From NCBI GenBank assembly GCA_902587565.1, contig CACILT010000003.1:1-64000 (forward strand): DNA of 64,000 nucleotides, in the 5' to 3' direction. The notes beneath the pieces are model-generated. The model ran no database searches and had not been told where the DNA came from. It saw only the letters and a program-made list of their open reading frames with translations. This document shows, piece after piece, positions 1-64,000 of the stretch. Positions within the stretch are counted from its first letter, which is position 1; every line of letters starts with the position of its first letter. Made by a program: the position numbers and the translations under genes. Origin of the DNA: an uncultured Alphaproteobacteria bacterium (GTDB lineage: Bacteria; Pseudomonadota; Alphaproteobacteria; HIMB59; GCA-002718135).

Positions 1-249
1 ACCAGAGATAACTCTATTAAGTGCGCTGGCACTAGTTGATGGTTGTTGAAAGGTAACAGTATTATTTTCCCCGATATTAAAACTATTCCATTCAATAATA
101 GCCTGGTTTGATTGTTGGTGGATGGTCATCGTTTGAGTATCAGAGCTAATTGAAATATCACCTGCAATTGTTACATTCCCATTTGGAAGCTCTGCCCATG
201 CAAGACATGAATAAAATAAGACAAGAAAAGTTATAACAAAGACTCTCAT
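1..249 (-). CDS. Two-partner-secretion exoprotein (TpsA/FHA type), N-terminal fragment
   Basis: Reading leftward from ATG at 249, the frame stays open to base 1 (83 residues), so the 3' part lies outside the window. Residues 1-19 form a Sec signal peptide with a hydrophobic core, ending in AWA before ELPNG. What follows matches the start of the filamentous-haemagglutinin TPS secretion domain: LPNG, then TMTIHQQSNQAII, then WNSFNIGENNTV, and STSASALNRVISG. In this family the domain is recognised by a TpsB outer-membrane pore that exports a long beta-helical adhesin or toxin. No TpsB gene is in the window. Total size, C-terminal cargo and completeness cannot be seen. Confidence 0.85.
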   Translation of the reverse strand, partial: MRVFVITFLVLFYSCLAWAELPNGNVTIAGDISISSDTQTMTIHQQSNQAIIEWNSFNIGENNTVTFQQPSTSASALNRVISG

Positions 250-365
250 ACTTAATACTTATGTTAATATTTATGAGGCCTTTTTTTTACAAGGGTTTGG
301 ACCAACCTTATTTTTTATTTTTTATAAGAAAAAAAATATAAATTTCTAGAAAAAATTTAATGATA

Positions 366-1679
366 TTACAAAATGCGACGATAAATTCTATCCATAAAAT
401 AAAATAGGGTCAAGGCTCTGGTAATAAAGAAAATGGAGAGCGATAACCACAAACCATTGTTACCAAAACTTGCAATCAAAAAGAAGGAGCAGATAATATA
501 AATACCAACAGATACTATCATGGCATTTCGCAGTTCTGTTGTTTGGGATGCGCCTACAAAAATTCCATCAAATTGAAAACAGAAAGAGGAAATAAAAGGA
601 ATAATAACAATCCAATATGCATAAGAAAAACAAATGTTTCTAATCTCAGTTAAATCTGTCATGGCAATAATAAAGAAATGATTACCAAAGAAAAAAATAA
701 CACATATTAATAAAGCTGTAGAAGCACTTAAAATAAAAGAATTTTTAACAACGTCTTTTAATAAACGTAAATTTTTAGAGCCAATAGAATATCCAACAAT
801 ACCCTCTGTTGAAAATGCATAGGCATCAAGAATAAACGCAGATAGCATCGTTAGGTTAAGCAATATTGTGTTTGCGGCAACTGTCTCCTCGCTGATAGAA
901 TTGCCAAGATAGGTAAAATATAAAAAAGCAAATGTAAGAAGAATAGATCGAATAAATATATTAAAATTAATATTGAAAATATTTTTAATTTTATTGAAGT
1001 TAAAAATCTTCTGCGTATTAAATTCTAACTGAACAAACTTATTTAAATCAAAAAAAGTATAAAATAAAAAAATAATTGTTGTTAGAGAAGAAGAGACTAA
1101 AGTACCAAGAGCAACACCTTGAACATTCAAATTTAAATATAGAACAAAAAATAAGCTAAAGAGAATATTTGTAATAGAAAAAAAACCAATGATGATACTT
1201 GATGTTTTTGTTTTCTGTAAACCAATAAACAATCCTGTAATAACAAAAATAGTAAGCTCTCCAAAGGAGGAATAAATACGAAGATTAAAATAGTCTTTAA
1301 AATATTTTTTTGTTTCTAATGATAGTTCAAATATGGATAATGATATTTGAAATATATATCTCTGAAAAAAAATAAGTAGTAAGGAAATAATAATTACAAA
1401 AAAAATATTTCGAAAAAATATATTTAAAATTTCCTGATAATCTTTTGATCCATGAGCTTGGGCAACCATGCCGACCGTACCCATACGTAGGAAGCCAAAA
1501 CTCCAGAAAATCATCGAAAAAACACTTGCCGCAATACTGGTAGCAACCAAGTAACTTGCATTATCAAGATTGCCCATTAACCCTGTGTCAACAATAGCAA
1601 CTAAAGGAATAGCCAAGTTTGCAAAAAATATTGGAATAGAAAGTTTAATTATATTTTTGATAGAAGATTTAGAGGGCAT
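366..1679 (-). CDS. MATE family efflux transporter, DinF-like
   Basis: A 437-aa polytopic inner-membrane protein with about 12 hydrophobic segments, the normal MATE length. The N-terminal half contains the DinF-subfamily signature region: IPLVAIVDTGLMGNLDN, and further on FGFLRMGTVGMVAQAHG. MATE proteins export cationic drugs or metabolites in exchange for H+ or Na+; the substrate cannot be read from sequence. The gene is monocistronic and divergent from the GNAT-like gene at 1799. DinF subfamily membership is by motif resemblance; symbol withheld because function is unproven. Confidence 0.88.
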   Translation of the reverse strand: MPSKSSIKNIIKLSIPIFFANLAIPLVAIVDTGLMGNLDNASYLVATSIAASVFSMIFWSFGFLRMGTVGMVAQAHGSKDYQEILNIFFRNIFFVIIISLLLIFFQRYIFQISLSIFELSLETKKYFKDYFNLRIYSSFGELTIFVITGLFIGLQKTKTSSIIIGFFSITNILFSLFFVLYLNLNVQGVALGTLVSSSLTTIIFLFYTFFDLNKFVQLEFNTQKIFNFNKIKNIFNINFNIFIRSILLTFAFLYFTYLGNSISEETVAANTILLNLTMLSAFILDAYAFSTEGIVGYSIGSKNLRLLKDVVKNSFILSASTALLICVIFFFGNHFFIIAMTDLTEIRNICFSYAYWIVIIPFISSFCFQFDGIFVGASQTTELRNAMIVSVGIYIICSFFLIASFGNNGLWLSLSIFFITRALTLFYFMDRIYRRIL

Positions 1680-1798
1680 TATAAATATATAGATTTTTAT
1701 TAGTAAAATTTGATAATAAACTATTTATCCAATCACTAAAGTAACAAATTATTCACTATCTTTATTAATCAAATCTTATAAAGCATTACATACTTTAA

Positions 1799-2278
1799 AT
1801 GAAAATTGGCAGATACAAATACGAGTTTGATTTCTTTAGTTGGATCAAAAAAACAGAACTAGTGGAACTAGATGGTGTAAATCCATCTGATGATCCGGTG
1901 CGTCCAGAACTTGATAATGATTTTCGTACATCAAAAGGAAGAAAAATTTTTGGCCTCAAATATAAAGATGATATCGAGGGTATTGCCTGCTTTGCTTTTA
2001 CGAATGAAATACCTGCAACCATTAAAGAAATGGATTTAATGAGTGTTGAAGAAGATCAAGCAACCATTCCAATTGCCTATACGTTATGGTCTTTTAAAAA
2101 AGGGGCAGGGAAAAAAATTATGAAAGAACTGCAAAGATATATCAAATCAAAAGAGCAGTTTGAAAGTATTATTACTATTTCGCCTTTAACGCCTGTTGCT
2201 ACCCATTATCATATTCGTAATGGTGCCAGATTAATTAAGATTAACCCTACAACGCAGAACTTCGAATATAAAATTTAA
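1799..2278 (+). CDS. Putative GNAT-fold acetyltransferase-like protein
   Basis: A 159-aa soluble protein with no signal peptide. The central part, around residues 95-120, has a basic glycine-containing turn (KKGAGKKIMKELQRYIK) resembling the acetyl-CoA pyrophosphate-binding loop and following helix of GNAT enzymes. The end reads SPLTPVATHYHIRNGARLI, similar to the C-terminal beta-strand region of some small acetyltransferases. Substrate unknown. It stands alone upstream of guaB, with a weak 7-bp inverted repeat (2288-2309) after its stop. The GNAT assignment is tentative; a conserved hypothetical protein is the safe reading. Confidence 0.6.
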   Translation: MKIGRYKYEFDFFSWIKKTELVELDGVNPSDDPVRPELDNDFRTSKGRKIFGLKYKDDIEGIACFAFTNEIPATIKEMDLMSVEEDQATIPIAYTLWSFKKGAGKKIMKELQRYIKSKEQFESIITISPLTPVATHYHIRNGARLIKINPTTQNFEYKI

Positions 2279-2350
2279 GACGTAGGGGTTCAAAAAGTAT
2301 TATTTGAACTATTTATTTTACAAATCGAAACAAAATAAATATTGTTGGAA

Positions 2351-3457
2351 ATGGCCTACCAGATAAATACCAATTATTCCGTTACTTTTGATGATGTTCT
2401 GCTCTCACCAGCGTATTCAGAGATCAAACCAAAAGATGTAGATACATCGATTACCATTGGAAAAGTCAAATTACGTATTCCCATACTCTCCGCTGCTATG
2501 GATACCGTGACAGAGAATAAAATGGCAATCAATCTCGCACTACATGGTGGTCTAGGTGTTATTCACCGTAATATGCCAATTGATAAACAAGCAAGCGAAG
2601 TAAAAAAAGTTCATAGCTTTAAAGTTAACGCTAAAAAATTTCAAAATGCTGTAATTAATTCTAATGGAAAGATTGCGGTGGGCGCTGCAATTGGTGTTGA
2701 AAATAATGCGTACTTACGACTATTAGAATTATTAAAATTTGGTGTTGATATAGTCTTTATTGATGTTGCTCATGCACATACGAAAACGACTTTACAATTT
2801 ATTGAAAAAGCAAAAAAAGTTTTAAAGAAAACACCTCTCATAGTTGGAAACATTGCTACAAAAAAAGCTGCATCAGATTTAATTAGTGCTGGTGTAGATG
2901 CTATTAAAGTAGGTATTGGGCCAGGATCAATTTGTACAACAAGGGTTGTGACTGGTGTTGGTATTCCTCAACTCTCTGCTGTAATGGAAACATTTCAAGT
3001 TGCCAAAAAATTTAAAATTCCTGTAATTGCAGATGGAGGAATAAAAACATCAGGTGATATTGCAAAAGCTATAGCAGGCGGTGCAAGCGCGTGTATGATA
3101 GGGTCTTTATTTGCTGGCACTGAAGAATCACCAGGAAAATTATTAACGATTAAAGGTAAAAAATTTAAATCCTATAGAGGTATGGGTTCAGTAGGAGCAA
3201 TGCAAAAAGGTTCTTTTGATCGATACTCCCAAGAAGAAACAAAGAATGCCAAAAAATTAGTGGCAGAAGGTGTTGAAGGGATGGTTCCATATAAAGGTAA
3301 AATAGAAGATGTAGCGTATCAACTTGTTGGTGGCTTAAAATCTTCCATGGGTTACACTGGTCATAAAACAATTAAGAAAATGCAAGGCAAATGTAAATTT
3401 GTGTTTATTTCTAAAGCAGGAGCCCGCGAAAGTAATGTCCACGATGTCATTATGTAA
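2351..3457 (+). CDS. guaB: IMP dehydrogenase lacking the CBS (Bateman) module
   Basis: Oxidises IMP to XMP with NAD+, the first committed step to GMP. I chose ATG 2351 ([10 protein letters not shown]) over the in-frame TTG at 2342, giving 368 aa. Visible: SAAMDTVTE at 48-56, the catalytic-Cys loop [11 protein letters not shown] with C195, the flap [10 protein letters not shown], and the Arg-Tyr dyad R291-Y292 in FDRYSQ. The flap and dyad separate IMPDH from the related GMP reductase. The usual insert of about 120 residues with two CBS domains is absent: IHRNMP and the SEVKKV helix run directly into [10 protein letters not shown] near residue 107. Usual bacterial length is about 485-500 aa. 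The normally Arg-containing GRVPYKG motif reads GMVPYKG. Confidence 0.93.
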
Positions 3458-3499
3458 TAATGTATCGAATCATCATTGAATTGATACAATAAAACAAAA

Positions 3500-3991
3500 A
3501 TGACATCAGCATCAACAAAACATAAGGTAGCAATTGTGATGGGAAGTAAGTCTGATTATGCTACCATGAAAAATTGTGAAAAAATTCTAAGATTACTGAA
3601 AGTTAAATTTGAAACCAAAATTGTTTCTGCACACCGTACACCAGAGAGAATGTTTAAATTTGCCAAAGCAGCTGAAGATAATAATATTTCTGTCATTATT
3701 GCTGGTGCAGGAGGCTCTGCACATTTACCAGGAATGATTGCATCATTAACAACTATACCTGTTATCGGTGTACCAGTGGAAAGTCGTAAATTAAAGGGAT
3801 TGGATAGTTTGTTATCTATAGTACAAATGCCAAAAGGTATCCCTGTTGGTAGTGTTGCAATTGGTGAAGATGGAGCAATGAATGCTGGTTTATATGCAGC
3901 TTCCATTATTGCTCTTACGAATAAAGAAATTAAGAAAAATTTAAAAAATTATCGAACTAAACAATCAAAAGCTGTTAAACAAAAACCATAA
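3500..3991 (+). CDS. purE: N5-carboxyaminoimidazole ribonucleotide mutase
   Basis: Class I PurE, 163 aa. It converts N5-CAIR, made by PurK, to CAIR in de novo purine synthesis. The N-terminal [14 protein letters not shown] is the phosphate-binding signature, SAHRTPERM carries the conserved active-site His, and [12 protein letters not shown] follows. The C-terminal tail is Lys-rich. It ends 3 bases before purK, so the two are almost certainly co-transcribed and perhaps translationally coupled; guaB lies 42 bases upstream on the same strand. Confidence 0.97.
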
Positions 3992-3994
3992 GTC

Positions 3995-5038
3995 ATGAAT
4001 ACACCCACACTTGGCATTATCGGTGGTGGACAATTAGGAAGTCTTTTAGCAGATGCAGCAAAAAAAATAGATATACAAACTGTCATATTAAGTGATGATC
4101 CTGATGCGCCCGGGAAACACTTTGCGACTAAATTTATTTTTGGTCAGTATGATGATGATACAACGATAAATAATTTTATTAATGCAGTTGATCTTGTTAC
4201 ATATGAATTTGAAAATATTCCCTTTGCAATACTCAAAAAGATTAATGAAAAGAAACAAGTTTTACCTAAACCAGAAATTAATCGACTCATTCAACACCGG
4301 GAAACAGAAAAAAAATTTCTCAATGATAATAATATAACAACAACAAAATATGTAACTATCAAAAATGAAAAGGATTTGAGTGAAAATGTAGACTTGCTTC
4401 CTGGTTTGTTAAAAACAACAACATTAGGATACGATGGCAAAGGTCAGTATAAATTACATACTGTAGATGATATTACGAACGAAATTGATTTTACAAAAGA
4501 ATACATTTTAGAAAAACTCATTCATCTTAAAAAAGAAATTTCAGTCGTCATTACTCGTTATGATCAAAATAGTTATGAGATCTATGACCCTATTGAAAAT
4601 GTTCATGAAGAACAAATATTAAAATATTCAACAATACCAAGTGATATTTCTGATAACATACGAAAAAAATCGATTGAGTGGGCTAAACACGTTGTAGAAA
4701 AACTAGATTATATTGGAACGTTATGTGTAGAATTTTTTATTGATACTGATGATACTTTATATGCTAACGAAATTGCTCCTCGTGTTCATAATTCTGGGCA
4801 TTTGACAATGAACTCACATAATATTAGTCAATTTGAAAATCATGTACGAGCAGTATGCGGCTTAGAAAAGATTGAAACAAAAAAATTGTATAATGCCAAA
4901 ATGATTAATTTAATTGGTGATGATATTACACCGTATCGAAATAAAACATTTAAGGATAACGAATTTTTTTATGATTATTTAAAAACAGAAATTAAACAAA
5001 AAAGAAAAATGGGTCATTTAACGATTATTGAAAAATAA
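3995..5038 (+). CDS. purK: 5-(carboxyamino)imidazole ribonucleotide synthase
   Basis: ATP-grasp enzyme of 347 aa that carboxylates AIR to N5-CAIR using ATP and bicarbonate, feeding PurE. It begins with the dinucleotide-like fold GIIGGGQLGSLLADAA. The ATP-grasp core shows TTLGYDGKGQYKL and the metal-binding segment ANEIAPRVHNSGH. Length is normal for the family. It directly follows purE with a 3-base gap and converges on purC, with only 4 bases between the stop codons. Confidence 0.96.
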   Translation: MNTPTLGIIGGGQLGSLLADAAKKIDIQTVILSDDPDAPGKHFATKFIFGQYDDDTTINNFINAVDLVTYEFENIPFAILKKINEKKQVLPKPEINRLIQHRETEKKFLNDNNITTTKYVTIKNEKDLSENVDLLPGLLKTTTLGYDGKGQYKLHTVDDITNEIDFTKEYILEKLIHLKKEISVVITRYDQNSYEIYDPIENVHEEQILKYSTIPSDISDNIRKKSIEWAKHVVEKLDYIGTLCVEFFIDTDDTLYANEIAPRVHNSGHLTMNSHNISQFENHVRAVCGLEKIETKKLYNAKMINLIGDDITPYRNKTFKDNEFFYDYLKTEIKQKRKMGHLTIIEK

Positions 5039-5042
5039 ATTA

Positions 5043-5945
5043 TTAACTTAAATTAAATTGATCAGTTAGTTGTGTTACCAGTTGATATTTATTAGCAACA
5101 TTTACTAAATCTTCTCCTTCACGAAAAGATTGTTTATCTAATTGTTTAGTTGGATCTCCGCCAGGCCATATTCGCCAACTATCATTATCAACGACATCAG
5201 ATAAAACTAACGAATTATCCGATACTTTAAAACCAAGCTCAAACTTAATATCAACTAAATGTATAGGACCATCAATTGTCTCAATAGTTTTCCATTTGTC
5301 TTCAATAAGCTCAAAACTTGGAAGAATAATTTTATTAATAGCTATTTCTAATTCTTGATCAGACAATAATTTTTTGGTTTTCATTAAGTTTTTGCTTGTA
5401 ACAGGTTGTTTGGCAGAAAATAATTCCCATTCTTCTCCAGTTTTAACTAAAGGATCCGTAAATACACCATCTTCCCATTTTCCATCTTTTAAAAATTGTC
5501 TTCTCGCTTCACTCTCATCCATTTGAACTGGCTCTGCAACATGAGGAGGGATAACAACCGCTTGTTTATGAAATATTTCCCATACTAAGTTTTCAAATAG
5601 ATGAGGATTGCTTTTATCTTTTTCAAATTGAGTGTTTCTACTTAAATAACTTCCCCATGCATAGCGTCTAACTACAAATTCTAAAGGAAGCATATTACAG
5701 TTGTAACTTAAAAGACTGTTTGGTGAATCTTGTTCAATAAATGATGTTGCAATACCTGCCTTGCTTAGCATATTAAACACATTACTTGTTTGTTTTGTCT
5801 TTTGTATTCCAATATCTTTAATTTCCTCTTTCTTCGCTGCATCCCCACCTGTTAAAAAATCTTTTGTTACAATTCGAATGATATTTTGATCATTTGTTTT
5901 CTCAATAATTTTTGTTTTTCCTTCAACTAAAAAAGAATTACTCAT
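5043..5945 (-). CDS. purC: SAICAR synthetase (phosphoribosylaminoimidazole-succinocarboxamide synthase)
   Basis: Joins aspartate to CAIR to give SAICAR, using ATP. ATG 5945 gives 300 aa starting MSNSFLVEGKTKII, the family's usual N-terminus; the open frame extends 14 codons upstream into purD but that part looks non-native. Visible motifs: VEGKTKII, FVVRRYAWGSYLSR, and IHLVDIKFELGF. At 300 aa it belongs to the longer SAICAR synthetase type rather than the form of about 240 aa seen in E. coli. The start overlaps the end of purD by 8 bases, suggesting translational coupling. Confidence 0.94.
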   Translation of the reverse strand: MSNSFLVEGKTKIIEKTNDQNIIRIVTKDFLTGGDAAKKEEIKDIGIQKTKQTSNVFNMLSKAGIATSFIEQDSPNSLLSYNCNMLPLEFVVRRYAWGSYLSRNTQFEKDKSNPHLFENLVWEIFHKQAVVIPPHVAEPVQMDESEARRQFLKDGKWEDGVFTDPLVKTGEEWELFSAKQPVTSKNLMKTKKLLSDQELEIAINKIILPSFELIEDKWKTIETIDGPIHLVDIKFELGFKVSDNSLVLSDVVDNDSWRIWPGGDPTKQLDKQSFREGEDLVNVANKYQLVTQLTDQFNLS

Positions 5946-7215
5946 CAATATATCTCCAACCAATATCTTTTCGATAATATCCCTCATCCCAATTAATTTG
6001 ATTAATTATATTGTGAATTTTTTCTCTAATAGTTTTTAAATCCTTACCCGTATTAGAGATATTTAAAACACGCCCACCATTAGAGAGCCATTTGTTTTCT
6101 TTAAGCATTGTTCCTGCATGAAATAGATAGTCATCCATTGTTAAAGTAAGATTTTCCAAATTATTAATTGGTGTTAATTTTTTATAATCCTCAGGATAAC
6201 CATGAGCAGCCATTACTACTGTCATAGCGTAATCATTTTTCCACTTAATTTTTTTTATTTCATTTAAGGTGCCTATCGCTGATGCATGAAGGAGTTCTAA
6301 TAAATCTGTTTCTAATAGTGGAATAATTGCTTGTGTTTCCGGATCACCGAAACGAACATTAATTTCGAGTAAATTTGGACCCTTATCTGTTAGAATTAAT
6401 CCTGCATAAAACATTCCTTGATACTTGATGCCTTGTTCAGCAAGATGTTGAACAATAGGTTCAACAAATGTTTTGGATAATTCATTCATTTTATTTGACG
6501 AAATAGAAGGAACAGGTGTGTAAGCTCCCATACCACCAGTATTTAATCCTTTTTCTCCTTCTAAGATTTTTTTATGATCTTGTGCTGTTGTAAGTGGCAA
6601 CACAAATCCGTTTTTATCAACAAGTGAAAATAGGCTTACCTCTTCACCAACTAAAAATTCTTCAATAACAACAACTAAACCAGCATCACCAAAAGAATTA
6701 TCTTTAAAACATTTAATTAGTGCATCTTTTGCATCTTCCATTGTTTGACAAATAATAACTCCTTTTCCTGCTGCTAAACCATCAGCTTTAATTACAAGAG
6801 GATAGGATTGGTTTTGACAAAAAATGAAGGCTTCATCATAGTTGTCAAATACGTCATAGGCAGCTGTTGCAATATTTAAATTTTTACAGATATCTTTTGT
6901 AAACTTTTTTGATTTTTCTAGTTCAGCTCCCATCTGATCAGGGCCAAATACTAAAATAGCATTGTTCATTAAAAGGTTGGATAATCCTTTAGTTAAAGGT
7001 AGTTCTGGACCTATCACCACGAGATCAATTTTATTTTCTAGACAAAATTGAAGAATAGCATCATGATCATTAACATCTGTGATAATCGAAGAAGCAATTT
7101 CACTGATACTATCACTTCCAGGAATACAATATAAATTAGAACAATTAGGAGATTGTTTTATGCCATAACATAATGCGTGTTCTCTTCCACCATTACCAAT
7201 GACAAGAACGTTCAT
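5938..7215 (-). CDS. purD: Phosphoribosylamine--glycine ligase (GAR synthetase)
   Basis: Second step of de novo purine synthesis: phosphoribosylamine + glycine + ATP to GAR. At 425 aa it is full length. It starts with the GARS signature VLVIGNGGREHALCYGI, has the ATP-grasp phosphate loop KADGLAAGKGVII, the RFGDPETQAI metal-binding segment and a C-terminal GARS domain. It lies between purF (20 bases upstream) and purC (8-base overlap) in the minus-strand pur operon. Confidence 0.97.
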   Translation of the reverse strand: MNVLVIGNGGREHALCYGIKQSPNCSNLYCIPGSDSISEIASSIITDVNDHDAILQFCLENKIDLVVIGPELPLTKGLSNLLMNNAILVFGPDQMGAELEKSKKFTKDICKNLNIATAAYDVFDNYDEAFIFCQNQSYPLVIKADGLAAGKGVIICQTMEDAKDALIKCFKDNSFGDAGLVVVIEEFLVGEEVSLFSLVDKNGFVLPLTTAQDHKKILEGEKGLNTGGMGAYTPVPSISSNKMNELSKTFVEPIVQHLAEQGIKYQGMFYAGLILTDKGPNLLEINVRFGDPETQAIIPLLETDLLELLHASAIGTLNEIKKIKWKNDYAMTVVMAAHGYPEDYKKLTPINNLENLTLTMDDYLFHAGTMLKENKWLSNGGRVLNISNTGKDLKTIREKIHNIINQINWDEGYYRKDIGWRYIDE

Positions 7216-7235
7216 GAAAAAAAATAATTCATTAA

Positions 7236-8723
7236 TTAATTATTTGAAGCAAGACTTAAAAATGAAAGTTTTTTTAAACTTTCGTCATTCAAGTAATCTA
7301 AAGGTCTGACTGGATACTCTCCTGTAAAATAATGATCAGTAAATTGAGGATTATCATTATCTCTTTCATCATAACCAAGAGCTTGATACAGACCATCTAA
7401 TGATAAAAATTTTAATGATTTAGCTCCAATATATTTACACATTTCCTCTAAATTTTTGTTTGCAGCTAATAATTCTTCTTGGGTCGGAGTATCAACTCCA
7501 TAAAAATCAGGATATTTAATTGCAGGAGAAGCAATACGCATATGGACTTCTTTTGCGCCAAAATCATAAAGCATTTTTATTATTTTAGTGGATGTTGTTC
7601 CTCGAACCAATGAGTCGTCAATTAAAACAACTTTCTTTTTTTTAATGGAACTTTGGTTAGGATTTAGTTTTAACTTTACACCTAAACTTCTAATTTGCTG
7701 AGTTGGCTCAATAAATGTCCTCCCCACATAATGATTTCGTATTAATCCTAACTCAAATGGAATACCAGACTCTTGACTAAAACCAAGCGCAGCAGGAACA
7801 CCTGAGTCTGGAACTGGTACGACTACATCAGGTTTTATATCGGTTTCTTTTGCTAAGTATTTACCTAAATTTTTTCTATATTCATAGGCGGTTTTATTTT
7901 TTAAAATACTATCTGGCCGCGAAAAATAAATATATTCAAATACACATGGTTTGATTTGTTTTTTTGGAAAAGGTCTTCTACTTTCAACTTTATTATCTTT
8001 TATAACTACAACTTCTCCATTTTCAATTTCACGGATAAATTTTGCACCTATAATGTCTAGCGCGCAAGTTTCAGAGGCAAGGATAAATGCATTTTTAAAT
8101 TTACCTAAAACAAGTGGTCGAATACCTAATGGATCTCTTGCACCAATTAACGTACCATTAGCAATAATTGATAAAGCATAACCACCTTGAATTTGCATTA
8201 AAGCATCAATAATTTTATTTAAAATATCTTTCTTTTTTGAACGAGCTACAAGCTGAACAATTGTTTCGGTATCAGATGTTGTTTGAAATATTGCACCTTC
8301 ACGTACCATTTGCTCTCTTAAAAGTAGTGCATTAGTTAAATTACCATTATGAGCAATACTAATAGCTCCACCATGAAGGTCAGCATAAAAAGGTTGTATA
8401 TTCCTTATTGTTTCACCACCCGTTGTTGAATAGCGATTGTGTCCTATCGCAACTTTTCCCTTTAACTTGTCTAATGAGTGTTTCTTCGTAAAATTATCGC
8501 CAACCAATCCAAATTTTCTTTCTGAGTGATAGGAGTTGCCATCATAACTTACAATTCCACAACCTTCTTGACCACGATGTTGCAACGCATGCAAACCAAG
8601 AGCTGTTAAGGCAGCAGCATCCTTGGTTCCACTTATTCCAAAAACTCCACACTCCTCATTAAATCTGGGAACATGAGATTGCCTTACCCTGAATTTTTTT
8701 AGAAAATTTAATCGATTTTTCAT
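7236..8723 (-). CDS. purF: Amidophosphoribosyltransferase
   Basis: First committed step of purine synthesis: PRPP + glutamine to phosphoribosylamine. 495 aa. The N-terminal Ntn glutaminase would use C25 in FNEECGVFG, so a 24-residue leader must be removed for activity, as in family members with propeptides. The PRTase domain carries VVLIDDSLVRGTTS, the PRPP loop. The C-terminal stretch reads FTDHYFTGEYP, with no Cys pair at the place where B. subtilis-type enzymes bind a 4Fe-4S cluster, so I infer no such cluster. purN ends one base before its start. Confidence 0.97.
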   Translation of the reverse strand: MKNRLNFLKKFRVRQSHVPRFNEECGVFGISGTKDAAALTALGLHALQHRGQEGCGIVSYDGNSYHSERKFGLVGDNFTKKHSLDKLKGKVAIGHNRYSTTGGETIRNIQPFYADLHGGAISIAHNGNLTNALLLREQMVREGAIFQTTSDTETIVQLVARSKKKDILNKIIDALMQIQGGYALSIIANGTLIGARDPLGIRPLVLGKFKNAFILASETCALDIIGAKFIREIENGEVVVIKDNKVESRRPFPKKQIKPCVFEYIYFSRPDSILKNKTAYEYRKNLGKYLAKETDIKPDVVVPVPDSGVPAALGFSQESGIPFELGLIRNHYVGRTFIEPTQQIRSLGVKLKLNPNQSSIKKKKVVLIDDSLVRGTTSTKIIKMLYDFGAKEVHMRIASPAIKYPDFYGVDTPTQEELLAANKNLEEMCKYIGAKSLKFLSLDGLYQALGYDERDNDNPQFTDHYFTGEYPVRPLDYLNDESLKKLSFLSLASNN

Positions 8724-8724
8724 C

Positions 8725-9294
8725 TTACTGTTGTCTTTTTAAAAGTGTTTTTGCAACCATTTGTAATGCTCTTGGATAAACCTTATGCTCTTCTATCAAT
8801 ATTTTCTTTGAGAGTGATTCGGTATTATCTTTCTTCAAAATCTTTACTTTTTTTTGCAAAATAATCTTTCCAGAGTCAATTTTAGCACTTACGTAATGAA
8901 CACTACAACCAGAATAGCTCGCTTTAGCCTTTATGGCCTGATCCTGAGCATTTAAGCCTTTGAAAGCTGGAAGATAAGATGGATGAATATTGATTAATCG
9001 CGATCGCCACTGCATGACAAATTTTGAGTCTAAAACTTGCATAAAACCAGCTAAACAAATGATATCTATATTTTTTAGATACTTCATGACTTTGTTTTCG
9101 AAATTTTTTCTTGGAATAAAATGTATGAATGGAATTTTATTTTTTTTGGCAATACTTAAACCTTTTGCTTTGGAATTATTAGAGACGACTAATTGAACCT
9201 CTACTAAACTTTGCTTTTTAAATGATGTTTGTATTAGTGATTCTAAATTGGAACCTCTTCCCGATATGAAAATAGCAACTTGTAATTTTTTCAA
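8725..9294 (-). CDS. purN: Phosphoribosylglycinamide formyltransferase (GAR transformylase)
   Basis: Transfers a formyl group from 10-formyl-tetrahydrofolate to GAR. 189 aa, normal length. Seen: GRGSNLESL phosphate-binding loop, NIHPSYLPAFKG containing the catalytic Asn and His, and AKIDSGKII with the conserved Asp. The start overlaps the purM stop by 4 bases (ATGA), a coupling arrangement, and its end is followed by purF after one base. Confidence 0.96.
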   Translation of the reverse strand: MKKLQVAIFISGRGSNLESLIQTSFKKQSLVEVQLVVSNNSKAKGLSIAKKNKIPFIHFIPRKNFENKVMKYLKNIDIICLAGFMQVLDSKFVMQWRSRLINIHPSYLPAFKGLNAQDQAIKAKASYSGCSVHYVSAKIDSGKIILQKKVKILKKDNTESLSKKILIEEHKVYPRALQMVAKTLLKRQQ

Positions 9295-10325
9295 CTAATT
9301 GTACACCTTGATGATTTGTTAACTTCTATTTTCCCAATTTCGAAAATATCTAAATTTTCATCTTTTATTAATTGCTCAAATTCTTTGTAATTATTTTTTG
9401 AAATAGTCATAATCAAACCTAATCCGCAATTAAAGGTCTTCAACATTTCTTCATCTGAAATGTTAGCTAAACTTTGAAACCATTGGAAAATTTCTTCATC
9501 ACAAATAAATTTTTTATCAATCCTTGCTGATAAATTTTCAGAGAGCATTCTTGGTGCATTACCAATAATACCTCCGCCTGTTATATGCGAAATACCGTTA
9601 ATAAGATTTGTTGTTAAAATTTTTTTTAAAAAAGGAAAATATAATTTTGTTGGAGCCATTAAGGCAGCTGCATTTGTTTCATAAGATGATTTAAAATCTG
9701 TTTTTCCATGTAGATCTATATTTTTATCTTTTAAAACTTTTCGAATGAGAGAATATCCATTTGAATGAAAGCCCGAAGATCTAATCCCATAAAGAAGATC
9801 ATCTTCTTTCATAACATCTCTTTTAGGTAGAATTTTTTTTCTCTCTACTGCACCAACACAAAATCCAGCAAAATCGAAATCATCTTTTTTATAAAGCCCA
9901 GGCATCTCTGCTGTTTCACCACCAATAAGAGAACAATTATTTATCTTGCAAGCTTCAGTGATACTTTTCATAATTTTTAAAAAAGAATTTTTATCAATCT
10001 TCGAAGAAGCATAGTAATCTAAAAAAAATAATGGCTCTGCCCCATGGCAAAGAATATCATTAAGGCACATACCAACAAGATCATGACCCAAACCATCTAA
10101 AATGTCAGTTTCAATCCCTAGTAATATTTTTGTCCCTATGCCATCTGTACCAGAGACCAATAAAGGATCTTCATATCCACAATCTTTAAGATCAAAAATA
10201 CCACCAAATCCGCCAATTTTATCAAAATTTCCGTTTCTGTTTGTTGATTTGCTTAGCTCAGAAATATCTTCAACAAGGGCATCTGTATTTTCTATATCAA
10301 CACCTGCTTCTTTATATGTTGTCAT
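9291..10325 (-). CDS. purM: Phosphoribosylformylglycinamidine cyclo-ligase (AIR synthetase)
   Basis: Closes the imidazole ring: FGAM + ATP to AIR. 344 aa, full length. Features visible: GGFGGIFDL, VSGTDGIGTKI (metal/ATP segment), GGETAEMPGLY, SSGFHSNGYSLIR and ISHITGGGIIGNAPR. First gene of the minus-strand operon purM-N-F-D-C and divergent from purL across a 73-base gap. Its product is the PurL relative in the AIRS/FGAM-synthase superfamily. Confidence 0.97.
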   Translation of the reverse strand: MTTYKEAGVDIENTDALVEDISELSKSTNRNGNFDKIGGFGGIFDLKDCGYEDPLLVSGTDGIGTKILLGIETDILDGLGHDLVGMCLNDILCHGAEPLFFLDYYASSKIDKNSFLKIMKSITEACKINNCSLIGGETAEMPGLYKKDDFDFAGFCVGAVERKKILPKRDVMKEDDLLYGIRSSGFHSNGYSLIRKVLKDKNIDLHGKTDFKSSYETNAAALMAPTKLYFPFLKKILTTNLINGISHITGGGIIGNAPRMLSENLSARIDKKFICDEEIFQWFQSLANISDEEMLKTFNCGLGLIMTISKNNYKEFEQLIKDENLDIFEIGKIEVNKSSRCTIS

Positions 10326-10398
10326 ATTTAATTAGTTTTAAACGAATCGTTAACGAGTAAACTATTAATATAGTAAATTAAGTTGATTCGTACTCATA
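10326..10398. promoter_or_regulatory. Divergent purM/purL control region with a perfect 10-bp palindrome
   Basis: These 73 bases must hold the promoters of both pur operons. They contain the perfect palindrome TCGTTAACGA at 10347-10356, G+C-richer than its surroundings and placed near the middle. That is the arrangement expected of a shared operator, but no regulator is identified and a single short palindrome can arise by chance. Promoter boxes are not assignable with confidence. Confidence 0.35.
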
Positions 10399-13326
10399 AT
10401 GACAAATACAATTCAAATTCTCTCCATTGAGAAGACAGGAAAAGAAAGTTCACTACAAAAAGAACACAATAATAAATCCATCAAAATTATAGATGGATAT
10501 TTCTTTTCGACAAATCTTGATGATCAAAAGTTTACTAAAATAAGTAAACTTATTTCTAATGACGTTTCTCAAACAATATTAACAAAAAAAAATGTAAATA
10601 AGGTTTTATCTAGTTATAGTAATTTTAACTGGGTTGTAGAAATAAAATTTTTACCAGGTGTAACTGATAATATTGCTACAACTGTAAAAGAAATAATCAA
10701 AGATAATCTTAAAAGTAGTTTTAAAAGCTTTGAACTTGGTTCAACAAAAATTATTTTAATAAAAGGAAGAAAAGAAGATATTACCAAAATATCTAAAAAT
10801 GAAGCAAATCCCTTAATTCAAACAATTAAGATTTATCCATTTAAAAAATATTTAAATAATTTTAAAAAAAATCAATTTAAAATAGAAAAGGTAAAATTAC
10901 CGAAAAAAAAATATAGTAAAAAAGAAATTAATTTAAATATTTCTGATGATCAACTCAGTCTTATTGGTAAACTGGGTATTGAAGAAAATGATAAATCTAG
11001 AAGGGGAACACTTGGCTTAGATCTAGAATCTTTAAAAGCCATAAGAAATTATTTTTCCACTATAAAACGTAAACCAACGGATGTAGAAATTGAAACATTA
11101 GCACAAACGTGGTCCGAGCACTGTAAACACAAAATATTTTCAGCTAAAATTGATGATATTCAAGAAGGTATATTTAAAAAATATATTAAAGGCGCTACTG
11201 AAAAAATTATTCAATTAAGAAAAGATAATTTTTGTGTTTCTCTTTTTACGGATAATGCCGGTGGAATAGAATTTAATAAAGATTGGATTATTTGTCATAA
11301 AGTTGAAACACATAATACACCTTCAGCCTTAGATCCATTTGGCGGTGCAATCACTGGAATTGTTGGTGTTAATAGGGATTGTCTTGGATTTGGGAAAGGA
11401 GCAAAACCTATAGCGAATACGTATGCATATTATTTAGCAGACCCGAATAAGAAATATCAATTGTATCGTCAAAAAAATAAGGATCCAATGCTTCCAGCAA
11501 ATTTTATTGCGAAGGGCATTATAAGTGGTGTTAGAGTTGGGGGAAATTGTTCGGGTATTCCTACTCCTCAAGGTAATGTATATTTTGATGACCGGTTTGC
11601 AGGAAAGCCACTTGTATTTTGTGGAACAGTTGGGATTATTCCGAAAAAAATTAAAGGAAAATTATCGCATAAGAAGAAAGCTAATCCAGGAGATATCATA
11701 CTAATGGCTGGAGGTAGAGTAGGAAAAGATGGTATTCACGGTGCAACATTTTCTTCAGAGGAATTAGATCCTAATAGTCCAGTTTCTGCAGTACAAATTG
11801 GTGATCCAATAACACAAAAGAAAATGTCTGATGTCATCATTAGAGAATTGCGTGATGAAAATCTTTACTCGAGCATAACAGATAATGGAGCTGGAGGATT
11901 ATCATCATCAATTGGAGAAATGGCAAAAGAGAGCGGTGGTTTTATAGTTAATCTTGAAAAAATTCCCCTCAAATATAATGGTTTATATCCTTGGGAGATT
12001 TGGGTTTCTGAATCACAAGAAAGAATGACCCTAGCAGTACCTCCGAAGAATGTAAAAAAAGTTATTAAGAGATTTAATGCAAGAGGTGTGGAAGCAACAA
12101 TAATTGGTAAGTTTATTAAAAAAGAAAAAGCCATAGTAAAATACAATAAAACTGAAATTCTCAATTTAGATATGGAATTTCTTCATGAAGGTTATCCTAA
12201 ATTAAATTTAAAAACATCTTTTCCAAAAATTAAGAAAGAAAAGAAAAAAATAATTAAAAAAAGTTCCTTAATAGATAAATTACATAAACTTCTCTCTAGT
12301 CCAAATATTGTATCAAAAGAATTTATAGCCACGCAATATGATCACGAAGTACAAGCAACCTCCATTATAAAACCATTACAAGGCGAAGGCAGAGTTTTTG
12401 GAAATGCTACTGCTATTAAACCTCTATTTGATGATGAAAAATCAATAGCTCTTTCTCAAGCTGCATATCCTCAGTACGCCGAAACAAATCCTTATGATAT
12501 GGCTGGGTGCTCTATTGATACAGCATATAAAAATTTAATTGTAAGTGGTGCCAACTCAAAAAAAATTGCAATTCTTGATAACTTTTGTTGGTGTAGCTCC
12601 GATGAACCTGATCGCTTATATCAATTGAAAGAAGCGGCAAAAGCTTGTTATGATTATGCAGTTGCGTACCAAACACCATTTATTTCAGGAAAAGATAGTA
12701 TGTTTAATGATTTTAAAGGTTTTGATAAAACTGGAAAATCAGTAAAAATTTCAATACCTCCAACTTTGCTTATTTCTTCTATTGGAGTGGTAGATAAAAT
12801 TTCACACTTAACAAAAATAACACCAGATGATGGAGATATACTTTTAGTTTTAGGAAATACCCGTAATGAATTACAGGATAGTGTTTATTCCAAAATTATA
12901 GGTTATGAAAAATCAAAAAATCCAGTTGTAAATAGCAAAATTGCACTTCGCACATATAAAAATTTTGAAAAAGCTAATAAACTTGGAATTATAAATTCTG
13001 CAATTGGAATAGACTTGGGTGGAATAGGAATTGCAGTTACAAAGATGGCAATTGCTTCAAAAAAAGGTTTAACTTTTGATTTAAAACTAAAAAATAAAAT
13101 CTCAGTTGACCAATTTTTATTTTCTGAAACACAAAGTAGAATTCTTGTTTCTCTTAAAAAAAATAAGTTACCCAATTTTAAAAAAATATTTAAAGCTTCT
13201 GATTATACAATAATTGGTAAATGTACGGACTCAGATGTAATTGAGTTTAAAGATAACAAAAAAATTATGAGAGGTAAAATTTCAGATTTTGCTAAGTCAT
13301 ACAAACAAAATATTAAAGGGTTATGA
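10399..13326 (+). CDS. purL: Phosphoribosylformylglycinamidine synthase, long PurS-PurL-type subunit
   Basis: ATP-dependent conversion of FGAR to FGAM, using ammonia delivered by PurQ. 975 aa, against about 740 aa for the PurL usual in alphaproteobacteria. Residues 1 to about 190 form an extra N-terminal region that includes a PurS-like stretch (WVVEIKFLPGVTDNIATTVKEII, continuing to TKIILIKG). The synthetase core begins near residue 195, with LAQTWSEHCKHK, then VETHNTPSALDPFGGA, GLSSSIGEMAKES and FISGKDSM. No separate purS gene is present here. The gene overlaps purQ by 4 bases. Very Lys/Asn-rich, like its neighbours. Confidence 0.93.
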   Translation: MTNTIQILSIEKTGKESSLQKEHNNKSIKIIDGYFFSTNLDDQKFTKISKLISNDVSQTILTKKNVNKVLSSYSNFNWVVEIKFLPGVTDNIATTVKEIIKDNLKSSFKSFELGSTKIILIKGRKEDITKISKNEANPLIQTIKIYPFKKYLNNFKKNQFKIEKVKLPKKKYSKKEINLNISDDQLSLIGKLGIEENDKSRRGTLGLDLESLKAIRNYFSTIKRKPTDVEIETLAQTWSEHCKHKIFSAKIDDIQEGIFKKYIKGATEKIIQLRKDNFCVSLFTDNAGGIEFNKDWIICHKVETHNTPSALDPFGGAITGIVGVNRDCLGFGKGAKPIANTYAYYLADPNKKYQLYRQKNKDPMLPANFIAKGIISGVRVGGNCSGIPTPQGNVYFDDRFAGKPLVFCGTVGIIPKKIKGKLSHKKKANPGDIILMAGGRVGKDGIHGATFSSEELDPNSPVSAVQIGDPITQKKMSDVIIRELRDENLYSSITDNGAGGLSSSIGEMAKESGGFIVNLEKIPLKYNGLYPWEIWVSESQERMTLAVPPKNVKKVIKRFNARGVEATIIGKFIKKEKAIVKYNKTEILNLDMEFLHEGYPKLNLKTSFPKIKKEKKKIIKKSSLIDKLHKLLSSPNIVSKEFIATQYDHEVQATSIIKPLQGEGRVFGNATAIKPLFDDEKSIALSQAAYPQYAETNPYDMAGCSIDTAYKNLIVSGANSKKIAILDNFCWCSSDEPDRLYQLKEAAKACYDYAVAYQTPFISGKDSMFNDFKGFDKTGKSVKISIPPTLLISSIGVVDKISHLTKITPDDGDILLVLGNTRNELQDSVYSKIIGYEKSKNPVVNSKIALRTYKNFEKANKLGIINSAIGIDLGGIGIAVTKMAIASKKGLTFDLKLKNKISVDQFLFSETQSRILVSLKKNKLPNFKKIFKASDYTIIGKCTDSDVIEFKDNKKIMRGKISDFAKSYKQNIKGL

Positions 13327-14087
13327 ACGTATTGGTCCTGTCAGGTTATGGTATTAATTGTGAAAATGAAACACTACATGCATTTGAAGTAGTAGGATTT
13401 AAAGGAAAAATTATTCATATTAATGATCTGATTCAAAATCCTAAACAACTTAATAACTATCAAGTATTCGCTATACCTGGTGGTTTTTCTTATGGCGATG
13501 ATACAGGTTCAGGAAATGCAATGGCGAAAAAAATTATGACCAATTTATATGATCAACTAATGGATTTTTCATTAAAAGATAAATTAATCATAGGTATATG
13601 TAATGGATGCCAAATATTAATTAATCTTGGATTAGTACCAAGCCTAAATAAAAAAGATCCAGAAGTAGCATTGATTGAAAATAAATCTGGTAGCTATGAG
13701 TGTCGATGGGTTGATGTAAAAGTAAGTAATAATAAATCACCATGGCTAAAAAATATTAGTACGCTGAACTTGCCTGTTGCCCATCAAGAAGGGCAATTTA
13801 TGATACCTATTAATCTACTAAAAAGTATCAAATCTAATAACCTTATTGGTTTGCAATACATTAATCATCGTAAAAAATTAGCAAAAGGTCAATTTCCTTT
13901 TAATCCGAATGGATCTAAAGATGATATCGCTGCGCTAACAAATCAAAATGGGAATGTTCTTGCAATGATGCCTCATCCTGAAAGAGCATTTTATAATTAT
14001 CATATTCCCAATTGGCAAAGTAAAACCTTAAAAAAATTTGGGGATGGATATAAAATTTTTATGAACGCAAAAAAATTCTTTGCATAA
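13323..14087 (+). CDS. purQ: FGAM synthase glutaminase subunit
   Basis: Class I glutamine amidotransferase that supplies ammonia to PurL. 254 aa, longer than the 220-230 aa common for PurQ. Catalytic triad elements are visible: nucleophile C93 in GICNGCQILINLGL, and the His/Glu pair in MMPHPERAF. IPGGFSYGDD is the family's N-terminal motif. The 4-base ATGA overlap with purL implies coupled translation. It ends convergently one base from mutY. Confidence 0.95.
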   Translation: MNVLVLSGYGINCENETLHAFEVVGFKGKIIHINDLIQNPKQLNNYQVFAIPGGFSYGDDTGSGNAMAKKIMTNLYDQLMDFSLKDKLIIGICNGCQILINLGLVPSLNKKDPEVALIENKSGSYECRWVDVKVSNNKSPWLKNISTLNLPVAHQEGQFMIPINLLKSIKSNNLIGLQYINHRKKLAKGQFPFNPNGSKDDIAALTNQNGNVLAMMPHPERAFYNYHIPNWQSKTLKKFGDGYKIFMNAKKFFA

Positions 14088-14088
14088 A

Positions 14089-15138
14089 TTATACTGCTAT
14101 ATCTACTATTTTTTTCATCACGGTTGGCATTCTAGAGCTAGAATAAGAAGATTTCTTTATCCAATTACTTTTTGATAATTTTGCTTTTTTAACATTGCCA
14201 TAAAAAATTTCTGTTTCTAAATCAAAATGACTAAATGAATATTCAAATGAGCCTTTAGATTGTAATTTTGTTTTTATTTTTTGTATATCTTGATCAGTGG
14301 TTAATAATTTCTTATTTTTAACCCAAACATCATTTGGTACTTCAAGCATGGAAGCCAACATTCCTTTATTTGGTCTACTTCGCACAAGGATTTCATTGTT
14401 TTCATTCACAATTACATAAGCTCTTGTATACTTTATAGGCTTAGTAGTTTTCTTTTTTAGTTTTAAAGGAATTTTTTGCTGTAAATTTTTTTTATATGAT
14501 TGGCAAAATTTATTAATTCCACAAATATTACATTTAGGGTTTCTTGGAAGACAGATCTCCGATCCGTAATCCATAAAAGACTGAATTAAATTTGAAGAAT
14601 ATTTATCTGAGATGAATTTTTTTCCTAAATCTTTAAGTTTATTTTTGACTTTATTAATTGGTTTATCGATAGCATATAACCTAACCAAAATTCTCTCAAT
14701 ATTAGCATCAAGTGGCATAACTGCTTGATTGAATCCTATTCCAAGAATTGCTTTTGCTGTGTAATCTCCAATACCAGGAAGTTGGATGAGATCGTCGTAA
14801 GTTTTGGGTATGTTATTTTTAAAATTTTTATTAATTATTTTTGCAGACCTTAATAAATTTCTTGCTCTTGAATAATAACCAAGGCCTGACCAGAACTTTA
14901 AAATATTTGGCTCTGAAGTTTGCGCTAATTTATTTAGTGAAGGCCATTTTAAAATAAAATCATTAAATTTATTTTTTACGGTATTTACTGTTGTTTGTTG
15001 AAGCATATACTCACTTACAAATACAAAGTATGGATCAGGTAAATTGAGAGTATTTTTCTTCCGCCATGGTAAATTTCTGGCATTCACGGAATACCATTGA
15101 AGCAAAAACTTTATTACTTGTTTTTCGTGTTTAAACAT
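14089..15138 (-). CDS. mutY: A/G-specific adenine DNA glycosylase
   Basis: Removes adenine mispaired with 8-oxoguanine. 349 aa, normal. The catalytic Glu sits in VSEYMLQQTTV, the helix-hairpin-helix is LPGIGDYTAKAILGIG followed by the Asp of VMPLDANIERIL. The 4Fe-4S ligands follow the C-x6-C-x2-C-x5-C pattern in CLPRNPKCNICGINKFC. The C-terminal third is a NUDIX-like 8-oxoG recognition domain. It is divergent from the dciA-like gene, with about 33 bases between starts. Confidence 0.95.
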   Translation of the reverse strand: MFKHEKQVIKFLLQWYSVNARNLPWRKKNTLNLPDPYFVFVSEYMLQQTTVNTVKNKFNDFILKWPSLNKLAQTSEPNILKFWSGLGYYSRARNLLRSAKIINKNFKNNIPKTYDDLIQLPGIGDYTAKAILGIGFNQAVMPLDANIERILVRLYAIDKPINKVKNKLKDLGKKFISDKYSSNLIQSFMDYGSEICLPRNPKCNICGINKFCQSYKKNLQQKIPLKLKKKTTKPIKYTRAYVIVNENNEILVRSRPNKGMLASMLEVPNDVWVKNKKLLTTDQDIQKIKTKLQSKGSFEYSFSHFDLETEIFYGNVKKAKLSKSNWIKKSSYSSSRMPTVMKKIVDIAV

Positions 15139-15171
15139 ATTGCTTTCATATTTAGGTACTATAAATTATTT

Positions 15172-15693
15172 ATGCATATGGACAAAAAAAATATAAAGCA
15201 AAAAAGAACATTTGTTCCACAATCGATTGGCGATACTCTTAGGAAGGTTAATAGAAAATATTCCTCTAAATATAATCGTACAGAATTTATAATAAACTCC
15301 AAATGGCCTGAAATTGCTGGTAGTTATTTTAAAGAATATTCAGAGCCATTAAATGTTTCAAGGGTGCGTGATTTTGAAAACGATGTAGGTGAAACAGTAT
15401 ATAAAAATTATCTAAATGTGAGTGTTGCCCCAGCCGCAGCCATTGAATTTCAACACTTTAAGGATACTATAATTGAAAAAATTAATACTTATTTTGGCTA
15501 TAAAGCAATAATAGACTTGAGAATTCATCAAAATTACATACCTAAATATATTCATATGAAACAAAGTAAGAAAAAACAAATAGATAAAGATGACATAGAA
15601 TTTGTTAAGCAAAACGTTAAAGAATTTCAAAATTCCGATTTAAAAAAATCGCTATTAAATTTAGGTAATAAAATTACAACTGAGGACAAATAA
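15172..15693 (+). CDS. DUF721 / DciA-like protein
   Basis: 173 aa from ATG 15172; ATG 15178 (MDKKNIKQKR) is equally possible. The open frame extends upstream into mutY but that part is not family-like. The core matches alphaproteobacterial DUF721 proteins: SIGDTLRKVNRKY, then SKWPEIAGSYFKEYSEPL, and later AIEFQHFKDTIIEKINTYFGYKAI. DciA proteins of this family load or stimulate the replicative helicase DnaB in bacteria lacking DnaC; whether this copy does so is inference. The C-terminal tail is charged. It overlaps the following dsbA-like start by one base. Confidence 0.8.
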   Translation: MHMDKKNIKQKRTFVPQSIGDTLRKVNRKYSSKYNRTEFIINSKWPEIAGSYFKEYSEPLNVSRVRDFENDVGETVYKNYLNVSVAPAAAIEFQHFKDTIIEKINTYFGYKAIIDLRIHQNYIPKYIHMKQSKKKQIDKDDIEFVKQNVKEFQNSDLKKSLLNLGNKITTEDK

Positions 15694-16304
15694 TGAAAAT
15701 CAAAATTTTATTTATTTCTATTATACTATCACTACTTTTAATTAACGCCAAAGCAGCTGAAAACTCAATACTAGAGGTTAAAGATAATGATTTTTATATT
15801 GGGGAAGACAATGCTCCAATCACAATTATAGAATATGCTTCAATGTCTTGTAGTCACTGTGCAGATTTTCATAATGATACACTAGAAGAATTAAAAAAAG
15901 AGTTTATTGATACTGGTAAAGTTAAGTTTATTTTTCGTGATTTCCCATTTAATTATCCCGCTCTTGCTGGAAGCATGATTTTAAGATGTGTCCCAGAAGA
16001 TGTAAGATATGATTACATGAATGGCCTTTATAAACTCCAAAATAATTGGGTTAATAGAGATCATTCTAAAACAAAATCTGAGTTATACAAAATAATGCAA
16101 AGTGGTGGTATGCAACAAGAGGACTTTGATGCATGTTTAAGTAATGTTGAATTAGAGAATCAATTACTTGAGGGTGTAATGGAAGCTCAGAGAGAATATA
16201 AAATAGGTTCTACCCCTTCATTCATTATTAACGGAGTACTTTATTCTGGGAATAAAAACATAAAAGAGTTTAGACAAATCATCGATAAAATATTATCACA
16301 ATAG
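15693..16304 (+). CDS. DsbA-family periplasmic thiol:disulfide oxidoreductase
   Basis: 203 aa with a Sec signal peptide (KILFISIILSLLLINAKA, cleavage near residue 21). The thioredoxin-fold active site is C53-S-H-C56, within YASMSCSHCADFH. GSTPSFIINGVLYSG gives the cis-Pro loop. Such proteins oxidise or isomerise disulfides in the periplasm; this one resembles the Com1/DsbA-like type common in alphaproteobacteria. It overlaps the upstream gene by one base and is followed at once by smc, so it sits in a dciA-dsbA-smc-atp transcription unit. Confidence 0.9.
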   Translation: MKIKILFISIILSLLLINAKAAENSILEVKDNDFYIGEDNAPITIIEYASMSCSHCADFHNDTLEELKKEFIDTGKVKFIFRDFPFNYPALAGSMILRCVPEDVRYDYMNGLYKLQNNWVNRDHSKTKSELYKIMQSGGMQQEDFDACLSNVELENQLLEGVMEAQREYKIGSTPSFIINGVLYSGNKNIKEFRQIIDKILSQ

Positions 16305-16307
16305 TTG

Positions 16308-18953
16308 ATGATTAATTTTAGGACCCTTAAAGTCAAAGGCTTTAAGTCTTTTGTTGAACCAACTGAAATTTTGATTGAAAATGGTTTGACAGGTATTGTG
16401 GGGCCAAATGGATGTGGTAAATCCAATCTCGTTGAAGCTTTTAGATTCGTTATGGGTGAGCTTTCGCCGAAACAAATGAGAGGAAGCGAATTAGATGATG
16501 TTATTTTTAATGGCACAGATGATAGACCAGCATGGGATATTGCAGAGGTTTCAATAGATTTAGACAATAAAGCACGTAAAGCACCAAGTATTTTTAATGA
16601 AAGTGATACCATTGAAGTCACTAGAAGAATATGGCGAGGTGAAGGATCTGAATATAGAGTAAACGGAAAAGAGGTCCGATTAAAGGATGTTCAATTACTA
16701 TTTGCTGATGCAGCAACAGGTGCTCGTTCAACATCTATGGTTAGTCAAGGTAGAGTTGGTGCTATTATAGCTGCTAAGCCAGAGCAAAGAAGAACATTAC
16801 TCGAAGAAGCTGCGGGAATTACAGGTCTGCATTCAAGACGACATGAAGCTGAATTACGATTAAATGCGACTGAAAATAACTTAGAGCGTGTTAAGGACGT
16901 ATTAAAAGCACAAGATGAACAACTAACAATATTAAAGAAACAATCTAAACAAGCTGAAAGATATAAGTACATCCAAAAAGATATTACTAAAGCAAGAGCA
17001 AGATTATTTTATAAGAAATGGATTGATGAAAAAGATAAATTAAAAAATGCTAATGAAAAAATTCAATCTGAAACAAATATAGTAAATGATCAAACACAGG
17101 TTGTTGCGCAAATAAATATCGAATTTGAAAAAGTTCAAGAAAGCCTCCCAAACCTTAGACTTCAAGAAAGTAAGGTTGCAGCTGAGCTTCAGAAATATTC
17201 AATTAGTTTAGAAAACCAAGAAAAAGAAATTGAAAGAGCAAATATTGCAGTAGATGAAACAAAAGTCCGTATAGAGCAAATTAAAAATGACATTGATAGA
17301 GAAAAATTTTTATTTGAAGATGCAAAACAAAATCTTGAAAGAGTACAGGAAGAAAAATCTATACTTTTAAAACAGCAAGGTGATCTTTTTATTCAAACTG
17401 ATCATGATCTAAATAATGAAAATGTTTCTAATAAAAAAAATAATAATCCAATAATTGATTATCTAGACTTTGAAGATGGTCTTGAGCAAGCAATTGCTGC
17501 GGTTTTTTCAGATGAGTTAATTGCATCTATCGATGAAGAACAAAGTGTTTTTTGGAGAAAATTAGATGTAGAAAATTCTTCCTTTAATTCAGAAGTTACA
17601 AAATTTTCCTCTCTGATAAAAGCACCGGATAATTTGAAAAAGAAATTAGAGTTTGTTGGATTAATTGAGAATAAAGAAAATGTTTTAGAAATTCAAAAAA
17701 CTTTAAAGCCAGGCCAGATATTAGTAAGCAAACTAGGAGAAATTTGGAGATGGGATGGGTATGTATCTAAAGGTAAACAAAATAATTCAACTAAAGCAAT
17801 ATTGGAGCAATTAAAAAATAGAAGAATAAAGCAATTAAGTGCAGAGGAAAAACAATGGAATGATATATCTGTAAAAGCAAATCAAAGAATAGAAGAACTG
17901 AATTCAAGGCAAAATACATTAATTAATGAATTATCTAATCTCCAATCCGTTCCTGACGATGTATCAAGTGAAAAATTAAAAATACAAAAGTTGATTGATG
18001 AGAATAAGAGTTCTTATGAGCAAATAGCTGAGCAGCTTCGTCAAACTGAACAAAATTCTAATGGGATTAATAAGAAATTAAAACTGGAAGAAATTAAATT
18101 AAATGAACTCAGGGAAGAAAGAATTAGGACTGAAGGCCAAATTAATACAATTAATGAAGCAATTAAATTATTAGCTACTCAAGTAAAAGAAAGATTGAGT
18201 GCAGAATTAGAAGAACTTTACAATATTGGAGAAATCGATCCAAATAAAGTTTTAGGAGAGACTGATGATTTAGAAAAAAAATTAGAAAGACTAATCGCTG
18301 AGCAAGAACGTTTAGGTGGTGTTAATCTTCTTGCAGAACAAGAATCTAAAGATTTAGAAGAAAAAGTAAATACTATAAAGAAAGATCAAAGTGATCTTTT
18401 AAGTGCAATCGCAAAACTAAGAGAAGCAATTGATTCACTTAATACAGAAGGTAGACAACGTTTACTTGCTGCATATGGAATAGTGAATGAAAATTTTCAA
18501 AAATTATTTACAAGGTTGTTTGGTGGTGGCAAGGCTTATCTGAAGTTTACAGATGAATCAGATCCTCTTCAAGCCGGTTTAGAAATATTTGCTAGTCCTC
18601 CTGGAAAAAAATTACAAAATCTAAATTTACTTTCTGGCGGTGAGCAAGCTCTTACAGCATTATCATTATTATTTGCTGTATTTTTATCAAACCCAGCTCC
18701 AATTTGTGTACTCGATGAGGTTGATGCTCCATTAGATGATACTAATGTTGATAGATTTTGTTCCTTAGTAGAGGAAATAGCTAAAACTTCTTCAACAAAA
18801 TTCTTAGTTATAACTCATCATAGAATGACAATGGCAAGAGTAAATAGATTATTTGGTGTTACCATGCCTGAGAAAGGTGTATCACAATTAGTTTCTGTTG
18901 ATCTTGAAAAAGCAATAGAGATAAAAGAGCAAGATACTAAAAATGAATTATAA
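16308..18953 (+). CDS. smc: Chromosome segregation ATPase SMC, short-armed
   Basis: Condensin core subunit organising and segregating DNA. I start at ATG 16308 (MINFRTLKVKGFKSF), just after the TTG at 16305, giving 881 aa. Walker A GPNGCGKS is at 32-39. The hinge-like segment runs from about residue 385 to 495 (DYLDFEDGLEQAIAAVF to LVSKLGEIWRWDGY). The C-terminal head has LLSGGEQALTALSLL and the Walker B VLDEVDAPLDD. Typical SMC is about 1150-1200 aa; the loss is in the two coiled-coil arms, while heads and hinge are intact, so this looks like a functional short form rather than a fragment. Confidence 0.93.
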   Translation: MINFRTLKVKGFKSFVEPTEILIENGLTGIVGPNGCGKSNLVEAFRFVMGELSPKQMRGSELDDVIFNGTDDRPAWDIAEVSIDLDNKARKAPSIFNESDTIEVTRRIWRGEGSEYRVNGKEVRLKDVQLLFADAATGARSTSMVSQGRVGAIIAAKPEQRRTLLEEAAGITGLHSRRHEAELRLNATENNLERVKDVLKAQDEQLTILKKQSKQAERYKYIQKDITKARARLFYKKWIDEKDKLKNANEKIQSETNIVNDQTQVVAQINIEFEKVQESLPNLRLQESKVAAELQKYSISLENQEKEIERANIAVDETKVRIEQIKNDIDREKFLFEDAKQNLERVQEEKSILLKQQGDLFIQTDHDLNNENVSNKKNNNPIIDYLDFEDGLEQAIAAVFSDELIASIDEEQSVFWRKLDVENSSFNSEVTKFSSLIKAPDNLKKKLEFVGLIENKENVLEIQKTLKPGQILVSKLGEIWRWDGYVSKGKQNNSTKAILEQLKNRRIKQLSAEEKQWNDISVKANQRIEELNSRQNTLINELSNLQSVPDDVSSEKLKIQKLIDENKSSYEQIAEQLRQTEQNSNGINKKLKLEEIKLNELREERIRTEGQINTINEAIKLLATQVKERLSAELEELYNIGEIDPNKVLGETDDLEKKLERLIAEQERLGGVNLLAEQESKDLEEKVNTIKKDQSDLLSAIAKLREAIDSLNTEGRQRLLAAYGIVNENFQKLFTRLFGGGKAYLKFTDESDPLQAGLEIFASPPGKKLQNLNLLSGGEQALTALSLLFAVFLSNPAPICVLDEVDAPLDDTNVDRFCSLVEEIAKTSSTKFLVITHHRMTMARVNRLFGVTMPEKGVSQLVSVDLEKAIEIKEQDTKNEL

Positions 18954-19230
18954 AAATAAAAATTTAGAAGAATTAGGTAAAAAAATTGATAATTTAGATA
19001 ATCAAAATAAAGAACCTAATATTAAAAAAAAAGAAAGTGGCGCTGGATTTGGTTTTAAAATTAGTACAGAAATTATAGCTGCACTAGTTGTTGGAGTTGG
19101 AATTGGACTTATTGTGGATAATTACTTTAATACTAAACCGATAGGGTTAATTATTTTCTTTATATTTGGCGCATTAGCTGGATTTTTGAACGTTTATCGT
19201 GTAATGCGTCGCATTGAAAAGCAAAGGTAA
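18943..19230 (+). CDS. atpI: AtpI/AtpZ-family ATP synthase accessory protein
   Basis: 95 aa. A charged, Asn/Lys-rich N-terminus is followed by two hydrophobic helices (AALVVGVGIGLIVDNYF and GLIIFFIFGALAGFLNVYRV). This is the AtpI/AtpZ pattern, a small membrane protein linked to assembly or Mg2+ supply of the F0 sector. The start lies 11 bases inside the end of smc and the gene heads the F0 operon, the standard alphaproteobacterial position. Confidence 0.88.
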   Translation: MNYKNKNLEELGKKIDNLDNQNKEPNIKKKESGAGFGFKISTEIIAALVVGVGIGLIVDNYFNTKPIGLIIFFIFGALAGFLNVYRVMRRIEKQR

Positions 19231-19251
19231 TTTTAATATTCATTAACAAAT

Positions 19252-19986
19252 ATGGCCGCAAAAGATAGTCCTCTAAAACAGTTCGAAATAGATCCAATAT
19301 CTAATATTGAACTTGGAGGTTATAACATTTCTTTCACAAACTCATCTTTTGCAATGCTAATTACTGTTTTAGTGATTACTTTATTTTTAACTTTAACAGT
19401 GAACACAAGATCAATTATCCCTTCTAGGATGCAGCTTATCTCAGAGCTTATGTATAATTTTATAGCTCAGTTACTCTCTGATACAGTTGGAGATAATGGA
19501 AAAAGATATTTCCCATTTGTTTTCTCTTTATTCATGTTTGTACTAATTGGAAATATGGTTGGAATGATACCATATCAATTTACTTTCACGAGTCACATCA
19601 TTGTTACATTTGCATTAGCAGCAGTTGTATTTATTGGCGTAACTATTCTTGGATTTATTAACCATGGTATTAAATTTTTTACTTTCTTCTATATACCAGG
19701 TGTACCGTTTTACATGCATCCACTGCTTATTCCCATTGAGGTAATTTCTTATTTATCAAGACCTATAAGTTTATCAGTTAGATTATTTGCAAACATGCTT
19801 GCTGGACACACACTACTAAAAGTGTTTGCAGGCTTTGTTGTTTCCATGCCATTTTTTACAGGAGTTTTTCCTTTAGCTTTCATTGTAGCTTTAACAGGAT
19901 TAGAAATTTTAATTGCTTTTTTGCAAGCATATGTGTTTGCAATACTGACGTGTTTATATATTAACGATGCTTATCATTTACATTAA
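19252..19986 (+). CDS. atpB: ATP synthase F0 subunit a
   Basis: 244 aa, five or six membrane helices. It forms the proton half-channels against the c-ring. The essential Arg lies in the conserved helix SLSVRLFANMLAGHTLL, and the C-terminal LEILIAFLQAYVFAILTCLYI is typical. It sits 21 bases after atpI and 18 before atpE. Subunit order I-a-c-b'-b is that of alphaproteobacteria, where F1 is encoded at a separate locus; no F1 gene appears in the window. Confidence 0.97.
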   Translation: MAAKDSPLKQFEIDPISNIELGGYNISFTNSSFAMLITVLVITLFLTLTVNTRSIIPSRMQLISELMYNFIAQLLSDTVGDNGKRYFPFVFSLFMFVLIGNMVGMIPYQFTFTSHIIVTFALAAVVFIGVTILGFINHGIKFFTFFYIPGVPFYMHPLLIPIEVISYLSRPISLSVRLFANMLAGHTLLKVFAGFVVSMPFFTGVFPLAFIVALTGLEILIAFLQAYVFAILTCLYINDAYHLH

Positions 19987-20004
19987 TTTAAAATAGGAGG
20001 ACTT

Positions 20005-20229
20005 ATGGAAATTGAAGCAGCAAAAGTAATCGGAGCGGGTTTAGCCGTTATCGGTGTTATTGGATCAGGGATTGGAATTGGGAATATTTTCTCATCTTTT
20101 ATTCAAGCAGTTGGAAGAAATCCAGCAGCAAGAGGTGAAGTTTTTACAATGACAATGTTAGGTTTCGCATTAGTTGAAGCGATTGCACTTTTCGCACTAG
20201 TTATTGCGTTAGTTATATTGTTTGGATAG
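20005..20229 (+). CDS. atpE: ATP synthase F0 subunit c
   Basis: 74-aa double-helix hairpin that makes the rotor ring. Helix 1 is the Gly-rich GAGLAVIGVIGSGIGIGNIF, the polar loop is RNPAARGE, and the ion-binding carboxylate is E58 in GFALVEAIALFAL. The residue after E58 is Ala, without the Ser/Thr typical of Na+-binding rings, so I infer H+ coupling. A strong ribosome-binding site (AGGAGG, 6 bases before ATG) fits the need for many copies per complex; most genes nearby lack one. Confidence 0.97.
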   Translation: MEIEAAKVIGAGLAVIGVIGSGIGIGNIFSSFIQAVGRNPAARGEVFTMTMLGFALVEAIALFALVIALVILFG

Positions 20230-20246
20230 AACTCAAAAATTAATTA

Positions 20247-20738
20247 ATGCCTCAATTAAATCCAGAGTTTTTTGTTTCACAGCTCTTTTGGTTAGCTGTA
20301 TTTTTTACTTTTCTATTTGTATTTTTATGGAGGGTATCACTTCCAAGAATAGCTACAGTTTTAGAGAAAAGACAAAATAAAATAGATGAAAATTTATCTT
20401 CAGCAAAAGAGCTTCAAGAACAGGCAATGGAAATTGAAAAAAAAATTAATGATCAGATCAATAAGGCTAAACTAGAAACAGATGAGAAAATTAAAGAAAC
20501 AATCAATGCTTTACAAGAAAATGTTTCTTCTCAACTTTCTTCACTTGATAAAGATTTAGAAAAAAAAGTTTCTGATGCAGAAAAAGAAATTTTAAAAAGT
20601 AAAGATGATCAAATGAAAAATATTAACAATGAAATAGTTAATATTACAAAACTGACTGTTGGAAAAATTACAGATATAGAATTGTCAGACAATGAACTTA
20701 ATAAAGTTATTGAAACACATAAAGGTAATTTTAACTAA
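20247..20738 (+). CDS. atpF2: ATP synthase F0 subunit b'
   Basis: 163 aa. One N-terminal membrane helix (QLFWLAVFFTFLFVFLWRVSLP) is followed by a long charged coiled coil. The LPRIATVLEKRQNKI segment after the helix is the usual b' form. With b it makes the heterodimeric peripheral stalk found in alphaproteobacteria and photosynthetic bacteria. It overlaps atpF by one base. Which of the two is b and which b' is assigned by gene order and the helix sequence. Confidence 0.93.
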   Translation: MPQLNPEFFVSQLFWLAVFFTFLFVFLWRVSLPRIATVLEKRQNKIDENLSSAKELQEQAMEIEKKINDQINKAKLETDEKIKETINALQENVSSQLSSLDKDLEKKVSDAEKEILKSKDDQMKNINNEIVNITKLTVGKITDIELSDNELNKVIETHKGNFN

Positions 20739-21223
20739 TGTTTTCTGATCCTCAATTTTGGGTAGCGGTATCTTTTATATTATTTATTGTAGCTATTTTT
20801 AATCCAGTACGAAAAATTCTTATATCTAGTTTAGATACACAAATAAAAGATATAAAAAATAAAATAGATGAAGTTGAGAATTTAAAAAACGAGGCTCAAA
20901 AAGCTTTGGATGAACTTAGGGACAGAGAATCTAAAGTAGAGAAAGAAATACAAAATCTAAAGTTAGAATCTGAGAAAAGAATTGCTGAATTGGAAGATAT
21001 ATCCGCCACTAAATTAACTGATCAAATTGAAAAAAGAAAAATATTGGCAGAAAATAAAATTGAACAATTAGTTCGAGATAGTAATAATTCTATCAAAAGT
21101 TATATTTCAAGTGTTGCAATAGAGGCTACTAGAAATATTCTACTTCAAAATCTAAGTAAGGATAAAAAATCTGCTTTAATTGAAGAGTCAATTACCGAAT
21201 TTAACTCTGTTCTAAAGAACTAG
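20738..21223 (+). CDS. atpF: ATP synthase F0 subunit b
   Basis: 161 aa. A single N-terminal membrane helix (FWVAVSFILFIVAIF) is followed by about 120 residues of coiled coil rich in Lys and Glu. It pairs with b' as the peripheral stalk holding F1. It is the last gene of the F0 operon, starting on the final base of the b' stop codon. The intergenic region that follows carries inverted repeats but no clear terminator. Confidence 0.93.
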   Translation: MFSDPQFWVAVSFILFIVAIFNPVRKILISSLDTQIKDIKNKIDEVENLKNEAQKALDELRDRESKVEKEIQNLKLESEKRIAELEDISATKLTDQIEKRKILAENKIEQLVRDSNNSIKSYISSVAIEATRNILLQNLSKDKKSALIEESITEFNSVLKN

Positions 21224-21224
21224 T

Positions 21225-21293
21225 AGTAGATTTAGTTATTCCAAAATCTACTTACAATATTAATAATTTAATATTAAAAGATTTTCAAAATCT
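21225..21293. repeat. Cluster of inverted AGATTTT/AAAATCT repeats after atpF
   Basis: Between atpF and ispH, AGTAGATTT (21225-21233) and AAATCTACT (21244-21252) form a 9-bp inverted repeat. AGATTTT at 21279-21285 and AAAATCT at 21287-21293 form a second, nearly gapless palindrome using the same core. There is no U-tract after either, so they are poor intrinsic terminators. They could be an operator pair for ispH or a weak mRNA-end structure. The rest of this 112-base gap shows nothing I recognise. Confidence 0.35.
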
Positions 21294-21335
21294 ATAGTAT
21301 TATTAAATAACCAAAATTAATAGTAACAAATTTGG

Positions 21336-22277
21336 ATGACAAAAAAACTTAATATATTTCTTGCAGGACCTCGGGGATTTTGTGCAGGTGTAGATAGGGC
21401 TATAGAAATGGTAAAGGGTGCTCTAAAAAAATATGGAGCCCCAGTATATGTTCGTCATGAAATAGTGCATAATAAATTTGTTGTTGAAAATCTCAAATCA
21501 CAGGGAGCTATTTTTGTAGAAGAATTAAATGAGATTGAAGATAGAAGTAGACCAGTTATCTTTTCTGCACATGGTGTTCCAAAAGCAGTCCCAGAGGAAG
21601 CATTAAGTTTAAATTTAGTATATTATGATGCAACATGTCCGCTTGTTAGCAAAATCCATAAAGAAGTTGAAAATTTTGATAAAAAAAATCTGCCAGTAAT
21701 TTTAATTGGTCATAGAAATCATCCTGAAGTTATTGGAACTATGGGCCAAACAGATAAAAAAATTCATTTAGTAGAAAAAGTTGAAGATGTAAAAAAATTG
21801 CCTTTAAAACAAAATGATGAGATTGCATATGTTACTCAGACAACACTATCAGTAGATGAAACGATAGATATAATAAAAGAAATAAAATTACATTTTAGTA
21901 ATGTCATAGAACCAAAAAAAAATGATATTTGTTATGCTACGACAAATAGACAAGAAGCGGTCAAAAAGATAGCGAATCAATGTGATTATTTTTTAGTAAT
22001 TGGTGCAAGTAACTCATCAAATTCCCTAAGATTAGTTGAAGTAGCAAAAAATTATGGATCAAACAAAGCTATTTTAGTAGAAGATGTAGATTCATTAAAT
22101 TTAAATATATTTCAAGAATCTGAAAATATAGGAATAACAGCAAGTGCATCATCGCCAGAAGTACTTGTACAAAAACTTCTTGATAATTTGAAAAGAAATT
22201 TTGAAATACATATTAATGAAGGATCTTACCAAAAAGAAGATGTATTTTTTAAAGTGCCACAAAAACTAAACGTATAG
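21336..22277 (+). CDS. ispH: 4-hydroxy-3-methylbut-2-enyl diphosphate reductase
   Basis: Last step of the MEP isoprenoid pathway, giving IPP and DMAPP. 313 aa. The three Cys ligands of the Fe-S cluster are visible in GPRGFCAGVDRAI, DATCPLVSKIHKE and NDICYATTNRQEAV. SAHGVPKAVPEEA and TQTTLSVDET are further family motifs. No clear ribosome-binding site. It is followed 3 bases later by thrB, then rnhA and the yceI-like gene in an apparent four-gene operon, an association also common in other alphaproteobacteria. Confidence 0.97.
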   Translation: MTKKLNIFLAGPRGFCAGVDRAIEMVKGALKKYGAPVYVRHEIVHNKFVVENLKSQGAIFVEELNEIEDRSRPVIFSAHGVPKAVPEEALSLNLVYYDATCPLVSKIHKEVENFDKKNLPVILIGHRNHPEVIGTMGQTDKKIHLVEKVEDVKKLPLKQNDEIAYVTQTTLSVDETIDIIKEIKLHFSNVIEPKKNDICYATTNRQEAVKKIANQCDYFLVIGASNSSNSLRLVEVAKNYGSNKAILVEDVDSLNLNIFQESENIGITASASSPEVLVQKLLDNLKRNFEIHINEGSYQKEDVFFKVPQKLNV

Positions 22278-22280
22278 AAG

Positions 22281-23231
22281 ATGGCAGTCTTTACTAAATT
22301 ACTTAAAGAAGATATTGAAAACTTTATTTCTAAGTATTCAATTGGAAATTTAGACAGCTTTGAAGAAATTGTAGATGGGATAGAGAACTCAAATTTTAAA
22401 ATTTTTTGTAATAATCAACCATATATTTTAACAATTTTTGAAAAAAGAGTAACTGAGCAAGAATTACCTTTTTTTATAAATTTAAAAAACTTTTTAAATA
22501 AAAATAATTTTAAATGTCCAAAAGCTATCTCAGATAAAAATGGAAAAATTTTAAAAAGAATAAAAAATAAAACAGCTGTAATAATATCTTTTCTAGAAGG
22601 TAAAAGTATTGAAGAACCTAACTCTGAAATGTGTAGAGAAGTTGGAAAAATGGTTGCTGATTTACACAATCTTACCATAAATTTTGATGAAAAAAGACCT
22701 AACAGTTTAGATCTACAGGATTGGAAAGAAATTTACAAAAAGTGTCTTAATAATAAATCCGAAAAGTTTAATGAAACAATGTATTTGTTAAAAAATGAAT
22801 TAGAGTATTTAGAAAATTATTGGCCAACGAATATTCCTTGTGGTGTCATACATGCTGATTTGTTTAGAGATAATATTTTTTTTAAAGATGAAAAAATTTC
22901 TGGAGTAATAGATTTCTATTTTGCATGTTATTATTTTTATATTTACGATTTAGCTATAGTTATTAATGATTGGTGTTTTAGTGAAAATGGACAATACTTT
23001 AACAAAGAGAACTGCTTAATAATTCTTGGGGAATATCAAAAGTTGAGAGAATTAAGTGATATTGAAAAGAAATCATTAAATATTTTATTAAGAGCTGCTG
23101 CTGTTAGAATATTATGTACGAGAGTGCACGATTATATTTTTCATCCGCCTGATGCAGTAGTTGTTAAAAAAGATCCATTTGAATATTTGAATATTTTAAG
23201 ATGGCATCAACAAAATGATATTTTTGAATAA
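22281..23231 (+). CDS. thrB: Homoserine kinase (ThrB2, choline-kinase fold)
   Basis: Phosphorylates homoserine for threonine synthesis. 316 aa of the aminoglycoside-phosphotransferase-like fold. Catalytic loop VIHADLFRDNIFF and metal-binding GVIDFYFACYYFYIYDLA are intact, and the N-terminal part has GNLDSFEEIVDGIENSNF, which is characteristic of ThrB of this type. The pathway's next enzyme, thrC, is also in the window at 61338. It overlaps rnhA by one base. Confidence 0.92.
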   Translation: MAVFTKLLKEDIENFISKYSIGNLDSFEEIVDGIENSNFKIFCNNQPYILTIFEKRVTEQELPFFINLKNFLNKNNFKCPKAISDKNGKILKRIKNKTAVIISFLEGKSIEEPNSEMCREVGKMVADLHNLTINFDEKRPNSLDLQDWKEIYKKCLNNKSEKFNETMYLLKNELEYLENYWPTNIPCGVIHADLFRDNIFFKDEKISGVIDFYFACYYFYIYDLAIVINDWCFSENGQYFNKENCLIILGEYQKLRELSDIEKKSLNILLRAAAVRILCTRVHDYIFHPPDAVVVKKDPFEYLNILRWHQQNDIFE

Positions 23232-23659
23232 TGATTAATATTTATACAGATGGCGCATGTTCTGGGAATCCTGGTATAGGTGGATGGGGAGTTGTAATTT
23301 TAGATGATAAGAAAGAAATTTTATTAAATGGCGGAGATCAACTTACAACTAATAATAAAATGGAACTTACAGCAGCAATAAAAGCTCTAGAATATTATAA
23401 GATAAAAAAAGATTTAATTATTTATACTGATAGCAAATATGTAAAAGATGGAATTGAATCATGGATTATAAATTGGAAAAGAAATGGATGGAAAACATCA
23501 ACAAAAAAAATAGTGAAAAATAAAGAATTATGGATGCAATTAGATAATCTAATAAATAAACATAATGTAACTTGGAAATGGGTTAAGGGTCACGCAGGTT
23601 TTGAATTTAATGAAAAAGCTGATGAGTTAGCAAGGAAATATATTGAAAGTAATATTTAG
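23231..23659 (+). CDS. rnhA: Ribonuclease HI
   Basis: Cleaves RNA in RNA-DNA hybrids. 142 aa. The acidic active site is complete: Asp7 in IYTDGACSGNPG, Glu in NKMELTAAIKAL, Asp in IYTDSKYVKDGI, and the C-terminal Asp in FNEKADELARK, preceded by the catalytic-loop His in VKGHAG. Start and end overlap the neighbouring genes, by 1 and 17 bases. Confidence 0.97.
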   Translation: MINIYTDGACSGNPGIGGWGVVILDDKKEILLNGGDQLTTNNKMELTAAIKALEYYKIKKDLIIYTDSKYVKDGIESWIINWKRNGWKTSTKKIVKNKELWMQLDNLINKHNVTWKWVKGHAGFEFNEKADELARKYIESNI

Positions 23660-24206
23660 TTTATTTTTTATTTTTCTTTATTGTAAACAGAGTGTTGCAA
23701 ATGATTTATGGACTATAGATAAAAATATTTCTAGTATAGAATTTGAAGTTCCAGTTTTGTTTGCAAAAAATGTTACTGGTAAATTTAATACATTTGATGG
23801 TTTTGTTTCCTTAGATTTTTCCAATCAAAATAATAATAAAGCACTAATAAATGTTAGTATTGATAGTTTAGACTTAAATTATAAGAGATATAAAAATTTA
23901 GTACTAAGTGAGGTTTTCTTTGATGCTAAAAAATTTCCATTCGGTCTTATTGATACCAACAATTTTAAATTTAATTACGAAGATGATAAAATTAATTTAA
24001 TAGGTGAATTAACAATAAAAGATAAAAGTCAAAAAATCCCTCTTGATATAGAAGTTATAAAATTAGCTAGTGAGTTGGTTCAGGTAAAAAGTTATATTTC
24101 TTTTTCTAGAAATGACTTTGAAATTGGGACTGGTAGTTGGAAAAACACAACAATTCTCAAAGATGAGATAAAAATAAAAGCAAATATTTTTTTATTTAAA
24201 GAATAA
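23643..24206 (+). CDS. YceI family periplasmic protein
   Basis: 187 aa with a signal peptide (VIFSLFFIFLYCKQSVAND). The mature start NDLWTIDKNISSIEFEV and the later FDAKKFPFG and GELTIKDKSQKIPLDIEV segments match the YceI lipid-binding beta-barrel family, which binds polyisoprenoids. It must initiate at TTG 23643: no ATG lies before the mature region, and only this start provides the export signal. That start sits 17 bases inside rnhA. Physiological role unknown. Confidence 0.85.
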   Translation: MKVIFSLFFIFLYCKQSVANDLWTIDKNISSIEFEVPVLFAKNVTGKFNTFDGFVSLDFSNQNNNKALINVSIDSLDLNYKRYKNLVLSEVFFDAKKFPFGLIDTNNFKFNYEDDKINLIGELTIKDKSQKIPLDIEVIKLASELVQVKSYISFSRNDFEIGTGSWKNTTILKDEIKIKANIFLFKE

Positions 24207-24226
24207 TCAATTATTCTAAAAGTTTA

Positions 24227-25711
24227 CTAAATATTTAAATTTTGAGAAGTTTTATTATTACTTTTATACAAATCTTTCCAAATAGAATACCTTTTTAATA
24301 AAAGATCAATGTTATCTTCGTTCGGCTGATAAGTTTTACTTATTTTAATTTCACTAACAATATTTTCTTTATTATCAATTGTATCATCCTGATACATAGC
24401 TAACCTTGATACGCCAAGAGCGGCACTAAATTCACTTTGATCACAAACACTTAATTTTCTATTTAATAGGGATGCAAGCAATTCAATCCAAAATGAACTT
24501 TTGGAACCTCCTCCAACCATAAATATGTTATCAAAGTTGTTATTAACTTTCAAAATTGAATTTACACCATCTAATATTCCAAAACTGACACCTTCTATTA
24601 CTGCATACTGTAAATCTGCTGCATTTGTGGTTGTTTTTATAGAATGGAAGGAACCTCTAATATGAGGATCATTATGCGGAGTTCTTTCTCCGGACAAATA
24701 AGGTAAAAAATAAGAAGAATTTTTTATGGAAGTTTTATCATTATAAAAGCTCATTACATTGTTAAGTGTATCAGAGATTGATGTATTAGTAACTGCACAA
24801 ATCCAATCTAAACAATTACTTGCACTTAACATAACTGACATTAGGTGCCATTTATTAGGCAAACAATGACAAAATGAATGTACTGCATCACCAGTATTGC
24901 TTAAAAAATTATCAGTTGGAGTAAAAAAAACTCCTGAAGTACCAAGAGATATAAATGATTGATTGTGTCTTGTTATGCCCATACCAGTTGCTGCAGCTGC
25001 ATTATCCCCCGCTCCTCCAACAACTTTTACATTATTATTAAAATTAAATTTATTTTTTAATTCTTTTTTTAAAAATCCTGTTTGCTCATTTCCTTCCACA
25101 AGATCTGGCATATGTTTTTCCTCTAAAAATGAACAAGATAAAAGTTGATTTGACCATTTTCTTTTTTTAACGTCTAACCATAATGTGCCAGAAGCATCTG
25201 ACATCTCAGAAAAATATTCACCTGTGAGAACAAAACGTAAATAATCTTTAGGAAGTAAAACTTTAAATATTTTATAAAAATTTTCTTTTTCATTTTTCTT
25301 AATCCAGTTAATCTTGGGAGCTGTAAAACCAGGCATGGTTATATTGCCTGAAATAGACCGCACGTCAAAATTTTGTTTTTCAAACTCTAAGCATTCTTGG
25401 TAAGATCTTGTATCATTCCATAGAATACAAGGTCTGATCACATTCCCATCTTTATCGATCAATGTAGCACCATGCATATGACCAGATATTCCTATAGAAA
25501 TTGTTTCACAAAATTCTTTCGGTTTTTTTATTTTTATAGCTTCTAAACATTCAATAGTTGCATCAACCCATTCTTTTGGGTTTTGCTCACTAAAACCATC
25601 TTTTGGGGATTGAGTCGTTAAATTTGCATTTGCACTAGCAAGAATATTTTGTTTTTTATCAATCAATATCATTTTGACTGAAGATGTTCCAAGATCTATA
25701 CCAATAAACAC
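24227..25711 (-). CDS. xylB: Xylulokinase (FGGY carbohydrate kinase)
   Basis: 494 aa. Phosphorylates D-xylulose, feeding the pentose phosphate pathway. Visible: N-terminal phosphate loop GIDLGTSSVKMILID, substrate region ISGHMHGATLIDKDG and RPCILWNDTRS, and the adenosine motif MVGGGSKSSFWIELLASLLNR. These agree best with XylB among FGGY kinases, but closely related pentulose or hexulose kinases cannot be ruled out. No xylose isomerase gene (xylA) was recognised; a xylose-isomerase-fold protein of another type lies at 56014. Confidence 0.85.
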   Translation of the reverse strand: MFIGIDLGTSSVKMILIDKKQNILASANANLTTQSPKDGFSEQNPKEWVDATIECLEAIKIKKPKEFCETISIGISGHMHGATLIDKDGNVIRPCILWNDTRSYQECLEFEKQNFDVRSISGNITMPGFTAPKINWIKKNEKENFYKIFKVLLPKDYLRFVLTGEYFSEMSDASGTLWLDVKKRKWSNQLLSCSFLEEKHMPDLVEGNEQTGFLKKELKNKFNFNNNVKVVGGAGDNAAAATGMGITRHNQSFISLGTSGVFFTPTDNFLSNTGDAVHSFCHCLPNKWHLMSVMLSASNCLDWICAVTNTSISDTLNNVMSFYNDKTSIKNSSYFLPYLSGERTPHNDPHIRGSFHSIKTTTNAADLQYAVIEGVSFGILDGVNSILKVNNNFDNIFMVGGGSKSSFWIELLASLLNRKLSVCDQSEFSAALGVSRLAMYQDDTIDNKENIVSEIKISKTYQPNEDNIDLLLKRYSIWKDLYKSNNKTSQNLNI

Positions 25712-25759
25712 GATTTAAAATTATAACATTAATAATTTAATTAATACAAAAAAATAAAA

Positions 25760-26620
25760 CTACTTAATAGAATATCTAAATATAAAAATACCTGAAGCGA
25801 CAATTATAATAGCTCCAAATAAAGTGAATATATCGGGGATTTCATTGTAAACAAGAAAACCAAAAAGTATCGCCCATATAATTATACTATAATGATACGG
25901 TGCTAGGATACTGGCAGGAGAAATACTTAATGCTTTGATTTGTAAATATAAGCCGGTGCAAAAGAAGAAGCCTACAAAAATAAAAAAGATAAAAGAAAAG
26001 GCATGTAATGGTTGCCAAAAAAAATATGAAAAAACAAGAGTAATTATTGAACCAATTAGACCATTATAAAACAACATAGTCTCGTTATTATCATGTTCTG
26101 CATTTAATCTAGTTGCTATTTGATACAATGAATAAAAGAAGGCGGCTAATAAAGGTATAATTAAATATGGGTTAAAAATATTTATTCCTGGACGCATAAT
26201 TAATATTACCCCTACAAAACTAATAATGATTGCAATCCACGTTGAAAGGGAAATTTTTTCTTTTAAAATTATATATGAAAATATCAAAACTAATACAGGC
26301 GACAAAGATCCAATTGTATGAGCATCTGCTAAAGCTAAATATCGAAAAGATAAAACAAAAAAACAAGATTCAAGTGTTGATAAAATACATCTTGTTATTT
26401 GAATTTTGTAATTATTAGAAATATAAAATTTTTTTACTTTATTTTTTCTAGCAATAAAAAATGAAAATAATAAACAAAATAAATACTTAATAAATAAAAG
26501 TTGAAAAACTGAATGATATTGGACTGCAGTTTTTTGAATAGTATCTAAAATTCCAAAAGATAAATATGCAAGAAGAATAAAAAGAATTCCATAATAATAT
26601 GGATTTGATTTAGTATTCAT
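25760..26620 (-). CDS. EamA/DMT-family transporter
   Basis: 286 aa with about ten hydrophobic segments and the two EamA repeats. The first ends in a typical VLIFSYIILKEKISLSTWIAIIISFVGVILIM segment (residues about 110-142), the second in IWAILFGFLVYNEIPDIFTLFGAIIIVASG. Inner-membrane metabolite exporter or importer, substrate unreadable. Its start overlaps the end of the serine hydrolase gene by 11 bases, so they are co-transcribed. Confidence 0.85.
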   Translation of the reverse strand: MNTKSNPYYYGILFILLAYLSFGILDTIQKTAVQYHSVFQLLFIKYLFCLLFSFFIARKNKVKKFYISNNYKIQITRCILSTLESCFFVLSFRYLALADAHTIGSLSPVLVLIFSYIILKEKISLSTWIAIIISFVGVILIMRPGINIFNPYLIIPLLAAFFYSLYQIATRLNAEHDNNETMLFYNGLIGSIITLVFSYFFWQPLHAFSFIFFIFVGFFFCTGLYLQIKALSISPASILAPYHYSIIIWAILFGFLVYNEIPDIFTLFGAIIIVASGIFIFRYSIK

Positions 26621-27809
26621 TTAATGTTTTAAAAATATTATTATAAAAATCTTGTTTAATATTTTTATGAGCATCAATAATTTGCATCATTAGAACTGCT
26701 GATAAATTATTAATAGGATCTACTAAAAAATAAGTAGAGGCATATCCTGACCAACCAAATTCACCAATAGTACCAAATTTGTTTTGGTTAGTATTTTTTA
26801 TTAAAACTCTCATACCCATGCCCCATCCATAACCAATTAAATCGTTTTCATAATCTATATTTTTTTTTGTGTTGATTGATGTAATTTCAAGAGGAAATAA
26901 ATCTGCAGTTAAAGAATTATTACGCATGATTTCTAAAGTATCAGTATTTACTAGCGGTTTGGAATTTTTATTTTTACCATTGAGTAGCATAGTTGCAAAC
27001 TTTGCATAATCTTCAGCAGTAGAGAAGAGTCCGTGTCCTCCTCTTGAATAATTTTGATTAGTTGTTGGATAACCATATAAAATTAGTTTTCTTTTATCAA
27101 AATTTAGATTGGTTAATTTGGACCTATCAAAACTATATTCAAAAGTTTCTACTAAATTCTTTTGATTACTTTCATTAATAAAAAAATTTGTTTGATTCAT
27201 TTCTAATGGATCAAATATATTTTCTTTTAAAATATTAATTATTTTATCTTTAGTTACAATCTCGATAATTCTAGCTAAAATATCTATTGATATAGAATAA
27301 TGCCAATTCGATCCTGGTTCATATAAAAGAGGTAATTCCAGGATTTTATTTACTTCCTCTTCTAAACTAGAAGTAGGTGAATGAAATAATCCTTTGTCTT
27401 CATACTCTTGGGCTAAATTATTATCACTACTATTATAAGTGAAACCAGCTGTATGTTGTAAAAGTTGCCTAATAGTAGGTAAATTGTCAACTGGACTAGT
27501 ATCACTTAATTTGCTTGTTAAACTATTAAGTTTTTTTATATTTTTAAATTCGGGTAAATATGTATCAATAGTATCGTCTAATGATAAAAATTTTTTTTCA
27601 GCTAATTGCATTGCTGCAAAGCCAACAATTGGTTTGGTCATTGACCAAACTCTATAATACGAATTTTTATTAAGTTTTTCTTTTAAATCCAAATCCTTGT
27701 ATCCAATAACATCGTGATAAACTTTATTTTCATAGTTAATTATCCACTCCGCTCCATTACATCTTCCAGCATCAATATGTTTTTGAAAATCAATTTTTAT
27801 ATTTTCCAT
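26610..27809 (-). CDS. Serine hydrolase, beta-lactamase class C / EstB-like
   Basis: 399 aa, no signal peptide, so probably cytoplasmic. The nucleophile motif S-x-x-K is S56-M-T-K59 in RVWSMTKPIVGF. The second motif Tyr is in NWHYSISIDILARI, as in EstB-type esterases. GGHGLFSTAEDYAKFATMLLNG and the late FGEFGWSGYASTYFLVDP complete the fold. Likely an esterase, lactonase or amide hydrolase; the neighbourhood (kinase, dehydrogenases) points to small-molecule catabolism rather than antibiotic resistance. It lies 3 bases after the Ldh gene. Confidence 0.85.
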   Translation of the reverse strand: MENIKIDFQKHIDAGRCNGAEWIINYENKVYHDVIGYKDLDLKEKLNKNSYYRVWSMTKPIVGFAAMQLAEKKFLSLDDTIDTYLPEFKNIKKLNSLTSKLSDTSPVDNLPTIRQLLQHTAGFTYNSSDNNLAQEYEDKGLFHSPTSSLEEEVNKILELPLLYEPGSNWHYSISIDILARIIEIVTKDKIINILKENIFDPLEMNQTNFFINESNQKNLVETFEYSFDRSKLTNLNFDKRKLILYGYPTTNQNYSRGGHGLFSTAEDYAKFATMLLNGKNKNSKPLVNTDTLEIMRNNSLTADLFPLEITSINTKKNIDYENDLIGYGWGMGMRVLIKNTNQNKFGTIGEFGWSGYASTYFLVDPINNLSAVLMMQIIDAHKNIKQDFYNNIFKTLNEY

Positions 27810-27812
27810 GAT

Positions 27813-28811
27813 TTAAATAAGTTGATTAATTGTTTGTAATAATTCTGAATTTATTTTTCTAGGTCCATCATCTTTTCTATTATTATGTCTTCTTTGTCCA
27901 GGTAATCTTGTGCCATCAAGGCTAGTTAACTGCTCAAAAAATTTTTCTGAATGATCATTCCAATTTTTTCCGGCAATCAATTCTGGTGAAATCGCCATTA
28001 TGAACTCCCCTCCTCTTGATGGTCCGCCATCATTATTGTCTTCATTTGCAGCCTCAAAACTAAATAAATCTCCAACTAGTCCTGCTGCCAACAATTCTAT
28101 CATCATTGCAATGGAAGAGCCTTTGTAATCTCCAAAAGGTAAAAGAACACCACCATTTGATATCGCTACCGGATCATCTGTTTTTTCACCTTTACTATTT
28201 AAGCCTGTACCAAATGGAACTTTGTGACCATCTCTTGCCGCAACTTGAACTTCTCCCAATGCCATGGTTGAAGTAGCCATATCAAAAACCACTGGGGTAG
28301 AGTTTTTACGTGGCCATGCAAAGGAGATAGGATTGGTTCCATATAAAGGTTTTTTTGCACCAGCAGGAGCAACAACTGGCTTGTAAGCAGTACAAGCGAG
28401 ACCAATGAGGTTTTTTTCAGCAAGTGCTTCAGTTTCATGCCAAAGTGCTGCAAAATGATGAGTATTTTTTATCGTTAAAATACCAATACCATAATTTCTC
28501 GTTGTTTTAATTAATTCTGGTAAGCCAACTTTTATAGCAACTGGAGCAAATCCATAATCACCTTCAACGCGAATAGCATTATTTGTGAGATGTGTATTTA
28601 TTGGTTTTGAGGCACCATTTACTTTTTTACTTTTTAAAGAAGCAACGTATCCTGGAATTCTAAATAATCCATGAGAGACACTTCCATCTCTTTCAGCATG
28701 TGTTACAGTTGTAGCAACACATTCAGCATTGAAAGGATCGCATCCATATTTAGACAATACACTATATGCTAAATCATATATTTTTTCTAATCGAAGTGGT
28801 GTGGTATTCAT
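27813..28811 (-). CDS. Ldh/YlbC-family NAD(P)-dependent 2-keto-acid or imine reductase
   Basis: 332 aa of the malate/lactate dehydrogenase-like family that is unrelated to classical LDH (includes sulfolactate, ureidoglycolate and 2,3-diketogulonate enzymes). Seen: DGSVSHGLFRIPGYV with the conserved His, TIKNTHHFAALWH, and PLYGTNPISFAWPR before MATS. The substrate is not defined by sequence. It is divergent from the flavin dehydrogenase gene at 28845 across only 33 bases, suggesting joint control, and heads a minus-strand run through the hydrolase, the EamA gene and perhaps xylB. Confidence 0.85.
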   Translation of the reverse strand: MNTTPLRLEKIYDLAYSVLSKYGCDPFNAECVATTVTHAERDGSVSHGLFRIPGYVASLKSKKVNGASKPINTHLTNNAIRVEGDYGFAPVAIKVGLPELIKTTRNYGIGILTIKNTHHFAALWHETEALAEKNLIGLACTAYKPVVAPAGAKKPLYGTNPISFAWPRKNSTPVVFDMATSTMALGEVQVAARDGHKVPFGTGLNSKGEKTDDPVAISNGGVLLPFGDYKGSSIAMMIELLAAGLVGDLFSFEAANEDNNDGGPSRGGEFIMAISPELIAGKNWNDHSEKFFEQLTSLDGTRLPGQRRHNNRKDDGPRKINSELLQTINQLI

Positions 28812-28844
28812 TTACTTTTATTGATTTTTAAATATTATTAAAAA

Positions 28845-30215
28845 ATGGATAGAGGATTATTAGATGATTTAAAAGATCTTTTACAAGAAAGAATTTCTTT
28901 TTCAGAAAGTGTAAGGAATAATCATGCTAAAGGAGAAGATGCTTACGATCCTATATTGCCAAAAGCAGTATTATTTCCAAAAGATAATGAAGAACTTTCA
29001 AAAATTTTAAAAATTTGTAATCAATTTAAAGTACCAGTTACAGCTTATGGAACGGGAACTTCATTAGAGGGTCACGTAGTTGGAAATGATGAAGGTTTTA
29101 CTATTTCAATGGAAAATTTTAATAAAATTATTTCAATTAATGAAGAAGATTTTGATTGCCGTGTTCAAGCAAATGTATCTCGCGAACAGCTAAATGAAAC
29201 TTTAAAAGATAAAGGAGTTTTTTTCCCAATTGATCCCGGTGCAAATGCCTCTTTAGGTGGAATGACAGCTTGTTCCGCTTCAGGAACAATGGCGGTGAGA
29301 TATGGAACAATGAGGACTACTGTTCTAGGTTTGACTGTTGTTTTAGCTAATGGTGAAATAATAAAAACAGGATCAAGAGCAAAAAAAACTTCTGCTGGAT
29401 ATAATCTAACAAATCTTTTTGTTGGTTCGGAAGGAACGCTAGGAATAATAACAGAGGTACATCTTAGATTATCTCCTATCCCAGAAAGTATAATGAGTGC
29501 TGTTTGCCAATTCCCTGATCTAGACTCAGCAGTTTTAACTGCTCAGGAAATAATTCAGTATGGAGTTCCAATTGCAAGAGTTGAATTATTAAATAAAGAT
29601 CAAATGGATATAAGTATTAAATATTCAAAATTAGAAAATTTAGAGAGTTTACCAACATTATTCTATGAGTTTCATGGTAGCGAGCTTTCAAATAAAGAAT
29701 CAATAGAGGTAGTAGAAGAAATCTCAAAAAATAATAATGGTAGTGAATTTAAATGGGCAGCAAATACTGAAGAAAGGAACAAAATCTGGAAAGCAAGGCA
29801 TAATGTGTATTATTCAGTAAAAGCTGAAGGTGATAATATTCGAGTATATGTCACTGATGTTTGTGTACCTATTTCAAACATTGTCGAATGTATTAAATTT
29901 GCAGAAACGGAACTTCAAGACACAGGATTAAAGGCACCGATGGTTGGTCATGTTGGCGATGGAAATTTTCATGTCTCTGTTGTCTACGATCCTACTAAAG
30001 AGAATCAATACAAATATATTAGAGCATTTAGTAATAAGCTAATCGATAAAGCACTAGAAATGGACGGAACTATTACTGGTGAACACGGAATTGGTCTTCA
30101 AAAAAAAGAATATTTATTAAAGCAACATCCAGACAATATTCCACTTATGAAAATGATAAAAAAAAGCTTTGATCCAAATAATATTTTAAATCCAGGTAAG
30201 ATTTTTGATTTATAG
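28845..30215 (+). CDS. FAD-linked 2-hydroxyacid dehydrogenase (D-lactate/glycolate type)
   Basis: 456 aa. An FAD-binding type-4 domain (PVTAYGTGTSLEGHVVG, then GMTACSASGTMAVRYGTMR) precedes the C-terminal GlcD/D-LDH domain with APMVGHVGDGNFHVSV and TGEHGIGLQKKEYL. Oxidises D-lactate, glycolate or a similar 2-hydroxyacid, passing electrons to quinone or cytochrome. A single subunit without GlcE/GlcF beside it, so closer to LDHD-type D-lactate dehydrogenase. Next to a sugar-acid pathway, glycolate from C5 aldol cleavage would be a sensible substrate, but this is inference. Confidence 0.87.
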   Translation: MDRGLLDDLKDLLQERISFSESVRNNHAKGEDAYDPILPKAVLFPKDNEELSKILKICNQFKVPVTAYGTGTSLEGHVVGNDEGFTISMENFNKIISINEEDFDCRVQANVSREQLNETLKDKGVFFPIDPGANASLGGMTACSASGTMAVRYGTMRTTVLGLTVVLANGEIIKTGSRAKKTSAGYNLTNLFVGSEGTLGIITEVHLRLSPIPESIMSAVCQFPDLDSAVLTAQEIIQYGVPIARVELLNKDQMDISIKYSKLENLESLPTLFYEFHGSELSNKESIEVVEEISKNNNGSEFKWAANTEERNKIWKARHNVYYSVKAEGDNIRVYVTDVCVPISNIVECIKFAETELQDTGLKAPMVGHVGDGNFHVSVVYDPTKENQYKYIRAFSNKLIDKALEMDGTITGEHGIGLQKKEYLLKQHPDNIPLMKMIKKSFDPNNILNPGKIFDL

Positions 30216-30219
30216 TTAT

Positions 30220-31953
30220 TTAATGACTGTGTCTTTTAACTTCAGATCCTCTTTTCCCAACGAGAAAATCTAGATCTGCACCTTTATCAGCTTGCATTAC
30301 GTGTTCTATATACATTTTTTGATACCCACCCGATATTTCCGGAAGAATTGGAGAATAATTTTTTAAACGATTTTCAATTGTTTTATCATCTACTTTTAAA
30401 TTCATTGTACCTTCTTTTACATCAACTTCAATTCCATCACCATTTTGAACCGCTGCTAAAGGGCCACGAACTGCAGCTTCAGGAGCTGTATGCAATATCA
30501 CGGTACCATAGGCTGTTCCACTCATTCTAGCATCAGATATTCTAATCATATCGCGAACACCCTGTTTTAAAAGCTTTTTAGGAAGGCGCATATTTCCCAC
30601 TTCAGCCATACCTGGATAACCTTTTGGTCCACAATTCTTCAAAACTAGTATAGAATTTTCATCTACGTCTAAATTTGGATCATCAATTTTATCATGAAAC
30701 TCTTCTACACTTTCAAATACAACTGCTTTTCCTGTATGTTTCATTAATTCTGGTGAGGCGGCTGATGGTTTAATAATAGCTCCATTTGGTGCAATGTTTC
30801 CTCTGAGAATTTTAATCCCTCCATCTTTAGTCAATGGATTATTAAATTCTTTTATAACCTCGTTATTCCAACATTTGGCATTGTTATTATTTTCAGCTAT
30901 GGTTTTACCATTTACAGTCATGGCATTTTCTTCTAGTAAATTTTTTTCAAGTAATCTTTTAATTACAACAGGAACGCCTCCTGCATAATAAAAGTCTTCC
31001 ATTAAGTATTTTCCAGAAGGTTGTAGATTAACTAATGTTGGAATACCATCGCCACACTTATTCCAATCTTCTAGATCAAGATCTATTTCCATTCTACCAG
31101 CTATTGCTGCCAAATGAATAACTGCATTGGTAGAACCACCAATTGCTCCGTTAACTTTAATTGCGTTCTCAAACGATTTTTTTGTAACTATTTTTGACAT
31201 TGTAATATTGTCTTTAACCATTTCTACAATCCTTTTTCCAGACATATGAGCAAGAGTGTATCTTCTTGAATCAACAGCTGGTATTGCTGCATTTCCAGGA
31301 AGTGACATACCTAATGCTTCAACCATTGAGCCCATTGTTGAGGCTGTTCCCATTGTCATACAATTACCTTTTGATCTACTCATTGAAATTTCTGCATTAA
31401 TAAAATCTTCTTCTGTAATTACACCTGCATTTAAATCTGCATCAAGTTTCCAAACTCCAGTTCCAGACCCAATTGTTTCTCCTTGATGATGTCCGTTAAG
31501 CATCGGACCTCCTGAAACACCTATGGTAGGAAGATCAACGCTTGCTGCACCCATCATCAATGAAGGTGTTGTTTTATCACAACCCATTAAAAGTACGACT
31601 CCATCAATTGGGTTACCTCTTATTGCCTCTTCAACATCCATACTTGCTAAGTTTCTAAATAACATTGCAGTCGGTCTAAGATTAGATTCACTTGCTGAAA
31701 AAACAGGGAATTCCAGAGGAAAACCACCAGCTTCATAGACACCTTTTTTAACTGACTCTGCTATCTCTCTAAAATGACCATTACATGGTGTTAGTTCTGA
31801 CCAAGTATTACAAATTCCAATTACAGGTCGACCATCAAATAAGTGATTTGGATGTCCTTGGTTTCGCATCCATCCTCTATGTATAAATGTATCTCTGCGG
31901 TGACGTTTTGAATTATACCAATTTGATGATCTAAATTTCTTTTTTTCAGACAT
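30220..31953 (-). CDS. IlvD/Edd-family sugar-acid (aldonate) dehydratase
   Basis: 577 aa. Removes water from an aldonate to give a 2-keto-3-deoxy acid. Three Fe-S ligands are visible at C57 (LTPCNGH), C125 (LMGCDKTTP) and C198 (KGNCMTMGTASTM), the same spacing as in L-arabinonate dehydratase. The start RSSNWYNSKRHRRDTFIHRGWM fits the sugar-acid branch better than IlvD, which opens differently. It is the last gene of the sugar ABC operon after the SMP-30 lactonase. An additional role in branched-chain amino acid synthesis is not excluded, but the context argues for catabolism. Confidence 0.87.
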   Translation of the reverse strand: MSEKKKFRSSNWYNSKRHRRDTFIHRGWMRNQGHPNHLFDGRPVIGICNTWSELTPCNGHFREIAESVKKGVYEAGGFPLEFPVFSASESNLRPTAMLFRNLASMDVEEAIRGNPIDGVVLLMGCDKTTPSLMMGAASVDLPTIGVSGGPMLNGHHQGETIGSGTGVWKLDADLNAGVITEEDFINAEISMSRSKGNCMTMGTASTMGSMVEALGMSLPGNAAIPAVDSRRYTLAHMSGKRIVEMVKDNITMSKIVTKKSFENAIKVNGAIGGSTNAVIHLAAIAGRMEIDLDLEDWNKCGDGIPTLVNLQPSGKYLMEDFYYAGGVPVVIKRLLEKNLLEENAMTVNGKTIAENNNNAKCWNNEVIKEFNNPLTKDGGIKILRGNIAPNGAIIKPSAASPELMKHTGKAVVFESVEEFHDKIDDPNLDVDENSILVLKNCGPKGYPGMAEVGNMRLPKKLLKQGVRDMIRISDARMSGTAYGTVILHTAPEAAVRGPLAAVQNGDGIEVDVKEGTMNLKVDDKTIENRLKNYSPILPEISGGYQKMYIEHVMQADKGADLDFLVGKRGSEVKRHSH

Positions 31954-31990
31954 TGATACATTCTAACATAGAAATACCGTGATGCAATAT

Positions 31991-32884
31991 TTAGGTTAAG
32001 TGTATTTTTGATTTATGATCTTCTAAACCTTGATAGTTTAAATTTATAGAAAATAGACTCCCATCTAATTCATGTTGATTTTTTCCAGGATTTTTTGCAG
32101 ATGTGATAAAAAGTGTTTTTAGATCTTTTCCACCAAAAACACAGTTGGTAATATTTTCTACTGGCATTTCTATAACTTGATCAACTTCTCCAGAAGGTGT
32201 GTATCTTACTAAACATGATCCACCCCAACGACAATTCCATAAACATCCATCTGTATCCATAGTCGAACCATCTGGAAATCCTCTATCAAAATTTGCAAAA
32301 AATTGTTTATTAGATAAATTACCTGTCTCTACATCGTAATCATATTTCATAATATTTCCATCAAGAGTATCTGTAAAATAAAAATTTTTGTTATCTGGGC
32401 TCCATACAAAAGTATTTGGTATCCCAAGATTATCTTCAACAGTAGTAATAATATTATCTTTATCAACTCTATATAATTTTCCAATATTCTCTTTAATAGG
32501 TATACTTTCCCCATCTTTGTCAAAATTGTTTTGCATCGTTCCAAACCATAATCTGCCCATTACATCTGATGCACCATCATTAGATCTTGTATGAAGAAGT
32601 TTATTCTCTACGTTTAATATTCTTTGAAATTTTTTACTATTAGTGTTGAATAGATTTATTCCATTGTTTGATACAAGGATAATTTCATTTTCTGATTTAA
32701 TTGATGTTGCTGTGACAATTTCAGGAATTTCGAAACTATCTTTTTGCTCATTAATTAAATTGAATCTATGTAATTTTGAGGTATTATTTATATCTAACCA
32801 ATAAAGAGTTTGATCTTTTTTAGAAAAAGTAATTCCTTCTCCAAGAATATTTTTACACTTATACGCTATGTCAACCTTATGCAT
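31991..32884 (-). CDS. SMP-30/gluconolactonase/LRE-family sugar lactonase
   Basis: 297 aa, six-bladed beta-propeller. Opens sugar lactones to aldonates. Metal-site residues appear in LGEGITFSKKDQTLYWLDI (first Glu), LHTRSNDGASDVMGRLWFGTM, GIPNTFVWSPDNKNFYFTDT (Asn) and FPDGSTMDTDGCLWNCRWGG (Asp). Between the permease genes and the aldonate dehydratase it supplies the middle step of an oxidative sugar route. The substrate sugar is unknown. Confidence 0.88.
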   Translation of the reverse strand: MHKVDIAYKCKNILGEGITFSKKDQTLYWLDINNTSKLHRFNLINEQKDSFEIPEIVTATSIKSENEIILVSNNGINLFNTNSKKFQRILNVENKLLHTRSNDGASDVMGRLWFGTMQNNFDKDGESIPIKENIGKLYRVDKDNIITTVEDNLGIPNTFVWSPDNKNFYFTDTLDGNIMKYDYDVETGNLSNKQFFANFDRGFPDGSTMDTDGCLWNCRWGGSCLVRYTPSGEVDQVIEMPVENITNCVFGGKDLKTLFITSAKNPGKNQHELDGSLFSINLNYQGLEDHKSKIHLT

Positions 32885-32943
32885 AATTAATTTATAAAAA
32901 CATTATATTTTATAATTCAATAATCTATTAATAATTTTTTAAA

Positions 32944-33750
32944 TTACTTAAATGAACCCAATGTTAATCCTTTAATCAAAGGTTTTTGAAATAAGAAAAC
33001 AAAGAATAAAACTGGTATTAATAACAACGAAGCAGAGGCTGATAATTGACCCCAATAAATTTTTTGATAACCAACAAATCCATATAAACCCACTGGAGAT
33101 GTTCTAACTACAGAATCTCCTAAAACTAATGCAAACAAAAATTCATTCCATGAAAATAAAAAAGTTATTATACCTACAGCTGAAATTCCTGGTAAAGATA
33201 ATGGTACAGCAATTTTATAGAACGTTTGAAAGAAACTACTTCCATCAACATAAGAGGCTTCTTCAATTTCTATTGGAATTTCCTCATAAAAACCCCTCAT
33301 CAACCAAACAATAATTGATAAATTTAAACCAACATGGGCAATAATTAATCCGATATGCGTATCTAGAATTCCTAACTTTAAATACATTATAAAAAAAGGT
33401 ATCAACATAGCAATAGGCGGTGTCATTCTTGTTGATAATATCCAAAATCCAAAGTCTGCAGAACCTTTAAATTTAAACCTAGCAAGTACATAAGCAGCAG
33501 GTATCCCAATAAGTAATCCAAAAAATGTTGTTCCCAATGCAACAATTAAACTATCAAGAAAATAACCCCATACTTCGTTATTTTTTATAACATCTATATA
33601 ATTTTTAAGGATTGGCTTGAATATAAACGTTGGGGGACGAGCAAGTGCATCTTTAGAAGTTTTCAAACTAGTATTTAATAACCAATATAATGGAAAGAAA
33701 CTCCATAAAGCAAATATATATAGTACTATTCTTCTTAAAAAAGTTTTCAT
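32944..33750 (-). CDS. Sugar ABC transporter permease, MalG type
   Basis: 268 aa, six membrane helices. The cytoplasmic EAA loop reads IEEASYVDGSSFFQTFYKIAVPLSLPG, the ATPase-docking site of carbohydrate (CUT1) permeases. Its start overlaps the MalF-type gene by 4 bases. Partner of the permease at 33747 and the binding protein at 34688. No ATPase gene occurs in this operon. Confidence 0.92.
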   Translation of the reverse strand: MKTFLRRIVLYIFALWSFFPLYWLLNTSLKTSKDALARPPTFIFKPILKNYIDVIKNNEVWGYFLDSLIVALGTTFFGLLIGIPAAYVLARFKFKGSADFGFWILSTRMTPPIAMLIPFFIMYLKLGILDTHIGLIIAHVGLNLSIIVWLMRGFYEEIPIEIEEASYVDGSSFFQTFYKIAVPLSLPGISAVGIITFLFSWNEFLFALVLGDSVVRTSPVGLYGFVGYQKIYWGQLSASASLLLIPVLFFVFLFQKPLIKGLTLGSFK

Positions 33751-34643
33751 TGTTTCAAAGTTTCTTTTGGTGTTAGCAATTTATTTTTTCTTAAAAATAT
33801 TTGTGCTACCACTATTGTGATTATCAACATAACTATAGCTATAGACCCTGCATAACCCATAGATAAGAATTCAATTCCATGCTTAAACGCATATAAATTA
33901 AGTGTCCTAGTTAATATTCCAGGACCACCTGAAGTTAAAACATAAATTATATCAAAGGTTTTAAATGCATCTATAGATCGGAATAATAATGCAAGACCTA
34001 TGAAAGGATATAGCATAGGGACAGTTATTTTAATAAAAATTTGCCAACTGCTTGCTCCATCAACTTTTGCAGCTTCAAATGGTTCATTTGGTAATGAAGC
34101 TAAACCACCAAGACAAATTAGTAATATAAAAGGTGTCCACTGCCATGTATCAACTAAAATTAGAGAAAACAATGCAGTTGAAGGTGATGCAAGCCATGCT
34201 TGTGGCTCAAAACCAAGTAACTTCATAAAATAATTTAATACACCTAATGAAGGGTTAAACATTAATCTAAATGTAAATGTTGCTGCAATTGGAGTTATTG
34301 CGAGAGGCAGTAAATACATTGTTCTCAAAAAAGAAATATTAGTATTTTCATTGTGTAGTAGTGTTGCTATTACAACTCCAAGAACGACTTGAACAAATAC
34401 TGCTAACACTGTGAATACAACAGTAACTCTTAATGCAATCCAGAACTCATCTGTTTTCATTAATTCTATATAGTTATCCAAAAAAATGAACTTTGTTTGA
34501 CCAGGTCTTAATAGAGAATAATCAGTAAAACTAAGTATAAAACTTACAATAAAAGGAAAAAGAGTCAGCCCTACCAAAAGGATGGTAGCTGGCATTAACA
34601 TTAATATAATAAATTTATTTCGTTCCTTTTTAAAATGATTCAT
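33747..34643 (-). CDS. Sugar ABC transporter permease, MalF type
   Basis: 298 aa, six membrane helices. The EAA loop is FEAAKVDGASSWQIFIKITVPMLYP. CUT1-family heterodimer partner of the MalG-type protein. It follows the binding-protein gene, separated by a strong hairpin (34650-34677) expected to lower its expression relative to the binding protein. Confidence 0.92.
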   Translation of the reverse strand: MNHFKKERNKFIILMLMPATILLVGLTLFPFIVSFILSFTDYSLLRPGQTKFIFLDNYIELMKTDEFWIALRVTVVFTVLAVFVQVVLGVVIATLLHNENTNISFLRTMYLLPLAITPIAATFTFRLMFNPSLGVLNYFMKLLGFEPQAWLASPSTALFSLILVDTWQWTPFILLICLGGLASLPNEPFEAAKVDGASSWQIFIKITVPMLYPFIGLALLFRSIDAFKTFDIIYVLTSGGPGILTRTLNLYAFKHGIEFLSMGYAGSIAIVMLIITIVVAQIFLRKNKLLTPKETLKQ

Positions 34644-34649
34644 AAAAGA

Positions 34650-34677
34650 ACACTCTCACATAAAATTGTGAGAGTGT
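34650..34677 (-). terminator. Intercistronic hairpin between sugar-binding protein and permease genes
   Basis: An 11-bp perfect stem (ACACTCTCACA pairing with TGTGAGAGTGT) encloses a 6-base loop. On the minus strand it lies just after the binding-protein stop and is followed by TTCTTTTATG, a short U-rich run that overlaps the permease start. This fits a partial terminator or a 3'-end stabiliser, giving an excess of the binding-protein message over the permease message. Confidence 0.7.
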
Positions 34678-34687
34678 ATATATTTTA

Positions 34688-36085
34688 TTAGGCACCAATT
34701 GCTTTATTAATTTTTTGTGTAGCTTCTTTCATTGCTTTTTCAGCAGTTTTTGTACCAGTAACAACTTCATTAATTGCTATTCCAAATGGAGTTAAAATTT
34801 CTCCACTTTGTGGATGGAACCAACAATCTTTCATTATTTTTCCATCAGCATTTTGAAGGTTTGTTAGTGCAGCTGTAGCAGCTTGACTTCCAAAGGCAGA
34901 TTTAAATCCATCTGACTCCCATGCCGACGTTCTTGTAGTTGCTAACCCTAAAGCTGAGCTCATCAAGCAAGTAGGTTTACTGTTAGCCCAAGTTAAAAAT
35001 AAGAATGCAGCAGCTTTCTGTTGGGACTTAGAATTTATTCCAGCCATCCAGTGCCACATATTAGGCTTAGCTTGTTTACCAGGTCCACTTACCATAGCTC
35101 CATATGTAGTATGTCCAGCAGCGTTACTTTTTTCTGGATTTTCTATATCAGTAGCGAAGTTACTTGAATCTAATCCAATCGCAACAGCTTCCTGCATATA
35201 GTCATTTAAACATTCATACCAATGATAGTTTCCAACACCTAACGGACCAGCTTCATTTAAAATTGAGCCGTAATATTGAACAGCTTCTATAGCTTCAGGT
35301 GAATCTAACATACACTTACCATCTTGGATGACTACACCTCCATTGGAGAAAACAAATCCACCACATGGCCAAGTACCTGCACTTCCATCAGCTTTAGAAC
35401 GCATTGCAACACCTGCTACATCACCTGATTTAAGTTTTTTACCTGTTGATAAAAGTTCATCAAAAGTTGTTGGAATACCTGCGCCAACTGCATCTAACAT
35501 ATTTTGATTTGCAAACATTGTTTGAGCTTCAGCAGTAATTGACATTACATATGACTCTCCATCATTCCAAATTGGAAATGATTTTGCTGATGAAAATATA
35601 TCATTTAAGTCATACCAGTTTTTATCGAACAAATTTGGATTATCAAAATGTTGATCAAGAGATTCCAACCAGCCTGCGTTTGCAGCTTGTCCATAAGACC
35701 AAACCATATAAACATCAGGTGTTGGGTTTCCTGCTCCTAATTTAACTGGAACTTCTGCAACATACTCAGATTCACTTTGTTTTTGTATTTGAACATCAAT
35801 TCCAGTAAGTTTAGTAAAGTGAGGAAGTAGAGGTTCAATTGAAGACATCCATGGATGTTCTAAACCAGATAGAACTATTGAACTTCCTTTTTGTGATTCC
35901 CAATCTATGTTTGCTTGCTTATACATTTTCATCATCTCATCAACATTTGATGCAGCATAAATTGGCAAACCATATGAACTTAACAAACCAGCCCCTACTA
36001 AAGCTGATGTTGCCTTTACAAAGTGCCTTCTTGTAAGATTTAGTTTTCTAGAAGGAGGCAAATTGCTAATATATTTTTTTTTCAT
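34688..36085 (-). CDS. Sugar ABC transporter substrate-binding protein with Tat signal
   Basis: 465 aa, family 1 extracellular solute-binding protein. The N-terminus has a twin-arginine motif (TRRHFVKAT, R19-R20) followed by a hydrophobic stretch ending in YAAS, so it is probably exported folded via Tat. Most such proteins use Sec. The mature part shows PDVYMVWSYGQAANAGWLE and MWHWMAGINSKSQQKAAAFLFLTWA, typical of the family. First gene of the operon SBP-permease-permease-lactonase-dehydratase; the promoter lies in the 171-base region shared with the GMC gene. Confidence 0.9.
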   Translation of the reverse strand: MKKKYISNLPPSRKLNLTRRHFVKATSALVGAGLLSSYGLPIYAASNVDEMMKMYKQANIDWESQKGSSIVLSGLEHPWMSSIEPLLPHFTKLTGIDVQIQKQSESEYVAEVPVKLGAGNPTPDVYMVWSYGQAANAGWLESLDQHFDNPNLFDKNWYDLNDIFSSAKSFPIWNDGESYVMSITAEAQTMFANQNMLDAVGAGIPTTFDELLSTGKKLKSGDVAGVAMRSKADGSAGTWPCGGFVFSNGGVVIQDGKCMLDSPEAIEAVQYYGSILNEAGPLGVGNYHWYECLNDYMQEAVAIGLDSSNFATDIENPEKSNAAGHTTYGAMVSGPGKQAKPNMWHWMAGINSKSQQKAAAFLFLTWANSKPTCLMSSALGLATTRTSAWESDGFKSAFGSQAATAALTNLQNADGKIMKDCWFHPQSGEILTPFGIAINEVVTGTKTAEKAMKEATQKINKAIGA

Positions 36086-36168
36086 TTTTATCTCCCATTA
36101 TTAAAATTTATGAAACAATATTATCAAATTACGATAATACTAAGGATAGTAAATTAATCAATTGTGTG

Positions 36169-36183
36169 ATGACTATTAGTCAT
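36169..36183. promoter_or_regulatory. Candidate operator: 15-bp perfect palindrome
   Basis: ATGACTATTAGTCAT is a 7+1+7 perfect inverted repeat, 84 bases before the sugar-binding protein start and 74 before the GMC oxidoreductase start, in the divergent intergenic region. The location suggests a shared operator for a GntR- or LacI-like regulator, but no regulator gene occurs in the window and the protein is not identified. The rest of the 171-base gap is plain A+T-rich sequence. Confidence 0.45.
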
Positions 36184-36256
36184 ACTTGAACAAATATAAG
36201 GAAACTTAATGTAATTTATTTTTCTTTTAATTTTTTTTTTGATAATAAATAAAAGT

Positions 36257-37855
36257 ATGAAATATGATTATATCATTATTGGAGGCGGGAGTTCGGGCTG
36301 TGTTACTGCGAACAAGTTAATAAACAACGAGGCAAAAGTACTAATTGTAGAAGAAGGAGGGGATTATAAAAATCCCTTTTTAAAAATGCCAGCTGGCTTT
36401 ATTCCTATGTTAGATGGTAGTCCCTATCATAGGTTTCATAAAACAATTCCACAGCAACAACTAAATGGAAGACAACATGACATAGCACAAGGTAAAATTT
36501 TAGGTGGTGGTAGCAGTATCAATGGAATGGTTTATATGAGAGGTCGACCTTCTGACTATGATAAATGGTTTATAGAAATTGAAGATCAGAATTGGACATG
36601 GGATTCTTTATTAAAAAGTTACACTGACTTAGAAGGTAATCAAAGATTAAATAACAATTTCCATGGAGCAAATGGACCATTGAAAGTTTCTGACCCCATG
36701 TATGTAGTAAAAGGAACTGATCTTTATTTAAAAACAATGCAAGGATTGGGCTTACCTTATAACACTGACTTTAATGATGGAAAGCAATATGGTGTTGGGT
36801 TAATGCAATTGACAACTTATTATGGAAAACGTTGCAGTGCAGTAGATGCATTTATTGAACCTATAAGGAAGAATAAAAATTTAACCATTAAATTAAAAAG
36901 TGTAGTAACTAAAATAATTTTCGAAAAAAATAAAGCTATAGGAGTTGAGGTTTTAAAAAATGGAAAATTAGAAAAATATTATGCAAATAGTCAAATAATT
37001 TTAACTGCTGGAACATATATATCTCCAAAGATACTAATGCATTCAGGCATAGGCGATGAAGAAGAATTAAAAAAACACAATATAAGAACTAAAATTAACT
37101 TAAAAGGAGTTGGAAAAAATTTACAAGATCATCATGAAGTTCCTTATGTTGTTTCAACAAAAAAAGGTTATGGATATTTTAATCAAGATAAAGGAATTAG
37201 AAAATATATAAATGGATTACAGTATATTTTGTTTAATTCAGGTCCTGTTACATCAAATGCTGCTGAAACGTGTGCTTTTTTAAATCCAAGAAATTTAAAA
37301 GATAATAACGACCCACCTATCAAACTATATTGTGTACAAATAATGTACACAGACAGGGATACGAAAGATATTAAACAAAGTCATGGTCTTACTTTGACAT
37401 CATGTATAATGAATCCAAAAGCACGTGGGGATGTTAAATTAAGATCATCGAATCCACTTGATTTACCATTAATAAATCCAAACTTTTTTTCTAATGATGA
37501 AGATTTAAATCTAATGGTAGATAGTTTGAAGTTTGCTAGAAAAGTTGTAGAGTCTAAACCTCTTTCAGAAATAGTATTAGATGAAACTTTACCTGGTAAA
37601 AATATTAAATCAGATGATGATTTAATTAATTATTGTAAAAGAACAGTCAAAACAAATTGGCATCCAGTAGGAACATGCAAAATGGGTAAGTCAGAAGATG
37701 ATACTGCTGTTGTCGATAGTCATTTAAGAGTACATGGTGTAGAAAATCTTAGAGTTTTCGATGTTTCAATGATGCCTAACCTTGTGAGCGGTAATACTAA
37801 TGCTCCAGCTATGGCGATAGCAAATAAAGCAGTAGAAATTATGTTAAATGAATAA
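36257..37855 (+). CDS. GMC-family flavin oxidoreductase
   Basis: 532 aa from ATG 36257; an in-frame TTG at 36239 is less likely. N-terminal FAD motif DYIIIGGGSSGCVTANKL, GMC signature LGGGSSINGMVYMRGRPSDYD, and C-terminal catalytic region TNWHPVGTCKMG with its His, then NTNAPAMAIANKA. The family oxidises alcohols (choline, sugars, glucose) to aldehydes or lactones. Divergent from the sugar ABC operon, it could make the lactone that the SMP-30 enzyme opens. Choline dehydrogenase is the closest textbook relative, but nothing here fixes the substrate. Confidence 0.88.
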   Translation: MKYDYIIIGGGSSGCVTANKLINNEAKVLIVEEGGDYKNPFLKMPAGFIPMLDGSPYHRFHKTIPQQQLNGRQHDIAQGKILGGGSSINGMVYMRGRPSDYDKWFIEIEDQNWTWDSLLKSYTDLEGNQRLNNNFHGANGPLKVSDPMYVVKGTDLYLKTMQGLGLPYNTDFNDGKQYGVGLMQLTTYYGKRCSAVDAFIEPIRKNKNLTIKLKSVVTKIIFEKNKAIGVEVLKNGKLEKYYANSQIILTAGTYISPKILMHSGIGDEEELKKHNIRTKINLKGVGKNLQDHHEVPYVVSTKKGYGYFNQDKGIRKYINGLQYILFNSGPVTSNAAETCAFLNPRNLKDNNDPPIKLYCVQIMYTDRDTKDIKQSHGLTLTSCIMNPKARGDVKLRSSNPLDLPLINPNFFSNDEDLNLMVDSLKFARKVVESKPLSEIVLDETLPGKNIKSDDDLINYCKRTVKTNWHPVGTCKMGKSEDDTAVVDSHLRVHGVENLRVFDVSMMPNLVSGNTNAPAMAIANKAVEIMLNE

Positions 37856-38863
37856 TTACAAATAATGAGCTTTATCTTTGATACGCACCATTACTTCTTT
37901 AGTAGCCTCTTCAGATCCATCATGGAAAGTTCCCATAAGTTTATCTAAAAAACTTGTATTACCTCCAGAGTAATTACATTCAAAATATTTATGATGAATA
38001 TAATGGTTGTAGTCACCCGTAGGAATTGAAGTTCCATTTTTGAAAGTCATTTTTTCATATCCTGTATGTCCCGGTGTAGGTGCAAGCCCAGCATGAAATA
38101 CATGATACATTGCCACAAGAGGATGGGATGGAATAACCCAATGTATAAGAATACCAGAAAAATAGAGTACATGTTCTATTGGATGCATAGACATACCTGA
38201 CCAGGCCCCTGTGTTAGTGTTACGATGATGAACTTTGTGAGCAATTTTGTAAAGCGGGGCCCAATGTAGTAATCTATGTGTTAAATAAAAGTGTGCATCT
38301 CTAATGAAGGGTACTAAAAAAAACATAAAACAACAATAAACTGGATAAGCTTCCCAGCTTACATATGGGATAATTTGATTCGCAAATGCCCAGAATGTAA
38401 TTACTTCATAGACTGTCCATAAGGGAATAGCACTACAGAAAGTGTAAAATAAATTATCTTTTGTCTGATTATTAAATAAAAAAGTTGGATTATCTTTTTC
38501 TAAAGGACGTGGGTTGTATTTGAATGATGTGCCTTGTGTTTTTAATTTTAGATGAAAAAATCCAGTCCAAATAAGAATTATCAAACAATTTCTAAAAAAA
38601 ATATAAGATATCCAACCAACTTCAAAATTTTTCATTGTTTCTAAAGAGGGAGTTAGAAAAAAATAAGTAGCAACAGTTATTGCTCCAAAGACAAATGTCC
38701 ACGGGAAAAAAATACCTGGATATTTAAAAAAATATTTAAGCAATTTTATTGGATTATAAAAAATGTTTAGAGGAGGATTAATACTTATTGTACCAAATGG
38801 TTTCCAATGTCCTCTTTTATCTCTTGTTCCAAAATTTTCATCGTTTAATTTATCTTTACTCAT
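37856..38863 (-). CDS. Sterol desaturase/fatty acid hydroxylase family membrane di-iron protein
   Basis: 335 aa with about four hydrophobic segments. The His-box set of the family is complete: HFYLTHRLLHW, then HKVHHRNTNTGAW and SMHPIEH, then HYIHHKYFECNYSG. Such enzymes hydroxylate or desaturate with O2 and external electrons, which the ferredoxin and reductase of the same operon could supply. Last gene of the seven-gene oxygenase operon, 3 bases after the PanB-like gene. Convergent with the GMC gene: the two coding regions touch with no gap. Confidence 0.88.
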   Translation of the reverse strand: MSKDKLNDENFGTRDKRGHWKPFGTISINPPLNIFYNPIKLLKYFFKYPGIFFPWTFVFGAITVATYFFLTPSLETMKNFEVGWISYIFFRNCLIILIWTGFFHLKLKTQGTSFKYNPRPLEKDNPTFLFNNQTKDNLFYTFCSAIPLWTVYEVITFWAFANQIIPYVSWEAYPVYCCFMFFLVPFIRDAHFYLTHRLLHWAPLYKIAHKVHHRNTNTGAWSGMSMHPIEHVLYFSGILIHWVIPSHPLVAMYHVFHAGLAPTPGHTGYEKMTFKNGTSIPTGDYNHYIHHKYFECNYSGGNTSFLDKLMGTFHDGSEEATKEVMVRIKDKAHYL

Positions 38864-38866
38864 TAA

Positions 38867-39700
38867 CTAACCTCTTTTTTCTAGATCGTTTAAAAATATA
38901 TCTAGTTCTTTTTCATTGATTTCTACTATATTTTTTTTCTCAGGAAAAGTGCCAGAGTGAACATCATCATAAAATTCTTGAAAAGCAGCTTCTCGTTCTT
39001 TTTGAAGTCTTGCAAATTCTTGTTGAAAATCTCTATATTTTTTGGCATGACGTGGAATTTTGCCTTTTGTGGTTCCTAATATGTCGCATCCAAAAACATA
39101 TTCTACATCACACCCAGGTCCACTTCCCATTGACATTACTGTTGGTCTTACTTTTTTTGATATTGCCTCTGCAATTTTATATGGGACACATTCCATTTCA
39201 ATTGCAACTCCACCAGCATCTTGAATTTTTAAACATTGATCATAGACCCACATAGCTTCTATTGCTGTTTTTCCTACAGCTACAAAACCTCCTGTCCACG
39301 TCCTTTTAGGAGGAACTAATCCTACATGTCCTAAACAAGGAATACCTTCTTTGAACAATTCACTGATTAAGTCAAAACGTGTATTGCAATAAAGCATATC
39401 AAAGCCATGCTCGAGTATCTTAAAGGAAAATCTTTTTGCTTCATCAATTGTTGGTATAAAACTATCTGGTGCACCACAATGCATAAAGGCAGTAGGTGCC
39501 GCTTCTCTCATTCGAACTAATTGATCAAAATGAGGGTGATCATCATCATTTTTAAACTTACCAGCTAAACCAGTAGCTAACATTTCAAATCCAACCTTAT
39601 CAGCTGCTAGAGCTTCTTCCTCATTTTTAATTAATATACAAACTAATTTTTTATTTCCTTTGTAATTTTGTAAATCTTTAACAGTAACTTTTTTTTTCAT
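38867..39700 (-). CDS. PanB-fold paralogue 2 with degenerate metal site
   Basis: 277 aa, clearly related to ketopantoate hydroxymethyltransferase in its C-terminal half: GHVGLVPPKRTWTGGF, IQDAGGVAIEMECVP and MGSGPGCDVEYVFGCDILG, ending PRHAKKYRDF. The Glu of the LECVP-like motif (E170) is kept. The PanB metal and substrate residues are not: the VGDS position reads MLATG (40-44), LADLPF reads AFMHCG, and KIEGG reads LYCNT (103-107). It is therefore unlikely to be real PanB. The gene is 2 bases from the second desaturase gene. Function unknown. Confidence 0.8.
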   Translation of the reverse strand: MKKKVTVKDLQNYKGNKKLVCILIKNEEEALAADKVGFEMLATGLAGKFKNDDDHPHFDQLVRMREAAPTAFMHCGAPDSFIPTIDEAKRFSFKILEHGFDMLYCNTRFDLISELFKEGIPCLGHVGLVPPKRTWTGGFVAVGKTAIEAMWVYDQCLKIQDAGGVAIEMECVPYKIAEAISKKVRPTVMSMGSGPGCDVEYVFGCDILGTTKGKIPRHAKKYRDFQQEFARLQKEREAAFQEFYDDVHSGTFPEKKNIVEINEKELDIFLNDLEKRG

Positions 39701-39702
39701 TT

Positions 39703-40716
39703 TTAATTCACTTTTGGAACTTGAATATCAACAAAATAATTTTTATCTTTTGATTGTTTAAATATCGCGGGAATAATTTCTTTGTAAGCATCTATCACAC
39801 CTATTTTAGGTGAAGGCATTTGATCTTTAATTACTTTATGAAAAGTTTTTAAATTGTAACAAGGTATTTTTGGAAAAATGTGGTGTTCAATATGATACTC
39901 CATCTTTGAATACAGAAAACTAAAAAAAGGATTTAAAATTACAGTTCTGGTACTTTTTCTATGATCTTTAACGTTATCTTGTAATCCAGCGTGTTGTGTC
40001 ATTGCACATATCATTAAAATTGTATTGCCATAAAAGGGTGGTAACAAAATCATGATAATTGGTAACCAGGAATTTATATAAACTGAAAAAGCAATTATAC
40101 TAAACCAGAATAATACATATAAACGTGAACTATTTTTCACTTTTTTAATTTCATTTTTTGGAACAGTTTGTTTTACTACATCTGAAAAAATACCCAAGGA
40201 ATGTTTTATAATCTCAAAGTGTGTAAAATGTCTAACTTTTTGAATATTAATTAATGGTCCAAGAGGTAAGAAGTTTAGTAAAAATCTAATTGGTTCAGTA
40301 GGTCTGGGACTGTTATTTTCATAATCATAAACTTCTTCATGAGTAAAAATTGTATGAGTATGATGGTGAAAATGACTCCATTTCCAACGAACTGCCTCAA
40401 ATCCACCAAGTAAGCTTGTTAAATTATAAAAAAAACGGTTTAATGATCGTGATTTGAAATATGTTTCATGATTTGTTTCGTGTTGAATACTGATTATTTT
40501 ACAATAAAAAATATTGCCATAAAGTAGTAAAGTTAAAAGACTCCACCAAGTTCCCCAAGTAATAATAGACAAATATCCTGAGATTAATAATAAAAAAAAG
40601 AAAATAGAGATATCAATCGTTGCCTTTAAATCTGATCGCTTAGAAAATTCTTTAAGGATTTTTTTTTCTATATTTGGTTTATACCAAGATTTAAGATCAA
40701 CTTCACCAGCAAACAT
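39703..40716 (-). CDS. MocD/fatty-acid-desaturase-type membrane oxygenase 2
   Basis: 337 aa, about four to six hydrophobic segments. Three His boxes: HETNH (79-83), WSHFHHH (H115-H119) and YHIEHHIFPKIP near the C-terminus. It is a paralogue of the protein at 43170, sharing WYKPNI/WYRANI, YLSIITWGTWW/YLAYITWGTWW and the order of His boxes. The family includes lipid desaturases and the rhizopine oxygenase MocD. Electron supply is presumably the Rieske ferredoxin and reductase in the same operon. Paired with a PanB-like gene on each side. Confidence 0.87.
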   Translation of the reverse strand: MFAGEVDLKSWYKPNIEKKILKEFSKRSDLKATIDISIFFFLLLISGYLSIITWGTWWSLLTLLLYGNIFYCKIISIQHETNHETYFKSRSLNRFFYNLTSLLGGFEAVRWKWSHFHHHTHTIFTHEEVYDYENNSPRPTEPIRFLLNFLPLGPLINIQKVRHFTHFEIIKHSLGIFSDVVKQTVPKNEIKKVKNSSRLYVLFWFSIIAFSVYINSWLPIIMILLPPFYGNTILMICAMTQHAGLQDNVKDHRKSTRTVILNPFFSFLYSKMEYHIEHHIFPKIPCYNLKTFHKVIKDQMPSPKIGVIDAYKEIIPAIFKQSKDKNYFVDIQVPKVN

Positions 40717-40721
40717 GATTA

Positions 40722-41549
40722 TTAAAATTTTTCAGCAAGTTTTAAGAATTTTTCATATTCTTTATCTTCAATACCAACTGTTATTTTAGGATCATTAAAT
40801 TTTTTATTTAATGTGTCTTCGTGAAATGATTTAAATGCATCCACTCTTTCTCTTTGTAACTTTTCATGCTCTTTCTTGAAGTCTTTATATATTCTTGCGT
40901 GACGAGGAATGTGACCCTTAGTATATCCAAGAACATCATTTGCAAAAAGATATTGTCCATCACATCCAGATCCACTACCCATAGAAAGTGTCATAATATC
41001 AACTTTTTGTGTTACTACTTCTGCTACTTTAGGAGGAACTACTTCGAGCTCTACTCCAATTGCACCTGCATCTTGAAGTTCAAGTGTATGTTCTAAAATT
41101 CTAATTGCCTTATCTGCTGTCTTTCCTTGAGCAACAAATCCACCAATCCACGTTGAATTTCCTGGAACTAAACCGACGTGGCTATTTATAGGAACGAACT
41201 CATCTCTTAGAGCTCTAATCCATTTATAGCTCCAGTTACCTCCATAAATAACATCTGCTCCAATATCTAGATATTTATGAGATAGTTTCATTGCCTCATA
41301 TTCAGACGCAACTCTTACGGCTCCTCCAGATTGCATAAAGCAAGTCGGCGCAGCTTTACGTATTCTTTTTAATTCATCAAAAGAATTATATATACCGAAT
41401 TGAGGAGCATCATGAGAAGTACAAATCATATCTATACCTGCCTCTTCAGCAGCAGCTGCTTCATCCTCACTATGTACAAACATAACACTTAATTGTCTTT
41501 TACCTTTACATTGTAGGTAATCATAAACAGTCAGTTTTTTTCTACTCAT
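40722..41549 (-). CDS. PanB-fold paralogue 1 with degenerate metal site
   Basis: 275 aa, homologous to its operon neighbour at 38867. PanB-like features kept: SHVGLVPGNSTWIGGF, LQDAGAIGVELEVVP with E169, and MGSGSGCDGQYLFANDVLG. Replaced: VGDS by CTSHD (43-47), LADLPF by CFMQSG (70-75), KIEGG by IYGGN (101-105), removing the Asp/Asp/Glu metal ligands and the Lys of PanB. The (beta/alpha)8 fold and a C-terminal helix rich in Lys/Glu are retained. A changed C-C or C-O chemistry in the PEP-mutase/PanB superfamily is likely, but the reaction cannot be named. Confidence 0.8.
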   Translation of the reverse strand: MSRKKLTVYDYLQCKGKRQLSVMFVHSEDEAAAAEEAGIDMICTSHDAPQFGIYNSFDELKRIRKAAPTCFMQSGGAVRVASEYEAMKLSHKYLDIGADVIYGGNWSYKWIRALRDEFVPINSHVGLVPGNSTWIGGFVAQGKTADKAIRILEHTLELQDAGAIGVELEVVPPKVAEVVTQKVDIMTLSMGSGSGCDGQYLFANDVLGYTKGHIPRHARIYKDFKKEHEKLQRERVDAFKSFHEDTLNKKFNDPKITVGIEDKEYEKFLKLAEKF

Positions 41550-41567
41550 AAAATCTCCAGATATTAA

Positions 41568-41885
41568 TTAATTTATCTTAATGAAAATTTTATCATTATC
41601 AACTTTAACTGGATACGTTTTTAAGTCATCACACGCAGGTGGGCTTAGAGCCTCTCCAGATTTTATATTAAATATACCTTGATGCATTGGACACTCTATT
41701 TCATCATCCATAACTAGGCCATCTTCAAGATGCACAGCCTCATGGGTACAAATCCCATCTGTAGCATAAAACCCATCTGTTAATCTATATACACAAAAAG
41801 TTTTATCTTGATGATCAAATCTTATTAGATCTTCTTCCTCTATGCTATCGGTAGATCCTACCTCAATCCAATTTTCATCAGCCAT
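41568..41885 (-). CDS. Rieske-type [2Fe-2S] ferredoxin (MocE-like)
   Basis: 105 aa, a complete small Rieske ferredoxin. Cluster ligands are C46-x-H48 (GICTHEAVHLEDG) and C65-x2-H68 (ECPMHQGIFN). No signal peptide, so cytoplasmic. It resembles MocE and the ferredoxins of ring-hydroxylating dioxygenases. Between the reductase and the first PanB-like gene, it is the obvious electron carrier from the reductase to the membrane oxygenases. Confidence 0.93.
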   Translation of the reverse strand: MADENWIEVGSTDSIEEEDLIRFDHQDKTFCVYRLTDGFYATDGICTHEAVHLEDGLVMDDEIECPMHQGIFNIKSGEALSPPACDDLKTYPVKVDNDKIFIKIN

Positions 41886-41935
41886 TAAGTATATATAATG
41901 ACAAATTTTGGAAAATAAATATAAAATTGAAATTC

Positions 41936-43165
41936 TTATTTCTGGATAAGTTTATTTAATTTTTGGCTTTGATCAGATAATAGTGAACTATCAACAATTG
42001 TGTTTTTTTCAGTCAACTTTGAAGTTATTCTAATATCACGTCCAACTTTTCCAGCAATACCTAAACCGCATGCGCCTTTAATTTTTTTATTTTTTAAGAA
42101 GAAATAAATTATGCCATCATCAATTCTCTTGCCCCTTTCGACAATTTCATCATAATCATCACAGATACCAGTTAGTTGAAGATTTAAATTGAATTGATCA
42201 GACCACATCCACGGAATAGATGAATACTCTGTTTTTATTCCAGAGATATTTTTTCCTGCACATAAACCATGATTTTGAGCATGTTGATAAGATTCAAGAC
42301 GCATATATTTAGCATATAAAGGATGGTAAAAGTTAGAAACATCTCCTGAAGCATATACATTTTTTATATTAGTTTCACAAAATTCATTTGTGACAATTCC
42401 ATTATCTAGTTTTAATTTAGTATTTTCAAATAGTCCAACATTTGGAATAGATCCTATACCTGCAACTATAAGATCTGATATTATTTCTGTGTTATCGTTT
42501 AATAAGATTTTATATTTTTCATTGATTTTAGTTATTTCGGAAATTGTTTTATTTAAAATTATTTTATTTCCCTCATTCTCATGGAATTGTTTTACTAGAT
42601 CAGCAATTTGATTAGGAATGATCCTTCCCATTAATTGGTTACCTACTTCAACAAGACTAATATTTTTATTTAGTTGAGAAAAAGATGATGCTATTTCTAA
42701 ACCAATGAAACCACCGCCTATGATTAATATATTTTTTTTTCCTAAAGCTTTCTCTTTAATGTTATTTGCCTCTTCTAAATTTCTTAAATAAAAAATCTCA
42801 TCATCAACTTCACTATTAATGTTTAATTTTCTATTCTTGGAACCAGTGGAAATTAAAAGAGTATCGTAAGTATATTGTTTGTTATCTTCTGATACTAAAA
42901 TATTATTTTCAAAGTCTACTTTGATAATAATAGTATTAAGATAATTTATTTTTTCTTCTTCTAATGTCTCTTTTGAACAAAAGTATAAGTCTTCATCAAT
43001 TCTTTTATTTAAAAGAAAATCTTTTGATAAAGGTGGTCTTTCATAAGGTATAAATTTTTCTTCTCCCAGGATTGTTATTTCTGCATCTCTATTATTTTTT
43101 CTTATTTCTCTTGCAGCGTACAAAGCGGATTGACCTCCGCCTAGAATAAATATTTTTTTATTCAC
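41936..43165 (-). CDS. FAD-dependent ferredoxin-NAD(P)+ reductase (MocF/BphA4-like)
   Basis: 409 aa. FAD motif IFILGGGQSALYAAREIR, followed by the diagnostic GEEKFIPYERPPLSKDFLL of Rieske-ferredoxin reductases; NAD-binding motif NILIIGGGFIGLEIASSF; C-terminal FAD motif NVYASGDVSNFY. It would pass electrons from NAD(P)H to the Rieske ferredoxin encoded 50 bases downstream. It lies 4 bases after the first desaturase-type gene. Confidence 0.92.
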   Translation of the reverse strand: MNKKIFILGGGQSALYAAREIRKNNRDAEITILGEEKFIPYERPPLSKDFLLNKRIDEDLYFCSKETLEEEKINYLNTIIIKVDFENNILVSEDNKQYTYDTLLISTGSKNRKLNINSEVDDEIFYLRNLEEANNIKEKALGKKNILIIGGGFIGLEIASSFSQLNKNISLVEVGNQLMGRIIPNQIADLVKQFHENEGNKIILNKTISEITKINEKYKILLNDNTEIISDLIVAGIGSIPNVGLFENTKLKLDNGIVTNEFCETNIKNVYASGDVSNFYHPLYAKYMRLESYQHAQNHGLCAGKNISGIKTEYSSIPWMWSDQFNLNLQLTGICDDYDEIVERGKRIDDGIIYFFLKNKKIKGACGLGIAGKVGRDIRITSKLTEKNTIVDSSLLSDQSQKLNKLIQK

Positions 43166-43169
43166 TTAG

Positions 43170-44156
43170 TTATATTTTACTTGGGACTAGAAGATCAATT
43201 TTGTAATCAGGATTTTTTGACTGTTTATATAAAGCCGGGATAATCTCTTTATACGCACCCCATAATCCTTTTCTGATTGGTGGCATTTGATCTTTAATAA
43301 GTTCATGCAATTTTGGTAAATTATATGATGGAACTTGTGGAAACATATGATGTTCAATATGGTATTCCATTTGCCAATACAAAAAGCTGAATATTGGATT
43401 GAGTTTTACTGTTCTTGTGCTGTGTCGATGATCTTTAATATCTTCTTTTAGTCCTGCATGCTGAGTTGCGCCAAAAAGAGTAATCAAAGTCTTTCCATAA
43501 AAATTTGGTAAAATAATATATAATAGTGGTAACCAAGATTGAAAATAAATAGAGGCTGCAATTGTTGCAACCCATATAAATACATGACTTCTTGCTGACC
43601 ACCTACACTTACTTCTTTCTTTTTCTGGAACGCACACCTTCATCACATCAGTTGTAACACCAAATGCATGCTTAATGGTTTCCCAATGAAGTGATTTGTG
43701 AATATAGAGAAAGCCTGAAAAAGGCACAAAAAGTGAAAAGAACCATATTAAATCAGTTGGTTTTTTAACTAGAATTTCAAAATCGTAGGGATCATTAAAT
43801 ATAGTATAGGAGTGATGATGAAAATGTGAATGTCTCCATCTTACTGGCTCAAAATTGTCCATGAAACCAGCAATGTAATAAAAGAAATCGTTCCAAAATT
43901 TACTTTTAAATGCTGTTCTATGTCCAGTCTCATGCCATAAAGCATCAGAACAACCCCATATACTTCCATAAATAAAGAAAAATAATACACACCACCATGT
44001 ACCCCAAGTAATGTAAGCTAAATAACCGGCTATAAATAAAGCTGAAAAGTAAATAAACATATGCTTAAAACCCTGCCAATCAGATTTTTTACAAAGTTTC
44101 TTAAACTCTTTTTTGTCTATATTCGCTCTATACCACTTGTTTAGATCAACATCCAT
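43170..44156 (-). CDS. MocD/fatty-acid-desaturase-type membrane oxygenase 1
   Basis: 328 aa, first gene of the oxygenase operon. His boxes: HETGH (75-79), HSHFHHH (109-115), HAGLKEDIKDHRHSTRT and the C-terminal YHIEHHMFPQVPSYN. Hydrophobic helices flank them. Together with the ferredoxin and reductase that follow, the gene order oxygenase-reductase-ferredoxin mirrors the components of rhizopine mocDEF. The homology is at family level; the real substrate could be an ether, an amine or a lipid. The start fits the -HETGH spacing of the family, and no alternative start is evident. Confidence 0.88.
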   Translation of the reverse strand: MDVDLNKWYRANIDKKEFKKLCKKSDWQGFKHMFIYFSALFIAGYLAYITWGTWWCVLFFFIYGSIWGCSDALWHETGHRTAFKSKFWNDFFYYIAGFMDNFEPVRWRHSHFHHHSYTIFNDPYDFEILVKKPTDLIWFFSLFVPFSGFLYIHKSLHWETIKHAFGVTTDVMKVCVPEKERSKCRWSARSHVFIWVATIAASIYFQSWLPLLYIILPNFYGKTLITLFGATQHAGLKEDIKDHRHSTRTVKLNPIFSFLYWQMEYHIEHHMFPQVPSYNLPKLHELIKDQMPPIRKGLWGAYKEIIPALYKQSKNPDYKIDLLVPSKI

Positions 44157-44207
44157 AATGTTAAATTACCACTTTTTTAACAAGTATTAAATACAAAATT
44201 GGAAATT

Positions 44208-44236
44208 AGATATCAAATATGTCGCATTTTATATCT
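44208..44236. promoter_or_regulatory. Candidate operator: 29-bp imperfect palindrome between two divergent operons
   Basis: AGATATCAAAT (44208-44218) and ATTTTATATCT (44226-44236) match as an inverted repeat at 10 of 11 positions around a 7-base centre, ATGTCGC. It lies 52 bases upstream of the oxygenase operon start and 90 upstream of the binding-protein gene, in the only intergenic region shared by both. That placement fits co-regulation of the importer and the oxygenase pathway by one dimeric repressor or activator. No regulator gene is nearby. Confidence 0.5.
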
Positions 44237-44325
44237 GTATTAAGTGTGAAATTTTAATCAAATAAATGTAATTGTAAATTTATTTATTTTACTTATAATT
44301 TTATCATTAATTATTCGGAGGAATT

Positions 44326-45306
44326 ATGAAAAAAATCTTTGCATTCATAGCTCTTTTTTTTGCCTTTGCATCTACTTCAGCGATAGCAAAAAATGATTAT
44401 AGCTGTGATAAGAAATTTATATTTTTTCCAGGCGGACCTGAAGGTGGTCCATTTGGAACTATTGTTTACAATGGTGCAGTAGCAGCTGCTGAGCATACAG
44501 GTTGTGAAGTAGACTATTACTGGTCACAGTGGAACTCAGAAATTATGATTAAGCAATTTAAAGAAGCCGTTGCATTACAGCCTGATGGAATTGCAATTTA
44601 TGGTTTTCCTGGTGATGCTGCAATGAGACCAATTATTCAAGAAGCAAGAGAAATGGGAATAGTTATTACTACTATGAACACACCACTTCCTGATCTTGAA
44701 TCAGAATATAAAACTGAAGGTTTTGGTTATGCAGGTGCAGATCTATTTGATGCTGGATTTAATCTAGGTAAAAAAGCTGTTGAAGTTTGTGGTCTACAAG
44801 CTGGAGATAAAGCTTTTATATGGGGTCTTGCAAGTATGCCAAACAGAGGAGAAAGAACTAAAGGAGCAATAGCTGGTGTAGAGGCAGCTGGAGTTGAAGT
44901 TGTTTATCAAGAAATTCCAGATAACGTTAACTCAGATGCATCTCAGGGAACTCCAATGTACGTTGCTACTTATAGTGCAAATCCTGATATCAAAATGGCA
45001 ATTACAGATCACGGTGGATTAACTGCAAGTTTACCAACATATATGAAAGCTGCAGGTCATGGTACTGAAGAGGTATGTGGTGCTGGATTTGATTTATCAG
45101 CTCCTATTGTTGATGGAATTAACTCTGGTTACATTGATGTTGTAATTGATCAACAACCATTTATCCAAGGTTACATGCCAATTGTTCAGTTATTCCTAAG
45201 CACAAAATATGGAATGGCTGGATTAGCAATGGATACTGGTGCTGCTTTTGTTACAGCTGATAACGTTGATGCTGTTGCTCCATTGGCAGCGGTACAAATC
45301 AGATAA
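44326..45306 (+). CDS. Ribose/inositol-type periplasmic binding protein (ABC importer)
   Basis: 326 aa, with a Sec signal peptide (FAFIALFFAFASTSAIAK). The mature protein is a type-1 periplasmic binding protein: GTIVYNGAVAAAEHTGCEV, ALQPDGIAIYGFPGDA, and VDGINSGYIDVVIDQQPFIQGY. Relatives bind ribose, inositol, rhizopine (MocB) or other small polyols, so the ligand is open. A strong GGAGG lies 7 bases before ATG, unlike most genes here. A terminator hairpin follows, then the ATPase and permease genes. Confidence 0.9.
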   Translation: MKKIFAFIALFFAFASTSAIAKNDYSCDKKFIFFPGGPEGGPFGTIVYNGAVAAAEHTGCEVDYYWSQWNSEIMIKQFKEAVALQPDGIAIYGFPGDAAMRPIIQEAREMGIVITTMNTPLPDLESEYKTEGFGYAGADLFDAGFNLGKKAVEVCGLQAGDKAFIWGLASMPNRGERTKGAIAGVEAAGVEVVYQEIPDNVNSDASQGTPMYVATYSANPDIKMAITDHGGLTASLPTYMKAAGHGTEEVCGAGFDLSAPIVDGINSGYIDVVIDQQPFIQGYMPIVQLFLSTKYGMAGLAMDTGAAFVTADNVDAVAPLAAVQIR

Positions 45307-45320
45307 ATTAAATATTATAG

Positions 45321-45353
45321 CCTGCCTTATTTTATAAGGCAGGTTTGTTTTTT
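45321..45353 (+). terminator. Intrinsic terminator/attenuator between binding-protein and ATPase genes
   Basis: A perfect 10-bp stem (CCTGCCTTAT with ATAAGGCAGG, 45321-45330 and 45334-45343) with a 3-base loop is followed by TTTGTTTTTT, a classic rho-independent terminator. The U-tract runs straight into the ATG of the ATPase gene at 45354. Read-through must be partial for the downstream genes to be expressed, so it probably sets a high ratio of binding protein to transporter. Confidence 0.85.
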
Positions 45354-46121
45354 ATGGCTGAAGAACTCTTAAAATTGCAAAATATTTATAAAAACTTTGG
45401 AAACGTCAAAGTTTTAAAAGATGTAAATATCAAAATAAATAAAGGTGAAGTAGTAGCTTTAATAGGAGATAACGGGGCTGGAAAATCAACACTTATTAAA
45501 GTCATAACAGGAGTTCATAGCCCAAATTCAGGAAAAGTTTTTTTTAAAGAACAAGAAGTACAAATTAAATCAGTAGCGCAATCAAGAAAAATGGGGATTG
45601 AAGCAGTCTATCAAGAAAGAGCTTTATGCGATCAACAAGAACTATATAGAAATATCTTCGCAGGAAGAGAAATTACAAATTCATTTGGTTTTTTAGATAT
45701 AAAAAAACAAAGAAAAGAAGCAGAAAAAATTTTACGTGACTATATAGGTTTTACGTCAAAAGCTATAACCGTTGACTCTCAAGTAATGGGTCTTTCTGGT
45801 GGAGAAAAACAAGGTGTAGCTTTTGGTAGATCATTGTATTTTAATTCGGATCTAATTGTTTTAGATGAACCAACAATGGGTTTATCTATTCAAGAAACTG
45901 AAAAAGTTCTTAATTTTGTAAAAGGTTTAAAAAATGAAAATAAATCTGCGATATTTATCGATCATAATATCATACATGTTTACGGTGCTGCAGATCGATT
46001 TATTATCTTAGATAGAGGTGAAGTTGTTGGGGAATTTAATAAGGAAGATATTTCAAGAGAAGAACTAGTTCAAAAAATGATTCAACTACATGAATCAGGA
46101 AAAATAAAAGTGGAAGATTAA
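45354..46121 (+). CDS. Sugar-type ABC transporter ATPase, single nucleotide-binding domain
   Basis: 255 aa from ATG 45354; the open frame's TTG at 45345 lies in the terminator U-tract. Walker A GDNGAGKSTLIK, signature LSGGEKQGVAFGRSL, Walker B LIVLDEPTMGLS and the switch His in IFIDHNIIHVYG are all present. RbsA and MglA have two such domains; this is a single-domain type like FrcA, so a homodimer is expected. Followed directly by the permease gene. Confidence 0.93.
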   Translation: MAEELLKLQNIYKNFGNVKVLKDVNIKINKGEVVALIGDNGAGKSTLIKVITGVHSPNSGKVFFKEQEVQIKSVAQSRKMGIEAVYQERALCDQQELYRNIFAGREITNSFGFLDIKKQRKEAEKILRDYIGFTSKAITVDSQVMGLSGGEKQGVAFGRSLYFNSDLIVLDEPTMGLSIQETEKVLNFVKGLKNENKSAIFIDHNIIHVYGAADRFIILDRGEVVGEFNKEDISREELVQKMIQLHESGKIKVED

Positions 46122-47099
46122 ATGAATAATTTATTAAATAGTTATTTTGTAAAAACTCACAAACTTGAAATTAGTATTACTATAATTGCTGTAGTACTTT
46201 TCTTAATTTACTTTTTAGGTGCACCACATGTATTTACAAGATTTCCTATTTATAGAGCTTTTATGCAATCAATGCCTTTTTTTGGAATTATTGCTATATC
46301 AGCTACATTTGTTGTTACACTTGGTGAAATTGATTTATCATTTCCATCTATAGTTGGAATTACATCTCTCATATTTGGCATTATAATGACATCGACAGAT
46401 GGTAACTTCTTTATAGCATTTATTTTGGCAACTTCACTTGGAATGTTTGCTGGATTAGTAAATGGATTACTTGTTACTAAAATTGGTATACCTTCAATAG
46501 TTGCCACTATAGGTACATTATTTTTTTGGCGTGGATTAGTTAATGTAATTTCGCAAGGTAGCGGTATTGCAATCGTCGATGTAGCAGATGGAACATGGCA
46601 TCATATGATATTTGTTGAAAAATTATTTGGAAAAATTCCAATGCAATTTATTTGGTTCATTGTATTAACTGGATTGATGCAATGGGTTTATCGATACCAT
46701 AAATTTGGAAATCATATCCACTTTGTAGGTGATAACAAAGCAAGTGCTCAAATGATGGGAATTAACGTTGATAATGTAAAAATTATTGCTTTTGTTCAAC
46801 TAGGATTTTTCTCTGCATTAGCAGGAATTTTTACTATGTATGAAATGTTATATTTCTGGCCTACACAAGGTGAGGGCTTAATGTTAACGACATTAGCAGC
46901 TGTCTTTGTTGGCGGCACTTCAGTCTTTGGTGGTAAAGGTACTATTTTTGGAACTTTTATTGGAGTATTAATTATTGGATCATTAGAATCAGGAATAGTT
47001 GCTTTAGGCTTATCTGGTTTTTATGTAAAATTTATTAACGGACTCATGATTACAGTAGCCGTAACAGTCTACGCTCTAATACAAAGAAGAAAAAATTAA
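46122..47099 (+). CDS. Ribose-type ABC transporter permease
   Basis: 325 aa, eight to ten membrane helices. The signature segments are VTLGEIDLSFPSIVGI and AAVFVGGTSVFGGKGTIFGTFIGVLIIGSLESGIVALGLS, typical of the RbsC/XylH/FrcC family. It starts immediately after the ATPase stop codon and its own stop overlaps the end of the convergent SDR gene by 4 bases. Confidence 0.93.
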   Translation: MNNLLNSYFVKTHKLEISITIIAVVLFLIYFLGAPHVFTRFPIYRAFMQSMPFFGIIAISATFVVTLGEIDLSFPSIVGITSLIFGIIMTSTDGNFFIAFILATSLGMFAGLVNGLLVTKIGIPSIVATIGTLFFWRGLVNVISQGSGIAIVDVADGTWHHMIFVEKLFGKIPMQFIWFIVLTGLMQWVYRYHKFGNHIHFVGDNKASAQMMGINVDNVKIIAFVQLGFFSALAGIFTMYEMLYFWPTQGEGLMLTTLAAVFVGGTSVFGGKGTIFGTFIGVLIIGSLESGIVALGLSGFYVKFINGLMITVAVTVYALIQRRKN

Positions 47100-47833
47100 T
47101 AAGTAGCTCTACCTCCACTCAAATCAAAAGTTGAGCCTGTTGTGTAAGAATTTTCTTCAGAAGACATCCAAGCAACTAAAGAAGCTAATTCTTCTACTAA
47201 CACAAATCTATTTCTCGGAATTTTTGATAACATATAATCAATATGTTCTTGTGTAATTTGATCAAAAATACGTGTCTTAGCAGGTGCAGGGGTAACACAA
47301 TTCACTGAAATATTTTTTTCAGCTAATTCTTTTCCTAAAGATTTAGTAAGTGCAATAACTCCTGCTTTTGCTGCACTATAAGGCATTGCATTAGGATTAC
47401 CCTCCTTACCAGCTATCGAGGAAATATTAACGATACGTCCATAATTATTTTTGATAAAATGAGGAACTATAGTTTTACAGCAATAAAATACTCCACTTAG
47501 ATCTATGTCTATAACTTTTTGCCATTCATCAAGTGGGTAATCCCATGTCTTAAAGTTTGGCCCAGCTATTCCTGCATTATTTATTAAAATATCAATTTTG
47601 TTTTCATATGTAAGACTTTCAGCAAATGCATTCTCTACACTTTTATAATTTGAAACATCAACTTCAATTTTTTGAGTATTTTTTAGATCAATTTTATTTA
47701 AATATTCTGTATCTTTATCCCATATTAATACTTTTGCGCCTGACTCTATAAATCTTTTAGTAATAGCTAATCCAAAGCCTTGTGCTCCACCAGTTACAAT
47801 TGCGACTCTATTTTCTAAATTAATTTTATTCAT
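47096..47833 (-). CDS. Short-chain dehydrogenase/reductase
   Basis: 245 aa, classical SDR. Cofactor motif TGGAQGFGLAI, NNAGIAG, catalytic Ser in NISSIAGKEG and YxxxK in MPYSAAKAGVIAL. The Asp in IWDKD after strand 2 favours NAD(H). A C-terminal SGGRATY ends the fold. Likely a polyol, sugar or 3-hydroxyacyl dehydrogenase. It could act on the compound brought in by the adjacent importer, but it sits in a different transcription unit, one base from the peroxiredoxin gene. Confidence 0.87.
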   Translation of the reverse strand: MNKINLENRVAIVTGGAQGFGLAITKRFIESGAKVLIWDKDTEYLNKIDLKNTQKIEVDVSNYKSVENAFAESLTYENKIDILINNAGIAGPNFKTWDYPLDEWQKVIDIDLSGVFYCCKTIVPHFIKNNYGRIVNISSIAGKEGNPNAMPYSAAKAGVIALTKSLGKELAEKNISVNCVTPAPAKTRIFDQITQEHIDYMLSKIPRNRFVLVEELASLVAWMSSEENSYTTGSTFDLSGGRATY

Positions 47834-48306
47834 TAGATTTGTTTTAAAATATATTCAGCTGAACTAACATTATATTCACCATCATTTTCAATAAAATTGT
47901 TTAAAATAACATTATTCTCAATTATCATCGCAAACCTTCGACACCTAAAACCCATATAATTTTTTGTCTTATCAGATATCAAGTCAAAATACTTTGTAAT
48001 CTCAGCATTTCCGTCTGCAATTCCATTGATTATTTCTCCATCTGTATAACTCACTAACCAAGATTTCATCACATGTTCATCATTTACGGATAGACAGTAA
48101 ATACCATCAATATTTTTATCTATAAATGAATTATATAATTTTATGTAACCTGGAAGATGTTTCTCAGAACAAGTTGGCGTGAATGCGCCCGGAACACCGA
48201 ATAGAATAATTTTTTTATTTATAAATTCATTTTTTAATGAAGATACTGATGAAACACCTTTTTTAATAATAGGCACTTTAAAATCATCAATAATCATCTT
48301 TATCAT
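47833..48306 (-). CDS. Peroxiredoxin, Prx5 type
   Basis: 157 aa. Thiol peroxidase with the peroxidatic Cys in GAFTPTCSEKHLPGY and the support residue Arg in GFRCRRFAMIIEN. It reduces H2O2 or organic peroxides. ATG 48306 overlaps the DsbD-like stop by 4 bases (ATGA), evidence for this start over the MIIDDFK start. Coupling to a DsbD/ScsB-type reductase suggests the two may share a redox circuit, although the peroxiredoxin has no signal peptide and is cytoplasmic. Confidence 0.9.
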   Translation of the reverse strand: MIKMIIDDFKVPIIKKGVSSVSSLKNEFINKKIILFGVPGAFTPTCSEKHLPGYIKLYNSFIDKNIDGIYCLSVNDEHVMKSWLVSYTDGEIINGIADGNAEITKYFDLISDKTKNYMGFRCRRFAMIIENNVILNNFIENDGEYNVSSAEYILKQI

Positions 48307-50357
48307 TTAACTTTATTATATGTTTCAAATATTTGTTTCTCAGTCAATATTTCATTCATTACTATGCCTTCAGGAAACTTTGAAGAATAAAATGCATTAA
48401 AAGGTATGCCAAATTTATTATATTTTTTTAAAAATTTATTTATTTTTTCATTTGGTTGTGTCCAATCAGCTTTTATCAATGTCACTTCTTGTGATTCAAA
48501 AAAATCTGAAATTGTTTCTGAATTTAAAACATTAATTTTATTAAACTTACAGGTAATGCACCAGTCAGCAGTTATATCTAAAAAAACAATTTCATTATTA
48601 GCTATTATTTCAGGTATATTTTTAGAATTAAAATCTAACCAATTATTACTTTTATAATTTTCTTCATTAATTTTTTGAAAAGAATTTAAATATGGAGTTA
48701 AAAAGAAAATAACTATTAAAGAAATAATTAAGGGAGTTTGGTAAATTCTAAATTTTAAAATTGCTGATATTAAAATTAATAAAGCAGTAAATGTAACTAT
48801 AAAGAAATAATTGAAATAATTATTTAATATACTTAAAAGCCAAACAATTGTTATGAATAATAAAATAGATAAAAAATATTTAAAATAAATCATCCATTTT
48901 CCAGATCGAGGTAAAAAGGAAATCAGACCTGGGAAAAAAGCTATAACTAAATAAGGTAAGCTCATTCCTATACCCATAAAACTGAATATTAAAAATAGAT
49001 ATGTTGTTGATTGAGTAAATGCAGCTGTCACAGCTGTTCCTAAGTAAGGTGCAGAACATGGTGTAGCAAGTAGTGTAGCAAAAAAACCATTAAAAAAATT
49101 CTTTGTATAAAAATTATTTCCTGAATTTATAATTTTTGATGAATATAAAAAACTTGGTAAATTTATTTGAAAAAGACCTAGTGTGTTCAAGAAGAACATT
49201 GATATAATTATCAAAATGAACATTAAAAAGTAGGGTTCTTGAAATTGCATACCCCAAGATATTGAAATATTGATTTGTTTTAGGATGGCAAAAAATGCAC
49301 CAAGCATTAAAAAAGAAGTGATAATACCCAGTATAGTTATAAAAAAGCTTCTTTTTATCTTTTTATCTTCAGTATTTATTACAGATAATAATTTTAACGA
49401 TAATACGGGAAAAACACATGGCATAAGATTCAAAATAAACCCGCCTAAGAGTGAAATTAATAGTAAGTATATAAGACTAGTATTTATAGATATATTTTTA
49501 TCTACATTTTCAATTTCTACATTTTTTTCTACTTTAAAGCTGTGATTGTTATCATAAAAAAATATTTCTATTGGAAATTTTTTTTCATCAAATTGATTGG
49601 CGCTATAATATAGAGAGGTATTCAATTTTTGGAAATCAAGGGAATAATTATTTATTGGCTCTACAACAGGTAGTCCAAATGGTGTGTGAATAAAAATTTT
49701 TGGATCGTCAAAAAAAGAACTAGTGGATATTTCTATATCAAAAATAACGTTATTATTATTTTCAATAGCTTTGAATGAGAAATTAGAAATAGGTGTAAAA
49801 TCAATATTATTATTTAATGTAGTAGATAGAACTTTTTCAATTTCAAAAAAATAATCTGTATATTCGCCATCTCCAGATGGTATATTTAGAAAAATATCTG
49901 CACTACCTGGAATGCAAACATCTTTACAAACTAAATAATTAATATTTAAATTTAAATTTGTTTGTTTTTGATTATCTTCGAGATCTACAATCAAAGGAAA
50001 GATAACTTTATCTTTATATCCAATTGATTTTAAACCTAGTATTTCAAATTCTATTGGCTCTGGCCATAGTATTTTTATATCTTTAACGTTCGAAGAATTA
50101 TTCCATATAATTTTTTGAGGAAAACCTCCTCCTCCAGGCGATTTCCAATACGTTTTCCATTCATCTTCTAGTTCATATTCTAATGCTAAAATTAATTTAT
50201 TATTATTTGATGCAGTCATTGGTGAAATTAATCTAACTTTTGATTTTTCACTAATTGCCCAATCTGAAGATAAGGAGTATCCAGCTGTGCTAAATAGTCC
50301 AAAAGCAAATATTATTGTAATTTTTAATAGATTTATAACTTTTATTACCTTGTCCAT
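48303..50357 (-). CDS. DsbD/ScsB-like protein-disulfide reductase
   Basis: 684 aa from ATG 50357 (MDKVIKVINLL, which has a signal peptide up to TAGYS); the longer frame from GTG 50399 is less likely. The periplasmic N-terminal domain has the Cys pair in YLVCKDVCIPG. About eight membrane helices follow, with Cys in LMPCVFPVLSL and ATPCSAPYLGTAV, as in the DsbD beta domain. The C-terminal thioredoxin domain has CITC in TADWCITCKFN. It passes reductant from the cytoplasm to the periplasm. The N-terminal domain resembles ScsB more than enteric DsbD. Confidence 0.88.
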   Translation of the reverse strand: MDKVIKVINLLKITIIFAFGLFSTAGYSLSSDWAISEKSKVRLISPMTASNNNKLILALEYELEDEWKTYWKSPGGGGFPQKIIWNNSSNVKDIKILWPEPIEFEILGLKSIGYKDKVIFPLIVDLEDNQKQTNLNLNINYLVCKDVCIPGSADIFLNIPSGDGEYTDYFFEIEKVLSTTLNNNIDFTPISNFSFKAIENNNNVIFDIEISTSSFFDDPKIFIHTPFGLPVVEPINNYSLDFQKLNTSLYYSANQFDEKKFPIEIFFYDNNHSFKVEKNVEIENVDKNISINTSLIYLLLISLLGGFILNLMPCVFPVLSLKLLSVINTEDKKIKRSFFITILGIITSFLMLGAFFAILKQINISISWGMQFQEPYFLMFILIIISMFFLNTLGLFQINLPSFLYSSKIINSGNNFYTKNFFNGFFATLLATPCSAPYLGTAVTAAFTQSTTYLFLIFSFMGIGMSLPYLVIAFFPGLISFLPRSGKWMIYFKYFLSILLFITIVWLLSILNNYFNYFFIVTFTALLILISAILKFRIYQTPLIISLIVIFFLTPYLNSFQKINEENYKSNNWLDFNSKNIPEIIANNEIVFLDITADWCITCKFNKINVLNSETISDFFESQEVTLIKADWTQPNEKINKFLKKYNKFGIPFNAFYSSKFPEGIVMNEILTEKQIFETYNKVK

Positions 50358-50414
50358 ATAAAATAAATCAATACAATATTGAAAAATATAAATTAACACG
50401 AATATATATACTAT

Positions 50415-50966
50415 ATGAATTTAACTGGTCAGTTCTTAATTTCAATGCCTTCATTAGAAGATGATAGATTTGAAAAAACGGTAATTTATATGTGTGCTCA
50501 CTCAAAAGATGGGGCTATGGGTATAATAATCAACAAAAAAATTGATTATGATCTTTACCCCGATTTGCTTGAACAACTAGGTATAGACAAGCCGTTAGAA
50601 GATAAGAAACTTTACATTCGCTATGGTGGTCCTGTTGAGAGTGGCAGGGGGTTCGTTTTACATTCTGACGAAGTAATTCAAAAAGAAACTCTGACAATAG
50701 ATAAAGGGGTGGCGTTAACTAGTACTTCAGAATTTTTTGAAGACCTTTCTAAAGGTAATGGTCCAAAGAATAGTATTCTAGCTCTTGGATATGCAGGTTG
50801 GGGTCCAGGACAAATTGAAAAGGAATTGGCGTCAAATAGTTGGATGACGCTAAAAACAAATAGTGATTTTATTTTTGATGAAAAGGTTAACAATAAATGG
50901 AATGATGCATTTAATTTGTTAGGAATAGATGCAAGTAAACTTTCAATATTGTCGGGTAGTTGTTAA
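50415..50966 (+). CDS. YqgE/AlgH family protein
   Basis: 183 aa. FLISMPSLEDDRFEKTVIYMCAHSKDGAMGIIINK and GYAGWGPGQIEKELASNSW are the hallmark segments of the DUF179 family. The molecular function is unsettled; AlgH was named for an alginate-regulation link in Pseudomonas. It is divergent from the dsbD-like gene with a gap of about 57 bases between starts. Confidence 0.92.
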   Translation: MNLTGQFLISMPSLEDDRFEKTVIYMCAHSKDGAMGIIINKKIDYDLYPDLLEQLGIDKPLEDKKLYIRYGGPVESGRGFVLHSDEVIQKETLTIDKGVALTSTSEFFEDLSKGNGPKNSILALGYAGWGPGQIEKELASNSWMTLKTNSDFIFDEKVNNKWNDAFNLLGIDASKLSILSGSC

Positions 50967-51158
50967 TTATAGAATAATATCAAAAACCCTTTCCTTATCT
51001 TTTTCTAAAACTTTTTTTATTTTAAACTTTGTAGTTTTTGTAAGTTTAACACCTTTATTAGTAACAAATGATTTCATTTTAATTACTTCTTTTTCAGGCA
51101 TTTTTCTTTCATATTTTAAAATATGCCTCTTTCCATTAATCATAAAAGCTGTCTTCAT
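50967..51158 (-). CDS. Small basic hypothetical protein downstream of amt
   Basis: 63 aa, strongly Lys-rich with few hydrophobic stretches, no recognised family. It is supported by a strong ribosome-binding site: AAAGGAGAT about 8 bases before the ATG. The gene follows the first amt gene on the same strand, 60 bases on and after a hairpin. It could be co-transcribed with amt and so be under glutamine control. A plus-strand reading of the same DNA has no comparable start signal. Confidence 0.6.
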   Translation of the reverse strand: MKTAFMINGKRHILKYERKMPEKEVIKMKSFVTNKGVKLTKTTKFKIKKVLEKDKERVFDIIL

Positions 51159-51178
51159 ATTTTATCTCCTTTATTTTT

Positions 51179-51202
51179 AAGAGAGGTAAGATTACCTCTC
51201 TT
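51179..51202. terminator. Hairpin after amt-1
   Basis: An 11-bp stem, AAGAGAGGTAA with TTACCTCTCTT, separated by 2 bases. On the plus strand it is followed by nine T residues (51205 onward), a good rho-independent terminator for transcripts coming from algH. On the minus strand, the direction of amt, it has the A-tract before it and AAAAATAAAGG after it, so it is not a standard terminator for amt; it may instead protect or process the amt mRNA end. Confidence 0.65.
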
Positions 51203-51218
51203 AATTTTTTTTTAAGTA

Positions 51219-52505
51219 TTAGTCTCTAATTGAATAAGCTACCACTCCAACCTCAGCTTTATCAGTACCAAGTTTTTCAGCTTCTTCACTAATTCTTAAT
51301 CCCATAATATTTTTAATTAGATATATTACAATATATGAGAAAACAAAAACAAAGATACACACTGAAGAAACGCCCAGTAATTGAATTAAGTATGATGCAT
51401 CAGGATTAGTTAGAGGAACAACTAATGTTCCCCAAATACCTGCAAACATATGTACGGGTATTGCGCCAACAACATCATCTAGTTTTAATGAGTTTAAGAA
51501 GTTAGTTCCATAATACATTATTACCCCGCCAACTGCTCCAATGCCAATTGCAAGCAATGGACTAGGCATCAATGGCTCAGCTGTTATTGAAACTAAACCT
51601 GCAAGAGCTCCATTAAGCATCATAACAATATCAGTTTTGCCACCAATCAATCTTGTTATTGCGGCACCAGCCATACATCCACCACAAGCTGCAAGTTGAG
51701 TATTCATGAAAATTTTTGACATTGCTGTTGCATCTTCATAAGAACCTAATGCAAGTTGGGATCCACCATTAAAGCCATACCACCCCATCCATAAAATAAA
51801 TGTTCCTAATGTAACTAAAGGAATGGATGATGGAGCAAATGGAGCCATATTAGCTGGTTCCCCACTCGCACTGAATCTTCCAAGTCTTGGACCTAAAAGA
51901 ATTACTCCTGCTAAAGCTGCAGAACCACCACAAGCGTGAACTAATGTCGAGCCGGCGAAATCTGCAAATCCTAGGGCGTCTAGCCATCCTCCACCCCATT
52001 CCCAACCCATTTGAATTGGATAAATTACTCCTCCAAGTACCGCTGCAAATGTAAAGAAAGGCCAAATTTTTATTCGCTCTGCTACAGCACCTGATACAAT
52101 AGACACAGTAGCACAAACAAATAAAGCTTGAAAAAACCAGTCCGAAGCATCTGAGTAACCTGTTTCCATAGAAGTATTATCAGTCCATATGGATGGTGTA
52201 CCAACATAGCCTCCTTCAGGGACAGAATATCCAAGATTATATCCAATTAAATAGAAAACAATTGAAACTATTGCGAATTTTCCAATATTTTTAGCAGCAA
52301 TAGTTGATACACTTCTGGTGGTAACAAGGCCTGACTCTAAAAATAGAAATCCTGCCGCCATCCACATGACTAAGAACCCACAAACTAAAAAAGAAAATGT
52401 ATTAAATATATATGCTACTTCTGCATCAACCTCTGCTCTGACAGAAGAACTTAGCAACAAAATAAAAGAGAGAATTGTAAAAAGACTAAAAAATTTTTTA
52501 TACAT
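51219..52505 (-). CDS. amt: Ammonium transporter, copy 1
   Basis: 428 aa from ATG 52505, which has GGAG 6 bases upstream; the longer frame starts at 52517. A signal-peptide-like start ends at VRAEVDAEV, as in many Amt proteins with an extra first helix. About 11 membrane helices follow. Typical segments: MAAGFLFLESGLVTTRSVS, DFAGSTLVHACGGSAALAG (pore His), GWYGFNGGSQLALG and IPVHMFAGIWGTL (second His). The C-terminus ends SEVGVVAYSIRD. Paralogous to the gene at 53257, with equal length. A tandem glutamine-riboswitch leader lies upstream. No glnK gene adjoins. Confidence 0.95.
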   Translation of the reverse strand: MYKKFFSLFTILSFILLLSSSVRAEVDAEVAYIFNTFSFLVCGFLVMWMAAGFLFLESGLVTTRSVSTIAAKNIGKFAIVSIVFYLIGYNLGYSVPEGGYVGTPSIWTDNTSMETGYSDASDWFFQALFVCATVSIVSGAVAERIKIWPFFTFAAVLGGVIYPIQMGWEWGGGWLDALGFADFAGSTLVHACGGSAALAGVILLGPRLGRFSASGEPANMAPFAPSSIPLVTLGTFILWMGWYGFNGGSQLALGSYEDATAMSKIFMNTQLAACGGCMAGAAITRLIGGKTDIVMMLNGALAGLVSITAEPLMPSPLLAIGIGAVGGVIMYYGTNFLNSLKLDDVVGAIPVHMFAGIWGTLVVPLTNPDASYLIQLLGVSSVCIFVFVFSYIVIYLIKNIMGLRISEEAEKLGTDKAEVGVVAYSIRD

Positions 52506-52532
52506 TATTAACTCCATATAAAATTATAGACA

Positions 52533-52553
52533 CATAACTAACCTTTAGTTACG
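52533..52553 (-). promoter_or_regulatory. Expression-platform hairpin of amt-1 leader
   Basis: On the minus strand CGTAACTAA pairs with TTAGTTATG around AGG (9 pairs, one G-U). It sits between the aptamers and the ribosome-binding site, 17 bases upstream of the latter. The hairpin at 54571-54591 occupies the equivalent place in the other amt leader but has a different sequence and a nearly fully paired stem, so the pairing is conserved rather than the bases. Confidence 0.55.
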
Positions 52554-52595
52554 CATTGCATCATGCTTAGCTATGGAAATTAAATAATAAGATCC

Positions 52596-52645
52596 GCGTT
52601 CCTTCGGGTATACCTACTTCCGATTTGCTTTAGGCAAATTGAACG
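52596..52645 (-). promoter_or_regulatory. Glutamine riboswitch aptamer (glnA class), proximal, amt-1 leader
   Basis: On the minus strand: CGTTCA, a variable hairpin (ATTTGC/GCAAAT around CTAAA), then CGGAAGTAGG, a short arm, and CGAAGGAACGC, whose GAACG closes on the opening CGTTC. These invariant pieces, order and spacing (50 bases) match the glnA RNA motif, a glutamine-binding aptamer known from cyanobacteria and marine metagenomes. Identified from motif knowledge; not run through a covariance model. Confidence 0.88.
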
Positions 52646-52662
52646 ATTTAATAACTTTGCAT

Positions 52663-52713
52663 GCGTTCCTTCGACTTTCGTCTACTTCCGTCACCCTAAA
52701 AGAGTGATGAACG
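52663..52713 (-). promoter_or_regulatory. Glutamine riboswitch aptamer (glnA class), distal, amt-1 leader
   Basis: Second aptamer, 17 bases upstream of the proximal one. Minus strand: CGTTCA, hairpin TCACTC/GGGTGA, CGGAAGTAG, an arm ACGAAAGT, then CGAAGGAACGC. The 51-base sequence is identical to the distal aptamer at 54703-54753. Two aptamers in series are expected to sharpen the response to glutamine. Confidence 0.88.
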
Positions 52714-52781
52714 TGATTTGACTTATAACTATAATTCAGAAAGTATCAATAAATAGTATTAAAATTAATTATTAAATCTGA

Positions 52782-53156
52782 TTAATTATCTAAGCTCATT
52801 TTATTAAAAAATGTACCTTCTTTTTTTAACCAACTGTTAATCATATCAAGAAAATTATTACTTAAGTAGTAATTCTTAATTCGTTTATCAGATTTACTTT
52901 GTTCTTTTACAAAAATATTTTTTTCCAAGGCTTCGTTTAAAATTGATTGAATAGAAGATCTAGAACCAATAGACTTAGGTATATTTGCACAAATTGTTTC
53001 AAATGAAATACCATTTAATCTATTATTTTCATAGATCTCTAGAGAGATAACATGGTGTAAAATTGATTTAAACAAAAATTTTGAAACATAATCTTCTGAA
53101 AAGAAACTTGAGTATATGTTTCTTTTTTTTTCTTTAATAATTTCTGTTTCAGTCAT
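52782..53156 (-). CDS. Putative winged-helix (MarR-like?) protein between the amt genes
   Basis: 124 aa, no signal or membrane segment. A strong ribosome-binding site (GGGAGGGG) lies 4-5 bases before the ATG. The second half, ISFETICANIPKSIGSRSSIQSILNEALEKNIFVKEQ, then SDKRIKNYYLS, has the look of a helix-turn-helix and wing with the order seen in MarR-type regulators (recognition helix, charged wing, final strand). No family is confidently recognised. It follows amt-2 after a hairpin and precedes the amt-1 leader, so it may respond to nitrogen state. Confidence 0.65.
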   Translation of the reverse strand: MTETEIIKEKKRNIYSSFFSEDYVSKFLFKSILHHVISLEIYENNRLNGISFETICANIPKSIGSRSSIQSILNEALEKNIFVKEQSKSDKRIKNYYLSNNFLDMINSWLKKEGTFFNKMSLDN

Positions 53157-53185
53157 TTGCCCCTCCCACTAATGTTTAAGAGTTT

Positions 53186-53207
53186 TGGGAGAGCAAATGC
53201 TCTCCCA
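53186..53207. terminator. Hairpin after amt-2
   Basis: A 10-bp stem, TGGGAGAGCA with TGCTCTCCCA, 2 bases apart. As with the hairpin after amt-1, the T-tract (TTTTTT) is on the plus strand side; reading in the amt direction the hairpin is preceded by AAAAAA and followed by AAAACTC. It is thus not a standard minus-strand terminator. The arrangement A-tract, hairpin, ribosome-binding site, small gene is repeated after both amt genes. Confidence 0.65.
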
Positions 53208-53256
53208 TTTTTTAGTGACCAACTATAAGGAGTTGATGTGCTAATCACTAAATTCA

Positions 53257-54543
53257 TTAGTCTCTGATGCTGTAAGCCATTACACCTACTTCAGATTTAT
53301 CAGTACCAAGTTTTTCAGCTTCTTCACTTATTCTAATACCAAAGAGCATTTTCATGATGTACCAAATTATAAATGATACAACAAAAACGAAAACGTTAAT
53401 TGCTATTATACCGTAAAGTTGAGCTCCAAAACTTGCTGCGCTGTTTGAAATTGGAACAACTAATGTTCCAAAAATTCCAGCAAAACCGTGTACAGGAATT
53501 GCTCCAACAACATCGTCAATTTTAAGTGAAATTAAAAGTCTTGTACCATAGAAGACAATTAATCCACCAATAGCACCAATAATCACTGCTAAGAATGGAG
53601 AAGGTGCTAATGGTTCTGCAGTAATTGCTACCAAACCACCTAATGCTCCGTTAAGCATCATAACAACATCTGTTTTACCAGTTACTAGTCTTGAAATGAC
53701 TGCACAAGCCATTACACCTGCACCAGCTGCCAAGTTAGTATTAATATATATTGTTGCTACTGCTGTAACATCATCAAATGTACCCATAGCTAATTGTGAT
53801 CCACCGTTAAATCCGAACCATCCAAGCCATAGAATAAATACACCTAAAGTTGCAAGAGGAATTGATGAATTTGCAAAAGGCTCCATTGGAGCTGCTTCAC
53901 CACTATCAGTGAATCTTCCTAATCTTGGGCCTAATAAAATTGCACCAGCAAGTGCTGCTGCTGCTCCTGCACTATGAACTAGAGTTGAACCAGCAAAATC
54001 TGAGAAACCAGCTTCCGCTAAGTATCCTCCACCCCACTGCCAACCCATTTCGATTGGATAAATGAAACCAGTTAATAAAGCACAAAAAATAAAGAATGGC
54101 CAAATTTTGATTCTTTCAGCTAGTGTTCCAGATACGATTGAGCATGTTGTTGCACAAAATACCATCTGAAAGAACCAGTCAGAACCGTCTGAATAACCTG
54201 TATCAAGAGCGCTACCATCACTCCAAGGAAGTGGAGATCCGATAAAACCGCCTGCAGGAATGCCATATGCCATATTGTAGCCAACTATCCAGAACATTAA
54301 GCCAGCTATTGAATATAAGCCTATATTTTTTGCAGCAATTGTTGCTACACTTTTGGACGTAACAAGCCCTGATTCAAGCATTGCAAATCCTGCTGCCATC
54401 CACATGACTAAGAATCCAGATACAAGAAATAGGAATGTATTTAAAATGTATTGCACTTCACCATCTACTTCTGCTCTCGCGTATGAACTAAAGAGCATAA
54501 AGACGGCAATAATGCTAATGAAATATATAGATTTTTTTAACAT
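53257..54543 (-). CDS. amt: Ammonium transporter, copy 2
   Basis: 428 aa from ATG 54543, which has GGAGGA 4 bases upstream; the longer frame (54573) lacks this. Same architecture as amt-1: N-terminal signal (FISIIAVFMLFSSYARAEVDG), MAAGFAMLESGLVTSKSVA, GSTLVHSAGAAAALAG, GWFGFNGGSQLAMG, IPVHGFAGIFGTL, ending SEVGVMAYSIRD. Passive or electrogenic uptake of ammonium at the inner membrane. Relative to amt-1 it is clearly diverged in protein but shares nearly the same riboswitch leader. Confidence 0.95.
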   Translation of the reverse strand: MLKKSIYFISIIAVFMLFSSYARAEVDGEVQYILNTFLFLVSGFLVMWMAAGFAMLESGLVTSKSVATIAAKNIGLYSIAGLMFWIVGYNMAYGIPAGGFIGSPLPWSDGSALDTGYSDGSDWFFQMVFCATTCSIVSGTLAERIKIWPFFIFCALLTGFIYPIEMGWQWGGGYLAEAGFSDFAGSTLVHSAGAAAALAGAILLGPRLGRFTDSGEAAPMEPFANSSIPLATLGVFILWLGWFGFNGGSQLAMGTFDDVTAVATIYINTNLAAGAGVMACAVISRLVTGKTDVVMMLNGALGGLVAITAEPLAPSPFLAVIIGAIGGLIVFYGTRLLISLKIDDVVGAIPVHGFAGIFGTLVVPISNSAASFGAQLYGIIAINVFVFVVSFIIWYIMKMLFGIRISEEAEKLGTDKSEVGVMAYSIRD

Positions 54544-54570
54544 TAATCCTCCATTATAAATTTCACAGTA

Positions 54571-54591
54571 CATGGCTCACATTGAGTCATG
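54571..54591 (-). promoter_or_regulatory. Expression-platform hairpin of amt-2 leader
   Basis: On the minus strand CATGACTCA pairs with TGAGCCATG around ATG, with one mismatch (A-C). It lies 18 bases upstream of the GGAGGA ribosome-binding site, matching the place of the amt-1 hairpin at 52533-52553. Several pairs differ from that hairpin by compensating changes. Confidence 0.55.
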
Positions 54592-54635
54592 CGTTACTTT
54601 TCATGCTTAGCTATGGAAATTAATTACTAAGATCC

Positions 54636-54686
54636 GCGTTCCTTCGGTTTAACCTACTTCCGATTTGCCTAAGGGCAAATTGAACG
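54636..54686 (-). promoter_or_regulatory. Glutamine riboswitch aptamer (glnA class), proximal, amt-2 leader
   Basis: Minus strand: CGTTCA, hairpin ATTTGCC/GGCAAAT around CTTA, CGGAAGTAGG, short arm, then CGAAGGAACGC. Compared with the amt-1 proximal aptamer, the hairpin arm is one pair longer and the second arm differs (GGTTAAACC versus GGTATACCC), while all invariant bases are kept. This pattern supports selection on structure. Confidence 0.88.
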
Positions 54687-54702
54687 ATTTATAACTTTGC
54701 AT

Positions 54703-54753
54703 GCGTTCCTTCGACTTTCGTCTACTTCCGTCACCCTAAAAGAGTGATGAACG
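54703..54753 (-). promoter_or_regulatory. Glutamine riboswitch aptamer (glnA class), distal, amt-2 leader
   Basis: Identical over 51 bases to the distal aptamer of amt-1. It is 16 bases upstream of the proximal aptamer. Any transcription start must lie upstream of 54753, in the A+T-rich region containing the palindrome at 54811. Confidence 0.88.
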
Positions 54754-54810
54754 TATTTAATGAAATAGTTTATTATTAAATTTTAGTAAGAATATTTAAG
54801 AGAATATTGG

Positions 54811-54827
54811 TATGCAATAATTGCATA
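54811..54827. promoter_or_regulatory. Candidate operator: 17-bp perfect palindrome upstream of amt-2 leader
   Basis: TATGCAATAATTGCATA, 8+1+8, is 58 bases upstream of the distal aptamer and 32 bases after the end of the Gfo/Idh/MocA gene. It is placed where a promoter-level operator for amt-2 would be. It does not have the TGCAC/GTGCA spacing of an NtrC site. No equivalent is seen upstream of the amt-1 leader. Confidence 0.4.
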
Positions 54828-54858
54828 TATTAAAAAAACTACTAAAATCGCCAAAATA

Positions 54859-56004
54859 TCAATTTATTTCAGATAAATTTATCCACTTAGAATTTTTATT
54901 ACTCGAATCCACAGTAGCATTAATAAATTTCATTATGTGCAATCCATCATCTATATTTGGAAGAACTTTTAATAATTCATCTTTGTTGTCCTTATTCTGG
55001 ATGACATCTGCAGCGTCTGAATAAATTTGTGCGAAAGCTTCAATAAATGCTTCTGGATGACCCGGCGGTATTCTTGTGTGCCCCATAGATTCTGATGTTT
55101 GTATTACACTTCCTCTTGTAATTACTTTATCGAGTTCTCCTATTTGTGAAAATCTTGCATAATTAGGGTTCTCTTGTGCCCAATGCAAAGCTCCCTTTTC
55201 ACCGTATATAGAAAGTGTAATATTATTTTCTTCTCCAATAGCTACTTGAGAAACACTCAAATTACCTTTTGATCCATCTTCCATTCTAATTAGAATACTT
55301 GCATTATCATCAAGCATTCTTCCTTCAACAAATGTTGTTAAATCAGCGGCAACTTCTTTAACTCTTGTATTAGTAACAAATTCCGCAAGATGCATGATGT
55401 GACTTCCTATATCTCCAACGCATCCTGCAACACCACTTCTTGCTGGATCTGTTCTCCACTGTGCCTGTTTATTAGATTCTTCTTCTTTAGATCCAAGCCA
55501 TCCTTGCAAGTAACCTCCTCTAATCACTCTTATTTTGCCAAGTAAACCATCTTTGATAATTCTTCTCATTTCTCTAATTACAGGATAGCCACTATAATTA
55601 TGAGTTAAAAAAAAATGTGCATTTGATTTTTTGACAGCATTGTGTAAATCTGTAGCCTGATCCATTGTTGCAGTAAGTGGTTTATCGCATATTACATTAA
55701 TATTTTTGGATAAAAATTTTATTGAAGGTTGTGCGTGTAAATGATTTGGAGTAACTATTGAAACAACTTGAATGCCATCTTCTATCTCAGATTCTTTATT
55801 AGCCATAGTTTCAAAATCTGGATAATTTCTAGATAAATCTATTCCTAATTCATTTGCTGAATTTATACCGTTTTCAACGTTTGAAGAAAAACATCCTGCT
55901 ACAAGTTCATATTTATTATCTAAACTCATAGCATGCCTATGCCATTTACCTACCTGTCCACCAATTCCTCCACCAATCATTCCTATTCTCAGTCTCTTTT
56001 TCAT
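54859..56004 (-). CDS. Gfo/Idh/MocA-family dehydrogenase
   Basis: 381 aa. Rossmann motif GMIGGGIGGQVGKWHRHA; the catalytic-Lys motif is NVICDKPLTATMDQA; the C-terminal domain has GCVGDIGSHIMHLAEFV with the conserved Asp/His pair. NAD(P)-dependent oxidation of a sugar, inositol or derivative. Co-transcribed with the sugar isomerase-like gene 9 bases upstream, a common pairing in inositol/sugar catabolism (iolG/iolE, mocA/mocC). Substrate unknown. Confidence 0.92.
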   Translation of the reverse strand: MKKRLRIGMIGGGIGGQVGKWHRHAMSLDNKYELVAGCFSSNVENGINSANELGIDLSRNYPDFETMANKESEIEDGIQVVSIVTPNHLHAQPSIKFLSKNINVICDKPLTATMDQATDLHNAVKKSNAHFFLTHNYSGYPVIREMRRIIKDGLLGKIRVIRGGYLQGWLGSKEEESNKQAQWRTDPARSGVAGCVGDIGSHIMHLAEFVTNTRVKEVAADLTTFVEGRMLDDNASILIRMEDGSKGNLSVSQVAIGEENNITLSIYGEKGALHWAQENPNYARFSQIGELDKVITRGSVIQTSESMGHTRIPPGHPEAFIEAFAQIYSDAADVIQNKDNKDELLKVLPNIDDGLHIMKFINATVDSSNKNSKWINLSEIN

Positions 56005-56013
56005 AAATTTTCT

Positions 56014-57066
56014 CTATATCCCTAATATTTTTTTATTTGCTTTTTCATCTGTTCCAGAACTTGCAAAATCATCAAATGCTTTTTCAGTAACTTCAATAAT
56101 ATGATTTTGAATAAATGGAGCTCCTTCTGCAGCACCTTGTTCAGGGCTTTTAATACAGCATTCCCATTCCAAAACTGCCCAACCATCAAAGTTATAACCT
56201 GAAAGTTTTGAAAAAATTGATTTAAAATCAACCTGACCATCACCTAGCGATCTAAATCTCCCTGCTCTGTTAATCCAAGATTGATACCCTCCATATACAC
56301 CTTGCCGACCAGATGGATTAAATTCAGCATCTTTTACATGAAACATTTTTATTCTTTCATGATAAATATCAATGTGATCGAGATAGTTTAAACATTGAAG
56401 AACATAATGGCTTGGATCATAAAGCATATTACATCGATTATGGTTCTTAACTTTTTCTAAAAACATTTCAAAAGTAGAGCCATCATGTAAATCTTCACTG
56501 GGATGAATTTCATAACAAAGGTCTACTCCACACTCATCAAATTTATCTAAAATTGGATGCCATCTTTTTGCTAATTCACCAAAAGCTTCATCTTCTAAAC
56601 CTTCAGGTCTTTGAGGAAATGGATAAAGAAAGGGCCAACATAAAGCTCCGGAAAATGTAGCAGCAGTTTTTAAATTTAAGTTTTTTGATGCTTGAGCGAC
56701 ATTCATCATCCTTTTTACTGCCCATTCTTGTCTAGCTTTTGGATTACCCTTTACCTCATCAGCAGCAAAACCATCAAAGAGTGTGTCATAAGCAGGATGA
56801 ACTGCAACCAATTGACCGGTTAGATGAGATGCAATATCAGTTATTTCAAGATTAAAATTTTTTGCTATTCCTTTTATTTCATCACAGTAATCTTTGCTCG
56901 AAGCTGCTTTATCCAAATCAAAAACTGCTAAATTTTCTGCTGGCAATTGAATTCCTTTATATCCAAGATCAGATACCCATTTACATATACTAGGTAGTGA
57001 ATTAAATGGTTCTTTATCTCCTATAAACTGTGCTAAAAATATTGCAGGTCCTTTAATTTTTTTCAT
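56014..57066 (-). CDS. Sugar phosphate isomerase/epimerase (xylose isomerase-like TIM barrel)
   Basis: 350 aa. Metal-ligand segments of the AP-endonuclease-2/xylose-isomerase-like barrel: VDLCYEIHPSEDLHDG (Glu), NMLYDPSHYVLQ (Asp, His), IKMFHVKDAEF (His) and GWAVLEWECCIKSPEQGA (Glu). Resembles IolE/MocC-type enzymes. With the downstream MocA-type dehydrogenase it forms a two-gene sugar/polyol unit. Specific reaction not readable. Confidence 0.9.
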   Translation of the reverse strand: MKKIKGPAIFLAQFIGDKEPFNSLPSICKWVSDLGYKGIQLPAENLAVFDLDKAASSKDYCDEIKGIAKNFNLEITDIASHLTGQLVAVHPAYDTLFDGFAADEVKGNPKARQEWAVKRMMNVAQASKNLNLKTAATFSGALCWPFLYPFPQRPEGLEDEAFGELAKRWHPILDKFDECGVDLCYEIHPSEDLHDGSTFEMFLEKVKNHNRCNMLYDPSHYVLQCLNYLDHIDIYHERIKMFHVKDAEFNPSGRQGVYGGYQSWINRAGRFRSLGDGQVDFKSIFSKLSGYNFDGWAVLEWECCIKSPEQGAAEGAPFIQNHIIEVTEKAFDDFASSGTDEKANKKILGI

Positions 57067-57100
57067 ACATTTTCTCCAAAACTATTTAAACATGAAACTT

Positions 57101-57829
57101 TTAGGTAGTCATTAAATTTTTAAAATTTTCGTATAATTTTTTAGTATTATTGTTCATTTCTTGAATATTATTTCTAAGCAATATATCAAGTTCATCAATC
57201 GAGTTTTTTCCTAAATATTTTTCTAAAGCATTTTTTAATTCAGGAACTTTGGACCATTTAATGATTGTGTTTTCATCTACTTCCATATGAAATTGAATAC
57301 CATAAGCATGATTTTTATACTTAAATATTTGAAATTTTGTAATATCTGATGAACCTAAAATAGTAACTTCAGAATTATTTAGTTCACTTACTTCGTAACT
57401 ATGCCATTGCAATGCTTTAATCTGATTATCAAAATTTTGAAAAATTTGATCTTTTTTTTTATTATCTAAAATATTAATATTTAAAACCCCAATTTCAGGA
57501 GGATTAGATTTAATTACTTTACCGCCAAGAATTTCACCTAAAAATTGACAGCCTAAGCAGATTCCGAGATATGGTTTTTGATTATTTAGAACAAATTCCT
57601 TTATCTTGTTTTTTTCATCAATCATCCACGGATATTGTTCTTCCATCCAAGTATCCATTGGTCCACCTAAACATATCATTCCATCAAATATATCAAGATT
57701 AATAGGAATCTTTTCTCCTTCGTCCAATCGAATAATAGTTGTTTCTACTAAGTCTTCATTCATTAACTTGGTAAAGTACCCAGGTGTTACTAAGGGCGTA
57801 TGTTGAAGAATAATTATTTTATGAGACAC
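57101..57829 (-). CDS. Class I glutamine amidotransferase-like protein
   Basis: 242 aa. Catalytic Cys in YLGICLGCQFLGEILGG, and the His/Glu pair in GIQFHMEVDENTIIKW. PGYFTKLMNED and DGMICLGGPMDTWMEEQYPW are typical of stand-alone GuaA-like amidotransferases of unknown acceptor (gamma-glutamyl hydrolase or transferase roles are known in relatives). The start overlaps the end of ogt by 11 bases. Confidence 0.87.
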   Translation of the reverse strand: MSHKIIILQHTPLVTPGYFTKLMNEDLVETTIIRLDEGEKIPINLDIFDGMICLGGPMDTWMEEQYPWMIDEKNKIKEFVLNNQKPYLGICLGCQFLGEILGGKVIKSNPPEIGVLNINILDNKKKDQIFQNFDNQIKALQWHSYEVSELNNSEVTILGSSDITKFQIFKYKNHAYGIQFHMEVDENTIIKWSKVPELKNALEKYLGKNSIDELDILLRNNIQEMNNNTKKLYENFKNLMTT

Positions 57830-58259
57830 TTTGTTCTAAGTTGAGTAATCTTTTTTTTAATTTGATACCCCCTCTACCAGAAAATCCTCCAAGTTTACCA
57901 TCACTACGAATTACACGGTGACAGGGGATAATAAGTAAAAGTTTATTTTGTCCACAAACATTACCTACATATCTTGGAGAGGTACCAACTTTTTTTGCTA
58001 TTTCTCCGTATGTTGAAACTTTACCATATTTAATTTTAGATAATTCTTTCCAAATTTTTTTTTGTAAAGGGGAACCTTCAAAAGAATAGTTAATTTTAAA
58101 ATTTTTAAGTTTTCCAGAAGCATATAAATTAATCTGATTTTTAATATTAATTAAATCAATTATTTTATTTGTTTTACCAAAGCTAAGTGAATAAACATTA
58201 CCTCTGTTTTTTTTCACTGTAATCCAACCAAGTTTAGTTTCAAAACAAGCTGTTTCCAT
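57819..58259 (-). CDS. ogt: Methylated-DNA--[protein]-cysteine S-methyltransferase
   Basis: 146 aa. Suicide repair protein for O6-methylguanine. The acceptor Cys is in IIPCHRVIRSDGKLGGFSGR, preceded by the helix-turn-helix GKVSTYGEIAKKVGTSPRYVGN and its Arg finger. Normal length for Ogt; the N-terminal domain is short. Confidence 0.95.
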   Translation of the reverse strand: METACFETKLGWITVKKNRGNVYSLSFGKTNKIIDLINIKNQINLYASGKLKNFKINYSFEGSPLQKKIWKELSKIKYGKVSTYGEIAKKVGTSPRYVGNVCGQNKLLLIIPCHRVIRSDGKLGGFSGRGGIKLKKRLLNLEQSVS

Positions 58260-58312
58260 ATAAAATTAATAACATTATTGAATGAATCTATCAAAATAAT
58301 TTATAGTAAATA

Positions 58313-58519
58313 ATGGATGAAGATAATTTAAATCTAGAGATTAGAAAATTTCTTAAACAAGTTGGTATTAGCTCGCAACGTGAAATAGAAAATTACATAC
58401 GAAAAAAATTTTCTGAAGGAAGTATCAAAATAGGTGAATCTATAAAAGTGTCTATGAATTTATCATCTGAGGATGGAGAGCTTAATCATTCAATTAAAGA
58501 AGATTTAAAAATAAAATAA
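58313..58519 (+). CDS. DUF6494 family small protein
   Basis: 68 aa. The pattern NLEIRKFLKQVGISSQREIENYIRK, then a short linker and a basic beta-rich end, matches the small alphaproteobacterial family DUF6494. Function unknown. Single gene divergent from ogt, with a 53-base gap and no clear ribosome-binding site. Confidence 0.75.
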   Translation: MDEDNLNLEIRKFLKQVGISSQREIENYIRKKFSEGSIKIGESIKVSMNLSSEDGELNHSIKEDLKIK

Positions 58520-58563
58520 TTTTTTAAAATTTAATTAAAAAATATTTAAGATAGAATTTTTAT

Positions 58564-60066
58564 CTAAAATATTTTTGCATACTTTCTTAAATCTACGTTA
58601 CTTATTGTTTTAAAAGTTCCATCGCCATTATTTATATAAACATCGTTATTACCTGAGTTTAGCCAATGACCGTTGACCATAAAGTCTATATTACCATCAA
58701 AGTTAATATCTGCTGGATGTAATGATAAATACCAACCATTCTCTTCGTGATTAACTTCTGACATAGGCCAATTCTCTTTTTTATACTTAGTCACACTATG
58801 TACAGATTGTTGCCAACCAATTGTGAAATTTCCCTTACCATCATTCAAGTAAGTAATTAAATAACCGCCTACATAGTTAAGACCTATGGTCGAACCTACT
58901 AAATCCATATCACCATCATTATCAACATCAGCAACCATAGTGCCTACTGGATTACAAAGTGGAATTTTTTCTTTAGTCTTTGAATGATATCCTACATTTT
59001 TTATTTCTTTTGAATTTTTAGTGTTCCATTTGTTAGTACCATTACCCCAAAGAATTCTTAGACTGTGTCTGTTTTTAGAACTTTTTTGATGACCCTTCCA
59101 GTTGCTATGATATTTAAAACAATCTGAACTATGAGCACCAGCCAACATATCGATGTATCCATCACCATCAAAATCTGCGTGTCTTACAATAAATGCAAAT
59201 TGATTACCACAAGTTGAGCTTTTCATATTACCTTTACCGTCGTTGATAAGACAAATCATTTCACCGTTGTTTCCTTTCCAATCAATACTTGCAAGAATAA
59301 TATCAATATCACCATCTTTATCAAAGTCACCTGCATCAGCTCTATGTGAATAATTACAAATTCTATTATATTTTTTGTTAAAGTCTTTACCTTCACCAAT
59401 ATGTGTTTCACTTGACTCTTTTAAGAATCCTTCTGGCTGTGACAAGAAATAAGAATGATAACCACCGCAACCTGTTCCAAAATCATTAACGGCCGCTGCC
59501 AAATAAATATCGTCCCAACCGTCGCCATTGAAATCTGCAATTAGTGGTTGTGCAGTTCCACTTTGAATGAATGGTAAATTGTCTTGTATTAACCCTGTAC
59601 CCCAATATGACTCTTTTCCTTCAGCCCTTCCAGTTTCTTTTTTACCAAGAATAATTTGATAGTTATGTTGTGTAACACCCTTCTCCGCCAAACAAGCACC
59701 AGCATCTTTATTAGCTTTACAAACATAGATACCTTGATCCTCGTCTAATTTTGCTTTGAATTGCTTATCAAGATTTAAAACAGTTACTACGTAATCTTGA
59801 ACACCATCTCTGTTGAAATCTCCTGTTGCAATAAAATCATGCATTGTAAACCAAAATTGGGTTTTATCATACGCTAAGAGTTTCGCTAGAAATTGATCCT
59901 TAAGCATCTTTTTTGGTAGAAGCCATTTTTTCTTACCATTCAAATTTTTTTCCCACAAGTACTTGGTATCAAATCCTTGACCAGCTTGAAAAGGATATTT
60001 CTCTGTTGTTATTGCAGTAGTTGATAGAAATATCGTAATTAAAAAAAAAGTTGCAAACTTAAACAT
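58564..60066 (-). CDS. Secreted FG-GAP/VCBS repeat protein
   Basis: 500 aa from ATG 60066, which gives a signal peptide (KFATFFLITIFLSTTAITTEK); the longer frame runs into the peptidase gene. Six or more Ca2+-binding loops of the DxDxDG kind are visible: DFNRDGVQDY, DFNGDGWDDI, DFDKDGDIDI, DFDGDGYIDM, DVDNDGDMDL and DINFDGNIDF, spaced as in an integrin-like beta-propeller. Cys residues are scattered. Periplasmic or extracellular; ligand unknown. No enzyme domain seen. Confidence 0.85.
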   Translation of the reverse strand: MFKFATFFLITIFLSTTAITTEKYPFQAGQGFDTKYLWEKNLNGKKKWLLPKKMLKDQFLAKLLAYDKTQFWFTMHDFIATGDFNRDGVQDYVVTVLNLDKQFKAKLDEDQGIYVCKANKDAGACLAEKGVTQHNYQIILGKKETGRAEGKESYWGTGLIQDNLPFIQSGTAQPLIADFNGDGWDDIYLAAAVNDFGTGCGGYHSYFLSQPEGFLKESSETHIGEGKDFNKKYNRICNYSHRADAGDFDKDGDIDIILASIDWKGNNGEMICLINDGKGNMKSSTCGNQFAFIVRHADFDGDGYIDMLAGAHSSDCFKYHSNWKGHQKSSKNRHSLRILWGNGTNKWNTKNSKEIKNVGYHSKTKEKIPLCNPVGTMVADVDNDGDMDLVGSTIGLNYVGGYLITYLNDGKGNFTIGWQQSVHSVTKYKKENWPMSEVNHEENGWYLSLHPADINFDGNIDFMVNGHWLNSGNNDVYINNGDGTFKTISNVDLRKYAKIF

Positions 60067-60091
60067 AAAATTTTTTAAATTTTTGAACGAG

Positions 60092-61345
60092 TTAATTAAT
60101 ACGATTTTGTATTTTATCAATATTTTCAAGTTTAGATAATGGTCCAATACTCGATATAGTTATTGGCCCTTTTACAATTTCATTAGCAATCTTTTGAACA
60201 GTCTCTTTAGAGACCTTGTCTATATTTTTAATAGTTTCAGCGGGTTCAATTATTCTATTAAAGACCAGAAGTTGTCTAGCAGCACTTTCACATCTTCTAA
60301 ATGCACTTTCTCTTCCCATCATTAAACTTGCTTTCAACTGAGCTTTACCTCTATTGATTTCCTTTTCTGTAATTGAGTTAGGACTTTCGTTTAATTGATC
60401 ACATAAAACAGGTATAAGTTCTTGAATTTGATTTTCTCCTGTCCCACAATAGATACCAAAAACACCTGTATCGGTGTAAGATGAGCTGAAAGAGGAAATG
60501 CCATATACAAGGCCACGTTTCTCTCTAATCTCTTGAAACAATCTTGATGACATACCTCCACCTAATAAAGAAGAATAAACCAATAAAGAATAGTAATCAT
60601 CATGGTGATAATCTATACCTTCAAAACCAAGTAATAAGTGAATCTGTTCTAATTTTTTATCTTCTCTGTATTCTCCAGATTTATAATCTGCTTTTTGTCT
60701 TTCAGTAGATAATCCAGTTGGAAGATTAGTGCATGATTTTTTGATTGATTCTACAAATTGATCATGGTCAATTTTACCTGCTGCACTTATAATCATTTTT
60801 TTTGGATTATAATGATTCATCATAAAGTCTCTGACTTCATCTCTTGAAATATTTTTAATAATATCAGTTTTACCCAATATGGAACGTCCCATTGGCTGAT
60901 CTGGGTATGCTTTTTCTTGCCAATAATCAAAAATCATATCATCAGGAGTATCAAGGTACATTCCAATTTCTTGAATTATGACTCCTCTTTCTCGATTAAG
61001 TTCATCTTCAGCAAATGTAGAATTTTGCAAGATATCTGTCAGAATATCTATTCCATAATGTAGATCATCAGCTAAGAGCTTTACATAATAAGCTGTTATT
61101 TCCTTTGAAGTATAAGCATTTATATCTCCGCCAACATTTTCAATTGTTTCAGCAATTTGAAGAGCATTTTTAGTTGATGTACCCTTAAAAGCCATATGCT
61201 CTAAAAGATGAGCGACACCATTTATGTCTTTTGTTTCATCTCTACCACCAACAAAATTCCAAATACCCATTGATACTGTTTCCAGCCCTGGCATATTCTG
61301 GGTTACTATTCTTAATCCGTTTTCTAGTATTGTAATTTTATGCAT
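60092..61345 (-). CDS. M16-family zinc peptidase (processing-peptidase-like)
   Basis: 417 aa, single-length M16B protein. The inverted zinc motif HxxEH is HLLEHMAFKG and the third ligand Glu lies in ELNRERGVIIQEI. The C-terminal half has the RxY-like region LLGGGMSSRLFQEIREKRGLVYGI. Homologous to mitochondrial processing peptidase beta; in alphaproteobacteria it is found beside thrC, as here. No signal peptide. Its start overlaps the thrC end by 8 bases. Confidence 0.94.
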   Translation of the reverse strand: MHKITILENGLRIVTQNMPGLETVSMGIWNFVGGRDETKDINGVAHLLEHMAFKGTSTKNALQIAETIENVGGDINAYTSKEITAYYVKLLADDLHYGIDILTDILQNSTFAEDELNRERGVIIQEIGMYLDTPDDMIFDYWQEKAYPDQPMGRSILGKTDIIKNISRDEVRDFMMNHYNPKKMIISAAGKIDHDQFVESIKKSCTNLPTGLSTERQKADYKSGEYREDKKLEQIHLLLGFEGIDYHHDDYYSLLVYSSLLGGGMSSRLFQEIREKRGLVYGISSFSSSYTDTGVFGIYCGTGENQIQELIPVLCDQLNESPNSITEKEINRGKAQLKASLMMGRESAFRRCESAARQLLVFNRIIEPAETIKNIDKVSKETVQKIANEIVKGPITISSIGPLSKLENIDKIQNRIN

Positions 61346-62714
61346 TGCTTATTTTTTCTAAGATGAAGTTTTTTACATCTATAGTACTATTTGGTAATAT
61401 AGTCATCTTTTCCTCTTTATCAAAGAGATTGCTCAATTCTTTAGGTATATCAATTTCTTTATTAATTGCTTTATTTACAGCTTTGTCAAATTTTGCAGGA
61501 TGTGCACAAACCAAAGATATCCATGCTTCATTATCTTTTTTTTCTAATAATACTTTTAGTCCTGTTGCAGTATGTGGATCAGCAATATAATTATATTTTT
61601 CATACACATATTTAATTGTCTCCAGAGTCTGGCTATCATCAATTGAGGAAGCCTTATATATTTGCTGAAAATTAGCTAAAACAGACTCATCAAATTGATA
61701 AAAACCTTTTGATGAAAAGCTTTTAAATACTTCATTTACTCTTTTGCTATCTCTATTGAGGCTTTCAAAAATTTGCCTCTCAAAGTTACTTGAAACCTGT
61801 ATATCCATACTAGGGCTATATGTTTGAGAAACAGATTTTTTTTTCATTTCTCCAGTGTCTACTATGGACTTCAAGATATCATTAGAATTAGTTGCAATAT
61901 GTAAATGACCAATAGGTAATCCCATTTGTTTAGCAACAAAGGCTGAAAAAATATTACCAAAATTTCCCGAAGGAACAATAAAATTTATTTGATGCTTATC
62001 AGTTTGTAAATAAGACCAAAAATAATAAACAACTTGGGCAATTAATCGTGCCCAATTTATAGAGTTTACTGCAGTTAAAGAGGTAGATTCTTGTATTTCA
62101 TCATCTACAAATAGTTCTTTGACAATTTTTTGACAATCATCAAAATTACCATCTACAGCAATATTAAAAATATTCTTATCAATTACTGTAGTCATTTGTT
62201 TTTGTTGAATAGGTGATACTTTTTTATGAGGATGTAGAATAAAGACGTTTATATCTTTTTTTGATTTAAAAGAATGAATTGCAGCTGAACCAGTATCACC
62301 AGAAGTTGCGCCTAAAACAGTAATTTTTTTTGGAGATATCTCTAAACTTGTAGAAAATAGGTTACCAAGAAATTGTAAAGCGTAATCTTTAAAAGCATAA
62401 GTAGGCCCATAAATTAATTCTAATAAAAATTTATTATTTTCTAATTTTACTAATGGAGCTATTTTTTCATGTTTAAAATTTGAATAGGTTTCATTCAAAA
62501 TTTTTTGTAAATCTAATTTTTCTATATTTTCATTTACATAAGGGAAAATAATTTCACATGCCACTTCTTCGTATGATTTATTTTTTAAACTTAGTAAGTC
62601 TATTTTGGGCCAGCTTTGGGGTAAATATAGACCACCATCTCTCGATAATCCTTGATAAAGAATATCGTTAAATGATCTGCTTAGAGAATCATCTCTTGTG
62701 CTTAAATATTTCAT
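61338..62714 (-). CDS. thrC: Threonine synthase
   Basis: 458 aa. PLP enzyme converting O-phosphohomoserine to threonine. The Lys that binds PLP lies in GPTYAFKDYALQFLGNL, and the phosphate loop is ATSGDTGSAAIHSF. The start YLSTRDDSLSRSFNDILYQGLSRDGGLYLP is standard. Overlaps M32 by one base. Pairs functionally with thrB at 22281. Confidence 0.96.
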   Translation of the reverse strand: MKYLSTRDDSLSRSFNDILYQGLSRDGGLYLPQSWPKIDLLSLKNKSYEEVACEIIFPYVNENIEKLDLQKILNETYSNFKHEKIAPLVKLENNKFLLELIYGPTYAFKDYALQFLGNLFSTSLEISPKKITVLGATSGDTGSAAIHSFKSKKDINVFILHPHKKVSPIQQKQMTTVIDKNIFNIAVDGNFDDCQKIVKELFVDDEIQESTSLTAVNSINWARLIAQVVYYFWSYLQTDKHQINFIVPSGNFGNIFSAFVAKQMGLPIGHLHIATNSNDILKSIVDTGEMKKKSVSQTYSPSMDIQVSSNFERQIFESLNRDSKRVNEVFKSFSSKGFYQFDESVLANFQQIYKASSIDDSQTLETIKYVYEKYNYIADPHTATGLKVLLEKKDNEAWISLVCAHPAKFDKAVNKAINKEIDIPKELSNLFDKEEKMTILPNSTIDVKNFILEKISNA

Positions 62715-64000
62715 TAAAGATAGCGACTAGTAATATATTCTTTGAAATATTTAGCATTTAAAGGCGACTTTGTAACCTGTTCTAAAACCTCATTAGTTGA
62801 AAAAAAACTAGCTTTTTCATGGATATTTTTTTTAAGCCAATTTACTAAATTTGAAAATTCACCATTTTCTATTTCTTGATCTAATTCCTTTTGATCAGTT
62901 CTCAATTGAGACGCAAATTGAGCAGCAGTGAGTGCTCCTAATGAATATGTTGGAAAGTATCCAAATAATCCAGCAAACCAATGAATATCTTGTAAACATC
63001 CATCAGTGTCTTTATTTATCGATAAATTAAATAACCTATTAAATTCATCATTCCAAGCATCAGGAATGTCTGCGATATTTATTTCATTGTTAAAAATTTT
63101 TCTTTCTAAATTAAATCTTAAAATAATATGTAAGGGATAAGTAACTTCATCCGACTCAACTCTTATAAAAGATTTATTTACTCGAGTACCTAATTTGTAA
63201 AGATTGTCAGGATCTGTAGCTTTGTCTTTAATATTAAATTGTTTATTTAAAGTGTTAGATAAAAATTTTTTAAAAGCTAAAGACCTTGTGATTTGCATTT
63301 CAACTAATAGTGATTGACTTTCATGCATGGCCATCCCTCTAGATTTACCTACTGGTTGATGCATCCAATCTTTTGGTAGGTTTAGCTCATATAATGCATG
63401 TCCAGTTTCATGCATAACACCGTCTAAAGATGAAAATGGATTGTCATTATTATATCTAGTTGTAATTCTAACATCATTTGTAGATCCTCCACAAAAAGGG
63501 TGAACACTTTTATCAAGTCTTCCTCTTGTAAAATCAAAACCTATTTGTTTCATTATATATTCAGAAATATTTTTCTGCTTTTCTTCATCAATACTTGTTT
63601 CAAATTGAAGTGTTTGTTCATTTTTTTGCTTATCTATAATTTTATCAATAAGTGGTGAGAGAAATTTTTGTAAATCTTCAAATACTTCAGATATTTTATT
63701 TTCTTCTGAAGAAGGTTCAAATTTATTAATTAGAGCTTCATAAGGAGAAACTTTAAAAGTTTCCCCTAAAATATTAGCTTCTTCTTTCGTTAAATTTATA
63801 AGTTCTGCTAAATCTTTTTTTACTAAATTAAAATCAGACTTTTCCCTTGCCTCTTGCCAAACACCTTCACAATTAGCTGAAGATTTTGAAATTTTTTCTA
63901 CAAGCTCCGTTGGTATAGCAGAAGCTAATTTATATTCTCTGTCCATTTCATTTAAGTTTTTCTGATCACTTTTATTTAGGTTAAGATTCTTTGAGTCTTC
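62714..64000 (-). CDS. M32 carboxypeptidase (Taq type), 5' end outside the window
   Basis: The frame is open to base 64000, so the true start lies beyond; 428 residues plus stop are visible of about 490-500. ATG 63946 is only an internal Met: codons before it read on without a stop and match the family. Zinc motif HETGHALYE, second Glu region HESQSLLVE, substrate motifs HPFCGG and DVRITTRY. Removes C-terminal residues from peptides, cytoplasmic. First of the run M32-thrC-M16. Confidence 0.93.
   Translation of the reverse strand, partial: EDSKNLNLNKSDQKNLNEMDREYKLASAIPTELVEKISKSSANCEGVWQEAREKSDFNLVKKDLAELINLTKEEANILGETFKVSPYEALINKFEPSSEENKISEVFEDLQKFLSPLIDKIIDKQKNEQTLQFETSIDEEKQKNISEYIMKQIGFDFTRGRLDKSVHPFCGGSTNDVRITTRYNNDNPFSSLDGVMHETGHALYELNLPKDWMHQPVGKSRGMAMHESQSLLVEMQITRSLAFKKFLSNTLNKQFNIKDKATDPDNLYKLGTRVNKSFIRVESDEVTYPLHIILRFNLERKIFNNEINIADIPDAWNDEFNRLFNLSINKDTDGCLQDIHWFAGLFGYFPTYSLGALTAAQFASQLRTDQKELDQEIENGEFSNLVNWLKKNIHEKASFFSTNEVLEQVTKSPLNAKYFKEYITSRYL

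Follow-up and report, generated by a model that had tools for sequence, protein, structure and literature searches.

Formaldehyde is the common product of demethylation by oxygenases of the kind described here. We know of no described enzyme family that passes the released one-carbon unit to folate, and to our knowledge no dedicated enzyme joins formaldehyde and tetrahydrofolate (THF) to give methylene-THF, a reaction taken as spontaneous. The closest described system is the rhizopine pathway, for which the published descriptions consulted name mocRABCDEF only (PMC10107442). In marine Flavobacteriia, 6-O-methyl-D-galactose is demethylated by a P450 and its redox partners with formation of formaldehyde, and the abstract reports that the clustered alcohol dehydrogenases do not detoxify formaldehyde (PMC10033563). 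Catabolic units tied to folate one-carbon metabolism are described for a compatible-solute island of Colwellia (PMC3691474) and for the chloromethane plasmid pCMU01 (PMC3621897). Among the matches listed from the open-access literature, none dealt with demethylation involving a PanB-like protein. The group studied here, AEGEAN-169/HIMB59, is described as being among the dominant groups of the upper ocean (PMC10734472). In the AEGEAN-169 paper PMC10308909, the terms inositol, rhizopine, methylated, one-carbon and desaturase are absent, and "demethyl" occurs only in a reference.

The window, a 64,000-nucleotide stretch from an uncultured HIMB59 bacterium, contains a candidate relative of these systems. 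An ORF check found all seven minus-strand reading frames (7/7) within 37856-44156, with gaps of 4, 50, 18, 5, 2 and 3 bases from the 44156 end downwards, bearing out the minus-strand operon with gaps of 2-50 bases that an initial annotation had proposed. Its genes are the following:

OxyA, 43170..44156, minus strand: MocD-type membrane di-iron oxygenase, 328 aa (PF00487, 128 bits, cut-off 29.7)
Red, 41936..43165, minus strand: NAD(P)H ferredoxin reductase, MocF-like, 409 aa (Pyr_redox_2 204 bits, Reductase_C 49 bits)
Fd, 41568..41885, minus strand: Rieske ferredoxin of the MocE family, 105 aa (TIGR02377, 136.9 bits, cut-off 136.15)
PanB2, 40722..41549, minus strand: PanB-like protein, proposed C1-to-THF enzyme, 275 aa (PF02548, 124.5 bits)
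OxyB, 39703..40716, minus strand: second MocD-type oxygenase, 337 aa (PF00487, 115 bits)
PanB1, 38867..39700, minus strand: second PanB-like protein, a variable part of the operon, 277 aa (PF02548, 112.5 bits)
FAH, 37856..38863, minus strand: fatty-acid-hydroxylase/sterol-desaturase-type membrane oxygenase, 335 aa (PF04116, 71.6 bits, cut-off 31)

All the products scored above curated Pfam cut-offs, for FA_desaturase (two proteins), Pyr_redox_2 with Reductase_C, Rieske, Pantoate_transf (two proteins) and FA_hydroxylase. OxyB is 49% identical to OxyA, and PanB1 is 42% identical to PanB2. Nine histidines of OxyA (H75, H79, H111, H114, H115, H233, H266, H269 and H270) were invariant across 34 aligned relatives. 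In a Foldseek search with its AlphaFold model (pLDDT 92), the alkane monooxygenase AlkB (8f6t) ranked third with an E-value of 4.9e-3; ranks 1 and 2 were chains of algal chloroplast motor complexes at 10% identity. Fd passed the MocE-family model narrowly. A His-box MocD-type oxygenase, a MocE-family Rieske ferredoxin and an FAD ferredoxin reductase are thus all present, the membership expected of a MocDEF-type system. A tRNA scan across the whole window found none.

The names of two of the Pfam families, FA_desaturase and FA_hydroxylase, invite the idea that lipids or sterols are modified by the MocD-type and FAH proteins, with the PanB-like genes as mere bystanders. We consider this very improbable. 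The DesA/DesB lipid desaturase models gave 26.9-42 bits against a cut-off of 500, with best scores for the two MocD-type proteins of 36.8 and 42 bits, and the genes are tied to others for importing and oxidizing sugars. The best NCBIfam match of OxyB was the polar amino acid hydroxylase GntB (45 bits, under the cut-off of 380). A lipid desaturase system with unrelated neighbours, which the initial annotation had regarded as fatal to its reading, was therefore rejected from the model scores and the neighbours.

The PanB-like proteins were next compared with PanB itself. The two in the operon scored 85.6 and 100.7 bits with the curated panB model (TIGR00222, cut-off 207.55), so the initial annotation was correct in calling them aberrant, and the other PanB-like proteins scored also fell under this cut-off. 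D45, D84, K112 and E114 of E. coli PanB, which we take to be its Mg2+/keto-acid residues, were replaced in 14 of 14 PanB-like proteins aligned, two of which (L051 and L110) have Glu in the D45 column. His136 and Glu181, presumably the half of the active site concerned with the hydroxymethyl group, correspond to H124 and E169 of PanB2 and were kept in 62 of 62. Three further residues, E167, D197 and H217, were likewise invariant (62/62), and of these E167 and H217 are absent from E. coli PanB. The genome also encodes a true PanB elsewhere, which retains all four of D45, D84, K112 and E114. In public records, the annotated rhizobial homologues examined carry the label 3-methyl-2-oxobutanoate hydroxymethyltransferase, and this naming would suit extra ketopantoate hydroxymethyltransferases for CoA synthesis. 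With the panB cut-off missed, a true PanB present and four residues lost, that explanation is scarcely credible and was rejected.

The AlphaFold model of PanB2 (pLDDT 91.4) has the PanB TIM-barrel fold, and all of the top 28 Foldseek rows were PanB (best E-value 1.7e-18). Among the next fold neighbours are PEP mutase, transaldolase, KDPGal aldolase and 2-methylisocitrate lyase. These could suggest that the PanB-like protein, like other families with this barrel, is a retro-aldolase or lyase acting on a hydroxylated sugar skeleton, in which case the oxygenases would hydroxylate carbon and not demethylate. Having several paralogues per genome fits substrate-specific enzymes of this kind, as does a sugar type that varies between neighbourhoods. 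We consider such an activity unlikely, since the Mg2+/oxo-acid residues of PanB are lost, and since it leaves no place for the folate genes described below.

Across the marine order HIMB59 (AEGEAN-169) the operon was found to be conserved, PanB1 excepted. The initial annotation had made its reading depend on such recurrence, and the neighbourhood does recur across the order. Among 77 named loci, whose counts lean to close relatives because they were drawn from the best 80 of 273 confirmed matches, and which come partly from the same single-cell genomes as other sampled genomes, the complete order occurred with PanB1 in 7 and without it in 20, and 50 had another order or a cut contig. The oxygenase-PanB pairing is therefore repeated, as proposed, but the double layout of the window is the rarer one. 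A gene of one of three unrelated O2-dependent oxygenase classes (MocD-type, PhyH or FA-hydroxylase) was present in 68 of the same 77 loci (best 80 of 273 matches). When PanB-like proteins were clustered at 80% identity and each cluster was represented by the member with most flanking sequence, 31 of 35 clusters had such a gene within 5 kb. A MocD-type or PhyH gene was seen in 20 of 20 loci of the order that were hand-picked from the match table, all centred on PanB-like genes, and in locus L094 FAH is the only oxygenase of the three classes near the PanB-like genes. The window's own genome, a 1.2-Mb assembly with five PanB-like copies, encodes 16 oxygenases of these classes; 11 of them have a PanB-like gene within 5 kb, although such stretches make up 2.9% of the genome. 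A naive binomial calculation gives p = 5e-14; the true p is larger because the oxygenases are themselves clustered. The arrangement exceeds chance. The conserved operon and the repeated pairing of MocD-type and PanB-like genes support the earlier proposal that a small imported compound is oxidized, here by a pathway of the MocDEF type.

In 142 genomes drawn evenly from the Alphaproteobacteria, 8 genomes outside the order had a strong PanB-like match (>250 bits, the only matches used for this class-wide count). Three of the 8 loci had MocD-type, PhyH or MocE/PurU neighbours and 5 had no marker family, 2 of these 5 lying near contig ends. In the weaker group of 139-178 bits that was left out of the count (8 loci, L190-L197), PhyH was present in 4 loci and adjacent in 1. 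Two apparent PanB fusions, of 562 aa (L139) and 599 aa (L118), were read as GC-rich frame extensions over an upstream oxygenase gene and set aside.

The functional unit is larger than seven genes. The reading frames stand as first annotated, but in relatives the unit extends past the limits of 37856-44156, taking in genes for a lactonase and a sugar-acid dehydratase, and it faces a sugar importer. The flanking genes of the window are as follows:

44326..45306, plus strand: periplasmic sugar-binding protein of the divergent importer (PF13407, 107 bits)
45345..46121, plus strand: sugar ABC importer ATPase with a single nucleotide-binding domain (ABC_tran)
46122..47099, plus strand: sugar ABC importer permease, called from its position in the transporter operon and its conservation in relatives, without a family assignment
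47096..47833, minus strand: SDR dehydrogenase, proposed sugar 1-dehydrogenase (SDR family matches only)
36239..37855, plus strand: GMC oxidoreductase (GMC_oxred domains), between the operon and the lactonase, of uncertain membership
31991..32884, minus strand: putative SMP30-type lactonase, named from its sequence, an operon member in relatives
30220..31953, minus strand: sugar-acid dehydratase of the IlvD/Edd type (NF004784, 917 bits, cut-off 539)

Across the seven loci of relatives in which it occurs (L039-L043, L046 and L050), the binding protein shows 93-99% identity, and its sole NCBIfam match was the rhizopine SBP model NF052284, at 83 bits under a cut-off of 420. No curated family was reached by any of the binding proteins tested (window, rhizobial and class-sample) that would identify the substrate. 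The best NCBIfam matches of the ATPase were sugar importers, all under cut-off. None of the matches listed for the SDR protein was over cut-off, the glucose 1-dehydrogenase subfamily giving 194 against 215 bits; in L094 and L107, SDR genes adjoin dehydratase, aldolase and PanB-like genes on the same strand. A search of NCBIfam at 1e-20 found nothing for the lactonase, whose gene forms one run with FAH-OxyB-PanB2 in L041-L043 and, in L039, with FAH-PanB1. The dehydratase, which scored 836 bits with the L-arabinonate dehydratase model (under the cut-off of 882), is contiguous with SMP30 and the operon in these same four loci, where the GMC oxidoreductase is absent from its position. Sugar-pathway genes neighbour the operon or PanB-like genes in L041-L043, L046, L094 and L107, and aldolases and galactonate-dehydratase-type enzymes are among the neighbours in relatives of the operon. 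L044 and L047 have IolD-like (read from sequence) and MocA-like genes nearby.

These neighbours point to a sugar or inositol as the substrate rather than an amine, a betaine or a lipid headgroup. The initial annotation had offered an ether, an amine or a lipid headgroup, of which the last two lose favour. Another possible explanation is N-demethylation with the same one-carbon handling, acting on an amine, a betaine, an N-methyl amino sugar or N-methylnicotinate. In its favour, a PanB-like-PurU pair in L136 follows a gene set read from sequences as nicotinate degradation, PanB-like genes in the C2 cluster of the window's genome lie beside PhyH and amino-sugar-like genes (also named from sequence), and the closest NCBIfam models of Red are aromatic-dioxygenase reductases. 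It seems quite unlikely for this operon, which keeps company with a sugar importer, a lactonase and a sugar-acid dehydratase, and with the sugar enzymes just named in relatives, and no deaminase or amine enzyme tied to the operon was seen in the relatives' loci examined.

The role of the PanB-like proteins is suggested by rhizobial and plasmid loci. PurU and FolD are folate enzymes that turn methylene-THF into formate. Rhizobia have the order MocD-MocE-reductase-PanB-like, sometimes with PurU and FolD next: M. huakuii pMHb has MocD-MocE-reductase-PanB-like-PurU-FolD, and R. lentis p4 has MocR-MocD-MocE-reductase-PanB-like-PurU, its MocR scoring 740 bits, above the rhizopine cut-off of 650. The initial annotation had called the pathway undescribed, which is not wholly so for the cluster: the rhizopine type has the same MocD-MocE-reductase core, and one version that includes PanB-like and PurU genes stands beside a MocR over the rhizopine cut-off. 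Among 36 loci treated as non-HIMB59, the gene immediately after the PanB-like one is PurU in 6 (4 of 28 genome-scan loci and 2 of 8 plasmid loci); the 36 include L101 and L137, which resemble HIMB59-type contigs in mislabelled bins, and two of the six PurU reading frames are truncated at the sequence end. FolD follows PurU in 4 of the 6, once as a 112-aa piece. In R. rhizogenes OV677 a PanB-like-PurU-FolD unit occurs, and no oxygenase of the three classes was detected in its locus. Both the adjacency and this standalone unit, which has no sugar enzyme, argue against lyase action on a sugar skeleton. Among the loci retrieved from the window's own order, none had PurU or FolD next to a PanB-like gene. 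A match to the PurU model at 8725-9294 of the window (68 bits) was read as the purine-pathway PurN and left out of the counts. Of 10 plasmid loci chosen for their similarity to MocD (excluding L198, a 2.9-kb part of a locus already counted), 5 lack a PanB-like gene, so the PanB-like protein is dispensable for MocD function. Two loci chosen by binding protein, L149 and L150, had no PanB-like ORF.

One-carbon outlets were surveyed in 41 genomes of the order, many of them incomplete. Fae was found in 0 of 41, and glutathione formaldehyde dehydrogenase over cut-off also in 0 of 41, with weak superfamily matches in 39, while formate-THF ligase was present in 37. The folate route is therefore the likely one-carbon outlet in HIMB59.

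We propose, with a probability of about 0.58, that the operon carries out O2-dependent O-demethylation of methylated sugars or inositols and that the PanB-like proteins deliver the one-carbon unit to THF. Its basis is the gene content, its conservation, the association with three oxygenase classes, the residues lost and retained, and the rhizobial PurU/FolD adjacency. From these we infer the reactions, the O-methyl target, the THF chemistry and the substrate. Judging by gene context, the oxygenase cluster probably strips methyl groups from imported methylated sugars, and the adjacency to PurU and FolD in rhizobia makes one-carbon transfer to folate the likely job of the PanB-like proteins. The divergent importer would bring in the methylated sugar (or inositol). 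Red would take electrons from NAD(P)H and hand them to the Rieske ferredoxin, which would supply OxyA and OxyB, both membrane di-iron oxygenases, and possibly FAH. An oxygenase would hydroxylate the O-methyl carbon to a hemiacetal, R-O-CH2OH. The PanB-like protein, using the hydroxymethyl half of the PanB site (His136, Glu181) with the Mg2+/keto-acid half lost, would then move the formaldehyde-level carbon to THF to give 5,10-methylene-THF, either directly from the hemiacetal or after formaldehyde release. FolD could convert this to 10-formyl-THF, and PurU or a reversed formate-THF ligase could yield formate. For the demethylated sugar, oxidation by the SDR enzyme may be followed by opening (SMP30 lactonase), dehydration (IlvD/Edd enzyme) and cleavage by a DapA-type aldolase. 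Several observations count against the proposal: the class-wide sample with 5 of 8 loci free of marker families, the MocD-type loci that lack a PanB-like gene, the lack of adjacent PurU or FolD in the retrieved HIMB59 loci, and the five PanB-like copies, which exceed the need for a single generic formaldehyde catcher.

A more specific version, which we hold only tentatively, is that the PanB-like proteins form a new family of "folate C1 acceptors" that transfer the hydroxymethyl group straight from R-O-CH2OH or R-N-CH2OH to THF, each paralogue matched to its own oxygenase, of whichever class, and to its substrate. Formaldehyde would therefore never be set free. Mean column entropy of the PanB-like proteins is 1.96 over residues 41-110 and 1.30 over 111-220 (ends 1.50 and 1.87), and the contrast between the first two is cited in the matching of paralogues to oxygenases.

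A PanB offshoot that accompanies oxygenases of three classes, and precedes PurU and FolD in some rhizobia, is a candidate formaldehyde-THF enzyme. If the proposed O-demethylation is true, AEGEAN-169/HIMB59 would gain a named food class, methylated sugars, and the several PanB paralogues in a streamlined genome would be explained. The hydroxymethyltransferase label on the rhizobial homologues would be corrected, and the rhizopine pathway would gain a part. Under the more tentative direct-transfer version, ocean bacteria and root-nodule symbionts would share a way of demethylating methylated sugars and inositols that depends on oxygen but not on a P450, and which would be a missing part of rhizopine catabolism.

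Compared with known systems, the pCMU01 and Colwellia units bring one-carbon groups into folate through methyltransferases or flavin oxidases, and are not known to use a PanB-like enzyme at this entry. The P450 system for 6-O-methyl-galactose resembles the role proposed here in its O2-dependent removal of a sugar O-methyl group by marine bacteria with redox partners; it uses a P450 in contrast to the membrane di-iron oxygenase of the window, and its abstract makes no mention of a PanB-like protein. The rhizopine MocD-MocE-MocF system of Rhizobium and Sinorhizobium shares the His-box oxygenase, the MocE-family Rieske ferredoxin, the FAD reductase and a nearby importer of the inositol/sugar type. 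The window differs from it in its order (oxygenase-reductase-ferredoxin), its second MocD-type oxygenase and FA-hydroxylase-type third, its sugar-acid-pathway genes in place of inositol genes, and a binding protein well under the rhizopine SBP cut-off (83 vs 420 bits). PanB has the same fold as the PanB-like proteins and the equivalents of His136 and Glu181, whereas D45, D84, K112 and E114 are replaced in the latter, the invariant E167 and H217 are new to them, and their genomic company is oxygenases and, in rhizobia, PurU and FolD.

All seven ORFs of the proposed operon were present on the minus strand at 37856-44156, separated by gaps of 4, 50, 18, 5, 2 and 3 bases, and the Pfam assignments agreed with the gene families named in the initial annotation. 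The members are as follows.

OxyA, minus strand within 37856-44156, MocD-type membrane oxygenase
Red, same strand and interval, reductase
Fd, same strand and interval, Rieske ferredoxin
PanB2, same strand and interval, PanB-like protein
OxyB, same strand and interval, MocD-type membrane oxygenase
PanB1, same strand and interval, PanB-like protein
FAH, same strand and interval, FA-hydroxylase-type oxygenase

Fd narrowly passed the MocE-family cut-off (136.9 vs 136.15 bits), and OxyA and OxyB scored far under the lipid-desaturase cut-offs. The AlphaFold model of OxyA (pLDDT 92) and its nine invariant histidines fit a predicted membrane oxygenase with a di-iron centre, akin to AlkB and the desaturases. 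PanB1 and PanB2 had been called aberrant, and both indeed fell far under the panB cut-off. The claim that the oxygenase-PanB pair appears twice had to be restricted to a smaller group, since among 77 named loci (from the best 80 of 273 matches) the whole order occurred with PanB1 in only 7, compared to 20 without it; the other 50 had another arrangement or a cut contig.

The window covers positions 1-64000 of contig C3, in an assembly of 1.20 Mb that is 70% complete. Among the matches listed, the closest named contigs were ocean single-cell genomes labelled uncultured Alphaproteobacteria, including AG-891-K05 (L082), with a PanB2 91% identical to that of the window. AG-891-K05 is the reference of a genomospecies in the order HIMB59 (PMC10734472), also named AEGEAN-169 (PMC10308909, PMC10734472), which makes HIMB59 the probable order of the window as well.

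Alongside a single true PanB, this genome has five PanB-like genes. Across 62 aligned PanB-like proteins, K15, G16, R64, P120, H124, G126, P129, G142, A148, G162, E167, E169, G191, G193, D197, F202, D205, P215, H217 and F268 (PanB2 numbering) were invariant, with H124 and E169 aligning to H136 and E181 of Escherichia coli PanB. E. coli residues D45, D84, K112 and E114 were kept in none of the 14 PanB-like proteins compared, two of which had Glu at the D45 column; the genome's true PanB kept all four. Given the roles ascribed to these six E. coli residues in the structure literature, the four replacements suggest that loss is on the keto-acid side, with the hydroxymethyl-side residues kept. Residues 41-110 form a variable stretch, and C-terminal residues 221-275 are nearly as variable. 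The PanB2 model had a pLDDT of 91.4, its sole segment of at least three residues under 50 being 133-136, within a conserved TWxGG-type loop, and the best 28 Foldseek rows were all PanB structures. For PanB, the literature describes a metal that aids enol formation of the keto acid and a hydroxymethyl group supplied by methylene-THF (PMC7770189), as well as a proposed side activity cleaving methylene-THF, with modelling and genetic support (PMC4814558).

The PanB-like genes were frequently found near oxygenases. The 122 PanB-like ORFs formed 35 clusters at 80% identity, and in 31 of these (one member examined per cluster) a MocD-type, PhyH or FA-hydroxylase gene lay within 5 kb; the exceptions were L096, L110, L113 and the third PanB-like gene of L094. 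Anywhere in the locus, one of the three classes was detected in 68 of the 77 named loci from the best 80 of 273 matches, and not in L096, L110, L113, L121, L123, L128, L130, L136 and L137. Within the genome itself, 5/6 MocD-type, 4/7 PhyH and 2/3 FA-hydroxylase genes were at most 5 kb from a PanB-like gene. As a control, the true PanB is on contig C1, which held 0 of 16 oxygenase matches. An even draw of 142 alphaproteobacterial genomes yielded 8 outside HIMB59 with a strong PanB-like match (>250 bits). Only three of these eight loci had oxygenase-system or PurU neighbours: MocD-MocE-reductase (L184), PhyH (L187), and a MocE-type ferredoxin with PurU among inositol-type genes (L188). Thus HIMB59 and rhizobia show a strong association, which is not universal in the family.

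Several further loci were recorded; gene names in quotation marks, here and below, were read from sequence. A 'GH4-type' gene lay beside the PanB-like gene in L056, L113 and L137, immediately before it in L113 (6631-8822) and L137 (116-2307), where no oxygenase was detected; in L056, PhyH was on the far side of the pair. At L096:7959-8834, with no oxygenase detected, a gene of the PanB2 type sharing 72% identity with that of the window sat between 'lpxK-like' and 'mur-ligase-like' genes on a 300-kb Verrucomicrobia MAG contig, representing either transfer or chimaeric assembly. L101 (labelled Euryarchaeota) and L137 (labelled Saprospirales) had HIMB59-type gene orders, and their labels are probable binning errors. 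In the same genome, L017:5656-9796 (contig C2, about 150.6-154.8 kb) held a tandem pair of PanB-like genes with three PhyH-type dioxygenases on its flanks, and 'sialidase-like', 'NagA-like', 'RidA' and 'D-amino-acid-like' genes lay close by; this would be the same chemistry on a second, different substrate, perhaps an N- or O-methyl amino sugar. L008:2543-16032 (contig C3, about 86.5-100 kb) held three MocD-type genes, an FA-hydroxylase, a PhyH, one PanB-like gene and a sugar importer, together with genes resembling MocA, xylose isomerase and sulfatase, the final names in this list being taken from the sequence.

The strongest pointer to a folate role, still a hint, came from plasmid records. 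LacI-MocD-MocE-reductase-PanB-like was found on both R. johnstonii 3841 pRL11 and S. meliloti ABS7 pSymB, MocD-MocE-reductase-PanB-like-PurU-FolD on M. huakuii 7653R pMHb, and the same order through PurU on R. lentis BLR27 p4. The p4 cluster adjoins a regulator over the rhizopine MocR cut-off (740 vs 650 bits), a myo-inosose dehydratase over its cut-off and two genes annotated Gfo/Idh/MocA; of its two binding proteins, one matched the rhizopine model under the cut-off (135 vs 420) and the other had no match to it at 1e-20. By HMM search, PurU was immediately 3' of the PanB-like gene in 6 of 36 loci treated as non-HIMB59, a set including L101 and L137: L120 and L136 (PurU cut by the sequence end), L123, L141, L143 and L147. 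FolD came next in the last four (a 112-aa piece in L147). The L123 locus (R. rhizogenes) yielded no gene of any of the three oxygenase classes. In L136 the PanB-like-PurU pair followed a gene set read as a nicotinate pathway (2249-8977: FAD monooxygenase, hydrolase, isomerase, amidase, dioxygenase, MarR), and demethylation of N-methylnicotinate (trigonelline) is a possible C1 source there. FolD and PurU convert methylene-THF to formate. Neither gene was beside a PanB-like gene in the fetched HIMB59 loci. Among 41 genomes of the order, many incomplete, Fae was absent, glutathione formaldehyde dehydrogenase was over the cut-off in none (weak matches in 39), and formate-THF ligase was found in 37. 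Of ten plasmid loci chosen by MocD similarity, five had a PanB-like gene (L064, L143, L144, L147, L151) and five did not (L061, L063, L145, L146, L148), which counts against an obligatory role. In L145 (7878-11513, a Nitratireductor plasmid), PurU took the place of the PanB-like gene straight after MocD-MocE-reductase, near iolG and a sugar importer.

The neighbourhoods of PanB-like genes were compared at 20 loci in 19 relatives, with ORFs labelled by BLAST against window and own-genome proteins. The functional unit exceeded seven genes. L041-L043 read dehydratase-SMP30 lactonase-FAH-OxyB-PanB2-Fd-Red-OxyA, beyond which lie the divergent importer and an SDR gene. Between FAH and the lactonase, the window has a second transporter and a GMC oxidoreductase. 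Elsewhere in the window, two tandem 'ammonium-transporter-like' genes (51219-54573) enclose a 124-aa ORF. In L046, and with equal ORF lengths in L050, the same importer faced PanB2-OxyA-SMP30-SDR-two enolase-type dehydratases-DapA-type aldolase-dehydratase. L094 had FAH-PanB2-type-PanB1-type, after which came genes for a DapA-type aldolase, a dehydratase and an SDR, then a third PanB-like gene; L107 (contig labelled Deltaproteobacteria) had aldolase-dehydratase-SDR-oxygenase-PanB-like. One L046 enolase-type protein passed the galactonate dehydratase cut-off (327 vs 311 bits); the window dehydratase passed that of NF004784 (917 vs 539 bits) and was just under that of L-arabinonate dehydratase (836 vs 882 bits). 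'Aldolase' is a name read from sequence; of the proteins so named, the two that were tested gave no match in NCBIfam at 1e-20. In L044, L045, L047 and L049, further clusters of the order HIMB59, PanB-like and oxygenase genes were joined to inositol-type genes, including 'IolD'. Lactonase, dehydratase, aldolase and SDR together make up a non-phosphorylating route of sugar oxidation, and a neutral sugar needing the oxygenase first is thus the most likely substrate. The importer, lactonase, dehydratase and aldolase genes make a sugar the most likely methyl carrier for the window operon.

When an enzyme of the MocD-type, PhyH or FA-hydroxylase class demethylates oxidatively, the product is at the CH2O level regardless of what carried the methyl group. 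Electrons from the NAD(P)H side would reach OxyA by Red and Fd, the oxygenase would demethylate the carrier, leaving the CH2O-level product, and the PanB-like enzyme would pass the C1 unit to THF. Most simply, the PanB-like protein is a candidate C1-to-THF enzyme, because it recurs with three oxygenase classes, appears to keep the hydroxymethyl-side residues and to have lost the keto-acid side, and has PurU/FolD downstream in some rhizobia. How many paralogues there are, and the variability of residues 41-110, favour the hemiacetal itself as its substrate; the standalone PanB-like-PurU-FolD unit of L123 favours free formaldehyde.

In the open-access literature searched, with subscription papers mostly outside the search, no link of a PanB-like protein to demethylation was found. 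The operon's oxygenase part would work like the MocDEF type, with which three tested features group it. The operon was not classed as a rhizopine cluster, since the window's binding protein failed the rhizopine test. The PanB-like proteins are not PanB, and they are possibly a new enzyme family within the operon.
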